From: Nannochloropsis oceanica
Lineage: Eukaryota; Sar; Eustigmatophyceae; Eustigmatales; Monodopsidaceae
DNA: 64,000 nt
NCBI GenBank assembly: GCA_004519485.1
Contig: CP038132.1
Coordinates: forward strand, 1,266,641 to 1,330,640
Direction of reading: 5' to 3'
This document shows positions 1 through 64,000 of the stretch, piece after piece. The notes under the pieces are model-generated. The model was given only the letters and a program-made list of their open reading frames with translations, was not told the DNA's origin and ran no database searches. A program made the position numbers and the translations under genes. Position 1 is the stretch's first letter, and the number at the start of each line of letters is the position of its first letter.

Positions 1-2014
1 AACTGCAGCAGTCTACTCCTTTGCCTTCCGCTCACCAAGACTGGGGAGATGGGACACTTAGAGGATGGGGCAGCACTGGTGGAAGCACTGCTTTCCCACC
101 CACCCCTCCTCCTTCTCCTTCCATACATCGCACACCAGCCTTGCCTTTGATTCCGACTGCAGTTCTTGTAGAAGACGAGAGGGAGGAAGGAAAACCAATT
201 CAATGGCCAGTTGGGACAAAGGTATAAAGTGATAACAGAGAAGAAAGAAACGAAAAGGGGAAAGAGTGTGGACGGGGAAGAGTGAGAAGGTTACATGTCG
301 GCTGCATGTATCTAGTTGCAAGTATCCAAAATTAGGTTATCACACTCGGCTAAAAAAAAGCTCTCTTGTCCCAAAATCTTTCCCCCCTCCGACACAGGCA
401 CCGATGCTGGGCGAATCATTTGTGGGCGGCATAGCCGAGGCGACGTTTTTGTTGAACAAACTATTGCAGGTAAAGAGAGCAGAAGTGACTTTGGAGGGAA
501 CCAGGGGCACTAGGATGGAAAGAGAGTGTTGAACAATTTCGATGGCAGGATAGAAATATTCCCAAAAAAAATATAATGACGAGAATACATTCATTCCCCC
601 AACTCAATCGTTTCCATTCTCTTTTTCGCCCCTTCTAGGCCTTCAAGTCTCCGTCGCCTAAGATTACCCATACCGAGATTACCGCACCTGCTCCCTCAAA
701 TTCCCCTTATCATCACAGGCAAGTAAAATGAGGAAAGAGCGAGGGATAAGTGCGTATTTTCTATTGAAAGTGAAAGTGGCTTTAGATGCAATTAAGCGAG
801 CTCGCACAGGTCAATTATACCACGGATGCGCGTACTTACTCGATGAGATATGTGCTGTTTATGTTTCCGTGTCATCATTCATCAATCTCGGCTTTTCATT
901 TCTCTGCATTATTTCCTACATAAACAGGTGCGTGGGTCTCCGGGGGTTTCCCTCCGTCCTGGGTTATGTCTGTACCGTCGAAGTCCGCCTAGAAGGACCT
1001 GCCCTACAAGTTGCCACGTTAGTTCGGACCAAGGTATGTTTTGCTCGATCTTACCCCATCTTTTCGTCCCACTTCTTGCATGCTAGCTTGTCATTGAGCA
1101 GTGATCTCAATGTGAGAACCACTTCGGTATCTACCTATCCACTCACCTTCATTCATCACTTTTCTCTCCCCCATAATCAGGCGCAAGCCCGATCTAAAAA
1201 AGAGTCATTGCAACTCGCATCTCGAGCAGTTCTTGCCCATTTGTTCCCAGAGGCTACCAGTCTCCACCAGGTAATCTTGGAAGAAATCTAACAATTAAGT
1301 GAAAATTGAATGTAAAGAAATGATTTCTTAGATTTTCCTTCACATTTACGCAGGTGGAAGAGGCTCTTGCGCAGTATCAAGAAACCAAGAAAGAGGGGAG
1401 GCGGGAGATGTATCTCCTCAACAAGAAGGTACATATTTATTCAATGTTTTTTTATTATTTCTATTCGTCCGCGATACTTATTATGACTCCTTGACTTCTT
1501 CCACTCATTTCGCCCCTTGCTGCTCTTTCGCTCAATTCTTTTCTTCAGGGTAAAAGATTGTCTCGCCAACAAGGCAATTATGGGAACAGATCGATGAATG
1601 TGGAAAGACAGAAGGCGACCTTGGGTCGTGTAGGAAAGAAGGGGATGGAAAAAAAGGAGATTTCGGTAGAGGAAGGAGATGAGAAGAAAGAAGAACGGTG
1701 AGTAAGGGAACAAGTGCTGAGTCGAAAGTATATTTGCACTTCTGACTGACCACATTGTGCTTTTCCCCCAACACCAATACCCATTCCATTAAATTTAAAG
1801 GCGCATTACCGAGAAAACACTCAGTTCGTCTCCTTCGCTCTCACCATCCATCCCCACCTCCTCTTACACGACTCCTCTTTCTTCTCCTCCTCTCCTATTG
1901 GTTCCATACCTTAAGCCGCAGCCTGCTGCTAGCGCTCGTCCAGATACTTTGTCATCACGACTTATAGAAGGAGGAAAGGATAAGGATACGATGGAGGGAG
2001 GGAGAGAAAAATGA
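1..2014 (+). CDS. dsRNA-binding-domain protein, 3' part (5' end outside window)
   Basis: Seven exons can be joined in one frame: up to 221, 398-469, 639-718, 928-1033, 1181-1270, 1354-1428, 1549-1697 and a terminal exon 1801-2014 ending in TGA. All phases agree. The exons at 928-1270 together read like the second half of a double-stranded-RNA-binding domain: a strand with GYVCTVEV, a gap, then ARSKKESLQLASRAVLAHL, matching the family's 'G.SKKEAKQ.AA..AL..L' helix. The flanking parts are Pro/Ser-rich (upstream) and Lys/Glu-rich (downstream, KKEISVEEGDEKKEER), so the protein may be a nuclear or RNA-associated factor. The intron after 718 appears to use a GC donor (CAG|gcaagt). The true start lies before base 1. 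The family call rests on the helix motif and is moderate; no catalytic domain is visible. Confidence 0.6.
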
Positions 2015-2383
2015 AGAGAGCAAGAAGAGAAGGGAACGAAAGGGGCCAGGGAGCGAAGAGAAAACTTGACTTATGGTCCAAGCACCAGACTACCAATCCT
2101 CTGGTATTTAACCACCATGGATAAGATCCAAGACTAATCGAAGAGCGCGCTCTTTGCGTGAAACACGCACCTACGCAGATACACCGAAATATGCTTTATA
2201 TGCATAATATAGAGTCCTCGTGCACGCGCGCACCTGGAACTTTCCCTAGTCAATTCCATTTCTGCCTTCTCTTCTTTGGTTGTTATCATCTTAAGTTAGC
2301 TTTCAATTACCCAACCTTTCGCCTTCTACACGTCTGCTTCGCTTCCCCCCTCTTTCTCCCCCCATTCCTCCCTCCTCCACCAT
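2015..2383. other. Convergent intergenic spacer
   Basis: This is the 3'-to-3' space between the dsRBD gene and chlorophyll synthase. It has purine-rich sequence after the first stop and a pyrimidine-rich stretch next to the chlorophyll synthase stop. I see no gene in it. Confidence 0.5.
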
Positions 2384-5300
2384 TTAGATGCCCGAAAAGT
2401 CGTGATGGCCCACTGCCAGCGCCGTCGTCAGGATGCCCAGCACCAAGAACGGCTGTGCGCTCGCCTATTGAGGAAGCAAAGGAGGGAAGCAGGGCAAGTC
2501 AAGAGGAGCGATTAGTACGTGCTTGACCAATCGTTTCGCGGAAAGGAGAGGGAAGGACAGAGGAAAGAATAGGAAGAGGGAGGGCTTGCTAAGGTCCATC
2601 AGCTAAAATTTGTCATCAGGAGATCTGTATACGCTTGTAAGACTATGTGTCGATTGAACACACACCTACAACATCCTATGGACCACAATATTCCTCAAGA
2701 ACAGAAAAATGGAAGGAAGGAATGAGAGGGAGGGACGGAGGGACGTACGCACCTGATACTTGACATCATATTTGATGGGGTCCTTCAAGAAGTATTTGAA
2801 TTGGAAAAAGATTTGGGGTAAAATCAGGCCGAGCAGGGCGAGCGCATAGGTGGTCTCGCCGATGTAGGCCAGGTAGCCAGCCACGCCGAGCTTTTGGGGA
2901 GAGGATGAGGGGGGGGGGAAGGAAGCAGGAGAACACGAGATTTCAGTGAGCTTCGATATGTTTGGGTACGCTTCAATTTCGAGAAGTTTTCTAGAGACGA
3001 ATGAGAGTGAGAAAGGGAAGGAGGAAGGGAGCGAGGAAGGGAGGGAAGGAGGGAGGGAAGGCATCCACCTGGGTGACGTCAATGGTGCCAACGCAGATCC
3101 ATTTGGCAGTATCGATCCCGAATGCCACGGGGAGGGAGTTAAGGCCCATGGCCCGATCGCCCTCGATGGACTTGAAGTCGTTGACGATAGCAATGCCGAG
3201 CCCGGCCAGACTAGGGAGAGGGGAAAGAAGAGAGGGAGGGAGAGGTGGGGGAGCGGCAGCAAAGATTAGACTGGGAGATAGCTTTTGTGCGCTCTACAAT
3301 GGCAACAAAAGATAGGTCAGATCAGCCCTCCCTCTCTTCCTCCCTCTCTTCTTCCCCCTCTACCTACCTGTAGAGAATGGTGAGCACCACCACCTGTGCA
3401 TTGAGAGTGCCAAACATGGCTTGCCCACACCACCAGGGCAGGGAGATGTAAGAACACCCGAGCGCGTAATTGCCGATCCAGCCGCTCTGTAAGGGAGGGA
3501 GGGAGGCAGGTAGGTAGGTAGGTAGGTAGGAAGGTAGGGAAGGAGAGGAACGTGTCAGGGTAGGTGCTCATTCCACCGCGGCAGCAGAAAACAAAAAATA
3601 AGGGCAGCCTCCTTTTCCCTCCTCCCATCCTCCCTCTGTCCCTCCCTCGTCCCTCTCTTTACCTGCTTCAACTTGAGTGGCGGCGCGCTGTAGATGTAGG
3701 AGATGAAGGAGCCCAGGGCGGAGAGACCGAGGATCGTGGGCTCGGTGTGACCGGCCCACAAATCAAGCACGCCGGCGAGGCCGAGGCCCGCCAGAAGGAG
3801 TCCCCAGATTTGCCCCTTCACTTGGCCCTGGAGGGAGGGAGGGAGGGAAAGAGGGAGGGAGGAAGGGAGGGAGGGAATGGAGGTGGGGTTGAGATTGAGT
3901 GGTGAGACTCTGTTAGGGTTGGACACAAGGGTAATACCCTCATTCTTCCCCTCTTTCTCCCGCCCTTCCTCTGTCTCTTTCTCCTCCCACACCTCGGAGA
4001 TGCGCCCGGAGGGGATGGGGCGGTAAGGCTCGTTGATGGCGTCGATGTCCTTGTCGTACCAGTCGTTAATGGTTTGAGTAAAACCGGTCAGGAGGGGCCC
4101 GGCGAGAAGCTGAGGAGGGGGAGGGAGGGAGGGAGGGAGGGAGGGTTACGACGGGATTCAACGGTCTGTAGGCCCATGAGGGTGGGCTAGAACTTGATGA
4201 GGAGAGAAGCCTCAGATACAGCATTCACATAAGCGGAGGAAAGGAAAAGCTGCTATAGAGAAACAAAGAGGATAGAGAGGGAGGGAGGGTGGAAAGGAGG
4301 GTGGAAGGGAGGGAGGGAGGGAGGGAGGGAGGGCGGGAGGGACGTACCATACATGTGACTGCCTTGGCAGCGTCCTCCAAGCCGAGGGAAAGAGGGACGG
4401 CGTCCGGATTGGCCTGGTCCAGGGGATTGGCCCAGTGGTAGTTGCCACTGGCGGCGGCTCCGCAGACCTGAAGGAGGGAGGGAGGGAGGAAAGGAGGGAG
4501 AGAGGGAGGAGGAAGAGTATTTAGGGATGGCGTCCGGGCTGGTTTGATTGAAGGGATTCGGCCACTGATTGGTTTTACTGACGGAACCATCGCAGAGCAA
4601 AGGAGGGAGGGAGGGGGGGGGGGAATACACTCATTATCTTTTTGGAGGCATGCAGGATTCTCTCTCCCTCCCTCCCTCCCTCCCTCCCTCCCTCCCTCCC
4701 TCCCTCCCTCCCTCCCTCCCTCCCTCCCTCCCTCCCTCCCTCTTGTTCCAACGTACCACGCCCCAAATGAGAGGGATCCAAGTGACAGGCTTCATGAGCT
4801 GGATGCGAATCTTGAGGAGGTCGTCCGTCTCAGCCGCACCTTTCATGCCCAGGAGTTGCCTACCAAGGAAAGGAGGAAGCAAGGAGGGAGGGAGGGAGGG
4901 CGGGAAGGAAGGACGAAGATGACGAGGTAATGTGGTCTAGCCGAGATTGGATTCTTCCTTGAATCTTACAGTGTATAGGCCACATCGGTCTCCCCTCCCC
5001 TTTACATTCCTTTCCTTCTTCATCTTCCCTTTCCTTCACCCATCCCTCTCACTCTCCCTTCCCGTCCCCCTCCCTGTGTGCCCTCATCTCCATACCTGGC
5101 AGTGTTGCTCCCCACTTCACTATTGTCCTTCTTCCCCTTGCCCTTCATGCCTAATGACGTCTCAAATGGATAGAATGACGCGGGCTTCTCCTCATTCAGG
5201 GACGGGAGGGCCATGCGCAGGAAGGAGGAGGAGCGGGTGACGGTCCGGGTCTGGATGGAAGGGAAACCGATGGGAAGGGGAGGAGGTATTTGAAATGAAG

Positions 5301-5502
5301 CACGCCATGCGCAGCACAGTGCAAATGATGGATGTACACAGGGCTGAGTAGAGCGAACGAATGATCAGGGCTGGAAGGACGGATGTACAGGAAATCGTGT
5401 GCTGCTCGACTCCCTAGGTCCACCTACCTGAGGCAAGCTGGGAAGGAGGAAGCCCGTGACAGCCAAAGTCGGCGCCAGGACGAGAGGCAGGGCAAATCGC
5501 AT
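2384..5502 (-). CDS. chlG: Chlorophyll synthase, plastid precursor
   Basis: UbiA-family prenyltransferase that esterifies chlorophyllide with phytyl or geranylgeranyl diphosphate in plastid membranes. Ten exons join with consistent phases (5502-5428, 5250-5096, 4859-4757, 4467-4348, 4109-3993, 3827-3663, 3486-3368, 3210-3069, 2890-2753, 2464-2384) to give about 404 residues, the normal size with a leader. The first Asp-rich motif NDWYDKDIDAINEPYRPIP lies near residue 166 and the second, NDFKSIEGD, near 295; both bind Mg-diphosphate. IRIQLMKPVTWIPLIWGVV and YIYSAPPLKLKQ are typical of the chlorophyll synthase subgroup rather than of other UbiA enzymes. The start is a signal-like hydrophobic run ending VTGF|LLP, a heterokont plastid leader with Phe at +1. 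Exon 4 carries an Asn/Pro/Asp-rich insertion (ANPLDQANPDAVP) between two helices. A decayed copy of this exon lies in the preceding intron. Confidence 0.95.
4520..4597 (-). pseudogene. Decayed copy of chlorophyll synthase exon 4
   Basis: Inside the intron between exons 3 and 4, the minus strand reads CDGSVSKTNQWPNPFNQ then TSPDAIPKY. This aligns with CGAAASGNYHWANPLDQ then ANPDAVPLS at the start of real exon 4. The nucleotide match starts at TCTGCG and continues through the PDA(I/V)P codons. The acceptor AG of the true exon is GC here, and no donor follows, so it looks non-functional. Confidence 0.6.
4662..4742. repeat. (TCCC)n microsatellite, about 20 units
   Basis: An almost perfect TCCC run in the chlorophyll synthase intron 3. 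On the coding (minus) strand it reads GGGA and lies just downstream of the exon 3 donor at 4757. Confidence 0.9.
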
Positions 5503-6691
5503 GGTGACCCTGGTTTAGAAGATGCCCTATGATTGGGGATGTGAAGGGTTGGAGGGGAGGGTGCGGTTGAGGATGGCAGTGCACTCGTTGCAGTGCTCCT
5601 GCGGTCGATCCTTCCTTGTGGGGTTCGTGTCTGTTGTTCGTGGCAACATGAGGGCCACGGCAGAATCTGAGTGCTAAAGCTGCTCGGGGTGCAGGCATCG
5701 ATTGCAACACATTCTAGTCCTCCTCCCCTTGGCCTAGGGCTCCGGCGTACTGCACTGGTTGCCTGACCACGGACACTCACAACAACAAGAACAACTCTCA
5801 AGATGGATACTTCGCTCACCCATCACGGCAACGAGAAAAAGAAGCAAATTACTGCGTGGGACTCGCCGGAGCGAAGCTGAACGACGACTTCTTTTCCCCT
5901 TGTCTTCCCAAATCAACACAAACACGAGCAGCGGGAGGAGGACGTGCATGCTGTTGCTGGCTCTGTGGCGGCCTTGCATTTCATGCGTCTTGGCTCTTGA
6001 CCTGGTCTTTCGGGCAAGCCCCCGGCTCGCCAACGCCACGCTTCTTTCGTCTTGGTCCCAAAGCGTCACCAGTTCCCACCCCCCGACACACCAGCGCTAC
6101 AGGCACATAAATAAGCGTGGTCTTTGAAGGGAGTGCATGGCTTGGCGAGACTGAAGGCAGCATCAAGTGCTGGATGAGGAGCAGCTGCAGCATCTGCAGT
6201 CCCACCATGAACCTCTTTCCTAAAAAGGAGAGCATAACCGACTGTCATGAGCACATGTAGCCTTTTTGTGCGCGGTGTTGGCTCATCTTGGTCCATGCTG
6301 CAAGCATATAGGCGCATCTACTTTGCTGCCGCGAAACGTCCCCCACCTATGTACCGAAATCTCCGAAACTCGAAAACATCTCATCTCCTTCCCCCCTTTC
6401 CTTGCTTTCCTCCCAACAGAAGCACACAGCGGGAAAGACATCTCTACATTACCGGCGTATACTGTCTTCTTCCCCAGCTTGAAGCAAACGTGAAGAGTAT
6501 CACACACATGGCAGCAGCCTTGGCGGCGGGACGGCCGAGTGCATAGAGACTTGCTTGTGACTGAATCTGTTTCCTACTGGAAGCAGTAGCAGCAGTCGCA
6601 GCAGCAGCAGCCATAGCTGCAGCATCCGCAGCATCCGCAGCAAGATCAGAAGCAACACCAATAAGAGTTTTATTCGTTAGGCAGATCGACC
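5503..6691. promoter_or_regulatory. Divergent intergenic region, chlorophyll synthase / UPL1-like ligase
   Basis: About 1.2 kb separates two divergent starts, so it must hold both promoters. It contains a GCAGCAGCAGC-rich stretch at about 6580-6660 just before the ligase start. I see no convincing gene and no definite promoter element. Confidence 0.45.
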
Positions 6692-9600
6692 ATGGCCACC
6701 TTTCCTGGGAACTCATGGGAGCAGGTACGATTGATGACCCCCTCCCTCCCTCCCTCCCTCCCTCCCACCCTCCTACCCTCCCTCCCACCCTCAATCCCCC
6801 CTCTTCTGGTCATGCCCTTCTCTTCCTCTCTTTTGCGATGACGACTTTAAATTCATATTCCGTCTTATCTTTTATCCTTCCCTCCATCCCTTTCACTCAA
6901 TCGCCGTAGAACGACCCCCCTCCCTGCATGCGTCCCTTGCTTCAGGCGCTCAAGGCAGCCGGTGACGTGGAGCAGCAGGGGAGGGAGGGAGGGTCGGAGG
7001 GAGGGGTGGCGGGAGGGAGGGATGGAGGGAGAGAAGCGCGGGACGCGGCGCTGCGGGAGGTCTTGCGGCATTTCGGGGCGTGGGAGTTCGAGGAGAAGGT
7101 GAGGGAGGGAGGGAAGGAGGGAAGGAGGGAAGGAGGGGTAGAAACGACGCGAAATGGATCGCCTCTCCAGGCATGAGATATTTTGACTCATGCGGTCCCT
7201 CTTTTCTTGCCCCCTCAATTCTCGCTCCACTTTTCTTCTCCCTCGAGCAGGCCGACCTCCAACAACACTGGCAGCCTGTTCTTGAGATCCTGCATGACTC
7301 TCTCGCCGACACCCTAGCCTCCTGCCCGAAGCTCCTCCTCGTCCCTTCCCCCTCCTCCTCGCCCTCCTCCTCCTCCTCATTCAAGAGGAAGAAAGAAATG
7401 AGGGTACGTCCTGTCTGTTACTAGTTCCCAGCCTCAAGCATCTCCCTTCTCTCCCTCCCCCTCCTTTCCCTTGCCGAGTACAGAAGGAGGTGGATTCTGA
7501 CTTCTCTCTTCCTCCCTCCCCCCCTCCCTCCCCCCCTCCCTTCTCTCGAAGGCTCGTCTGGCCGTGCTAGAGGCCGAGGTTCTGGCCATGAAAAACGGGG
7601 AGCCATTGCCGTTGCCTGCAAATTACGCGCAGGCGTTGGAAGTACGTCCTTCCCTCCCGCCCTTCCTCCCGCCTTCCTTCCCGCTCTCCCTCCCGCCCGC
7701 CCTCCCTCCCTCCCTTCCTTTTTCCCGGCACGCCTTCCTCTCTCTTTTCTCATTCTTCTTCCTGTCCTCTCTCCCTCCTTCCCGCCCTCCTTCCCTCCGT
7801 CTGTCCCTCGTCTGTCCCTCTTTCCCCACAGACTGTCTTCTAACCCCTTCCCGTCCTCCCCCCCCTCCTCCCTCCCTCCCTCCCTCCCTCCCTCCCTCCC
7901 TCCAGCACACCTCCCTCCTCCTCCGCTTCCTCGCCCTGCTCCTCCGCAACAGCATTAATGCCCACGTCTTCCCCTCGGGTCTGCTCGTCTCCGCCCTTTT
8001 GGGGGCGAGGGACGACGAGCTGGCCGCGCGTGCCATGGAGGTAGGGAGGGAGGGAGGGAGGGAGGGAGGGAGGGAGGGAAGGCGCTTGCCTAGGGATGCA
8101 GGTCCTTCGGGAAGGAAGGAGCAAGGCTCTATCGGTTCTAGCGATGGAGGGGAATGGAGGCATGGCCCATGTCGATCCCGAGAAAGACCGCCTGGTTAGC
8201 ACCGGAAAGACCACAACAAAAGCGAGAGAGACGAACCGTTTCCTCCCTCCCACCCTCCCTCGTCTAGAGCCCCTTCCAGTTGCTTCTCACGCCCATGCAT
8301 GCTTTTTCCTAATCACTCCCTCCCTCCCTCCCTCCCTCCCTCCCTCTCCGTCAGGTCCTTTATTTGCTTGGCCTGCCCACCCCCACCTCCCTCGAGACCC
8401 GCACCGACTTTCCCCTCTTCCTCCCCCCCTCTCTCTACGGCGGAGAGAGGCACTTGCCGCGGCGGCTGGTCGCCATGGCGGCTGGGTGGGGAGGGAAGAG
8501 CCAGGTAGGGAGGGAGGGAGGGAGGGAGGGAGAGTTGGTTGGTTTAGGAGCTTGTGCTTCTGTCTCAATGCTACGCTTCCAACCCCCTTCGCCCCTCCCT
8601 CCTTCCCTCCCTCCTTCCCTCCCACCTTTCCTCCTCTTCTTTCCACGCTCCTCAATGGAATCCACGCAGGGTCTAAGTCTTGCGGCCTGTCTCGCTCCCT
8701 CGCCCCCCTCCCCCCTCCCTTCCTCGGGCGGCGACTTCAAAATGGAGGTCAGCCTCTCCTCCTCGTCCTCCTCCGAGCCCTCCACCCCTCCCTCTCTCGT
8801 CATCTTGGAGCGGAAAGCCGTGCATGTGGACCCACGGGACAGCAGCGTCATCTTCCTCGAGATCCTCGGAGAGGCTGTCAGGGGTGGTACGGAGGGAGGG
8901 AAAGAGGGAGGGAGGGAAGGAGGGAGGGAAGGAGGGAGGGAGGGAGGGAGAATGGCCAGGACGCGTGGCATTGAAACGTCCTCTTTCCCTTTCCCCCTCC
9001 CTTCCCTTCTTCCCTCCCTCCTCCCCCCCCCTAGGGAGCCTCTCCTCCCTCCCCGCCACGACCCTCTTTCCTCTCCTCCACCGCCTGCGCCTCGCCCGGG
9101 CGTTTTCCTCCCCCAATAACCGGGCTCGCGCCATTTGTGTCCGTCTGCAGGCCCTCTGCACGCTCGTACACACCTTAGGGGGAGGGAACCACATGCCTCC
9201 CTCCTCCACGGGGGGATCGAGCCAGGTAAGATTATATTAGGAAGGATAGTATTTGTATCAACAATGATTACAGTGTAATTATAATGATTTTGGGTGAAAA
9301 ATAATGGTATTTGTCTTAACAATACGAAATGTTACTGTTGGAAGAAGGAAGGCTTGAACGAGAGAGGGAGGGAGGGCCGGTCGCGCCCTTCCTCATTTTT
9401 ATTGAGTTTTACACACCCACCTACTGACGTTATTTTTCCTCCCTCCTTCCCTTCTCCCTCCCTCCCTCCCTCCCTCCCTTCCTCTTTTCTACTAGGACAC
9501 CGCCCGCCTGGCCGGCCTCCTTCAGATGCAGCCGGAGCTCATCCACGAGATGGTGGAAGTGGCAAGGCAGCCTCCCACGGGCTCGGACAGAGGTACGGAT

Positions 9601-12600
9601 GCGCTCCCTCCCTCCCTCCCTCCCTCCCTTTCCTCTCCACGTGCTTGAAGTGGGGAATGTCTTTCCTCTCTCCCTTCCTCCCTCTCTCCCTCCTTCCCTT
9701 CCTCCCTTCCTCCCTTCCTCCCTCTCCCCCCTCTGACCTCCGACTACACACATTCTTGTATTCTGTGATCCTTCCCTCCCTCCCTCCCCCCCCGCCCTTC
9801 TCAATCCCTTCTCAATCCCTTCTCAATCCCTTCTCAATCCCTTCTCAATCCCTCCCACCAGTGCACCTCGAAGCCAGTCTCCTGGCTCTCAACACCTTGG
9901 CAGCCCTCGCCGGCTCTCGCATCGGCTCCCGGCACGTGAACGTCCTGGCCCAACTCGGAGTGGCCCGGGGGCAATACACCGGCCTCCTCCCCTCGCTGTT
10001 CCGCTACGGTGAGGGGGGAGGGCGGGAGGGCGGGAGGGCGGGAGGGCGGGGGCTCCCTCGCTCTTTTCTTCTTTCTTGTCTATTTGGATGCTGGCCCTAA
10101 AAATCTCTCTTTCCCTCCCTCCCTACTTTTCTTCCTGTCCCCCCTCCCCCCTCCTTTGCGCCGACACCACCGCCGAGCGCAAAGTCATCACGCCGTCCAA
10201 CCACTGCAACCCCTCCCTCCTTCCTTCCCCCCGTGGATGCTCAACCCCTCCCTCCCTTCCTCCCCCTTCCCTCCCTCCCTCTCTCTTTGTCTACAGCGGA
10301 GATCTCTCTAACGACGGGCCTGGCAGCCCCTGCACCCTTTCGCCCTCTTCCCACCGGCAAGGAGGAGGGCGAGGGGGAGGGCGGGAAGGAGGGCGGGGAG
10401 CGGGACATGGATATGGACGTGGGGCTGGCGTTCGTGCGGGCGACCAAAGAGGAGGGGGGGACGGAGGGAAGGATGGAGGAGCAGGAGGAAGGGAGGAGGG
10501 AGGCGAGAAGGGAAGAGGAATTGTTGTGGTTGGACGGCGTGATGACTTTGCTCTCGGCGGTGGTGTCAGTACAGGTAGGGAAGGAGTGAAGGAGAGAGCG
10601 AATGAAGGGAGGAAAGAAGGAAGGGAGGGAAGGAGGGAGGGAGGGAGCGAGAAGCTTAGCATTGCTCGATTTATCCCCGAGCCACTCTCATCGGTGCTTC
10701 CCCTCCTCCCCTCCCTCTCCCCCTCCCTCCCTCTCTCCCCCCCTCCCTCAGCCCGGCGCCACTGCCCTTGTCGAATGCGGCCTGGTCCCCGCCCTCGTCT
10801 CCATCATTCGCGCCACACCCCCTCCCCTCCCCACCGACACTGCAGGAGGAGGGGGCAGGGGGGGAGGGAGGAAGGGGAGGGTGGACGATGCCAGACGCAA
10901 TTACGTGGTGGCCCAGGTGAGAAGGGAAAGAAGAGAGGGCGAGAGGGGGGAGAGATGGAGGGAAAACATGACGGACGGGAGGAAAGAACGAAATTTGATG
11001 AAGGGAAGGAAGGGAGGGAGGGACAGAGAAAGGGAGAGAATGAGCGACAGATTCTCCATATTTCCACTCCCTTATGTTCGTATTCCCCGGTCACTCTTAT
11101 TCATCCCCCGTCCCTCCCTCCCTCCCTCCCTCCCTCCCGCCCGCCCTCCCTCCCGCCCTCCCTCCTCCCCCCCCATCCCTCTCAGGCCGCCAACGTGCTG
11201 GAGACGGTGGTGGTGAACTCTCCCGTGGGCCTCCATGCCTACCGCGAGGTGCAGGCCTCTTCCGTCATCATCCACCGCCTCCACGAGGAAGTGATGCGCC
11301 TCCGCAAACCAGGTGCGGTCCACAATCCTTCCTTCCCTCTTTCCTTCCCTCTTTTCTTCCCTCTTTTCTTCCCTCCCTCTCTCCCTCCCTCCCTCCCTCC
11401 CTCCCTCCCTCCCTCCCTCCCTCCCTCCCTCCCTCCCTCCCTCCCTCCCTCTCTGCTGCGGTGCTCACTCATTCCACCTTTCCTCCATCCTTCCCTTTTC
11501 CCCTCGTTACCTCCTTCCAGTGCACAAAGACGAATCCGAACCCGTCGGCGCCGGCACCGCAGCGGAGGAGGAGGAGGAGGACGCGAAGGAGGGCGAGGCC
11601 GAGGATAGCGCCATGGCCATCGACTCTCCTTCCCCCCTACCTCCTTCTCCTCCTCCAGCACCCCCTGCGGAGGGAGGGGAGGGAGGGACGGAAGGAGGGA
11701 GGGAAGGGGGGAGAGAGGGAGGGTCAGCAGCGTCCTCGGGAGCAGCAGTGGTTGCTCGTCCGGTGCCGCCGGTCGTGTACAAGGGACAGGTAGGAGGGAG
11801 GGAGGGAGGGAGGGGGGGAAAGAGGAAAGGAGGAAGGAAAGGAGGCGTTTTCTTGGCAATTAGCGCCGGCGTGCGATCGACGTCATTGTAGTCGCCATCA
11901 GGTGAACGTCTCATAATTCCTCTCTCTTCCTCCCTCCCTCCCTCCCTCCCTTCCTCTCTCTTCCCCCCTCCCTCCCTCTCTCCCATCCTCCCTCGCAGGT
12001 TCTCTCCGCCGCCCCCCCCTCGGTCAAGACCCTCATCTACTCCCTCATCACCCTCCTCTCCATCGCCTTCCAGTCCGCGGGCTCGGCCCACATCCAGGTA
12101 GCCAGGAAGGAGGGAGGGAGGGAGGGAGGGAGGGAGGGAGGGAGGGAGGGAGGGAGGGAGGGAGGGAGGGAGGGAGGGAGAGTATCGGTGACGTCCCCTG
12201 CATCCTTACGCACACCTCTCTTCCCTCCATTCCCTCCGTCCCCTCCGCCCCTTCCCCCCTCCCTCCCCTTCTCCAGGGAGCCACGGAGGGCAGCACGCAC
12301 CTCCGGTCCCCCTCCCTCACGCAAGCCCTCCTTGATATCCTTGTTTCCCTCCCCGCCTTGAACCCCAACGTCCTCGCCCGCGCCGCTGGCCTGGTGTCGG
12401 ACATAATTGGCAGCGACCCTTCCGTTGTCAGCTACGTCCTAGGCAGTGGTTTGGCTCAGGTACGCTCGCTCTCTCCTTATTTCTCTCCTAACTTTCCTCC
12501 TAATCACTAATTACTCGCCCTTTTACGCTCGCCTTTCCTCCCCTTCCTTTCTTCCTCCCTTGTCTCTTTCTTTCCATGCTTCCCCGTACGCTTATGCCTT

Positions 12601-15600
12601 CTTTCCTCCTCCTATAATTACCCATATATATCTATATAATTACCCACCTATATCTATATATGTACATATATATATATACACGACCCACTTCCAACGCCAG
12701 GCCCTCTTCGCCCTTTTCTCCACCTCTTTGCCTCCCTCCAGCGAGTTTGTCCGTGAGGTACGTGCCCTCCCTCCCTCCCTCCCTTCCTCCCTCCCTCCCT
12801 ACTTTCTCCCTCCTCTCATCCTTCCCTCTGACCCCTACGGCCGCCTGAGCTCTTCCTTGTGTTCTTCCTCCCCTCAACCCCTCCCTCCCTCTCTCCGTCC
12901 GTCCGTCCGTCCCTCCCTCCCTCCAGGTGCCCACCGTGCTCGGCTCCCTCACCATCACCAACAGCGGCCTCGCCTCCCTCCTTGCCGCCAACCCCTTCCC
13001 CTCCCTCTTCTCCGCCCTCACCAGCCCCCTCCACGTCCTCCCCTACTCCCGCGCCGTGCTCCCTCCCTCCACTCCCGAGCTCATCGGCCAGCGATTGGAA
13101 GATTTGCTGCAGACACACGCGGCTGAAGGTACGTCCCTCCTTCCCTCCTCCCCTCCTTCCCTTCTTTCCTGCCTCCCTTTCTCCCTCCCTGCATCCCTCC
13201 ATTCATTGAGGGAGGTACATTCTTTTCTCCTTTCCTTCCCCCCTCACCTACCCTCCCTCCTTCTTTCCCTCCCTCCCTCATCAACCCTCCCTTAGGGCCC
13301 AGCGGTTCCGACACGCCGGGGCAACGTCTGCGAGACGCCACCCTCAACGCCGCCCTCTCCATTCTGTCCTCCCTTATCACCCCCTCCCTTCCTTCCCGCC
13401 GTTTTTCACCAGAGGAGGGAGGGCAGGAAGAAGGGGAGGAGGAAGGGACGCGGGCACGGTATGCCTACCTCCAGTACATCGGGAATATGGCGCACATGCT
13501 CGCGAGGTAAAGGGAGGGACGCGAGGAGGAGGGAGGGAGGGAGGGCAAGCATCACGCCTGAAGAAACAGAAGTCATTCAGCCTGACCCCCTTCCCTCCCT
13601 CCCTCCCTCCCTCCCTCCCTCCCTCTCTCCCTAGTGGCGTCCTGGCCAAGAGCGACCACTGCGCCCGTTTCCTGGAGAGGGACGGGATGACGATCCTCGC
13701 CTCCCACTACTTCCGGGTATTGCCGCTGACGGGGACGGCGCTTTTTGCCCACTTCTCGTGTGGCTCGAACCCGACCTTGATCCAGGTGAGGGGGGAAAAA
13801 TAGAGGGAAGGAGGGAAATAAGGAGGGAGAAGGGAGGGAAATTTGAATGTTTTGGTATAGAATTAAAACGGTAGTCCGCACTTATTCGTGTGCCGTTCCC
13901 NNNNNNNNNNNNNNNNNNNNNNNNNNNNNNNNNNNNNNNNNNNNNNNNNNNNNNNNNNNNNNNNNNNNNNNNNNNNNNNNNNNNNNNNNNNNNNNNNNNN
14001 TTGCCACTGTGGAGGTGCCCGGGCTCATCCTGGGGCCTAGGCGCCTGCAACGGTTATGCGGGGTGTTTTTGGAAGAGACATGCAGCGACACCACGTGCTA
14101 CCGCGTGAACAAGATAGCAGGGGCTCTCTCCAGGGTGCCGGCGAACAGGATGCATTTGCTTCAGGTGCGCCCCATTCCCTCCCCCCCTTTTTCTCTACCT
14201 TTCCCCCCCCCGTCCTCCTTGCCTTTGCACCAGTCTCTCTCTGAGCTCCCCCCCCTCACACCTTCCCCTCTCTTGCCCTCCCTCCCTCCTTCCTTTTCCC
14301 CTCAGGAGCTGCTGTCGGTGGCTGGCGGGTTAGGTGCCACTGCTCTCGATGAGCTCGGATCCCTCCATCACGCCCTGTCTGGTCTGCTCGACGTCCATGA
14401 CCCGGAGGATGGCGAGGACGAGGGCAAGGAGAAGGAGGAGAAGACGAAGACGAGAACGGAGAAGCGGAAGAGGAGCATTCCTGCGTCGGTGGTGACCTTG
14501 TCGGCCAAGAGCAGTGAAATCAAACTACTCCGGGTGCTGCAGACGATCATGGCCTTGGCCGAGAAGGGGGTCCCGAGGAAGGAGAAAGAGGAGGGGGAGG
14601 AGGATGAGGACGAGGAAGAGGAAGAGCAGGACGCCCCTATGGCTGATTCAGCACGAGGAGTAGGAGTAGCAGAGTCCAAACCTGAAGCTACTCCTCCTGC
14701 TGTTGCGAACAGTCCCATTTCCTCCCTCCAGCCCTCGTCCTCGTCCTCAGCTGTAGGGAGCGAGCATTTACTGCGTCAGATAAATCTGGCGTCTCTGTGG
14801 GACGCCCTGAGTAAGTGTTTGTCCGTCATTGCGGTGCTGGAGGGGCTGTCGGATGGGGCGAGCAGCAGCAGCAGCAGCAGCAGCAAGAGCGGCAGCAGTA
14901 ACAGCAGTGTAAGTGGCGATGACGGTATGGTTGTAGATAATAGGGCCGACCGAAGCGACAATGCGGCGGCCATGGCGGGGGAGGAGGCGGGAGGAGGGAG
15001 GGAGGGAGGAAAGGCCAGCTTGACGGCATCGAGTTCGATGGCGGGCCTGCTGGCGCGACTGCTGCCTGTGATTGAAGCCTTTTTCTTGTGCAACGCCCGG
15101 GAGGTGATATGGGCCTTCAAGAGAAAGCAGAAGGAGGAGGCGCGGGCGGAGATGCTTTCACCGCGGGAGAGGGAGAGGGAACGGGTGAGAGAAAGGGAGA
15201 GGGCGGCCAGACAGAGGCAGAGGGAAGCACGCGCGGCCGCTGCGACGGCGGCTGCTGGCAGGGGGATTAGTGGAGGAGGAGGAGGAGGAGCAGTGGAGAG
15301 TAAGGAGGTGGGTGGTGAAGCGTCGATACCCCTTCCTCCTCCGCTTTCAGCAGCAGCAGCAGCGGCGGCTGCCAAGGAAAAGGAGGAGAAGGAGAAGGAG
15401 GGGAAGGAGAAAGAGAAGGAGGCGGACTTGCAGCGGGTCAAGGCATTTGTGCAACAGCACTGGTAAGGAAACGAGGGAGGGAGGGAGGGAGGGAGGGAGG
15501 GAGGGAGGGAGGGAGAAAGGAAGATATGGGGGCTCTCCAAAAGTCACTTTTCCCTTTAGATGCACTCACCAGACCCCTCCTCTCTTTCAACCCTCCTCCC

Positions 15601-18482
15601 TGCTCCCCCTCCTCCTCCCAGCGTCCTCCTCAACGCCCTCGTCCGGCAAAATCCGTCTCTGCTCGAGAAGGGCCTGTGTCCCCTCGTCCTCCTCCCGCAA
15701 TGCCGCGCCTTTTTGGACTTCGAGAACAAGAAGGCGTACTTCCGCACTCAGGTATGGCTTGCCTGCCCTCCCTCCCTCCCTCCCTCCCTCCCTCCCTCCC
15801 TCCCTCCCTCCCTCCCTCCCTCCCTCCCCCTCCCTTCCTCGTGGGCCCCCCTCTACAAGCACAACTAAGATGAGACCCTCACATATCATCTCCTTCCCTC
15901 CCTCCCTCCCTCCCATCCAGATCAACAAAATCAAGAAGCAGAAGTACCGGCGTGCCCACCCCCTGCAGCTTCGCGTGCGACGACAGATGGTAGGGGAGAA
16001 TGGCGGGAGGGAGCGAGGGAGCGGGCGGGTTGGGAGGGCAGGCAACCGAAGATGAGGAAGGGAAGGAAGGAGGGAAGAGAAGAGGGAGAGAAGTAAGGAG
16101 GAAAGGAAAAAGAAAGACGTATGGATGGTGGATGATGGAAGAGAAGTAGACATCCAGTGCTCCCTATACCATCAAACCAACGCCCTCCTTCCCCTCCTCC
16201 CTCCCTCCTGTCTCCCTCCCTTCCAGGTGTACGACGACTCGTTTCAGCAGCTCTCCCTCCGGACGGCGGACGAGATGCGAGGAAAGCTTCAAGTCGCTTT
16301 TTACGGCGAGGAAGGTATGGGCCTCCCTCCCTCTCTCCCTCCCTCCCTCCCTCCTTCCCTCCTTCCCTCTTTCCGGACATATCCACCTCTCGTTATTCAT
16401 CACTACTCACGCTTCTTTTTTCCCTGCCTCCTTCCTTCCTTCCTTTCCTCCCTCCTTGTCCAGGCATCGATGCGGGGGGTTTAACGCGGGAATGGTTCTC
16501 GATCATGGCCCGCGAGATGTTCAATATGGTGAGAGGGAGGGAGGGAGGGAGGGACGAGGTAAAATGATCAAATTGACGGGGAGGGAATGACTAACACTCA
16601 CCCCTTCCCTCCCTCCCTCCCTCCCTCCCTCCCTCCCTCCCTCCCTTTTTCCAGAACAACGCCCTCTTCACAGCCGCCGCAGATGGGGCGACGTACCAGC
16701 CGAATCCAATGTCCAGCATAAACCCCGACCACCTGGCGCATTTCCGTTTCATCGGCCGAATCCTCGGCAAGGCCCTGAGCGACGAGCACCTTCTCGACGC
16801 TCATTTTACCCGCTCTTTCTACAAGCACATTCTGGGGGCGCCGGTCACACACCGCGACATGGAGGTGCGTTTCTTTCCCTCTTCCCCCTCTTCCTCCCTC
16901 CCTCCCTTTATTTTTGTCTCCCTTTATTTTCTTCTCCCTTCGTTCTCCTGCGTGCTGATCCTCATCTCCCTCCCTCCCTCCCTCCCTCCCTCCCTCCTTC
17001 CTTCCTACCCCTCAACTCCCAGGCCATCGACCCCGAGTACTACAAGAGCCTCTGCCAAATCCTCGAACATCCTCTCGAGGACCTCGGGCTGGAGCTGACC
17101 TTCAGGTGCCTCCCTCCCTCCCTCCCTCCCTCCCTCCCTCCCCCCCCCCTTTTTCCTTCCTTCCTTCCCTTCCACTCGTGCATCGGGAGAATCGCGCCAC
17201 TCACGCCCTTCCTTCCCTCCCTTTTCCCTCCCCTCCTCCTAACATGACCCTCCTCCCTTCCCCTGCAGTTGCGAGGCCTCGGAGTTCGGCGTGGTGAAGC
17301 TGTACGACATCGTGCCCGACGGCCGCCACGTGGCCGTCACGGACAAGAACAAGATGGAGTACATCCAGAAGATCACCCAGGTGGATACATGCCCTCCCTC
17401 CCTCCCTCCTTTATTCGAATCCCCTCCTTCCTCACGTTGTCAAAGAATTCGTTTCAAACCCTCCCTCCCTTCCTCTCTCTCTCCCTCGACAGTTCCGCAT
17501 GACCAACGCCATTCAGAAGCAGATCGGAGCTTTCCTCAGCGGCCTGCACGATCTGGTCCCCAAGGTGTGCCCTCCCTCCCTCCCTCCCTCCGTCCGTCCT
17601 CCAAGAGCAAGCCTCACATCGACTCTTCCCTCCCTCCCTCCCTCCCTCCCCCTCCCCCTTCCTCCATCAGGACCTCATCGCCATCTTCACGCCCTCCGAG
17701 CTCGAGCTCCTCTCCTGCGGCCTCCCCTCCGTGGACTTGGACGACCTCAAGTCCCACACGGAGCTGCACCACTGGCGCACGTCCGACAAGGAGATCCAGT
17801 GGTTTTGGGAGGTAAGTCGCCTTTCGTCCCTTTCTTCCCTTCCTCACTTTTGCCTCGTCCTCTCGTTCGCTTTCGCTTCCCATCAATTCATTCCATTCGT
17901 ACATCCCCTTTTTACATGCCCCCACGCCTGTCGATATTCAGCACAAGGCCATTCCCCTCCTCCACATCCCCATTGCACCCACACCTCCCGCATGCAGAGC
18001 TCGCTCTTACCACTCACCCCCTTCCTCCCTCCGCCCCTCCCTCCCTCCCTCCCTCCCTCCCTCCCTCCCTCAGGTCCTGGAGTCCTTCGATACCCAGCAC
18101 AAGGCCCTCTTCCTCACGTTCGTCACGGGCACCTCACGCGTCCCCGTCGACGGCTTCCGAGCTTTGCAAGGCCTGCACGGACCTCAAAAATTCAACATCC
18201 ACAAGATCCACGGCAAGACCGACTGCCTTCCCCAGAGCCACACCTGGTACGCTTAAGTCTTCCTTCCCTCCCTCCCTCCCTCCTTCGTTCCCGGACTCCG
18301 ACGAATAATGATCAAAAGTACCTACGAGGGCAACACTCACCCTATGCCCCCCCACGCCCCTCTCCCTCCCTCCTCACAGCTTCAACCAGCTTGATATCCC
18401 TTCCTACTCCTCCCGGGAGGCCCTGCGCAAGACTCTGGTGTTGGCCATTACGGAGTGCAGTGAGGGATTTGGATTTGCCTAA
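6692..18482 (+). CDS. HECT E3 ubiquitin ligase, UPL1/TOM1/HUWE1 class
   Basis: A very large multi-exon gene for a HECT-type ligase. The C-terminal exons (15620-18482) are unmistakable: [74 protein letters not shown], the catalytic [11 protein letters not shown], and a terminus ECSEGFGFA-stop. DLDDLK plus the GFGFA end mark the UPL1/TOM1/HUWE1 branch. N-terminal exons fit its DUF908/DUF913-type armadillo region: 6946-7098, 7251-7403, 7552-7641, 7906-8040, 8355-8504, then [13 protein letters not shown] at about 9090. The middle exons are long and acidic/Ser-rich (14310-15465). The proposed start [11 protein letters not shown] (6692-6724) splices in frame to ALKAAGD. It is an inference; an upstream start is possible. 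An assembly gap at 13901-14000 interrupts the gene. Introns are mostly GGGA/TCCC tracts. The last intron (18248-18379) splits the catalytic Cys codon as TG|C. Confidence 0.9.
9797..9854 (+). repeat. 11-bp tandem repeat, about 5 copies
   Basis: The unit CTTCTCAATCC repeats head to tail in an intron of the UPL1-like gene, ending a few bases before the acceptor CCACCAG. It forms most of that intron's polypyrimidine tract. Confidence 0.85.
11372..11452 (+). repeat. (CCCT)n intronic microsatellite
   Basis: About 19 CCCT units in an intron of the UPL1-like gene. The whole intron is pyrimidine-rich, from its donor at 11312 to the acceptor at about 11520. Confidence 0.9.
12107..12181 (+). repeat. 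(GGGA)n intronic microsatellite
   Basis: About 18 GGGA units beginning within 15 bases of the donor after HIQ in the UPL1-like gene. The same intron ends in a CCCCTCC-rich tract, so the two ends are complementary. Confidence 0.9.
13901..14000. other. Assembly gap (100 N)
   Basis: Exactly 100 N within the UPL1-like ligase. The exon before it ends near 13785, and coding-like sequence resumes right after it ([17 protein letters not shown]). Hidden sequence may include a splice acceptor or part of an exon. Confidence 1.
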
Positions 18483-19591
18483 GAGGAGGAGGGCTGGAAG
18501 AGAGTGAGTGAGCGGAGGGAGGAGAAACCAGATCGGGCAGGTGTGAGAGGAGTAGTTGTTCGGTTTGGGTCGCAGGAGATTAATGGGGAGAGGAAGTATA
18601 AGGATACGCCTCTTTTTTTAGGTTACATATAATAGACAATTTTTAGTAGGTAGAAACAAAGAGAGATTGATCCAGGACGAGGCAGTGTCATCGACGACAA
18701 GGATGAGAGGTTGAAGCATGTAGCATGTAGTAGAAAAAGACGACGAACATCAGAAAGCTTGAAGAGGGAATTGAAGAGAGAGAGAAGGCTAGTATTCGAA
18801 AGCTAGGGAAACAGGGCGTGAATTAAGAAATGTGGGAGCACGGGAAAATAAAGATGGAAACTGCGTCACTCAAATACTGTCATTGTGCTCATACTTTCCA
18901 CGCAAATTGGATATTTTTTTGGGGAAAAATCTGAAATACTTTGGCAACTCCAGCGGTGGTTCACATTATTTTCGACTTCCTATTTGTGTCCTCGCGCTTA
19001 TTGGCCTTTCTGCTGTCGAGAAAAATGGGTTGAACGACTCTCTTTCAGCTAATTCAACGGGTTTTACCGTGCGTTCTCGTCGTCGGGGGGGTAAGCGCAC
19101 GGTGGTGAACACAGCCGTCGTGCCTTCGTCCGTCAAACCACCAACTCGCCTGCTAGAGAAGAAAATTGGACATGAGCTTCAGTGCGAATCATTTCACTTG
19201 TGGTTGACATGGTTAGAGGCGCTCTAAGGAGGGGTGTAAAGCCCAAGCCTTCTGCGGCAGCGGTGGACAAACCCGATGCACAGACCAGGGCGACAAAAAC
19301 ACGAGCACTGCACCAATTTCTCTCGATAACCCTGGCTAATATTAGGATGAGTATATTGTACAGCATGTCTTCACGTCCCTAAGTCGAGGACAAACCCATT
19401 CCTTTCATTGGAAAGAGGCCCCCAAGATGAGGCCGAGGGCAGCAGAAATTGTGCGTTCTATTAACAGTTTTTTCCTCGGATGTCTTGCGACCCGGAAGTC
19501 ACGAAACTGATTCAATGCTCATACATTGTCAACGACCATCGCTCGCCTAACCACGGCTACACGTACGTACAGTGAGCAGCACGCTGGTCTC
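18483..19591. other. Intergenic spacer between HECT ligase and J-protein gene
   Basis: It holds the 3' UTR of the ligase and the 5' region of the next gene. It is free of the long GGGA tracts seen in the introns. A spliced 5' exon of the J-protein may lie here, because the sequence before 19573 ends in an acceptor-like CGTACAG. No separate gene is visible. Confidence 0.4.
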
Positions 19592-19619
19592 ATGGAGCAG
19601 CAGCAGCAAGAGCGGCAAA

Positions 19620-19657
<38 letters not shown>

Positions 19658-22058
19658 GCAGCCAAGGCCAACGGCAGTAGTAAGTCCCCCTTTCTTCCTC
19701 CCCTTCCCTCTTGGAGCATAACGCATGCACACGACACACCTATCCCTCCTCATTTCAATACCATTATTTGCTCCACACGTGTGTGCGTATACTTTCATTC
19801 ATCTTGATGCTCTCGCACTGCCCCAATACTCCCAAATACAGCCCTGGCAACCCCACCTCCGCCCACCTCAGTCTCCCCTCCCTCCTCCTCCTTCCTCTCC
19901 CACGCGCCCCGCGACGCCTCTGAAGGCCTCGCGGAAGGGCTCAAGTCCATCGCCCTTGGCGTGGGAGCGGGTGTGGCGGGTTTAGTAGGCATGCCGCTGG
20001 TAGGAGCGAAGAATGAGGGAGTCTCTGGTTTTTTCAAGGGCCTAGGCGCGGGTGTATTGGGTGCCGTGGTGTTGCCGACGATGGGGGTGGTGAATGGCGT
20101 GATGGAGATTGGGGGGGGGATTGCCAATACGCCTGAGGTGAGGATGAGGAGGAGGGATGAATTGGAGGGGGGAAGGGAAGGGAATTGGATTTAGCGGGCA
20201 CTTATCTTGGTGGCTGAGGATTTAGTCAACACGAAGGTTCACCCTCCCTCCTTCCCTCCTTCCCTCCCCCTCCCTCCTTCCCTCTACCTACAGAGCGTCA
20301 ACGCAAGGATGGAAGGACGCGTGTGGGACGAAAACCAACGGAAATGGGTGCGGTACGATTTGAGAGAAGAGGCCACACGCGTGTTTAAGGAGGAGAAGGA
20401 GTACGAGGAGAAGGAGAAGCTGGAGCGGAAGGAGAAGAAGAAGGGGAGCGGAAAGGAGGGAGGAGTGAAGGATCTCACCTACTATAAGCTACTGGAGGTA
20501 GAGACGACGGCGACGGCGGAGGAGATCAAGAAGGCTTACTACAAGAAGGCACGGGGCTGCCACCCTGACCGGCACCCGGGCGATGCCGAGGCGCATGGTG
20601 AGGAAGGAAACGAGTGTTGGGGGTGCAGGGAGGGGGGACGGGGGGGGGTGTTTCCTTGATCTGTTGTACAATCAGCTCTTCCTTTCCAAGTTCCCAACTA
20701 ATCGCCCCTTCCCCCCTCTATATTTCGTCTTCATAGCCAAATTCCAGGCATTGTCGCACGCCTACCACATCCTCTCGTCCGACCCTCTTCGTGCCGCCTA
20801 CGATAGGGAGGGGGCCGAAGCCGCGGGACTGGAGGAGAGCATGCCTTCCCTGGACCCGGCCCTATTTTTCACGGTGTTGTTTGGGAGTGAGAAGTTTGAG
20901 CCTTATGTGGGGAGGTTGAAGCTGTCGCATTTCGTCACGGCCTTTGGGGAGTCGCTAGCGGAGGGTGTGAAAAAGGAGGGCGAGGGAGGGGGCGAGGAAG
21001 GGAAGGAGGGGAAGGAGGCCCAGCTGCCAGATTTAAGTGCTGCCTGGGATGGGGGGGAAAAGGCGCGAATGATGCAGACAGCGAGAGAGGTGAGGTGCGC
21101 CCTGCATTTAATCCAGTGCCTGGCACCGTACGTGGCGGCGGGGGCGGCGGGAGAGGGCGGGAACGAGGGAGGGGAGGTGGGGATGGAGGGGTTCCACCGT
21201 TGGATGGTGGACGAGGCGGCGGGATTGTGTCAGGGGACGTTCGGGCCACAGATGCTGTTGGAAGTAGGATGGGTGTACGAGAACATCGGCCGGGAGTTCT
21301 TAGGATGGAAGGACTCGTGGTGGGGGGTGGAGGGAGTGTGGGAGAAAGTGACGCGGGAGGCCAAGGGGCTGGGGAGGAGGGCGGAGGTGGCGTCGGCGGC
21401 CGTTGGGGCGTTTAAGGCGGCTAAGACCATGAGCGACAACATGGGCAAGGCCGAAGAGGAAAAGCGTCTGAAGCGGGGGGAGCAGAAGAAGGTGGAGGGA
21501 GGGAAGGTGAAGGCTGGGGCCACGCCAGCGACGGCGAGTCCAGCAGCAGCAGCAGCAACGGCAACCGGAGCAACGGCAACAGGAGCAACAACAGAAGCAA
21601 CAGCAACAGCAGCAGTAGAAACGAGCAGCGCAAGTACCACGGAGACCCCCGCCACGTCTTCTTCGCCCGGGGTAGAGGATACCACCGCCGCCACCACCAA
21701 TGCGGGGGAGACTGCGCAAGACGAAGGAGCCTCCGATGCGGAGCTTGCCGCCCTGAACGAAAGTATCCCTGCCTTTGTCCACGTGATGTGGAAGATGAGT
21801 CAGTTGGACATTCAGAAGACGGCCGCGAAAGCCGCTAAGAAGGTTTTGCGGGACCATTCCGTGTCTGAGGGGGTGCGAAGACGGCGTGCACAGGGGTTGA
21901 TTTTGATGGGCGCGCATTTCAAGCAGGTCGGCAAGGAGGCCATGGCGGCGCTCAAGGCCCAGGGGGAGGGAGGGGCGGCCGCGGTGAAACTGGATGCCAA
22001 GCACTTGGAGGAGGTGATGCTCAAGACGATGGCGGTGGGGCAGGGGCAGGAGGTGTAG
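19592..22058 (+). CDS. J-domain (Hsp40) protein with VPS13-like glycine-rich segment
   Basis: Hsp70 co-chaperone candidate. Four to five exons join in frame. Order: poly-Gln N-terminus ([13 protein letters not shown]), a Pro/Ser linker, a Gly/Ala-rich segment ([16 protein letters not shown] through [15 protein letters not shown], about 19925-20135) that resembles the C-terminal region of VPS13/ATG2-type lipid-transfer proteins, a charged linker, then a J domain ([42 protein letters not shown]). After that comes a long C-terminal part ([20 protein letters not shown]) like the X-domain of the yeast CAJ1/DJP1 class and plant relatives. The HPD motif is intact. The intron at about 20599-20745 splits the J domain in the correct phase. 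A low-complexity Ala/Thr stretch lies near 21530-21700. The start is uncertain; 19592 is the first ATG in the reading frame after an acceptor-like site. Confidence 0.85.
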
Positions 22059-22717
22059 ATTGGGGATGGCGGAGTTGTACTTTTGGGGGTGTGGGAGGAA
22101 ATAAAACAAAAAAGACAGGATGGACAAAGCACATCGAAACATGTGCGGAGTGTGGGGACTTCTTTTTTTGTTTTTTTCGTTTTTTTTTCATTTCTCGCGT
22201 TATTTGTTTGCGTGCTTTGTTGCTTCTGCGAGTAATGCTTGTTGCTCTCATCGGTGATTGTTTAACCCGTCGTCCTCCCATTTCCACTCCTACTCCTACT
22301 CCTACTCCTACTCCTACCCCCTTTTTCCCCCCTCCTCCTCCTCCTCCTCCTCCTCCTCCTCCTCCTCCTCCTCCCTCCTCTTCCCTCTTCCTTTTCCTCT
22401 TCCTTTCTCATTGCTATTGTTCACGCGAAGAAGGAGAGTGAGATGGTCACCCCCGCCCGCCGTCTATTCTTACTTTGTCACGACCATGGCTTTCTCATTC
22501 TATACATCACCTCTGCCTATGCACTGTGTCAGCAGAGCATGAGACCAGCCCCACCCACAAGCGCGGCAGAAGAAAATAAACCCCCACTCCCAAGCAGCCG
22601 ACGACAACCGACGCATATCCTTCTTTATTCCAGCCTCCCATGCGACCAAGACATGCACCACATAGTGGCGGCACAATAAACCACTCACACCACACCCGCC
22701 ATCCATTCCCAATAGTT
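22059..22717. other. Intergenic spacer with (TCCTAC)n and (CCT)n microsatellites
   Basis: It separates two genes on the same strand. It contains about six ACTCCT units at 22286-22318, followed by about 16 CCT units at 22330-22378. No gene seen. Confidence 0.6.
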
Positions 22718-24642
<1,925 letters not shown>

Positions 24643-25865
24643 AGAGAGAGGGAGGGAGGGAGGGCAAGAGGGAGGGAAAGGAAGGAGGAGCTGTGTCGAA
24701 GAAGGGAAAGAGGCAAGGAGAGAGGGAGGGAGAAGGGGAGGGTGGACCACCCTTATCCCCACTTCTATTTTGACCCGTTAACCGTAGGTTAGATTACTAG
24801 GAATAAAAGGAGAATGTAATTTAATCTTGATTACGGGCAGTAAAGAAAGGTAAAGAAAGCTGCAAAGCAGATGAACCCCTCAATCTCAAGTCTCAAGACC
24901 TTAATCCTCAAGTAATAATCCTAGGACTCCCGTGTAATCATCCAAGAATTGTAGCCCAACAGAAACGCAAGTATAAATAAAAGAAGAGGGAGGGGGAAGA
25001 AGGAGAGAGGGTGGGAGTGAAAAGTAGAGAGTCAGACGAAGGGGAATCGTAGACAGCTTCTAGAGCTAGAGAGGGAGGGAGGGAGGGAGGGAGGGAGGGA
25101 GGGAGGGAGGGAGGGAGGGGGGAATGAGGCGGCGCAACTGGCATACAACTTAAAAGGGGAAGGCTGAACGAGGGGGAAGAGACAAAGAATCAAAAAAAAT
25201 AAAGAAGAAAACGAACAAGGAGAAGGAGAAGGGGGAGGGTCAGAGTGTTTTTCATATATCACGAAGTTATTTTAATTAATTGACTGTGTTTTCTGTTTTT
25301 CTCCCCACCCCTTTATCATCACCAATGGTTGCACCGTGTCCGCAGACTCCCCTCCCTTTCTCCTTCCCTCCTTCTCTTTCTCCCTGGAGGGAGTATCCGT
25401 TTTCTCTTCTTTTGGACTTAAGCATTTTCTCCTCCTATGTATGGATGTATGTACGTTTGTCGCTGAACTCTGTCTTTCAGCTCATTCCCTATTTCCCTTC
25501 CTCCTTCCCTCCCTCCCTACGTGCTCAGATTTCCTTCAAACGATGGCGCCAAAACCCTTTCTGACGCTGCCGCTCGCAGTGTTCCTCCTCCCCTACTTCT
25601 TCCTCCTCCTCCTCCTCCTCCCCTTCCTCCCCTCCCTCCTCCTTCATCCCTTCAGTCCGCACGCACCATTGGATATGGAAGAGTATACGCTCCAAAAGAA
25701 GGACGCAAGGACACGACAGGAGTCTTCTGTCCCTGCTTCCGTCCCTCCTTCCTTCCCTACTTCCCTTCCTCCTTCCTTCCCTCCTCATCCTTTCATCTTC
25801 AAAAGGCCACGCTCCACTTCACCTCTCCTCCCTCCCTCCCTCCCTCACTCCCTCCCTCCCTCCCT
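24643..25865. other. Convergent intergenic region
   Basis: This is 3'-to-3' space between the winged-helix gene and the tetraspan gene. It holds a (GGGA)n tract at about 25072-25118 and CCT/TCC-rich stretches at 25590-25650 and 25830-25865. No gene recognised. Confidence 0.5.
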
Positions 25866-28015
25866 CTAGGGGTTCGTCACGACCGCGTGCATCCCATCGT
25901 TTTTGTACTCCTCCTCCTCCTCCTCCTGGTCGTCGTAGCTGTAAGCTCCCTCGTATCCCTCTGCCCTGCTGTTCTTTCGGAGGGCGGCCCGTTCCTTCGC
26001 GCGCTCTTTCCGCGAAGCATGGGCCGTGCCGCAAAAGGCGAAGAAGGCAATGGCGCTCGAGACTAGGGAGGGAGGGAGGGAGGGAGGGAGGGGTTAGCGT
26101 CAGAGAGGGAGGGGGCCAACGTGCTTGAGAATGAGGGACGGAAGGGCGAGAGGGGGATAGGGATGAGACGGAGGGAGGGAGGGAGGAAATTAGTGGGAAG
26201 ACGGATGCAGCGCCATAGAGCGAGAGAGGAAAAAGAGAGAGAAGGAGGCGGGGTGGGAGGGAGGGAGCGAGAGCGAGAAAAAGAGAGGACAGAAGGGAGG
26301 AAGGGAGGGAGGCAAGGGGGGGGGGTGGGGAAGGGAGGGAGGAAGGGAGGGAGGAAGGGAGGGAGGGAGGGGGGGAGGGAGGGAGGGAGATCCGACCTAC
26401 CCGTCATGGCAAACCAGCTCTTGCCAAAGTAGAGGTCGGCACCAGGGAGCGTCACGTCCAGGTCCGAAGCCGCAATTTGATTCAGGCAGACCCATGAGAC
26501 AACGCAGCCCTGGAGGGAGGGAGGGAGGGAAGGAGGGAGGGAGGGGGTTGAGTAGGAGGAGGGGAGGGAGAGATGAGCTGACGCTTTTGATCGAGGGGGA
26601 GCATGGGCGTTCGCGAGGGAGGGGGGGAGGGAGGGAGGGAGGGCGCGTACCAAGGCCCCGATGAACTGGAAGAACATGACTGAAGCAAGCAGGCCTGTCA
26701 CGTGCTTCCGCTCCTTGTTCTTGATGCTGTTGCACGCCAGGAGAAAGGCTAGGAAGATGCCGGCCATGCCAAGAGCGCAAGAAACGACGCCTTATGGAGG
26801 ACAAGAAGAGAGAGAGGGAGGGAGGGAAGGAGGGAAGGGATGAGTCTCCTGTTTTTCCTCCCTCTATCCACTTCGTACTACGAGGCCGACAGCCTCCCTC
26901 CCTCCCTCCCTCCTGCCCTCCTGCCCTCCTGCCCTCTGTACCTGAAATCTGTGTGGCGGTCAGAAAAGTGCAGTAGGCAAATTGGTGCGTGGGCTCGTCG
27001 AATATGGGCCCGGGGTCCGTGCGAGAGCACCAGTGAAAAGCGTCGGCCGTGTACAGGGGCGCGCCCGCCTTAGGGGGGGAAAGAGGGGCGAAAGAAGGAG
27101 AGAAAGGGGGAGGAGTGAAGTTTAAATGAGCAGGGGAGGGAGTGGAGTTAAATGAGCTGGGGGAGCATGAAATACTGAAATGAAGAGGAGAGGAGCGAGG
27201 GAGGATGGGATGAATAGGAAGGAAGGGGGACAGGGAGGGAGGGAGGGAGGGATCAGAAACCAGCGAGAATTTCTGCCCACGCCGCTCCCATAATGCTATC
27301 CCACAACCTCTCTATCTGTTTTCCACTCCTTCCTTTTCATGCATCTCTCCCTACCACCCCGCCTTCTCTCTTTCCCTCTCTCTCGTTACCTGACTGACTC
27401 GAGCCTTCATACCGAAAGGACCCATGCGCATGAAGACGGAGGTGGGCATTCCGTCCACGGTCAGCGTCGGTTCACTAGAGGTAGACCAGGCTGGGGAAGG
27501 GAGGGAAGGAGGGAGTGAGAGAGGGAAGGAGTGAGGGAGGGAAGGGTGAAATGACCGGTAATAGAACAAATCGCTCCCGCGGATTCGTAGGTCCACAGCC
27601 GGCGAAGAAATCACGTACCCAGGGTAAGGAGGGCCCAGGTCGCGAGGACAGTGGAGCCGGCGTATATAAAAGTGCCTGTGGAAGTGAAGGTGAAAGGGGA
27701 AGGTGTGGTTGTCGCGACTTGGTGGCAATGAACTGAAGAGAGGGTCACGATGGCCTGGCCGCTTCCGTCGGCCGAGTAAGGGCATTCCTCTTTCAACAAC
27801 CACCACCCCCAAAACTTACCGAAGGTGCTGCAAACACGCATGGTTACTGTGTGTGTCTTGCTGGGTTGAAAGTCGGCGGGTCCTGTGCCATTGTGTGCGG
27901 CGTGAGAAGTGAAGTTGCCAGCTGTTCTTTTGTCTTGCGAAGGGCCTTGGGCAGGCACAGTCTCTGCAGTTAAAGTACAAGCGACCATCGATATCAAATA
28001 AACCGGCCGAGCCAT
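25866..28015 (-). CDS. Predicted tetraspan membrane protein (claudin/amastin-like topology)
   Basis: Seven exons can be joined on the minus strand to about 350 residues. The N-terminus MARPVYLISMVACTLTAETV looks like a signal peptide. Four hydrophobic segments follow: TFIYAGSTVLATWALLTLG, SGVVSCALGMAGIFLAFLL, LLASVMFFQFIGALGCVVS and FAMTVSSAIAFFAFC. The loop between the first two (SSEPTLTVDGMPTS to HQFAYCTFL, with HWCSRTD) is large and has two Cys, and the tail is acidic and Tyr-rich (YSYDDQEEEEEYK). This pattern is shared by claudin-like and amastin-like tetraspans, but I see no diagnostic motif, so only topology is claimed. Introns carry TCCC tracts at their acceptors on the coding strand. 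Terminal exon ends MHAVVTNP-stop at 25866. Confidence 0.6.
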
Positions 28016-29019
28016 GATCCTATCTGTAGTAACCAATGCTATCGGTACGGGTATAAACAAGCATCGTTGTGTGTCTCTTCGAAGAGCAAAAGGGTCGTTG
28101 TGTTTCCCCAACTTTTTATCTCACTTGAGGCGAGTCCTTCGCGGACTGATAAGTGAAGAATCCGCCCAAAAAATCCCCGTCTGTGCGTGTATGTGTGGCG
28201 TGGATGCTTGGGGTGACCATTTGGACTTCCCAAATCGTCACTCCTGCCTTGCAGGAGCATGATTTCTGGCAAAAGACATAGGATCTTGTGGAGTGTCTCA
28301 CTCGCTTTAGGTGGGCCTGGAGGCGAGGGGAGAATCAGAGATCAACAAGCTCGAAAATGTCTCCGCTTTATTCAATCGACTTGGTCGTCACCGGGGAAAA
28401 GTGTTGGCACCCCCCGATCACCGTTCCCCAGTCAGTACAACTTCTAACACCCAGTTTCGGAAGCCGTAGAATCGAAGCACCGAGGACATGGAATGAACCT
28501 GCACCATTCATTTTCATTCCCCTGAAAGAACGGTCTGCAATGTCCATGTCTGCCTCCCGTCCATTTGAGACCATGCCATGCTAAGTTGACAAAAGCAATA
28601 CAGCAATATCCACAACATCCCACAAATAATTTCAAAATTCCTACTTACTTTTTTCCTACTTATTTTGCTTTGGCTTCGGTAGACATTTCCCCATATGGGT
28701 ACACTATTTTACCACTCTTTCTTCCTCCCTCTCCGACGTCCTGGCGTTCTTCCACTTTTTATTTATTTAATTTTTTGCTTTTGCCTTTCTCTTCGACGGA
28801 ACTCTGTTAACCAAAAGGGAGACTGGAATCACTCATTTCTCCCATCGTCATCATAGCCAGCTTGTCCTCACACTTTTTAAAATTACGCTTGTCATGAAAT
28901 GAAAGGAAAAAGAAGGCTATGATCTCATCACGCCTTTTTTTTCCCCATTGCCCTGCGCAGATTTCTTCAATTAAGCGCCCTTCTTCTCCGTACTGAGCGC
29001 TACCTATGCATCACATAAA
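28016..29019. other. Intergenic spacer including left end of the tandem duplication
   Basis: From about 28280 the sequence resembles that starting at about 36775 (shared CTTGTGGAGTGTCT), marking the left edge of duplication unit 1. AT-rich sequence at 28620-28800 matches 38340-38500 imperfectly. No gene recognised. Confidence 0.5.
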
Positions 29020-31021
29020 TTACAACCACATCGTCGTCCCGTACAGTTTCTTTTTTCTCCCCTCCTTGGACAACTCAAATAGGTTCGACACCCCATACAA
29101 AGTATCCCCCCCGGCCATCCCCGGCTTCAACACCGTCGCCCGTATTTGATAATCACCTGGAGGACATGTCAATGGCGCAGTAATGTGCACTCTTGGTGCC
29201 ACCACCGAGCCCCTGCTGTCAGTCGTGAGGACTGCCAAGGGACAACGCCACGGGAGAGTCCCGACGCCTCCTGTCTCCTCTTCCTCCTCATGCGCCACGC
29301 GCAACGCCACCACTTGTACCCGGACATCGGCCGGGAAATTCCGCAACGTCAACTGATAGTCTTTCTTGTAAGTGAGATGGTCGATGGGGAGGGAGGGGAG
29401 AAGGGGGTCCAGTAACTCGACACTGAACTTGCCCATGTCCTGGACCAGAGGCTCATCGTTCACGAACACCTCCGCATCATAGGCAGGAATGTAGAGGCTC
29501 TTCTCAAAATTTAGACTCACACTTTCCACACCCTTCTCCGCCGCTCCCCCATACGTCCGCAGGTAGTCAGCCACTGCCACGCCAAGCTCTCCTTCCTCCA
29601 CTTCGGTCGTCGCTTCCATCGCCGCTGCTGCTGATACTACTGCTGGATCATCGCCCGCCTGCTGGACCTGCTCCTGCAACCGACGTCGCGCGGCTTCTCG
29701 GGCTGCAGCTCGTACCTCATCGGGGTCTTCCTCCCCTTCTTGCATCTCCAAATGCCTCGAAGCGTCTTGCACCGGATCCCGGACTCCCAATGCCCGCAGC
29801 GTTCGCCGCGTCTTGGGCTTCGAGTTCGAGGTCAATATTACCGTATGCTTGTGCAGCTGCAGCTCCACATCTTCCTCTGTCCACTCTTCCCTCCCGCCCT
29901 CGGTCGTCTGCAACCGTCGTCGACGCTCTTGATAGAGATACCCCCCTTCCTGACCCAGTTCTTTTGGGTAGAAATGCGCGAACATCTCGTCGATCGCCTT
30001 TGAAAACACCTGGATCTGCATCGCTTCTTCCCCCAGCACCTGATGGTACGGATCAGACACATCCCCTCCCAAAGCAAACGACAAGGCATCTTTCAGTGAA
30101 GACATGCTGAGTGTTCGGTTCACGCTTGTCGTCACTACATCTAGATCTGCAAGGAGAACGAAGCGTGCTTCGGCTTTCGGATCAACAGGGATGTCGTCGT
30201 TTTCAGCAGCACTGGCAGCGGCTTCCGCACGACGGATGGCATGAGAGCTGGATGAGGTAGCAGGAGCGGTAGGACGGACGGAGTTTACAAAGCCACCACC
30301 ACCACCACCAGCAGAAGCAGCAGCACCAGCAGCAGCAGCACCACCTCCACCAGAGCCAGTACGCCATTTATGTGAAGACGAACCAGACTTAACGATAGCA
30401 CCATCGCCCAGGTTCCGCGCGGACTGAGGCTGCTCCTCCACCTCACCTAACACGCTTTGAAGTGCCTTGTCGTGCAAAGAGGCGACAAATGATGTATCGC
30501 AATACGTTTGATAATCACAACCCTCGCTTCCTTTCCCCTCCAAGACGTCCACACCGCACACACCACAGAAGGCTTCAGGCGCGCTTTCGACATGCATTGT
30601 CACCGGCTTCGCTTGAAGGAGTCCGTCTCGGTATTGACCTTGCCTGGTGGTCGTCATGGAGGCAGCGCGGATAGTAGACAGGGAACGTTGCATGTTTTGG
30701 ACCATCTGCACGAGAGAAGCAAGAGGGAGTGAAGGAAACCATTGAGTGTGATGAACCCCGATCTCTGCATATCTCGAACATATATGGCGAGCGCGTCTCA
30801 TGCTCCCTTCTACCCTCTCTTTCTTGTACTTCCCGCCTTACCTCCAAGACCCCTTTTCCGAGGACTGCCTGAAGAATGGAGTTGTCGCTTATCGACGATG
30901 AAGACGAGGAAGAATCCGTGTCCCCACTCTGTTTATCCTGCTTGTACGGAGACAAGCCAAAGGCCAAAATGGAGGTCTGTGTGTAATATACAGTATGGGT
31001 GGCGAATAACAGGAGAAACAT
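29020..31021 (-). CDS. Secreted protein with Kre9/Knh1-like C-terminal domain (copy 1)
   Basis: Two exons (31021-30842 and 30705-29020) give 621 residues. The N-terminus MFLLLFATHTVYYTQTSILAFG is a likely signal peptide, so it probably enters the secretory route. Next come a Ser-rich stretch, a Cys-containing block (FCGVCGVDVLEGKGSEGC), and a Gly/Ala-rich linker. A predicted alpha-rich middle ends in Arg/Glu helices, and a beta-rich end follows. The final part, CPPGDYQIRATVL then LYGVSNLFELS, resembles the closing strands of the Kre9/Knh1 Ig-like domain of Ser/Thr-rich cell-wall proteins ('GDYFIRITS...YG.S..F'). That assignment is an inference from a short motif. It starts only 68 bases after the stop of the beta-helix gene on the same strand, and the pair is repeated in unit 2, suggesting linked function. 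No catalytic motif seen. Confidence 0.65.
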
Positions 31022-31089
31022 GACGTGAGCGTAGATTAAGCGCGTTTTTCATGACAGCCTTTCAGATTCCCTCCATCTCTTTCAACCAC

Positions 31090-34000
31090 TTATTTCACCT
31101 TCGCCAAAGTTTCGAACGCCCCTGCCGCGTTGCTGGTCCTTATCATCCCTGCAGCCACTGAATGATTGTTGCTGCTATTGCCGCGGACGCTGCTGCTATG
31201 ATTCATTGCGGGAAGCGTCCCTTGGTCTTGATAAGTCATCTGACGCTGCCGACGTTCTCCACCGGGCTTTCCTATTTTCTCTTCCCCTTCAGGGGGCTAT
31301 GGGCGTAAAGAGACGAGAAGAAGATACGAGGTGGGGATAAAGAGAGAGCGGGTGTGTTTGCTTTCATCATGTCTTCTTGTCTAATCTTCTCCCTCGCTCG
31401 TTTCCCCTTGTTGTTGGTCTCCCCTACCTCCTCCTTCATTCCCCCCTTCCTCCCTCCCTCCCGTCTGACCTACCTCCTCCTGGAAATCACATCCTTGCAG
31501 AGGTTTATACAATCTGATTGGTCCACCAGCCCAGGCCTCCGAAAATGGCTCACAAGAACCCTACAATTTTAGGTGTGTTTATCATATAGAGATGTACGAG
31601 TGTTGAAGGGCGCGCACATGGCAGTGTATATTTTGGAACGATACGTTTGGTTGGCTGCTTCCCCTCGCTCATTTCTGCCCTTACCATAATCCAAAAATCT
31701 GCGTGCGGGTTTTCGATGGCGTGAAGTCCAAAGAAAGGCGACCTGCCCATGACCGCTGCCCCGAGCCCCACGAAAATGGAGCCACCGATGCCGTAGAAAA
31801 CTTCTATTGCCGAGATTTGGATTAAAGGACAATAGATCCAGACGAGGAACCCAGCAGGGACAGTCGTCATGGATCCATACATGAACGACGCCCAAATTGA
31901 GGCGAAGACCACCACAGGGGACCAGTGGAAGGACGTGATCCCCACATTGTACGCAACGCCACCCTGTGAGTTAGAAAGGGAGTTCAGCATACGCGGACAT
32001 AAATTCAAAACCACGAAGACATGCTGGCGAACAGCAACAGTCACACATACATCCACCGAGACACTTGCGGTCACATGCAGTGTGAGGAACACGAACGCGG
32101 ACACGAAGCTTCGAGCAGCAAGTACATAAACAGAGACTCATATACATGCGCACACACGTCGCTCTGCACATACAGATATCCACAGAGGAAAAAACACAAA
32201 GACCACCGTAAAGCACCCCGACAAATCGCACACTCCCACAGCTGATTATAAAAAAAAGACACATACATACCGCTCCGGCTTCCGCACCAATGCAAGAAAA
32301 AGAAACAAAAGGCGAAAAATGCCCAATGTAGACCCCAGCGCCGTTAAAGGCAAAGCCACCGAGGAGGCCACTGTAAACGATGCCTAGAAACTGCGTCCCG
32401 TCATGTGTTCATAAGGCGTGCGATTGTAGGCATGAGTTCCACGATCTCATTTTGGGGGCGCTGGTTGCATTCACCCCATCGTTTCTCCCGCCTCCCTCCT
32501 GCGCTACCTGATTAATAGCCACATGACTTGTGACTATCACACCGGCTGTGTTCGACCAGTCAAAGCCCATTCCAAAGGCACCTAAGATACCATAAAAGTC
32601 CTGAATGGCGGTGGCAGTGATGATTGCGACGCCTGAAGGAAGAAGAACGAGAGAGAACAAGGGAAGGTTGGGATCTGTTTCTTTCCTTCGAGGCCAACGC
32701 CCTGCTTTGCCCTTCCCCAAATCTTAATTTCAATAAATACCTGCACCAACGGTCAGCGCACCTACGCCATTGAAGTTTTCGACAGCACTTTAGTGTATGT
32801 TAGTTGTGTGATATGTTAGTATTACTCAACACATTTTCACTCCCCCTCCCTCCCTATCTCCCTTCCACTTTTAACTGCTCACCTATTAAACATGAATTGC
32901 GAGCCGTTTATGATCATCCCACCCGTCGCGAGAAAGACCGCCTAGAATGAATATTTAGAGGGAATTAGCAAATGATGAATACACGGAAGAAGCATATACG
33001 CCTCTTCCCTCCTTTCTCCCTTCCTCCCTTCCTCCCTTCCTCCCTTCAAATTAACAGATGAGGAACGTATAGGCCCGCCTCTTTTCATGTTGGTCTCCTT
33101 CCTCCCTTTCTTCCTACCTGCCCTATGACAACCGTGAAGGAGGCGAAATTATTGACGATCATGGCGCAGAAATTGATGACCATCAGACCCCCCCATTGAG
33201 AAATGGCGAGGCCTGGAAGGGAGGAAGGGTGGAAACGAAGGAAGGAAAAGAGAAAGGAATGGAAGGATGGGAGAAAGGAAAGAGGGGAGGAAGGCGAGTG
33301 AAAAGCTTATTCGGATGGAAGTGACGTGTAGTGCTAGTCAATCAGGGTCGACGAAGACGAAGACATATAAATGCCCGTGAAAGGCACAGGGACATGGAAG
33401 GGGGGGGGGGGATGAAAAGGGAGGGAGAAGAAAACGAGGACGTACCCATGCCCGTATCGAGACCGAAAACTGTGTTCAAGACCCATATGCAGCCGGTGAA
33501 GTAGGCCTCACCTCGAAGGAGGAAGATATCATCACCAAAGCGGAGACGATCTGTCAAGGGGGTGAGGTACTAGAGCGGCAAAAAAGAAAGGAGGGAAGGA
33601 TTTCAACAACGGTCTGTGGCGAAGAATCGACGATCGGCAGCGAACCTAAAAAGGATCCGGGTACGGCGCAGCTTAAGGGCTGGGTGAGGGTAATAAAGAA
33701 GGATCATCAATCTTACCTCCAAATCCCAGAAAGTGCATCGTAAGAAGTTCACACGCCCGCCTGCCATGAAGACCTGTCAAGTGTAAGTGTGCACGCATGT
33801 GTCGAGTTAGGCAAGGCAAGCCTTTCTCACTGTCCCTACCCCCTTCCGTCCGTCCGCCCGTCTCCTTCCGTTCTCCCTCCCCGCACGTACGTGGTTGCCA
33901 TAAATTCGCATGCCCACCTGCCCGAATGACTTGTTGAGCGAATCCTCTACTTCCTGTCATTCGCGATGCATAAGATAAGGTAAGCATGTGAGCAGGTAAA

Positions 34001-36107
34001 CTCTCACACATGCATATATATATATATATATCCTTAATCTGCGAAAGACACTCCCTTCCCTCCTTCCTCGACAGAATCCAATGTGTACGATACAAACAAG
34101 ACGTCAATGAAAGGAACCCACTATGTCAATTCCCCTTCCCTTCTTCCTTCCCCTCCTCCCTTCTTACAGCTATTGTTCCTTCATCTCCCAAAAACGTCAC
34201 CCCGATAAAATCAGCGCCAACCACACCCGGCTCCAAGAGGACGGTCCCTCCCCTTATTTCGATTATTTCGTCTCGAAAAAAAATGTTTTCGGTTCGATTC
34301 TTGTTTGCCTGCAACTCGGCTTCTGTCGACCAGGAGCGAGGACGGACCTCGCCCTTGCCTGCATTAATGCGCAAGTGGCGAAGGGTGAGGTGGGCACCGG
34401 CCTGGGACGGAAGGAAGAAGGGGAGGGAGGAGAGGAGAGGGAGGTGAGACTTATTGTCCCTGCTGCCGCCATATTCTCATTCGAGTAGACTGCGTATGCT
34501 CCTGCTACTGTTGCTGATGCCGTGCTCACATGCAACGGAAGGGCGTCGGGACCTTTGCCAAAGATACAGAAGGGAGAGAAGGAGGGGAAAAAGAAACAAA
34601 AGAAAAGATCAGAAGTAGGGAGAAACGAGGCTTACCTTCACCCGGAGACAGCGCACAGACTCCGCGCAGTCAATAAACGGCATCATCACAGAGTCTCCTT
34701 GGATCGTGACCGTGCGGCGGACGACGATTTCCTTGTACAGCTGGTATTGCCCATCCTTGTCTTCACTGTCATCCACCTCTTCTTCCACGTCCGGATCGTC
34801 GTCATCCTGTGGGAAAGGCGATGAGAGGGAGGGTGGGAGGAAGAAAGTAAGAAAGAAAGAGAAATCCATTACTTGACGCGGAAGGTCCATTCGCCCTTCC
34901 CCATCTCTGGTTCGCTCCTCCCTCTACTCCTTTCATTCTCGTGACTCTATGTCCTCCTCACATACTCTATATCCTCTTAACATTTCTATGCCATCCCGCT
35001 GACAGACGCGAGATCATTCATCTCAAACGCCGTCGCCTCCCTCTTACCCTCCCTCCTCCCCTCCCTCCCTCCACCCCCTACCTTATCCTGGGCCGCCTCC
35101 CCCACGTCGTTACTAACAGAGGCTAGTTGAATCATCTCACATTTCTCCTCGTAAACCGCTTTGCGCAGCTCTATCGAGTTCTCTACATAACACACCCCTC
35201 TCTCCTCGTCCACCTCCACGTCCTGCCCCTCCTCGCCCATGTCCTCCTGCTCTTCCTGCGCTGCCTTGATCTCGCTCTCCTTCTCCTCTCCCTCTGCAGC
35301 GGGAATCTCATTCCCCCAAAAATCAACCTTCTGTCGCGCCTTGTCTGCGTTCAATGCGGCAGCATCGTCCAATATTTGCTGTAGGGAAGGAGCCGGCGCG
35401 GGTTTCGCTGGGGCTGCTGCTCCTGCTCCTGCCCCCGTTGCTGCTGCTGCTGCAACGGTTGGGGTGAGAGGTAGAGCCGAAGAAGGAGTGGATATCGTTG
35501 CTTGTGGTGGTGATGATGGTGGTGGTGCTGCTCTTGTTACTGCTTGAGTCGCATCTGGTGCGACTCCATCAATCAAACTATTGAAAACACCCTCTCCATC
35601 ACTACTGCCTTTACTGCCACTGCTGCTTCTACTCCGACTACTGATGGTCCCATCACCTATAAAGACAAGTCCCACCGCCACTAGAATGATGCCCAGCGCC
35701 AAGACAACCCCCCAACGCACGCGTTGCCGCCTGTGCTGCAGCTGCTGTTCGTTGGTGGTGTTGACGATAGTCGCCCCCGTTGCCGCGGTCGACTCCGGCT
35801 GGGAAGGATGGAGGGAAGGAGGGAGGAAAATGAGCTCACATGCCGTATGAAGAGATGCCTGCAGTGGCTGGCCATGACCAATCGTGCACACACATAGGAA
35901 GCAGGCTGATCATATTAGCAGTCCATTTCATCCCATCCCTCCACGATAGCGTGAATTCTGGAATGACGATCACTGGGTGGAATGAATATGGAGATCTACA
36001 TTCCTCGCACCCTCAGGACAACGATTCACAGATTCGTCTCTTCTTGCTCCCTATCCCATCCCCCTTTTCCATTCCCCACTTACGTCGTCAATCTCTGGTA
36101 GCATCAT
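31090..36107 (-). CDS. Type II membrane-anchored right-handed beta-helix protein (copy 1)
   Basis: About 15 exons on the minus strand (36107-36084, 35798-35082, 34806-34636, 34401-34168, 33953-33891, 33773-33717, 33569-33446, then smaller ones to 31090) join in phase to about 800 residues. A short cytosolic N-terminus with RRQRVRW precedes one membrane helix (GVVLALGIILVAVGLVFIG), then an Ala/Pro/Ser stalk and an acidic block. From LRKAVYEEKCEMIQL onward the sequence is made of short strands spaced about 20-25 residues apart: VTIQGDSVMMPFIDC, LRVKAGAHLTLRHLRI, GGRVNFLRCTFWDL, GEAYFTGCIWVLN, GGLMVINFCAMIVNN, GGSIFVGLGAAVMG. That is the pattern of a right-handed parallel beta-helix (pectin-lyase-like) fold. 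Such domains usually bind or modify polysaccharides; no catalytic residues can be assigned. The tail is Ser/Asn-rich and ends ETLAKVK. Confidence 0.7.
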
Positions 36108-38797
36108 GACGCTCCTTTGCTGCTAGTCCCTCCCCTTCGCTCTCGCACGTGGTCGGTTGACAGCCTTGGCAGCTTGTTGTGCCCGACACGCTCTTATCTT
36201 TTTAGTCTCGGCTCCATTCGCACGGATGCCGCGTTCTCTAGCCCTGTTAAGTGCGTATGTACATGTCGTCGTCGTGTGTGTGTGTATGAATGCACGGCCG
36301 TGAGGGGATGAGAATGGCCACTTGCATTCCACAGGCAGGTCCCTTCCATTCAAAGAAAAGCGACCGCCACGCGGCTTAGCCACAATATGCATCATGTTTT
36401 ATCGTCACGGTCACCCAATTCTCCTTCGTCGCGGCGTCAGGCACAGCACAGCGCCGTACGTTGTTACTGCTTCGCGCTTCGCCGACAGCGCAAAATTTGA
36501 CTTGCTAACGCTTGGTCCATGTGTCCTTATGTTACGCTGCCTTGGCCCTCACTAGGGTGGTGATACTCCATAAGTTGTCGGTAGAGACGTAAGGAAGAAA
36601 GAGTTACCCATTATAGTTGGTATTGCCAAGTACCCATCCCTCAGTTGGACCTATCAGGCGTACGCGTGCCCCCTCTCATCCCGCTAATAATCTAAAATTA
36701 AAAATCTGTAAAAAAAATAATCTGTGCATTTCGACTTCTTCTGGTTCTTCTTCTGTGGTTTCTGACAACAGCCAGAGAATCTTGTGGAGTGTCTTGAGGC
36801 AGAGGGAAATATATGGAGAGGTCGACAAGCTCGATAGTGTCTCGTTTAATTGTCAATCGATTCGTCTCGGAAAAGAAGTGTTTGCACGCCTCCACCCAGT
36901 CTGTCTAATCACAGCCTTTCTGTCAGCTTCTGAGTCTCAAATGGTCATCATTCCAATTCTCCAATGCCACAGAATCAAAGCGACAACAAAGAGGTTAACT
37001 CCCTTCATTTCATTTCTCTGAAACATTTCATTTCTCTGAAAGACTGGTCTTGGACAAGACAAGGTCAGATGGGTCGTGCGTCCCGTGTTCGGGACCATGG
37101 GCCCATGGGGGCTAATTTAAACTTAGTGCTTTGCCAAGATGGTGCCCTTCACGACCTCTTTTTTCCTCTTTCCTCTTTCCTCACACAGTCGCAATCACAT
37201 ATCCGGCATTGTCCTGAGGAATCTGCGAAGGCGGAGTGGCGCTTGGTTTATCCAATATAGACCCACACATGATAGATGTGGATTATTTATACGACGAAGT
37301 CATCATCGTGTGCCTTGCGTACGTGTACTTCTTAGGCGGATGCCATGACTCCGACTCCGACTCCGACTCCGACTCCGACTGTAGCACCAACTCCCCGGAC
37401 GCAGACACGAATGGCTCGAGAAGCAACCAAGCAGCGCCGCTGGTCAATTGGGACCGGGCTACGGGGGGAAAAAGGAAACGCGCCACAAGAAAGCAGACCA
37501 CTTAAGCTTCTCCATTTCAAAATTTCCACTCCAACCCCTATATTTACGCCCTGTTTTTATATCTGTGTAAGTGATAATGTGGCTGTGGCTGTGATATGTC
37601 TGTGCACTTGTCCCTCCACTCATCACTCGCGCAACTCTACCCCACCACATCCACAGTGGTGAATGGTCCAATTGACCACACAGATGGATCAAGATTCCAA
37701 GACGCACAGGGAAGCTGGTATCCGTCAAAGACGTATATACACAGAAGGCCCGCGACGATTACGATGTTGTCTTCATCAAATACATCCATCATGTGTGGGT
37801 CCATATTGGATAGGATAAATCGAGCGCCGCCTTTGTAGACTCCTCAAGACAACGCTGTGTATGTGATTGTGACTGTGCTGGGAAAGGAAAGAAGGGGCCG
37901 TGAAGGTGTTGGCAAAGCCTTGCATGTGAGCATTTAAAGTGTTTTAAGTTAGCCTCTAAGGGCCAATGGACAAGAAACACACATATTGAGTAGACTCCTG
38001 GGTCACGCTTGTGATACATAGGCTTGCTTTCGCTATTTAAGGGTTTCTTTCGCTATTTAAGAATGCCTTTGCTATTTTTTGGTCATCCTCCTGGTCGAAC
38101 ACACACCTGGGCCCGCTTTAAAATATTTTTTTTTGCCAAATATTTAGGAGTACATGCTATTTACGGGTGCGACCTTCCCTATTTTTTTGTATTTAATAGA
38201 AAAATTGGCTACACACTTAGCATGGTTGGAGTCCAAATCATGGTCTTTTAACAAAAGATTTCGCATTTTGAGACAAAGTGTCTGACTCATCCTCCCTCTT
38301 ATTCGCTGAAAAACTTTCCTTGCAGAGGTAAACAAGATGCGCAATGTTCACAACATCCTATAAATTCCAAAATTTAACATTTGATTTGCTTTGTTAGACA
38401 CTCTCTATATCACTCTACTCCTTATCTTTCCCTCGCTCTCTGTCGTCCAAGCGGTATTTGCTTTATTTATTTTCTTGCTTTAACCCTTTTCTTTCATGGA
38501 ACTTTGTTGAAAGAGAGGACTAGATCAGGTTTTATTTTTTGGGGAAACTGCAATCGCTCCAGTCTCCCAAATGCACCCACTGTCATCATAGTCAGCATTT
38601 CTACTTTTTAAATCATCTTCATAGTCGGCTGCTCCACACAATTTCCTCACACTTTATAAAATTACGCTTGTCATGAAATGAAAGGAAAAAGAATGCTATG
38701 ATCTCATCATGCCCTCTCCCCCCCATTGTCCTACGCAGATTTCTTGAATTAAGCGCCCTTCTCCTCCGTACTGAGCGCTACCTATGCATCACATAAA
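36108..38797. other. Spacer between duplicated gene pairs
   Basis: 36108-36720 matches 45808-46440 with decreasing identity. 36775 onward is the left edge of unit 2. The interval from about 37050 to 38330 has no counterpart in unit 1 and contains the inverted repeat described separately. No ordinary gene recognised. Confidence 0.55.
37070..38005. mobile_element. Diverged long inverted repeat, possible fold-back element
   Basis: The sequence at about 37085-37350 and the reverse complement of about 37720-38000 align over roughly 260 bases with indels. Shared blocks include TTGTC(C/T)TGAGGA, TATCCAATAT(A/G)GACCCACACATGAT and CTTTGCCAA. Both arms read as related peptides (DPHMIDVDYLYDE against DPHMMDVFDEDN), so they may be two inverted fragments of one former gene. 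A (GACTCC)n run at 37348-37380 ends the left arm. It is absent from duplication unit 1, which supports insertion. No intact transposase or clear target-site duplication is visible. Confidence 0.5.
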
Positions 38798-40799
38798 TTA
38801 CAACCACATCGTCGTCCCGAACAGTTTCCGTCTCCTCCCCTCCTTGGACAACTCAAATAGGCTCGACACCCCATACAAAGTACCCCCCCCGGCCATCCCC
38901 GGCTTCAACACCGTCGCCCGTATTTGATAATCACCTGGAGGACATGTCAATGGCGCAGTAATGTGCACTCTTGGTGCCACCACCGAGCCCCTGCTGTCAG
39001 TCGTGAGGACTGCCAAGGGACAGCGCCACGGGAGAGTCCCGACGCCTCCTGCCTCCTCTTCCTCCTCATGCGCCACGCGCAACGCCACCACTTGTACCCG
39101 GACATCGGCCGGGAAATTCCGCAACGTCAACTGATAGTCTTTCTTGTAAGTGAGATGGTCGATGGGGAGGGAGGGGAGAAGGGGGTCCAGTAACTCGACA
39201 CTGAACTTGCCCATGTCCTGGACCAGAGGCTCATCATTCACGAACACCTCCGCATCATAGGCAGGAATGTAGAGGCTCTTCTCAAAATTTAGACTCACAC
39301 TTTCCACACCCTTCTCCGCCGCTCCCCCATACGTCCGCAGGTAGTCAGCCACTGCCACGCCAAGCTCTCCTTCCTCCACTTCGGTCGTCGCTTCCATCGC
39401 CGCTGCTGCTGATACTACTGCTGGATCATCGCCCGCCTGCTGGACCTGCTCCTGCAACCGACGTCGCGCGGCTTCTCGGGCTGCAGCTCGTACCTCATCG
39501 GGGTCTTCCTCCCCTTCTTGCATCTCCAAATGCCTCGAAGCGTCTTGCACCGGATCCCGGACTCCCAATGCCCGCAGCGTTCGCCGCGTCTTGGGCTTCG
39601 AGTTCGAGGTCAATATTACCGTATGCTTGTGCAGCTGCAGCTCCACGTCTTCCTCTGTCCACTCTTCCCTCCCGCCCTCGGTCGTCTGCAACCGTCGTCG
39701 ACGCTCTTGATAGAGATACCCCCCTTCCTGACCCAGTTCTTTTGGGTAGAAATGCGCGAACATCTCGTCGATCGCCTTTGAAAACACCTGGATCTGCATC
39801 GCTTCTTCCCCCAGCACCTGATGGTACGGATCAGACACATCCCCTCCCAAAGCAAACGACAAGGCATCTTTCAGTGAAGACATGCTGAGTGTTCGGTTCA
39901 CGCTTGTCGTCACTACATCTAGATCTGCAAGGAGAACGAAGCGTGCTTCGGCTTTCGGATCAACAGGGATGTCGTCGTTTTCAGCAGCACTGGCAGCGGC
40001 TTCCGCACGACGGATGGCATGAGAGCTGGATGAGGTAGCAGGAGCGGTAGGACGGACGGAGTTTACAAAGCCACCACCACCACCACCAGCAGAAGCAGCA
40101 GCACCAGCAGCAGCAGCACCACCTCCACCAGAGCCAGTACGCCATTTATGTGAAGACGAACCAGACTTAACGATAGCACCATCGCCCAGGTTCCGCGCGG
40201 ACTGAGGCTGCTCCTCCACCTCACCTAACACGCTTTGAAGTGCCTTGTCGTGCAAAGAGGCGACAAATGATGTATCGCAATACGTTTGATAATCACAACC
40301 CTCGCTTCCTTTCCCCTCCAAGACGTCCACACCGCACACACCACAGAAGGCTTCAGGCGCGCTTTCGACATGCATTGTCACCGGCTTCGCTTGAAGGAGT
40401 CCGTCTCGGTATTGACCTTGCCTGGTGGTCGTCATGGAGGCAGCGCGGATAGTAGACAGGGAACGTTGCATGTTTTGGACCATCTGCACGAGAGAAGCAA
40501 GAGGGAGTGAAGGAAACCATTGAGTGTGATGAACCCCGATCTCTGCATATCTCGAACATATATGGCGAGCGCGTCTCATGCTCCCTTCTACCCTCTCTTT
40601 CTTGTACTTCCCGCCTTACCTCCAAGACCCCTTTTCCGAGGACTGCCTGAAGAATGGAGTTGTCGCTTATCGACGATGAAGACGAGGAAGAATCCGTGTC
40701 CCCACTCTGTTTATCCTGCTTGTACGGAGACAAGCCAAAGGCCAAAATGGAGGTCTGTGTGTAATATACAGTATGGGTGGCGAATAACAGGAGAAACAT
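38798..40799 (-). CDS. Secreted protein with Kre9/Knh1-like C-terminal domain (copy 2)
   Basis: Exons 40799-40620 and 40483-38798 give 621 residues. The predicted protein is the same as copy 1 for roughly the first 540 residues. All visible differences fall in the last 70 or so: one Thr/Ala change after the Glu run, then D/G and N/S changes and KKKLY against RRKLF near the end. Signal peptide, linker and C-terminal motif are as in copy 1. The gene again starts about 68 bases after the stop of its beta-helix neighbour. Both copies are intact, so both could be expressed. The clustering of changes at the 3' end suggests a recent gene-conversion tract ending there. Confidence 0.65.
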
Positions 40800-40867
40800 G
40801 ACGTGAGCGTAGATTAAGCGCGTTTTTCATGACAGCCTTTCAGATTCCCTCCATCTCTTTCAACCAC

Positions 40868-43800
40868 TTATTTCACCTTCGCCAAAGTTTCGAACGCCCC
40901 TGCCGCGTTGCTAGTGCTTATCATCCCTGCAGCCACTGAATGATTGTTGCTGCTATTGCCGCGGACGCTGCTGCTATGATTCATTGCGGGAAGCGTCCCT
41001 TGGTCTTGATAAGTCATCTGACGCTGCCGACGTTCTCCACCGGGCTTTCCTATTTTCTCTTCCCCTTCAGGAGGCTATGGGCGTAAAGAGACAAGAAATG
41101 GATACGATATAGAGATAGAGAAATTGGGTATATCTTCTTGTCTGATATTCTCCTTATCTCTTCATGTCTTCCGCTTTTCCTGACCTCCTTCATCTCCTCC
41201 CTCGCTTCCTCCCACCCGTCCAACTAACCTCCTCCTGGATATCACATCCTTGCAGAGGCTTAAATAATCTGATTGGTCCACCAGCCCAGGCTTCTACAAA
41301 CGGCTCGCAAGAACCCTACAAGTTTAGGTGTGTTTATCATGCAGAGAGATGTAGGAGTGTTTAGGGGCGCGCAAATGGGAGTGTGTGTTTTGGAATGATA
41401 ACTTTAGCTGGCTGCTTCCCCTCGTTCATTCCTGTCCTTACCATGATCCAAAAGTCTACGTGCAGATTCACGATGGCAATCAGCTCAATCAAAGGCGACC
41501 TGCCCATGACCGCTGCCCCGAGCCCCACGAAAATGGAGCCACCTATGCCATAGAAGACTTCGACTCCCGACATGTTGATAAAAGGGCTATATATCCAGAC
41601 GAGAAACCCAGAAGGAACACTTGCCATGGACCCGTACATAAATGCTGCCCAGATTCCGGCGAAGACACACACAGGAGACCAGTGGAAGGAGGTGATTCCC
41701 ACATTGTATGCGTAGCCACCCTGTGTGTCAGGGTGAAACCGAATTATGTCCAGACCAAGAGCAACGATTAGAAATACATCTACTGACACACAGGCGGCCA
41801 TATGCACATTGATGAAGACAGAAACACGGACACAAAAGTGAGTGCCAGATAGATTGACAAAGACAAACATACACGCGCACGCAGGTCGATCTGAATTCAT
41901 TGATATCTTCATATGAAACATGACCTCGAGAAATCACGCGCACACTTCTATAACTGATTACAGAACAAAAGCACCCGTACTCACCGCTCCGCCTTCCCCG
42001 CCGATGGAAACAAAGGAGACAAAGGGCGAAAAATGCCCAATGTAGACCCCAGCACCATTGAAGGTAAAGCCACCGAGGAGGCCACTGTAAAGAATGCCCA
42101 GGAACTGCGTCCCGTCATGTTTCATTAGGCGTGCAATTGTGAGTATGAGCTTCAAAATCTCATTGGGGGGGTCGCCGATATCTTTCAGCCTCTCTCTCTC
42201 CGGTCCTACTATTGCCTTACCTGATTGGCAGCCACGTGAGTTGTAACCATCACACCGACGATGTTTGCAACGTCAAAACCGATCCCGAAGGCGCCTAAAA
42301 TTGCATAGAAATCCTGAATGGCGGTAGCAGTAATGATTGCGGCACCTAGGGTAGGAAGAAAAGAAGGATGGGATGGTGGGAGGATGGAAGAAAGGTCCAG
42401 AGCCGTTTCTTTTCTTCGAGACCAACGCCTCGCTTCGCCCTCTCCCCTTCCAACAATTTTGATAAATACCTGCACCGTTGGTCAGCGCACCTATGCCGTT
42501 GAAGTTCTCAATCACACTAAATATGTGTGCATTTATATTCATGCAATCTGTTAGTATTGTTTTACTCATTTCCAGCTTTCCCTCCCTTCCACCCTCCCCC
42601 TTTCAATCCCTAACCTGTTGAACATAAATTGCGAGCCGGTTATGATCATCGCGCCCGTCGAGAGAAAGATGGCCTGGAAAGAAACAACAGGAGGATTTGG
42701 TAGATGAAAAAAATGGATAGCTTGTCTAGACCTTCCTTCACGCCCTATCTCCCTCCCTTCGTCCCTCGCCCCTTCCCTATCTATCTACCTGCCCCAGGAC
42801 AGCTGTAAAGGAGGCAAAATTATTAATTATCATGACAGAGAAATTGATGACCATCAGACCTCCCCACTGAGAGATCGCGAGGCCTGGAAATAGGAAGGAA
42901 GGATAGGAGGGGAGGAAAGAAAGGAGGGATGAAGGGAAAGAGACACAAGAAATGCCAGTGAGAGTCTTGTAAATATGGAAGTGACGATTGTTATCTCTCA
43001 GTCAGGCCATGAATGAGGTATATTGCAAGGGAGGGTAAAGAATCAAAGAAAAATGAGGACGTACCCATGCCCGTATCGAGACCGAAAACTGTGTTCAAAA
43101 CCCATATGCAGCCGGTGAAGTAGGCCTCACCGCGAAGGAGGAAGATATCATCACCAAAGCGGAGACGATCTGTCAAGGGGGTGAGGTACTAGAGCGGCAA
43201 AAAAGAAAGGAGGGGTCGAGGTCAATTACGATTTGAATGTCTTTCGTGGAGGAAAATCGACAATTAGAAGCAAACTTGAAGAAAAAGAGGGTGGGGATTA
43301 GTGTTAATGTTAGGTAAAGGGCTGGGTGAGGGTAATAAAGAAGGATCATCAATCTTACCTCCAAATCCCAGAAAGTGCATCGTAAGAAGTTCACACGCCC
43401 GCCTGCCATGAAGACCTGTCAAGTGTAAGTGTGCACGCATGTGTCGAGTTAGGCAAGGCAAGCCTTTCTCACCCTCCCTACCCCCATCCGTCCGTCCGTC
43501 GTCCCTGTCTGAAGCTAGACACCCTCTCTTCCTCCTTCTCCCTCCCTGCACGTACGTGGTTGCCATAGATCCTCACTCCCACTTGTCCGAAGGACATACT
43601 GAGCGAATCCTCTACTTCCTGTCATTCGGAATACATAAGATAAGATAAGCGCGTGAGCATATACGTACACACAGACACATGGACACAGACAGAAAAAAAG
43701 ACACTCCCTTCCCTCCTTCCTCGACAGAATCCAATGTGTACGATACAAACAAGACGTCAATGAAAGGAACCCACTATGTCAATTCCCCTTCCCTTCTTCC

Positions 43801-45807
43801 TTCCCCTCCTCCCTTCTTACAGCTATTGTTCCTTCATCTCCCAAAAACGTCACCCCGATAAAATCAGCGCCAACCACACCCGGCTCCAAGAGGACGGTCC
43901 CTCCCCTTATTTCGATTATTTCGTCTCGAAAAAAATTGTTTTCGGTTCGATTCTTGTTTGCCTGCAACTCGGCTTCTGTCGACCAGGAGCGAGGACGGAC
44001 CTCGCCCTTGCCTGCATTAATGCGCAAGTGGCGAAGGGTGAGGTGGGCACCGGCCTGGGACGGAAGGAGGAAGGGGAGGGAAGAGAGGAGAGGAAGGTGA
44101 GACTTATCCTCGCGATTGTCCCTGCTGCCGCCATTGCTGCTGCTGCTGCAGCAGCATTGCTCATTCAAGTAGACCTGTATATGCTCCTGCTACTTTTGCC
44201 GATGCCGTGCTCACATGCAACGTAAGGGCGTCGGGACCTTTAGCAAAGATGCAGAAGGGAGAGAAGGAGGGGAAAAAGAAACAAAAGAAAAGATCAGAAG
44301 TAGGGAGAAACGAGGCTTACCTTCACCCGGAGACAGCGCACAGACTCCGCGCAGTCAATAAACGGCATCATCACAGAGTCTCCTTGGATCGTGACCGTGC
44401 GGCGGACGACGATTTCCTTGTACAGCTGGTATTGCCCATCCTTGTCTTCACTGTCATCCACCTCTCCTTCCACGTCCGGATCGTCGTCATCCTGTGGGAA
44501 AGGCGATGAGAGGGAGGGTGGGAGGAAGAAAGTAAGAAAGAAAGAAATCCATTACTTGACGCGGAAGGTCCATCCGCCCTTCCCCCATCTCTGGTTCGCT
44601 CCTCCCTCTACTCCTTTCATTCTCGTGACTCTATGTCCTCCTCACATACTCTATATCCTCTTAACATTTCTATGCCATCCCGCTGACAGACGCTAGATCA
44701 TTCATCTCAAACACCGTCGCCTCCCTCCTTCCCTCCCTCCTTCCCTCCTTCCCTCCTTCCCTCCCTCTCTCCCTCCACCCCCTACCTTATCCTGGGCCGC
44801 CTCCCCCACGTCGTTACTAACAGAGGCTAGTTGGATCATCTCACATTTCTCCTCGTAAACCGCTTTGCGCAGCTCTATCGAGTTCTCTACATAACACACC
44901 CCTCTCTCCTCGTCCACCTCCACGTCCTGCCCCTCCTCGCCCATGTCCTCCTGCTCTTCCTGCGCTGCCTTGATCTCGCTCTCCTTCTCCTCTCCCTCTG
45001 CAGCGGGAATCTCATTCCCCCAAAAATCAACCTTCTGTCGCGCCTTGTCTGCGTTCAATGCGGCAGCATCGTCCAATATTTGCTGTAGGGAAGGAGCCGG
45101 CGCGGGTTTCGCTGGGGCTGCTGCTCCTGCTCCTGCCCCCGTTGCTGCTGCTGCTGCAACGGTTGGGGTGAGAGGTAGAGCCGAAGAAGGAGTGGATATC
45201 GTTGCTTGTGGTGGTGATGATGGTGGTGGTGCTGCTCTTGTTACTGCTTGAGTCGCATCTGGTGCGACTCCATCAATCAAACTATTGAAAACACCCTCTC
45301 CATCACTACTGCCTTTACTGCCACTGCTGCTTCTACTCCGACTACTGATGGTCCCATCACCTATAAAGACAAGTCCCACCGCCACTAGAATGATGCCCAG
45401 CGCCAAGACAACCTCCCAACGCACGCGTTGCCGCCTGAACTGCAGCTGCTGTTCGGTGGTGTTGACGGTAGTCGCCCCCGTTGCCGCAGTCGACTCCGGC
45501 TGGGAAGGATGGAGGGAAGGAGGGAGGAAAATGAGCTCACATGCCGTATGAAGAGATGCCTGCAGTAGCTGGCCATGACCAATCGTGCACACACATAGGA
45601 AGCAGGCTGATCATATTAGCAGTCCATTTCATCCCATCACTCCACGATAGCGTGAATTCTGGAATGACGATCACTGGGTGGAATGAATATGGAGATCTAC
45701 ATTCCTCGCACCCTCAGGACAACGATTCACAGAATCGTCTCTTCTTGCTCCCTATCCCATCCCCTTTTCCATTCCCCACTTACGTCGTCAATCTCTGGTA
45801 GCATCAT
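40868..45807 (-). CDS. Type II membrane-anchored right-handed beta-helix protein (copy 2)
   Basis: Same exon plan as copy 1, start at 45807 (MMLPEIDD) and stop at 40868. The N-terminal anchor, stalk and first helix coils are nearly identical to copy 1, with a few changes next to the membrane helix. The coils encoded at about 41450-42900 differ at many residues while keeping the strand pattern: GGLMVINFSVMIINNFASF, QDFYAILGAFGIGF, VNLHVDFWIM against ENPHADFWIM. Introns there differ more than exons. The C-terminal tail is again almost identical. It is therefore a full, probably functional paralogue whose helix core has diverged. The substrate is unknown; surface polysaccharide is a guess from the fold. 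Confidence 0.7.
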
Positions 45808-48435
45808 GACGCTCCTTTGCTGCTAGTCCCTCCCCTTCGCTCTCGCACGTGGTCGGTTGACAGCCTTGGCAGCTTGTTGTGCCCGACACGCTCTTATCTT
45901 TTTTGTCTCGGCTCCATTCGCATGGACGCCGCGTTTCCCTAGCCCTGTTAAGTGCGTATGTACATGTCGTCGTCGTGTGTGTGTATGAATGCACGGCCGT
46001 GAGGGGATGAGAATGGCCACTTGCATTCCACTGGTTGATCCCTATCGAACAGAGAAAAGCGACCGTCGTACGGCTCAACAATGCTTAGATCCTCATTTTA
46101 ATATAGAGATAGATCGCGGTCACCCAATTCGCCTTCGTCGCGGCATGAGGACTTTGAAACAGGGGAGGGACAGGCATGTTGCCTCGCGTTCGCCGACGGC
46201 GCAAAAATTGACTTTTTGTTGACGCTTGGTCCATATGTCCTTCTGTTACGCAGCCCTGGTCCTCATTACGGTGGTGGTACCCCATGAGATGCATATGCAG
46301 ACGTCTAGGACGAGATGGATGAAGTACGCACGGTCCAATAATAGTTGGTGTTGCCGGATACTCATCTCTCAGTTGGACCACCCACGCGAGCGCGTGCCCC
46401 CTCCTCATCTCGCTGATAATCGAAATCTTAAAAACCTCTCGCGCGCGTCCTAGCCCGTCCGTTCTCAACTGATGTTGTCTTGGCACCTGAGCGCCCTTAC
46501 ATGTATCTGGCAGGTAAACGCGTTCCACGTACATACTTTAAATAGGTACACACTAAGGCTTCCAGATGAGTGTTTCGATTCTGGTTAAAACGTCTTGTAG
46601 AGGGCAAGCTACAAGCTAGAGTAATACAATACAAACCCCCGCCACCATCGTTACGATGACAAACGTTGGTACCACAAAGTGTCCACAGTACACACCTGTA
46701 GCAAGGATGATGGATACTACCTTCGCAACGAAGCCTGGATATCTGGATTCCAATCTATGGGTGGCTGCAGCAAGGAAATCTTGGCCTGTCGTCCCTTTCT
46801 TGCCTCTTGCAGGGAACCTAATACGTGAGGAGTCGCGATTTGTATGTACGAGGAAGTAAATAGGAGATGTCTGCTTAAGGATAATGACCCAGAAGGGTCA
46901 AGTAAGATGTGGAGGAGTTGAGGAGGGGACGGCAAGGAGAGGAAGAAAACAGAGGAAGGGGAGGAGGAGAAGGAGGGAGGAAGAGGAAAGAGGGCGGACA
47001 TATTATGTCTATTTTGCGTATTGTGACGCACGCATACACTTTATACATATTCTGACACGTGATTTTTATCCTTCAAAGATTCAAGTAGTAAGGACTTCAA
47101 TCCATGTTGCATACTATGGGTCTGGAGGTGAGGGCGGCGCCAGAGGAGCGCCGTTACATGCCTTGTCATACTCATATTGTCCAAGAAGGGCAAGGTGGGA
47201 ATGCGTGAAGAGGGGTCCTATATCATTCCACTTGTCACCCACTCGAAGCGCGTGTTTGACCCGAAACTCAGACCCGCGTCCGTGTGGAACTGAACCACCG
47301 TCGGAGCTACTACGAGTCCGAGTGATCGGGCGTTCGACTGGAAAAATTTTTTCGAGAAAGAGAGCAGGTCCAATGGCCAGGCTATTTATCGGAAGGGCCT
47401 GCACAGATAGACACCTACTCAGTTCGCTGCTTACTTTCGTGAAAGTGCCCTAGAAAGAAGGGAAAAGATCAGGCAGTCCCTTCGGTCCGTGATGCTTATC
47501 TTTTACCTTCACAAAAATCACTTTCAGATTTTCGCCTGTTCACGATTACTCGTATGAAGAGATGGGGGAAGAGAAGACGGACGCATCAGAGGTACATATG
47601 GGGAATCCCTGCTCTAGAGGGAATGATGGGTGAGGTTCAAGTCATGGTACGGGAACATGCCGGGGGGAAATGCGGAGTGCCTGGCGCTATAGCGACGTTT
47701 CAAAAACCAACGACTCTAAGAGGATGACAGCGCGTCAAGACAAAGCAATGGCCTTTTGTGATGGGCAATTCTTCCCCTTTTCCCTTCCTGTCGTGGGCGA
47801 AGATCTGGATTCGTTTGTTTGCACGTGTGAGTAGTTTTATGGAGGTTGGGAACGATAATAAAATTGACAAAACAGGCCTACTGCCTTTGATAAATCGCTT
47901 CTTTGGCAGATTAGCTGTTTCTATATGTAATGAAGGGTACATGCGGTGTGTAAAGAGGTCACTTTACCCTAAACGCCATGGGCCTGGTAAATTGGTAGAT
48001 GGTAAACGTTGAGCTCGATCGCTTCAACTGCAGCCAAGATTTGACTACCACCATATGTTCCCCGCTCTTCTCTCCTCGCTCCCTCCTGTCCTTGCTATTT
48101 AGGTGCGTGTATAAATCACACGTTTTCCCATTTTTTCGTCTACCTGGTGAGGTTTATGTGGAGTGCCTTTGGCCATCACCTCCTTCTATGGTTGGATGGA
48201 CCTCCCGGTCCAACCCCGCCCATGTTGGAAGCAGCGCAGCATGTGGTTGCCTTGCTTGAAGGGACATACAACTCTTTCACATGATTTTGTGATATTGTGT
48301 GTCCATTTCTCACTGTTTTGTCCCTTGTCGATGGAAACAGCCGCAGAACCAATAACAGCACGATAACCGCAAGGACTAATCTTTCCCCTCTCCACTGCCC
48401 TGCCCTACCGCCCTGTGCAGGTGAGCAAACACACA
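45808..48435. other. Long intergenic region after the duplication
   Basis: The first 630 bases are the right end of duplication unit 2. From about 46440 the sequence is unique, with AT-richer composition and few GGGA tracts. I find no supported gene. The last part (about 48000-48435) should hold the ferredoxin promoter. Confidence 0.45.
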
Positions 48436-49118
48436 ATGCGCTGCCTTGGTACCCTCCTTCTGCTGCCCGCCCTGGCCAGCGCTTTCCTAATTCCCAGTGT
48501 TCCCTCTGCTCGCGCCCGCACCTGCCTCAACGTTGGCTCCAATGCGAAGATCGATGTGCCCCCTGACCTGGAGGGGAAGCTTGATCCCAAGCGGTGCGTC
48601 GTCGTCTTGTGCCCCCCCCGCCCTACTCTAGATATCATACCCTTCCTCCCTCTCGTTGATCATGCATTGAGATTCGTTGATCGCTGGCGAAGCGACCTTG
48701 CCACCCGTCCACTCACTCGCCTTCCAACCACCATCCTCTCTCCAGTCACTGGGACGTAGTCATGACGTTGAATGGCGAGACCAAGACCGTCTCTGTCAGT
48801 GAAGGCACATCCCTTTTGGATGCAGCAGAAGAAGCTTTCGGGGACCCTCCTTGTATGTGCCGTAACGGTGTCTGCACCACGTGTGCCGCGGAAGTGACCA
48901 AGGGCGGGCATGGCTCATGGGTGGCTGCCATCGAGTCTCTCTCGCCCGAGCAGCGTGATGCCGGTTTCATCCTTTCGTGCCAAACGTACCCGTGTGGACC
49001 CGGCTTGGAAGTGCGATTGAATGCCCAGGAGGAGGTGTATGAAAGTCAGTACGCCAAATACGAGAAGAAGGCGCACAGTGAGTTGGAGAAGAAGAAGGGG
49101 TTCAACATTTTCGCATAA
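48436..49118 (+). CDS. Plastid plant-type 2Fe-2S ferredoxin precursor
   Basis: Electron carrier of the plastid stroma. Exons 48436-48593 and 48746-49118 join in phase to 176 residues. The leader MRCLGTLLLLPALASAF is a signal peptide ending in the heterokont ASAF motif (Phe at +1), followed by a Ser/Arg transit stretch. The ferredoxin domain starts at WDVVMTLNGETKTVSV. Cluster ligands are CRNGVCTTC and the later C in FILSCQTYPC, giving the CX4CX2C...C pattern. The usual CRAGSC is CRNGVC here. After the domain there is an extra Lys/Glu-rich tail (YESQYAKYEKKAHSELEKKK), longer than in photosynthetic PetF proteins and reminiscent of the FdC/C-terminally extended class. So it may be a specialised ferredoxin rather than the main photosystem I acceptor; that subtype is an inference. 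Confidence 0.92.
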
Positions 49119-49683
49119 AGGAAAGGAAAATGATGTCCCCTGGCCCTAGCGCACTTAAACACCAGCTGTCATGAGCGTAACAAAGACGAATGAGAGGAAG
49201 AGAAGATGAGGGGGGGAATTGAGTGTAGGAAAGAATGAGGAATGTGTGCATGCTTGGACAGATGGTGAAGAAAGACGAGGAATGAAGTGAGGAAGGGAGG
49301 GAGGAAGGGATGGAGGGAGAACGAAGGTGAAGAAGGGACGATGATCCAGAGCCACACCCCAAAAAGAGGCCACTATGATCACGCGATACTATGACCACGC
49401 GATAGTCAAAACCAAAGAAAATAACACATAACACAGAAGAAACTTGACACGTAATATTTTTTTTAGCTCGCCCTTGCCCTTACCCTAAGCCCTTTGTATC
49501 GGTTCCTCTGAACTCGTGCAACCTCCTGTATTATTTCTGTCTCTTCCATACTTTTCTCGCCACACTTCAAGTGTGATGTGCTTCTGTACACCCTCACTCT
49601 TCTTCCCCTACTCAAATAAATCCTATATATGTACCCTCACCCTGTCGCTTTCCTATATCCTTCTTCTCCCCCTCTTATTTTTC
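49119..49683. other. Convergent intergenic spacer
   Basis: 3'-to-3' space between ferredoxin and the hydroxyisourate hydrolase gene. Pyrimidine-rich toward the right. No gene seen. Confidence 0.5.
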
Positions 49684-50169
49684 CTAACTCCCCCGATACG
49701 TGGAGTACGCATACGGGTTGATTAATAAGGGCACATGATAATGTTCTTCAGGCCTCTCCACCTCAAATACAATTGTCACCTCGGGGTAAAAAGCCTTGGT
49801 GTTGCTCGCACGGAAATACGCGGCCACGTCGAAGGTGATGCGATACACACCCGACTGCAAGACATGGCTGGTGGGTAATAAAGTCTCCACCCGCCCATCA
49901 GCGTTTGTGTGACCATGCCCTAGCACAACCCATTGAGAGGAAGCGGTGTCTCCTTGTCCTGCTTTTTTTTGCTCGAGGTGCAAGGCGACGCCTTGGGCGG
50001 GTTTGCCAAGGGTGGTGTCAAGGATGTGGGAGGTAATTGGGCAACGCTTTTTGGGGGCAGTGCTCATAGTTGCTGTAGTACTGGTAGTAACAGACGAAGA
50101 AGAAGGAGAAAGGTGTGCGGCGAGAGAGGCGAGGCGTGCAGTGGCGGGCGAGGTGGATGAGGCTGACAT
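49684..50169 (-). CDS. 5-hydroxyisourate hydrolase, peroxisomal (transthyretin-like)
   Basis: Hydrolyses 5-hydroxyisourate, the product of urate oxidase, to OHCU in purine breakdown. The single exon reads CPITSHILDTTLGKPAQGV near the start of the domain, GHTNADGRV and GVYRITFDVAAYF in the middle, and ends PLLINPYAYSTYRGS-stop. The C-terminal YRGS is the family signature and part of the active site, and His in SHILD and Arg in GRV are the other conserved active-site positions. With the start at 50169 the protein has 161 residues and carries RLASLAAHL near the N-terminus, which fits the PTS2 peroxisomal signal R-L-x5-H-L. That decided the start. The frame remains open upstream to 50364, but that extension looks non-coding. 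The gene faces away from RAD23. Confidence 0.93.
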   Translation of the reverse strand: MSASSTSPATARLASLAAHLSPSSSSVTTSTTATMSTAPKKRCPITSHILDTTLGKPAQGVALHLEQKKAGQGDTASSQWVVLGHGHTNADGRVETLLPTSHVLQSGVYRITFDVAAYFRASNTKAFYPEVTIVFEVERPEEHYHVPLLINPYAYSTYRGS

Positions 50170-50930
50170 GCACTGTTCGCCTGTGGAGGGAAGAGATAAG
50201 ACAAGGATGACAATGCGGTTAGCCGGTACATTTGAGGACGAGGGCCAGAGCTTCACCACCACGACGTAGAAGAAAGGATGCCGTGGCAATAGGGTTGGAA
50301 GAATGCGGCGGCGGTGAAATGTCTTGCGTGGTGGGTCGGGAGGAGTGTCGAGATCGATACCCAAATGTCTACTTGGTGTGCGGGAGACAGGGGAAGTCGG
50401 CTATCCACAGGAACAGAGGCAGCAATGTAAATTTCTATGCTTGAGCTGGCACGCTGTATTAGCTCTGTATATCATCATGAGGTTGTGGGAAGGTTATGGC
50501 GCACAGGCCGTCGTCTCTTAAGGGGGTACGTAAGGGTGCTAGAGGTGGATCTGAAGTCGTTGGACAAGCTGTGATCACTCAAGCGGATTCCTTCTCGAAT
50601 GGTGGACAGCGCTCATAAATCCCACCACCCCCAAGTCCTAGTCACCTTCACTACGATCACAGCGATAGGGAGCAGACGCAGAAGAAGAAGAGAAGTTAAT
50701 AATTTGATTAATGGGGCGGACGGAAGTGGGCGAAAAGTAGCCCATTTCTAGAGTCCCCGGCATTACCACAACCCCTGCCTCCTTGTGTATCACGCACCCC
50801 TACCTTATGTCTCAATTTTTCCAAAACCCTTGCATGATACCGGTCCCGTTCTTCGGTTGGGGGTGTCTGCTCGTCCGGCCCTAGTCTACTTAAACCTCAT
50901 GCCTTCCCACCCACAACAGCGCCGCACATC
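50170..50930. promoter_or_regulatory. Divergent promoter region, HIU hydrolase / RAD23
   Basis: 760 bases between two divergent starts. No definite elements identified. AT-richer sequence at about 50690-50720. Confidence 0.4.
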
Positions 50931-52711
50931 ATGGTGCTGATCAAATTCAAGACCCTCCAGGGTAAAGATTTCTCCTTGGATGGCGTCCAACTCACACAGA
51001 CGGTACGTTGCCTGTGTTTGCTGGTCCTTCTTCCCTCCCTTTCTCGCTCCCTCCGTCCCTAGAAGACAATGCTCTTCGGTTTATGGTAAGTACGGGCTCC
51101 CTTCTGCGTTTCCAGCAAAGTCTCCGACCGCTCTTCCATCTTATTACAAGAAATTCCGCCATTTTTTTTTCGCATTTCTTCTCTATTTTCTGCAGCTCCA
51201 TGTCAAGAATGAAGCATAGTCCGTCCTGACATATGCCCTTTTCTGCACCCCTCTTTCTCGTTCTCCCTTCCTTCCTCCTCCTTCCTTTATTCTCGACAGG
51301 TCAACGAGTTGAAGGCCGCAGTAGAAGCGGCACCACCAGCAGGAGAAACCTTTCCCGCCGACAGGCTTAAGCTCATCCACCAGGGTAAGTCCATTTTAAT
51401 TTAAAGAATCATACATGTATTAATTTATTATTATAATTCTTTTTCGTTCAATATTTTTTCTTCATATATAGCTACATCATGATATGGAAATATATAGAGT
51501 TCCTCTCTCATTTCGACTCAAACCACCTATATGCTTCTCTCCTTTTCTTCCCGCGGGGCTAGCTACATGCAAAGTGCTCACCCATTCTCCCTTCCTCCCC
51601 CCTCCCTCCCTCCCTCCCTCCCTCCCTCCCTCCCTCCCTCCCTCCCTCCCTCCCTCTCTCTCTCCCTCCCTTCCTCTCTATAGGTAAAGAATTGGTAGAA
51701 GGCACAAACACCCTTTCCTCTTACCACGTTTGCGAGAACGACCTTATCATCGTCATGCTCTCGCGTCCGAAGCCCGTCTCTTCCTCCATCCCTCCCTCCA
51801 CCTCTTCCACTCCCGCTCCAGCTCCTGCTCCTGCTCCCGCTCCTGCTCCCGCTCCTGCTCCTGCTCCTGCCTCCACCTCCATCCCTCCTCCCAACCCGAT
51901 GGTCGAACAACTGAAAGAGATGGGCTTCCCCGAGTCTCAAGTGGTGGCAGCTCTTCGCGCGGCCAACCAAGACCTCAATGTCGCAATCGAGTTCCTCTTC
52001 AGCGGCAACATCCCAGCCTCCCCCTCTTCCTCGTCCTCCCTCCCTTCCTCGGCCTCGGCGGGCTTGGACTTGATGCCAGCGGTGGGAGAGGGAGGGAGGG
52101 GAGGAGGAGAGGAGGGCGAGGAAAGCATGAGGGGCCAAGCCGACCATATGACAGTGGCGCAATTTTTGAGCCACCCTGAGATGGAGAATGTGAGTGCGGA
52201 GGAAGGGAGATGTTTACGGTGTAGATTACCTGTGTATAATGCTCTGCATGCATAGCGGACGTGGGCTGCTGCATTGTACTCTCGATAACCTCAATGACAT
52301 CTCTCATCTTCGCCCTCTTTCCCTCGCTCCCCTTTCTTTCCCCACTCCCCCTTTTCCCAGATCCGACGCATCGTCCGCGAGAACCCGAGTAGTATGGAAA
52401 GTGCCATTGGCGCCCTCGCTGTCAGCCATCCAGACTTTGTGCGCTTGATTAACGAAGATCCGACAAGCTTTTGGGCCGCACTGGAGGGCGGAGGCGAGGA
52501 GGGCGAGTTCGAGGAAGAGGAGGACGAGGACGTGGAAGGAGAGGGAGGGGAGGGGGGAGGGGTGGGGATACTAGGAGAGTTGACGGAGCAAGATGAGCAG
52601 GCAGTGGTGCGCTTAATGGAGATGGGGTTTGGGAGGGAGCAGGTTGTGGAGGCGTATTTATTGGCGGGGAAGGATGAAAATGGGGCAGTTAATTTGCTGT
52701 TGGGTGGGTGA
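50931..52711 (+). CDS. RAD23: RAD23 ubiquitin receptor / nucleotide excision repair factor
   Basis: Shuttles ubiquitylated proteins to the proteasome and stabilises the XPC/Rad4 damage sensor. Four exons (50931-51002, 51300-51384, 51684-52189, 52361-52711) give 337 residues, within the family range. Order: ubiquitin-like domain starting MVLIKFKTLQGKDFSL and including DRLKLIHQGKEL; Pro/Ala-rich linker; UBA1 (VEQLKEMGFPESQVVAALRA); Ser-rich linker; XPC-binding domain (FLSHPEMENIRRIVRENPSS); acidic linker; UBA2 (VVRLMEMGFGREQVVEAYLL) ending NLLLGG-stop. All four domains are present and intact. The third intron has a (TCCC)n tract before its acceptor. The linker has a run of alternating Pro-Ala. 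Confidence 0.96.
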
Positions 52712-53582
52712 GAGAATGGAAGAATTGGATGGATAGGAGAACGATAAGACGTAGCAGAGTATGAATGGGCGAGAGCTCTGAAAGAATGAAGAATATGTAG
52801 GCAAAGACGATGACATTCATGGAACTTGGAGTATTGTCGCAACTTGTCTTGACTTGACTGGTTTCTTTCGAGTGCACATTCGGGAAAGGCTTTTTATGGT
52901 TCATGCCGAGGCAGATCGACACCGTATTATGCTTAGCACCATAATTTCATGGGCAGAATTTTCAGTTGCTTGCATCTGAACCATGTCGGGACATATGTTG
53001 CTGTGGCACACGTATGCGCCTCCTCGAGCATCGAAATCGTACTTTTTAAAATATGGTCCTCTCTCATCAGCTTTGTCTATCTAAATGTCAACTCAACTTC
53101 CACCTAAATGTCGGATCTCTCTCTTTGATTTATAGGTATATATGGTATACCTGACGCATATAATGAGAGAATGGTATTTTCCTACAATGTGGTACAAAGC
53201 TGATATCAGACTGTAAGTACCTTATGGGAAACGTAAACCTTGGGGAAACGTATCACCGAGCCGTTAGCAGAGTATTCGTCGCATGCCCCCCATGTTTTGA
53301 CACATGACTGGCACATTCTCATGAAGCACATGCTCTGGACCCATGCAGCACGTGCTCACGCAGGCAATATTTGGGTCTCTCTTTTTCATTTTTACCTTAT
53401 TTCCTTCCCATATTCACCTTTGCTGGGCATAGGAATGGTTCCACTCATAAAGAATGACTGGACAATGATGTACAGCAATCACCGGGTCCCAGCCAGCAAT
53501 CACCGGGTTCCAACCAATGAGGTTGTAGACATCCCTCTCATAAATTTCAGTTGACAGACCATTTCCCCCACCTAGAACAACC
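52712..53582. other. Intergenic spacer
   Basis: Contains a short direct repeat, AGCAATCACCGGGT(C/T)CCA, twice in tandem at about 53474-53516, about 70 bases before the next start. No gene recognised. Confidence 0.5.
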
Positions 53583-55178
53583 ATGGCTCGCCGCGTGCTT
53601 CTTTATGCCCCTCTCCTTGTCTACACCCTCCTACTCCTTTTCCTCCTTCTCTCTGTGACATTTGGGGTTCCTATAGACCCCAATGCCACATCCATGCCCG
53701 GTGAAGAGGTGCCCTGTAAGTCATCAATGGATGTTGTGAATGGGACGGCACGCCTGACGCTCTGCATGCAAGGCCGCAAGGTGTGGAAGGAGCGCCGCAA
53801 CAACGATCGCACGACGCAAGTGTTTGCCACAATTTTGAATGCAGGGGACTCACAAGTCTGCGACCTTCACGTCGAAGTCTCGAACATGGAGAATGCCATT
53901 CGTTGGTGGCCCACGTGGTTCAACACTACTGTTTATCCTTATTTTACCTTGTTGCCGGGCCAGACGGTCTCGGTGGGTGCTGTCATCCCGCAAGCCAAGG
54001 GTTTCCCGCAAATCAAAATTACTCAGATGCGGCCATGTGACGGGGAATCCCCACCTTTAGACGAGGAAGATGACATCGACATGACCAATGAGGGGGAGGG
54101 GCCCCCTCCGAGCGACAGTATAGACCTCGCACGAAATGCCACGACTGCGACAATAACAACGACAAAACCAGCGGCGACGTCGGGATTGACAATAAATCCG
54201 ACGGTTCTCACGACGCCTACCGATTCTACTATTCCTGCTAAGCACATATCAGTTGAGGTCAACAAAGCAGAAGGAGAGCCCACAGGTGCGACTACAGCAT
54301 CGGCAATGCCTGCGGATCTGGCGACGGCAGCCGATTCCACGGCCGTGGCTCCTGCGACGGTTCCGGCTCCCAAGGCTGACGCTCCAGAAGACGAGGCGGT
54401 TGAGGGGGAAGAAGAGAATGAACAAGAAGAGATCCCTTCCGCCTTGAAGGGCAAGAAGAAGTGCGAAGTTGTGAAGGGGGTCAACGGCCTCCAAGCGCGT
54501 TGGTGCGTTGACCTGTCGCCCAAAGTGTGGGTAGAGCCGAGGCGGAAGAAGCGATACGTTCGTGTGGCTGGAGAAGTGACGAATATAATGAGCAATGTTT
54601 CTCTGTGCAATATTGAGATTTGGCTACAGAGCAACAAGTCAGCCGTATCCACGTGGCCTGAATGGTGGCCGAATAGCAGCGATGAGCAATTGGATCCTGG
54701 CAATTCTTTCATGGTTGGAGCGAATGTGTATTTTAAAAGAGGAAAGCCCCAGATCAAATTGCTGTCATTCGATGAATGTGTAGATACTGGGGCTTTGCCG
54801 GAGGATCCTCCTGCTTCAGTGCCCACAGGTGGATATGGCGGGGGGGGCGCGGATTTTGGTGGCGACGTTGGAGGAGGACCTGCTCCTAGCCCGTGGCAGT
54901 CACCTACGCAGAGCCAGGGTCAAGAGCAGCGGCAAGGGCAGCAGCAAGATGGAGGGCAGCAATGGACTGCGCCTACACCTGTACCAAAGCCGACCACGGT
55001 CGACCTCGGTGAAGCATACAATAACAACAGTAGTAACGACAACAATAACGAAGACCACAGCAACAACGCCAACAACAAAAACAACAACAATAATGATTGG
55101 AATAATGGAGGTGGTGGTGATGGTGAAAGAGGAGATGGAGGAGGAAGAGGGGATGGTGGTAGCCAATGGCATGTGTAG
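53583..55178 (+). CDS. Secreted protein with two copies of a Cys/Trp-rich domain
   Basis: Single exon of 531 residues, start ATG in the context ACCATGG. The N-terminus LLYAPLLVYTLLLLFLLLSV is a signal peptide or anchor. Two related domains follow. Domain 1 (about residues 45-153): VNGTARLTLCMQGRKVW, VCDLHVEVSNMENAIRWWPTW, LLPGQTVSVGAVI, KGFPQIKI. Domain 2 (about 294-400): VNGLQARWCVDLSPKVW, LCNIEIWLQS, WPEWWPN, LDPGNSFMVGANV, RGKPQIKL. Each has paired Cys and a W-P-x-W-(W/F) motif. The layout resembles beta-sandwich carbohydrate-binding or TPD1-like modules, but I cannot assign a family. They are joined by a Thr/Ala/Asp linker with several N-x-S/T sites and followed by a Gln/Asn/Gly-rich tail with poly-Asn. 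A wall or extracellular role is inferred. Confidence 0.7.
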   Translation: MARRVLLYAPLLVYTLLLLFLLLSVTFGVPIDPNATSMPGEEVPCKSSMDVVNGTARLTLCMQGRKVWKERRNNDRTTQVFATILNAGDSQVCDLHVEVSNMENAIRWWPTWFNTTVYPYFTLLPGQTVSVGAVIPQAKGFPQIKITQMRPCDGESPPLDEEDDIDMTNEGEGPPPSDSIDLARNATTATITTTKPAATSGLTINPTVLTTPTDSTIPAKHISVEVNKAEGEPTGATTASAMPADLATAADSTAVAPATVPAPKADAPEDEAVEGEEENEQEEIPSALKGKKKCEVVKGVNGLQARWCVDLSPKVWVEPRRKKRYVRVAGEVTNIMSNVSLCNIEIWLQSNKSAVSTWPEWWPNSSDEQLDPGNSFMVGANVYFKRGKPQIKLLSFDECVDTGALPEDPPASVPTGGYGGGGADFGGDVGGGPAPSPWQSPTQSQGQEQRQGQQQDGGQQWTAPTPVPKPTTVDLGEAYNNNSSNDNNNEDHSNNANNKNNNNNDWNNGGGGDGERGDGGGRGDGGSQWHV

Positions 55179-55536
55179 AGGGGAGAAGAGCCCCGAGTGA
55201 GTACAAAAAGGGAAAGATGAAATGGAAGAGTTGATGATCGCTTTCATAAGTGGAAGGACGGACAGTAAGTTTCTTGACGCTGCATACCCAGATGAACTAG
55301 GAAGATATTCGATGTGGTAAGAGCAAGCTAGGAATGTGCAGCTTAAGAAAGAGAATATGATGTGCGGGCATGTACAAATTTAACGTCAAGTGAGTGCCTC
55401 GAGCAAAACAGATATTTCCAACTGAACAAAACGACTCACAAATCAGAATTCTCTTCTCTTTTCCACACACGCCAAGCCGGTGCGAATTGTTCCTTTCACT
55501 CCCAACCAATCATTTTCACCGCCTTCCATACCCATC
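55179..55536. other. Convergent intergenic spacer
   Basis: 3'-to-3' space between the duplicated-domain protein and the ABCG gene. Nothing recognised. Confidence 0.5.
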
Positions 55537-58500
55537 TCATAACCCCACCGCCCGTACGGTGCTAGGTACGTTCACCACCGGCACACCAGTGCCTTGCCCA
55601 CTCCCTCCCAGTGCCTTCTTCCTCCCCCATCTCCTCTTCTTCTCCTTCTTCTCCTTCTTCTCCTTCTTCTCCTTCGCCTCAGCAGCTTCCTCCGGCGACA
55701 GGACCCGCTGGAACATGGGTTTTTTCCACGCCAGCATCAAGTAAGTGAGGAGATACGACACTCCTGCCAAGGCCCCTTGCCGGATAACGGCGCGGGTGAC
55801 AGTGGACTCGTGGAAGTTGAGTCGCTGCAAGACTTGCTCGCCGTTGTGAGTCACAGGTGGACCTAGAGAAAGGAAAGAGGGAGGGAGGATAGGAGGGATA
55901 GAAGGAAGGAAATAATGAGGTAAAACCCACGATAAAATAAGAGTTGTGACCCCCACTCTATGCAGGTATATTGCCTCCCTCCCTTCCTCCCTCCCTCTAC
56001 TCCTCTCTTCCTCCCTCCCTACCTGGGCCAATTCTTTTCTCCGCTGTAAATTCCAGCCCCTGAAACTCGTTGATGCAAAGCGCTTCGAAAGCGTACTTGA
56101 TGAGGGAGACCTGAAGGACGGGAGGAAAGAAAGGTGGATTGAGTCTGATGATTTGCTTTGAAAGCGTACTTGACGAGGGGTCGGGGGAAGAGAGGAAAAG
56201 AGGGAGGGAGGGAGGAAAGGAAGGCCGGACGGACACTGTATAAGCAAAATTTGATGTTTCGTCAAGCGTGTTAGGAGCACAAAGGAAAAAGTAGGGAGAA
56301 AAGAGGGAGAGTACGTGGATGGGCGGGCGGGAGGGGTGAAGGCAGGCAGGGGAGAGAGAGAGAGTGGAGGAAGGGAGGGGTGAATGATTCATGGACAAAA
56401 GGAAAAATAATACAACGACCCACTCCCTCCCTCCCTCCCTCTCTCCCTCCCTCTCTCCCTCCCTCCCTTCGTACGCACATCCTGAATCCACCGCAGGGCC
56501 AAGGGGACAGATTTCTCGTTGACGTAGTAACCTAAAGGAGGGAGGGAGGGAGGGAGGGAGGGAACGAGGAGCGGGTCATGAGGCACCTGAAAACATCTGG
56601 CGGCAGGAGGGAGGGAGGAAGGGAGGGAAGGAGGGGAGGGAGGAGCGTACCACCCAAAACGATGAAGAGCACCATGACGGCGGGGGCGACGGCCAGGCCG
56701 GCATCCACGCTAGGGACGAGCGTGCCAACGAACATCCCAAAGCCGGCAGCCGCGTAAGATTCGACGATTAGGATGCCCAGGAACTTGAGGAATTTCTGCG
56801 GTGTCATTTGCAAGCCTGTTGGATTTATATATAGTTGATTGCTTTCGTAAGTCGTTATAGGTTCATTTCATTGACTTGATTATCGGGTTGACATCTTTCT
56901 AAAGAGGCGGATCGAGAGAACAGTGAGAGGGAAAGACAAGGCAGAGAAGGAGGGAGGGAGGGAGGGTGTACCTGCGAGAGGATACATGATGCCACCAAAG
57001 AGACAGGGAAAGAGGGCAGTGACGGGCAGCTCGGCAGCGAGTTTACTGATGAAATAGGGACCCGGACCGTAGGTGGAGCCTTTGCCACTGCTCCTCTCCC
57101 GGGTGACGATGAGGCGCTCTTTGATGAACACCTGAGGGAGGGAGGGAGGGAGGGTGGGAGGGAGGGAGGGTGAGAGGGCGGACTAAGGGACATTTCACTT
57201 TGCTAATGGATGATGAATGGCAACCGATGGGAAAAGGGAAGGAAGGAGGGAGGGAGGGAAGGGAGGGACTCACAGTGATGGTCTTGATGAGACTGCTCAT
57301 GGCGGCGTTAATAGCTGCCACTTGGAGAAGCCCCATCCGATCCTGAATGGAGGACTGGCCCCTGTTCAAAGGGAGGGAGGGAGGAAGGGAGGGAGGGAGG
57401 GAACGAGGGAAGGTGGGAGGGAGGGAGGGAGGGAGGGAAGGTGAGTCAGGCAAAGGGAGTGAGTGGGTGGGTGAGTGAGTGAGTGAGTGATTGATTGAGT
57501 GAGGGAGGGAGGGAGGAAAGGTGAGTCAGGCAAAGGAGTGGAAAACGAGAGCTTCTTTACTTTTTCTTTCCCTTACCACCCCCCACCCCCTCCCGATCCC
57601 TCCCTCCCTCCCTCCCTCCCTCCCTACCTGCCCATTTGATAGAATAAGGCTCCGAAAACCAACGCCGAGAACACATTGCTGGCCGCCCGGGCAACGTTAG
57701 CGCCCGTCGACCGCGTGATCTGCCTCCAGGACCGGGTGAAGAGAAGGCGGAACTGCTCCAACTTCCCGGGAGGACGAGGGTGGGCGATGAGGCCTTTGCC
57801 CTCCTGACCACCCTCCTTCGCGGTTGCTACCCGCTCCTTGCGGTGGGATTGGATGGACGTGAGGAGAGAGGGGAGGGAGGCACGATGGGAGGAGAGGAGG
57901 GCATGGACTCGAGTGCGGGAGGCGATCTCACTTTCGACGGTCGTGTAATCAATGGACACTGAAGGAGGGAGGGAGGGAGGGAGGGAGGGAGGGAAGGAAG
58001 TGAGGATGCCGTGGTGCGCGGCGATGGCCTCGTTCTCGACGGTCGATTTATCGATGGATACTGACGGAGAGAGGGAGGGAGGGAGGGGAAGGTGAAAGGG
58101 ACAGATACAAGGGCAAGGGGACAGCGATATTTCTGACGCCTGAGAGAAGAAAGGAGGGAGGGAGGGAGGGAGGGAGGGAAGACGTACCCAAGTCCAGAAC
58201 ATGCTCTGCGGGATTGAAATTCTTGGGACATGGGTAGCCAAGGGCCGCGAAATAAGGCACCATTGCCTTAGCTTCACCGGTATATACCACCTCTCCCTCA
58301 GTCATGAGGACGACGTCATCGAACATGGTGAAGATGGAGGAGCGGGGCTGGTGGATGGAGATGATGACCGTGTGCCCCCCCTTGCTGGCGAGGTCCTTGA
58401 GGTTTTCAAGTACCCGGAAGGACTGATACGAGTCCAAGCCACCTGGTGCAAGGGAAGGAGGAGGGAAAGTAGAAGGGGAGTTGAGACAGAGAAATAGAGG

Positions 58501-59835
58501 TGTAGAGAAGGGAAAGAGATAGAGGAATAGCAAGATGAAGAGGAGGGGAAAAGGAGGAGAAAGAGGAAGGCCAGCGAGAGTGGGCGTGTGTATGTAAACA
58601 GGTGAATTCCGTCCCGCGTCTCCCTCCCTCCCCTTCTGCCCGCTCTATTCCACTAACTTGTCGGTTCGTCGGCGAATATTAAGCTGGGGCTCCCCAGCAG
58701 TTCGCAAGCCAGGGACAGCCTCTTCTTCTCCCCTCCCGAAATACCGCGGATTTTATCGTCCCCTACGATAGTGTCAGCCGCCTTGGCCAGCCCCAGGCGC
58801 TTGAGGAGGGAGTCCACCAAGGCCGTTTTTTGTTCGAGGTCAAGGGAGGATGGGAGGCGGAGGCGTGCGGCCATCAAGAGAGTCTCTCGTACGGTGAGTT
58901 GAGAGTAAAAGATGTCTTGCTGGCGGACATAGGCCTGCGTGTGTTCACTCGAGGAGGAGGAGGAAGAAGACGAAGGAAGGGAGGAATGCGACACGAGCTG
59001 GCCGTTCACGTAGAGGCGACCATGGAGGGTTAATGCGGAGGAGGCCGGGACTTGCCCTGCCAAGACATTCAGAAGGGTCGTCTTCCCAGATCCGCTGGGG
59101 CCCAGGATAGCCAGCAGACGACCGGGCTCGGCGTGGCCGGTTACCTGAGGAGGACGATAATAGTGATGGTTGGAGAAGTACAATGGAGTTGAGTACAGGT
59201 GTTTTAATAAACCGTGGGATCGGCATGGAGCGTGGCTAAGCCGCGAGTGAATCCAAATATCATGACAGTAAAAGATCAGGTACTGAAGGGACACAATACG
59301 TATGGCCATCGACATGCCTGGCGGAGGAGACAGTGAGTGATGAAGGAGAGGCATGTCATCAAAGAACTGATGCCCCATCTTGCGGACCAGATGCCCCACA
59401 CCTTTTACCTACGGTAATAGTGGGACGCCAGTTAACCTCCTACCCCCTTTCCTTTTTCCTCCTCTTCCTCTCCCTTCCTCCCTCCCTCGCATGCACTCGC
59501 CCATATCTTTTCCCCCTTTTCTGCCGGACGCTAGCAGCCCTAAAATCCCTCATGAACGCACGCACCTGCGAGAGTAGGTTCTTGCTCCCCTCCTTCGTCT
59601 TGAGCTTCAACTCACACGTAATGCCTTCCCAGTCCAAACGGACAGGGGCGACCTGGTCGTGCGCAACTGTGGGCAAGGCTGACACGTCTTTACTGCTGGA
59701 GCTCCACCAACCAGCATGGGCAAGGGGAGGGGAGGCGATGAGAAGGAGGCTGCAGAGTAAGAGGCAAGGGAGGAGGATGAGACGGGGCAGAGGACGAAGG
59801 GGGAGGGGAGGTCGAAGCTGGGCATGATGAAGCAT
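55537..59835 (-). CDS. ABCG (WBC) half-transporter
   Basis: ATP-driven membrane exporter of the ABCG family, substrate unknown. Ten exons (59835-59566, 59144-58658, 58442-58188, 57958-57628, 57361-57274, 57131-56972, 56815-56651, 56531-56479, 56110-56023, 55862-55537) join with consistent phases to about 740 residues. The nucleotide-binding domain comes first, as in ABCG: Walker A GPSGSGKTT, signature ISGGEKKR, Walker B LIFADEPTSGLDS, and H-loop ISIHQPRSS. Six membrane helices follow, including LVFGALFYQMG, LPVTALFPCLFGGIMY, AAAGFGMFVGTLVPS and GALAGVSYLLTYLMLAW. The tail is a Lys/Glu repeat (KEKKEKKEKK). The N-terminal exon has a strong hydrophobic run ending PPLAHAG, unusual ahead of a cytosolic ATPase domain. 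Exon 4 has a second in-frame acceptor 102 bases upstream. Confidence 0.93.
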
Positions 59836-60943
59836 CCGGAGAATGGAGACCCGGAATCTGTAGCCCTACAGCGGGAAAAGGGAGTAGTGGAAGCGCGTGA
59901 GACACTTGGCACAGTCATTTGACCATGCGGTACACGCATAAGTAACCAGAACAGTGGACATACAAAGTCCTTCTATTCCTCGTCTTACCGTCCTTCAACC
60001 CACTCGCTCCTCCAACCTATTGCACGTGCGTGTGGGTATTTTTGAAAATCACTTTTCAATGTCTCAAGTCTCAATCGACACTGATACATAACCAAATTTG
60101 TGTATCTCCGAGGTTCGAGACAGCTGCAGCTAGTGTGTGTATTTCGTCAGGAGGTTTGTGATGGACCGAGGACGCAATGCTTCCATGGCCCTCACCCCAT
60201 CCGCATTTTATGAATCAAATCAATGCGTACACCCGCAGCAGCCACCCCATGAATTGTCCCAAAACTTGGGACCACAGCCACGTGTGCGGTGCTGGAGACG
60301 GACCGCAAGGACGATCAAGGATTCTAATATGATTAAATAAGATGCACTTTCCAGGCCCTCCAATCCCATCTCCATTGGTCTCATACAGGCAGCGCTCGTC
60401 CCACAGCAGCACATCAGCGGAGGAAATCAGGACACGCTACTAACACAGTTGTGGGGCGTGCAATTGTGCCAGTTGCCGTGACATGTAGATATTTTGGGTC
60501 CTCCCTCTCCTCTTTTTCCGACGCCGTGTGGGCACACATAGCTGTGGGTGATCCCTTGTCTCCCTCCCCGTGATTGGGTGGAGGACACATTTCCACGCTT
60601 GTGCTACCGCAATATCCATAGCATGCACGAGAATAATGCGGATGCACTTGTATCGGCGCGTGCTGGTGCTTGCGGTCATTGTCACCTGACCTCTACCCAG
60701 CAAGTGCATGGACTACGCTTCACTCACACTCCGTCCTCCACCCTCCCTGTTGCACTGCCCACAGCGACCACCTAGGTCAAGCACTTGGAGACGACAGTGT
60801 ATAACAGACGCATTATCTTAGAATAGGCAGAAAGGGAGCTAGAATTGCAGCAGCTGCAGGAACAGCATCAGCACCAGCGGTAATAGCAGCCGAACCAGTA
60901 GCAGTACCAGTAGCGGTAGCAGTAGCGGTAGCAGTATCACCGA
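59836..60943. promoter_or_regulatory. Divergent intergenic region, ABCG / UPL3-like ligase
   Basis: About 1.1 kb holding both promoters. A degenerate GTAGCAGTAGCG repeat lies at about 60885-60935 right before the ligase start, in the likely 5' UTR. No gene seen. Confidence 0.4.
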
Positions 60944-61877
60944 ATGTCACTTTCCGCTCTCCTCGCCGGCATTGCCAATCCCCCATCTCCCGCCCATCAG
61001 CTTTCCTACCTGGAAGACCTCAATCTACAGCTCACCATTGGCCATGGTCCCCTCCGCCTTGGTGAAGTGACCCCCCTCCTCCTCTCCCTCCTCACCTCTT
61101 CTTCCCCCTCCCCCGAAGCTGTCCTCCTCGCCATCAGAGGCCTTAATACCATCCTGGACATTAACCCTCGTGCTGCTGATCTCTTTGTCAAGCGAACTTA
61201 CCAGCAAAACCGACAGCAACAGCAACAACAACTTCAACTGCAACAACAGCAGCAGCAGCAGCAGCAGCGGCCGCCAAACCCGGCCATACCTGCCTTGTGC
61301 GAGAAGCTGCTCACGATTGAAGATATTGAGATCGCTGAACAATGCCTGAAGTGCCTCAGCCTGGTGGCAGGGAGGGAAGGAGGTCAGGCCCGGGCAGTGC
61401 TGGAGGCCGGGGGATTGACAGCCGCTACCCTATATTTTGACTTCTTTCCGTTACACCTTCAACGGCTTGCATTACGGACATGCCTGGCCTTGTGTGCGTG
61501 CGTGGGAGGGAAAGAGGGAGGGAGGGGAGACGGGGAGAAGGTCCAGGCGGTAGTGCCGTTTTGGGTCCGTTGTTTGGGGTTAGACGACCAGTTGATTCGG
61601 GTGCAGGCATGTCAGTGTCTGTGTACGGTGATTGAGAAATTCGCAGCCCTCCCTTCCTCCCTCCCTCCTCCTCCTCTTCCACCTCCACCGTCAGCCCCGC
61701 GCTCGACGGTTGAAGGTGGAGGGTTTGGCGCTGGTGGGGGAGGAGGGCGAGGAGGAGGACGAGGAAGAGGGGGAGGGAGAGAAGGAGGAAGCAGTGTAGC
61801 TTCTACGCTGTCGTCGCTTTCTGTCCTGCTCCCTCCCGCGACGACTCTGTCTGTTGCTGCTGATCATGGTGACGGAG

Positions 61878-61914
<37 letters not shown>

Positions 61915-63655
61915 GGCAGCATTGGTAACGGCAAAATGCGCTTCCTCCCGTCCATCCTCCCGCTCCTCACCCCCTTCCTCCCTCCCGCCCTGGCGCTCGC
62001 ACTTCCTCCACCACCTCGCCCACACGGATGGTCTCCTCCCTCACTGGCAGCGTCTACTCGACCCTCCCTCCCTCCCTCCCTCCCTCCCTCCTTCGTCCCT
62101 CCCCATCAAAACTCGAATCGTGAGGGCCTTGGCCTTCCTTGTCCAGAGGGCGCCTGCCACTCTCTCTCTGATGTACAACCACGGCTTCCTTCCCTCCCTC
62201 CGTCGGCTCCTCCTCCACGCCCTTGCGGAGGAGGAGGGAGGGGGGGAGGGGGGAAATGGGACAGATCCGGGAGCGGAGTCCTTTACGAAGGCTTTGTTTG
62301 TGCTGGCCGAGGCGATGATGCCGAAGGTGGATGCACCGCATGACCCGCGGAGGGAGGGAGGGAAGGAGGGGGGGAGGGAGGTCAGGTGGATGGAGAAGGA
62401 AAGCAGGAAGGACAAGAGCGGTAGTAGGACCAGCAGCAGCAGCAGTAACAGCAGCAGCAGCAGCAGTAACAGCAGCAGCAGTAACAGAGAGAAAACGCGA
62501 ATAGCAAAGGAGGATCACTTTGAAAAGGAAGAGAGGGAGGGCAGGAAGGAGGGAGGGGTTGATGACATGGACGACAATGGTGAGGGAAAGAACCTAGCCT
62601 CTACCGGCACTCCTGCTATTTCCTCCCTCCCTCCCTCCCTCGCATCCCCAGCATCCATAGATGACGCGGCATCAATTTTGGCGGCTGTCGCCGTTGCAGA
62701 GGAGAAGGAAGGAAGGGAGGGAGGGGGGAAGGGAGGGGCATGGCCGTGTCCTGCTTGTACTTTCCATAATTTCAATGGACTCGCCCTTCAGTGCGAGATG
62801 TGTGGGAGCCGCAGCCCTCACTTGGCAGCCACCGTCGCCGCCGCAGCAGCGACAGCAGCAGCAGCCGCGAGAGGAGGTGGAGGAGGAGGAGGAGGAGGAG
62901 GAGGAGGAGGAGGAGGAGGAGGAGGAGTAGGAGGAGGAGTAGTCGCAGCAAGAGCAGAAGGAGGAAGAAAGGTAGCAGAAGCAGCCAGAGCAGCCGAAGC
63001 AGCCACCGCAGCAGCAGCACTTGTCGGAGGAAGAGGAGGGAGGGAGGGAGGGAGGGAGGGAGGGAAGGAGGGAGAGGTGCTCCATTCCAATGCTGCCGAG
63101 GGCCCGTATGGTTCCTTTTCCATCATGGCGGTATACGATGAATCTCCCTCTTACTTCTCCATGTACTGCAGCACTCTACTCCTTCCCCTCCTCCGCCTCG
63201 CCCTCCGCCACACCACCAGCACCATCCCCTCCTCCCTCCTCCCTTCCTCCTCCTCCTCTTCCTCTTTCTCGCCTTCCTCCAGCAGCAGTAGTAGCAGCAG
63301 TGACACACTCGGCTCGATGTGTGCGATCCTTTCCTCCCTTCATGCCCACTACCCGTCCTCCCTCCACCCATCCGCCATCGCCTCCCCAATTGCAGCCCTC
63401 CTCTCTCGACCCGTGCTTTCTCTCCTCATGGACAGGAGGGAGGGAGGGAGGGAGGGAGGGAGGGAGGGCGGGCGGGCTCGAGAGCAGGCCTTGCGACTAG
63501 GGACCTCACTGTTGGAGTCGTTGCCGGAGGTGTACGGAGAGGAGTTTCTTAGGCACGGGGTAGGGAGAGAGGTTCGACGCTGGGAGCAGCAGCAGCAGCA
63601 GCAGCGGCAGGAGGAGCTGTCAGCGGAGAAGCACCAGCAAAACGAGGGCGCTGCC

Positions 63656-63690
<35 letters not shown>

Positions 63691-64000
63691 CAATGGAGTA
63701 ATAATAACAAAAGAGGCTTGCCCACCTTTCTACCCCTCTCTCCCCATCGCCCACCCCTCCGATCAACTCAAGTCAAGAGTAGGAGGAGGAAGAGAACGAA
63801 GAGGAAGGGGAAGAGGAGGAGGAAGAAGAGAAGACGAAGAAGACGAAAAAGAAGATAAAGAAAAAGGAGGAGGAGGAGGAGAAGGAGGAGAAGGAGGAGG
63901 AGGCAAAGGAGGCATATCTAAGTCTCGCATGTCCCTCTTTCCCTCCCCTCCCCCCTCCCTCCCCCCCTCCCTCCCCGTAGCCCTGGCCCGATTTGCTGCG
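60944..64000 (+). CDS. UPL3/TRIP12-like ubiquitin ligase, N-terminal part (runs off the window)
   Basis: An uninterrupted reading frame of 1019 codons starts MSLSALLAGI and is still open at base 64000. Its armadillo-type repeats match the N-terminal region of UPL3/TRIP12 HECT ligases: LCEKLLTIEDIEIAEQCLKC, LEAGGLTAATLYFDFFPLHL then QRLALRTCLALCA, and LDDQLIRVQACQCLCTVIEK. Near residue 600 is a RanBP2-type zinc finger, WPCPACTFHNF then CEMCGSRSP, with Cys spacing CX2C and CX2C. Between these lie long runs of Gln, Ala, Gly and Ser and several REGG repeats read from GGGA tracts. The HECT domain itself is outside the window, so ligase activity is inferred from the N-terminal match. Some low-complexity stretches might be introns, but none is needed to keep the frame open. 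Confidence 0.75.

Follow-up and report, generated by a model that had tools for sequence, protein, structure and literature searches.

Genes and introns of the window

The window analyzed here is a stretch of 64,000 nucleotides (64 kb) of the Nannochloropsis oceanica genome containing a UPL1/HUWE1-type gene (referred to as UPL1) on the plus strand, chlorophyll synthase and ABC transporter genes on the minus strand, and tandem duplicates. PDB homologues support the identity of the first three: HUWE1 HECT (E = 1.3e-136), chlorophyll a synthase (E = 2.7e-113), and an ABC transporter, for which E is 2.8e-77 over the whole sequence and 4.5e-40 for the best single stretch. Introns were also collected from the block C1:200-400 kb (the C1 block) and from three D blocks (50 kb), the latter picked for tract hits in earlier searches; a D1-block protein, which we take to be alpha-mannosidase-like, had no PDB match at 1e-30 and was not used. 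In UPL1, 29 introns were modeled with an open frame, and one more, entering a 100-N gap, was excluded. The modeled intron 12460-12926 is likely split in two by a 57-nt exon at 12701-12757. The features are listed below by position in the window and strand, with the repeat near the donor given before the repeat near the acceptor.

2891..3068, -, chlorophyll synthase intron, TCCC/TCCC, homology-supported
3211..3367, -, chlorophyll synthase intron, GGGA/TCCC, homology-supported
3487..3662, -, chlorophyll synthase intron, GGGA/TCCC, homology-supported, named earlier
3828..3926, -, chlorophyll synthase intron, acceptor TCCC, donor probably mis-set (alignment gap upstream of donor)
4110..4347, -, chlorophyll synthase intron, TCCC/TCCC, homology-supported
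4468..4756, -, chlorophyll synthase intron, GGGA/TCCC, homology-supported
7099..7250, +, UPL1 intron, GGGA/TCCC, hand-checked frame
7404..7551, +, UPL1 intron, TCCC/TCCC, hand-checked frame
7642..7905, +, UPL1 intron, TCCC/TCCC, hand-checked frame
8041..8354, +, UPL1 intron, GGGA/TCCC, hand-checked frame, 47 predicted end-to-end pairs
8505..8669, +, UPL1 intron, GGGA/TCCC, frame open with donor 8505
8887..9034, +, UPL1 intron, GGGA/TCCC, hand-checked frame
9226..9495, +, UPL1 intron, AT-rich tract-free donor/TCCC, hand-checked frame
9593..9861, +, UPL1 intron, TCCC (6, with 1 GGGA)/TCCC, hand-checked frame
10009..10296, +, UPL1 intron, GGGA (4, with 1 TCCC)/TCCC, hand-checked frame
10575..10751, +, UPL1 intron, GGGA/TCCC, hand-checked frame
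10917..11185, +, UPL1 intron, GGGA/TCCC, hand-checked frame
11313..11520, +, UPL1 intron, TCCC/TCCC, hand-checked frame
11790..11998, +, UPL1 intron, GGGA/TCCC, hand-checked frame
12098..12276, +, UPL1 intron, GGGA/TCCC, hand-checked frame
12460..12926, +, UPL1 intron as modeled, tract-free donor/TCCC, probably two introns
12460-12700, +, probable UPL1 intron, no tract at either end, AT-rich acceptor, split around 57-nt exon
12758-12926, +, probable UPL1 intron, TCCC/TCCC, split around 57-nt exon
13129..13295, +, UPL1 intron, TCCC/TCCC, hand-checked frame
13507..13634, +, UPL1 intron, GGGA/TCCC, hand-checked frame
13787..14001, +, UPL1 intron, GGGA-rich donor, enters 100-N stretch, excluded from all counts
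14165..14305, +, UPL1 intron, TCCC/TCCC, hand-checked frame
15463..15621, +, UPL1 intron, GGGA/TCCC, inside HECT alignment, homology-supported
15752..15920, +, UPL1 intron, TCCC/TCCC, homology-supported
15990..16226, +, UPL1 intron, GGGA/TCCC, homology-supported
16315..16463, +, UPL1 intron, TCCC/TCCC, homology-supported
16529..16654, +, UPL1 intron, GGGA/TCCC, homology-supported
16865..17022, +, UPL1 intron, TCCC/TCCC, homology-supported
17106..17268, +, UPL1 intron, TCCC/TCCC, homology-supported
17381..17492, +, UPL1 intron, TCCC/TCCC, homology-supported
17565..17670, +, UPL1 intron, TCCC/TCCC, homology-supported
17812..18073, +, UPL1 intron, weak TCCC/TCCC, homology-supported
18247..18379, +, UPL1 intron, TCCC/TCCC, homology-supported
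24640..24712, +, predicted stop codon, then GGGA tract
34807..35081, -, duplicated-gene intron, GGGA-rich donor, pair of 44492-44785
44492..44785, -, paralogous intron, donor tract 20 bases longer, acceptor tract same, pair of 34807-35081
56532..56650, -, ABC transporter intron, TCCC/TCCC, homology-supported
56816..56971, -, ABC transporter intron, TCCC donor/acceptor 60 bases tract-free, homology-supported
57132..57273, -, ABC transporter intron, TCCC/TCCC, homology-supported
57362..57627, -, ABC transporter intron, GGGA/TCCC, homology-supported, named earlier
57959..58187, -, ABC transporter intron, TCCC/TCCC, homology-supported
58443..58657, -, ABC transporter intron, GGGA/TCCC, homology-supported

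The gene models are our own and mostly ab initio, with a strand-symmetric noncoding model and acceptors scored at position -3 only. From 419 predicted introns we counted 277, after dropping 142 for an exon score under 5, a length outside 60-600, or N. A homology-supported set of 41 introns from five genes leaves out junctions outside the alignments and junctions with alignment gaps pointing to a missed exon or shifted end; 4 of the 41 still coincide with a gap in an alignment or with its edge (one in the window, 3828-3926; two in D1, 12733 and 12267; and one in D3, 9343).

Repeat orientation at donors and acceptors

The last 60 bases of UPL1 introns carry TCCC in all 29 modeled cases and GGGA in none; with the likely extra exon counted, TCCC is present at 29 of 30 acceptors, the exception being AT rich with neither repeat. 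Donors of the same gene divide into 13 with GGGA, 14 with TCCC, and 2 with neither, with both types side by side, and a single odd tetramer occurs near the donor in two of the 29 introns. Acceptors are similarly one-sided across the 277 gene-finder introns (GGGA:TCCC, 9:98) and donors are not (58:46, p = 0.28), a strong asymmetry between the two ends (Fisher p = 5e-14). The homology-supported introns give 0:40 at acceptors and 16:24 at donors, and none of these 41 has both repeat types near one donor. With the D blocks left out, the window and the C1 block still show 6 GGGA against 59 TCCC acceptors among 204 introns (p = 5e-12).

The first-pass annotation of this DNA had proposed that GGGA occurs only on the donor side of introns and TCCC on the acceptor side. 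The nine UPL1 introns that it named are all present, with donors at 8041, 8505, 8887, 10575, 10917, 11790, 12098, 15463, and 16529, within 0 to 3 bases of where it placed them, and its minus-strand examples from chlorophyll synthase (3487-3662) and the ABC transporter (57362-57627) have exactly the ends it described. The sense-strand polarity that it recognized is real, and as an observation it is confirmed. TCCC does mark acceptors, but it sits on both sides, and GGGA-only donors were not borne out: in tract-rich genes, TCCC makes up about half of the donor tracts, as the annotation itself half said. It found no GGGA next to an acceptor, which holds for the modeled UPL1 introns and for the homology-supported introns; the gene-finder set has 9 such cases in 277.

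In tract-rich genes (the window and the D blocks), the two donor orientations are equally frequent (43:43), and donor tracts are of similar length in either direction (7.0 versus 6.6 tetramers, p = 0.72; 22.7 versus 26.0 bases, p = 0.17). Donors in the tract-poor C1 block favor GGGA (15:3, p = 0.008), which differs from the 43:43 elsewhere (Fisher p = 0.01). Looser tetramer counts lean toward GGGA at donors of the C1 block (36:11, p = 0.0003), of a first set of 143 introns (51:30, p = 0.03), and of all 277 introns (93:69, p = 0.07). After stop codons, GGGA tracts outnumber TCCC tracts 19 to 2 in 78 genes, one example being at 24640-24712. The rarity of TCCC right after stop codons is expected if exonic TCCC would act as an acceptor signal. 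These two biases, at C1 donors and after stop codons, led us to reject the idea that the tracts are orientation-blind everywhere.

Of the 277 introns, 150 have a tract; in these, the two repeats cover donor-side positions at 20-30 nt equally (0.23 each), and coverage near the acceptor is 0.44 for TCCC and 0.03 for GGGA. Tracts in mid-intron number 13 GGGA versus 40 TCCC. Anchored patterns in the whole genome point the same way. When each anchor is counted a single time, using the reverse column for the pattern and the forward column for the backwards control, TCCC followed by YAGG occurs 1504 times against 350 in the backwards control, and GGGA followed by YAGG occurs 1306 times against 1905; the other columns agree (3135 versus 570 for TCCC and 2027 versus 3090 for GGGA). 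At AGGTRNG the counts are 1065 for GGGA versus 642 in the control and 308 for TCCC versus 30, and at AGGTRNGT they are 188 versus 137 and 159 versus 14, but the control words are themselves repeat-like, such that these counts do not settle the donor ratio.

Several gene models are visibly wrong, such as 13758-13860, where the true donor is 13787, and the models missed the 57-nt UPL1 exon, which might suggest that the polarity is an artefact of gene prediction or assembly. We regard this as extremely improbable: the rule sharpens rather than fades in the homology-supported introns and the hand-checked UPL1 frame, neither the strand-symmetric noncoding model nor acceptor scoring at position -3 favors it, and for the HECT part of UPL1 an artefact is refuted by the continuous alignment.

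Predicted pairing between intron ends, and the acceptor zone

In fish and lamprey, introns have been described whose two ends carry complementary simple repeats of other sequence; these can form one stem, and their pairing reportedly enforces splice-site choice (PMC7404189). GGGA-donor introns of N. oceanica resemble these bridging-repeat introns in having complementary end repeats able to form one stem, and the end-to-end folding suggested by the first-pass annotation is predicted for 13 of 13 such introns in UPL1 and, among the homology-supported ones, for 14 of 16. Many tract-bearing introns of N. oceanica differ in that their ends are not complementary, and no coupling was found. TCCC donors cannot pair with a TCCC acceptor, and 0 of 24 introns with such donors have 12 or more end-to-end pairs. 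These introns, lying in the same gene as GGGA-donor introns, serve as an internal control and suggest that the stem is not needed.

One reading is that donor GGGA is selected to pair with acceptor TCCC, join the splice sites, and aid splicing, but neither tract lengths nor duplex energies show coupling of the two arms within genes. A GGGA donor does not go with a longer acceptor TCCC tract (7.0 against 6.2 tetramers, p = 0.37), and over the 277 introns it goes with a shorter one (12.6 bases against 19.5, p = 0.014). Real pairs have the same duplex energy as pairs re-dealt within genes: in the three sets examined, 300, 1752, and 786 of 2000 re-pairings reached an energy no higher than the real one, with arms that do not pair given an energy of 0. 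In one pair of recent paralogous introns, 34807-35081 and 44492-44785, a 20-base difference in the donor GGGA tract is accompanied by no change at the acceptor tract, and a foreign upstream TCCC lies nearer than the intron's own tract in 2 of 9 UPL1 cases examined among the 13 GGGA donors. Co-occurrence of donor and acceptor tracts beyond shuffled pairs is found over all introns, where the correlation was matched by 0 of 1000 shuffles because tract-rich genes have both, but not within genes, where the rank correlation was equaled by 173 of 1000. Within genes, donor GGGA thus occurs independently of acceptor TCCC, the finding that the first-pass annotation had named as refuting its proposal. 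We therefore reject the hairpin as a selected splicing aid on the basis of independence, re-pairing, and the TCCC-donor introns, and consider it very unlikely. The first-pass interpretation is partly supported overall: the sense-strand polarity holds and the stems could form, but the idea that pairing is the purpose of the pattern is not supported.

The acceptor side has features of its own. An AG-free zone of at least 44 nt precedes the 3' splice site in 40 of the 41 homology-supported introns, and the pyrimidine tract before the AG includes TCCC within the last 60 bases in 40 of 41. AG within 40 nt was observed in 1 of 41 introns. When the last 60 nt were shuffled 1000 times with their composition kept, the mean was 6.1 of 41 and the minimum was likewise 1; composition explains part of the AG-free zone. 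CTNAC, a putative branch-site motif, peaks weakly at 30-70 nt. AG dinucleotide exclusion zones together with pyrimidine tracts before the 3' splice site were described by Gooding et al. (2006, PMC1431707), and the AG-free, pyrimidine-rich stretch of N. oceanica is alike, with the difference that, in tract-rich genes, most introns have a tetranucleotide microsatellite as its building material.

We favor, with a probability of about 0.63, the explanation that a GGGA/TCCC microsatellite next to exons may run either way at the donors of tract-rich genes and has its direction fixed at acceptors by the ordinary needs of splicing. The microsatellite, a very common one, pairs a purine strand, (GGGA)n, with a pyrimidine strand, (TCCC)n, and adjoins exon edges, where tracts presumably arise by slippage. 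Their arrival and growth would be strand-blind in tract-rich genes, as donor orientations are equally common and equally long, and both repeats may be tolerated after the donor because neither has GT. Splicing would then set the orientation at the acceptor, since the interval from branch site to 3' splice site needs a pyrimidine tract and no AG. TCCC would supply pyrimidines without AG, and GGGA units, which are purine and each contain an AG, would be selected out; AG exclusion and the need for a pyrimidine tract would in this way cause the polarity. Stems between GGGA donors and TCCC acceptors would be a by-product in introns that happen to have the GGGA orientation. Coverage by GGGA is 0.000-0.007 at 60-100 nt from the acceptor and 0.034-0.067 at the same distance from the donor, a scarcity reaching farther upstream than AG exclusion alone requires. 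The explanation also leaves out why donor-side tracts hug exon edges and why donors of the tract-poor block lean toward GGGA.

Tract placement, intron density, and significance

Tracts crowd at exon edges: their coverage peaks at 10-50 nt from either edge and falls off in mid-intron, a profile seen in introns of 260-600 nt as well. In the sampled intergenic DNA, coverage is 3 to 5 times lower than in introns. A purely neutral microsatellite does not explain this location, because intergenic coverage is that much lower, and even spread over noncoding DNA is rejected for this reason and for the crowding at exon edges. Many introns lack tracts (no contiguous donor tract of either kind in 173 of 277 and none at either end in 138 of 277), so tracts are dispensable for many introns.

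The crowding at both exon edges and the enrichment over intergenic DNA would fit donor tracts that selection retains close to exons as intronic splicing enhancers or as boundary marks, perhaps preferring GGGA, as the 15:3 lead at C1 donors suggests. Such tracts might be bound as G-runs or C-runs or might act as a GT-free buffer against decoy donors. McCullough and Berget (1997) reportedly found that G triplets act as intronic splicing enhancers when vertebrate introns are small; N. oceanica likewise has G runs just past the donors of short introns, with the tract-poor block leaning this way, but in its tract-rich genes C-rich tracts are as frequent after donors as G-rich ones. That even use of orientations (43:43) is odd for an RNA signal, and the many tract-free introns also weigh against an enhancer role, which we hold to be a possibility well behind the microsatellite explanation. 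Less probable still is that introns were born by a DNA process leaving randomly oriented tracts at both ends, with only insertions ending in TCCC at the 3' side being spliceable and kept. Confident introns per kb of coding sequence number 3.09 in the window, 2.93 in the D blocks, and 0.85 in the C1 block, and tract-free introns 1.10, 0.92, and 0.61, respectively, such that tract-bearing introns make up most of the excess in tract-rich regions; the intron density of a gene also rises with its tract share (rho = 0.52, p = 2e-4, 47 genes). However, tract hits were the reason for choosing the D blocks, an abundance of introns may by itself let tracts accumulate, tracts also follow stop codons, and outside tandem duplicates there is no common body sequence. 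All-against-all blastn of the 277 introns (plus strand, tracts masked) gave 10 matches at E <=0.01, of which 8 were between the tandem duplicates of the window and 2 were short and weak.

Introner elements provide a genome with many introns alike at their ends. Introns of N. oceanica differ from these in sharing only a microsatellite and no body, and we rejected an introner family on these grounds. The assembly of N. oceanica CCMP1779 contains 4.0% simple repeats and 4.7% low-complexity sequence, with a mean intron of 230 bp and 1.7 introns per gene (PMC3499364); the repeat and intron passages of that paper make no mention of the motif, its placement in introns, or its orientation. Among the matches listed for the literature on Nannochloropsis introns and on polypurine/polypyrimidine introns, nothing concerned the GGGA/TCCC motif.

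The pattern resembles designed inverted repeats, and the actual regularity is one microsatellite that runs in either direction at the donor and in one direction at the acceptor. Such a regularity helps to tell apart what comes from DNA processes and what the spliceosome will accept. Tracts go with an approximately 3-fold-higher intron density, and a more speculative and improbable reading makes tract-bearing introns a separate, added class, in which a strand-blind DNA process lays tracts at exon edges toward chromosome ends, marking gained introns, and RNA-level selection drops GGGA at the 3' end. If true, it would tie the tracts to the 3-fold-higher intron density near chromosome ends. Should the tracts prove to be tied to extra introns, this small, transformable alga would be a place for the direct study of intron gain.

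Gene models and intron sets

The window occupies C6:1266641-1330640 of a 32-contig, 29.26-Mb assembly. A guide spacer and a primer given in PMC6432748 for the nitrate reductase gene of N. oceanica IMET1 each have one exact match, their outer ends spanning 206 bases on C15, which identifies the genome as N. oceanica or a very close strain. Introns were called with a two-strand gene finder written for this analysis and applied to the window, to C1:200001-400000 (the tract-poor C1 block), and to 50 kb in blocks D1-D3 (the D blocks), selected after pattern searches had revealed tracts there; 277 of 419 predicted introns were kept after filters. Since the noncoding model is strand symmetric and splice sites were scored at +3 to +6 only for donors and at -3 only for acceptors, the design favors neither repeat. 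A homology-supported set comprises 41 junctions within the aligned spans of five genes with PDB relatives, 4 of them at an alignment gap or edge. The UPL1 gene, modeled from 6928 and hand-checked, closes with a HECT ubiquitin ligase domain of the HUWE1/TOM1 type (E = 1.3e-136) whose alignment covers residues 4-424 of 424 with a few short gaps. Its frame is open across 17 upstream and, in frame 1, 12 downstream introns, 11 of these 12 inside the HECT alignment. All nine UPL1 intron positions named in the first-pass annotation were correct within 3 bases, and the coordinates of its two minus-strand example introns were exact. An extra frame-keeping exon of 57 nt is likely at 12701-12757, with a coding score near zero (0.36). 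A run of 100 Ns at window 13901-14000, possibly an assembly gap at a tract, masks the end of a UPL1 GGGA-donor intron.

Tract orientation at acceptors and donors

TCCC marks the acceptor in all 29 modeled UPL1 introns (29 of 30 counting the extra exon, the exception being AT-rich with neither repeat) and in 40 of the 41 homology-supported introns, with no GGGA acceptor in either set (0/29 and 0/41). Among the 277 gene-finder introns, 98 acceptors carry TCCC and 9 GGGA, the others having no contiguous tract; these nine GGGA calls include at least one wrong model (13758-13860, true donor 13787). Donors are divided: GGGA, TCCC, and neither number 13, 14, and 2 in UPL1, 16, 24, and 1 in the homology-supported set (p = 0.27 against one half), and 58, 46, and 173 in the gene-finder set (p = 0.28), and the split for the window plus C1 is likewise indistinguishable from one half (p = 0.24). 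The proposed rule of donor GGGA and acceptor TCCC thus stands as far as the acceptor and GGGA are concerned; TCCC, however, occurs on both sides. Within 60 bases of the donor the two repeats are never mixed (41 homology-supported introns), and donor tracts of both orientations are equal in length. Broken down by region, tract-rich genes employ both orientations alike, with donor GGGA:TCCC at 19:21 for the window and 24:22 for the D blocks, and the tract-poor C1 block favors GGGA at 15:3 (p = 0.008; against the 43:43 of window plus D, Fisher p = 0.01). Looser tetramer counting gives 36:11 in the C1 block, 93:69 across all 277 introns, and 51:30 in a first set of 143 introns.

A requirement for AG-free pyrimidine sequence ahead of the 3' splice site would fix acceptors as TCCC and leave donors free, because a GGGA tract is purine with one AG per four bases, a TCCC tract is pyrimidine and AG-free, and GT is absent from both. 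For introns with distant branch points, a scan that begins at the branch site and proceeds to the first AG is described (PMC1431707), and this AG exclusion resembles the long AG-free stretch found here: 40 of 41 homology-supported introns lack AG for at least 44 nt ahead of the 3' splice site, and 1 of the 41 has an AG closer than that, within 40 nt, compared with a composition-shuffle mean of 6.1 (lowest shuffle, 1). Past predicted stop codons (78 genes), two GGGA copies follow in 19 and two TCCC copies in 2; exonic TCCC would look like an acceptor, which fits the same account. One example is:

Window 24640-24712: stop codon followed by GGGA repeats (gene-model prediction)

Two features are not fully explained by this account: the scarcity of GGGA tracts at 60-100 nt ahead of acceptors and the donor GGGA lean of the C1 block.

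Predicted stems and donor-acceptor coupling

The first-pass annotation had proposed hairpins joining the splice sites. GGGA-donor introns are indeed predicted to fold end to end (13/13 in UPL1; 14/16 homology supported, mean -52.5 kcal/mol per 100 nt), whereas TCCC-donor introns do not (0/14; 0/24, -4.5 kcal/mol per 100 nt). A stem under selection should give longer acceptor tracts with GGGA donors and real pairs that outbind pairs re-dealt within genes, and neither was found. Acceptor TCCC counts were not significantly higher with GGGA donors in the homology-supported set (7.0 versus 6.2; p = 0.37), and in the 277-intron set acceptor tracts averaged 12.6 bases with GGGA donors and 19.5 with TCCC donors (p = 0.014), contrary to the hairpin. 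Mean duplex energies of real versus re-dealt pairs were similar in three intron sets (-33.03 versus -31.71, -31.33 versus -32.49, and -25.98 versus -25.80 kcal/mol). Lengths of GGGA-donor and acceptor tracts correlate across all introns (0 of 1,000 shuffles equally high) but not within genes (173 of 1,000), and the overall correlation therefore reflects tract-rich versus tract-poor genes. TCCC-donor and acceptor lengths correlate within genes (0 of 1,000), which pairing cannot explain.

A tandem gene duplication lies on the minus strand (window 29020-37792 and 38798-46285, offset near 9.8 kb). Several of its paralogous introns are 98 to 100% identical, a natural test of tract change; in one recent pair (34807-35081 and 44492-44785) the two copies carry identical acceptor tracts, with a 20-base difference between their donor tracts. 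Beyond this duplication, no common body sequence was found among the 277 introns compared.

Genomic distribution and possible origin of the tracts

On the sense strand of the window and D blocks, GGGA tracts cover 0.040 of intron and 0.008 of exon sequence and TCCC tracts 0.101 and 0.004; plus-strand coverage of predicted intergenic DNA is 0.019 for GGGA and 0.010 for TCCC. The C1 block gives 0.016/0.015 in introns versus 0.005/0.006 in intergenic DNA. In the three intron length classes above 130 nt, tracts cluster within 10-50 nt of either exon edge and thin out mid-intron. General noncoding filler is ruled out by this crowding and by the excess of intronic coverage over that of the sampled intergenic DNA.

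On C1 (1.67 Mb), the contig counted, the 95 listed acceptor-anchored TCCC places concentrate toward the ends: 40 fall within the initial 200 kb, the following 1.19 Mb holds 10, and the final 0.28 Mb holds 45 (85 of 95 in the outer 0.48 Mb), with tract phases scored separately and zone borders picked after viewing. The density of confident introns per kilobase of CDS is 3.09 for the window (1.10 for tract-free introns alone), 2.93 for the D blocks (0.92), and 0.85 for C1:200-400 kb (0.61). This approximately 3-fold greater density in tract-rich regions, an excess made up mostly of tract-flanked introns, comes from comparing the window and the tract-selected D blocks with one interior block by a finder that may spot tract introns more easily. 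Gene intron density also correlates with tract share (rho = 0.52, p = 2e-4; 47 genes). Tracts may build up where introns abound, or they may mark gained introns.

The 6mA of N. oceanica is reported to favor AGGYV and to be most frequent 1-2 bp upstream of splice donors (PMC10943562); the donor context here, AG/GTR, appears to agree with that motif. Simple and low-complexity sequence is abundant in the genome (PMC3499364), and the excerpt of another genome paper on Nannochloropsis (PMC3886936) does not mention introns. Among the matches listed in a literature search of open-licence papers, none described the motif in Nannochloropsis introns. Microsatellites, pyrimidine tracts, and AG exclusion are known components; their extreme exon-flanking form is new. 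Because both strands are equally frequent and equally long at tract-rich donors, we infer that a DNA-level cause supplies the tracts at donors of tract-rich genes and that RNA-level selection works at the acceptor.
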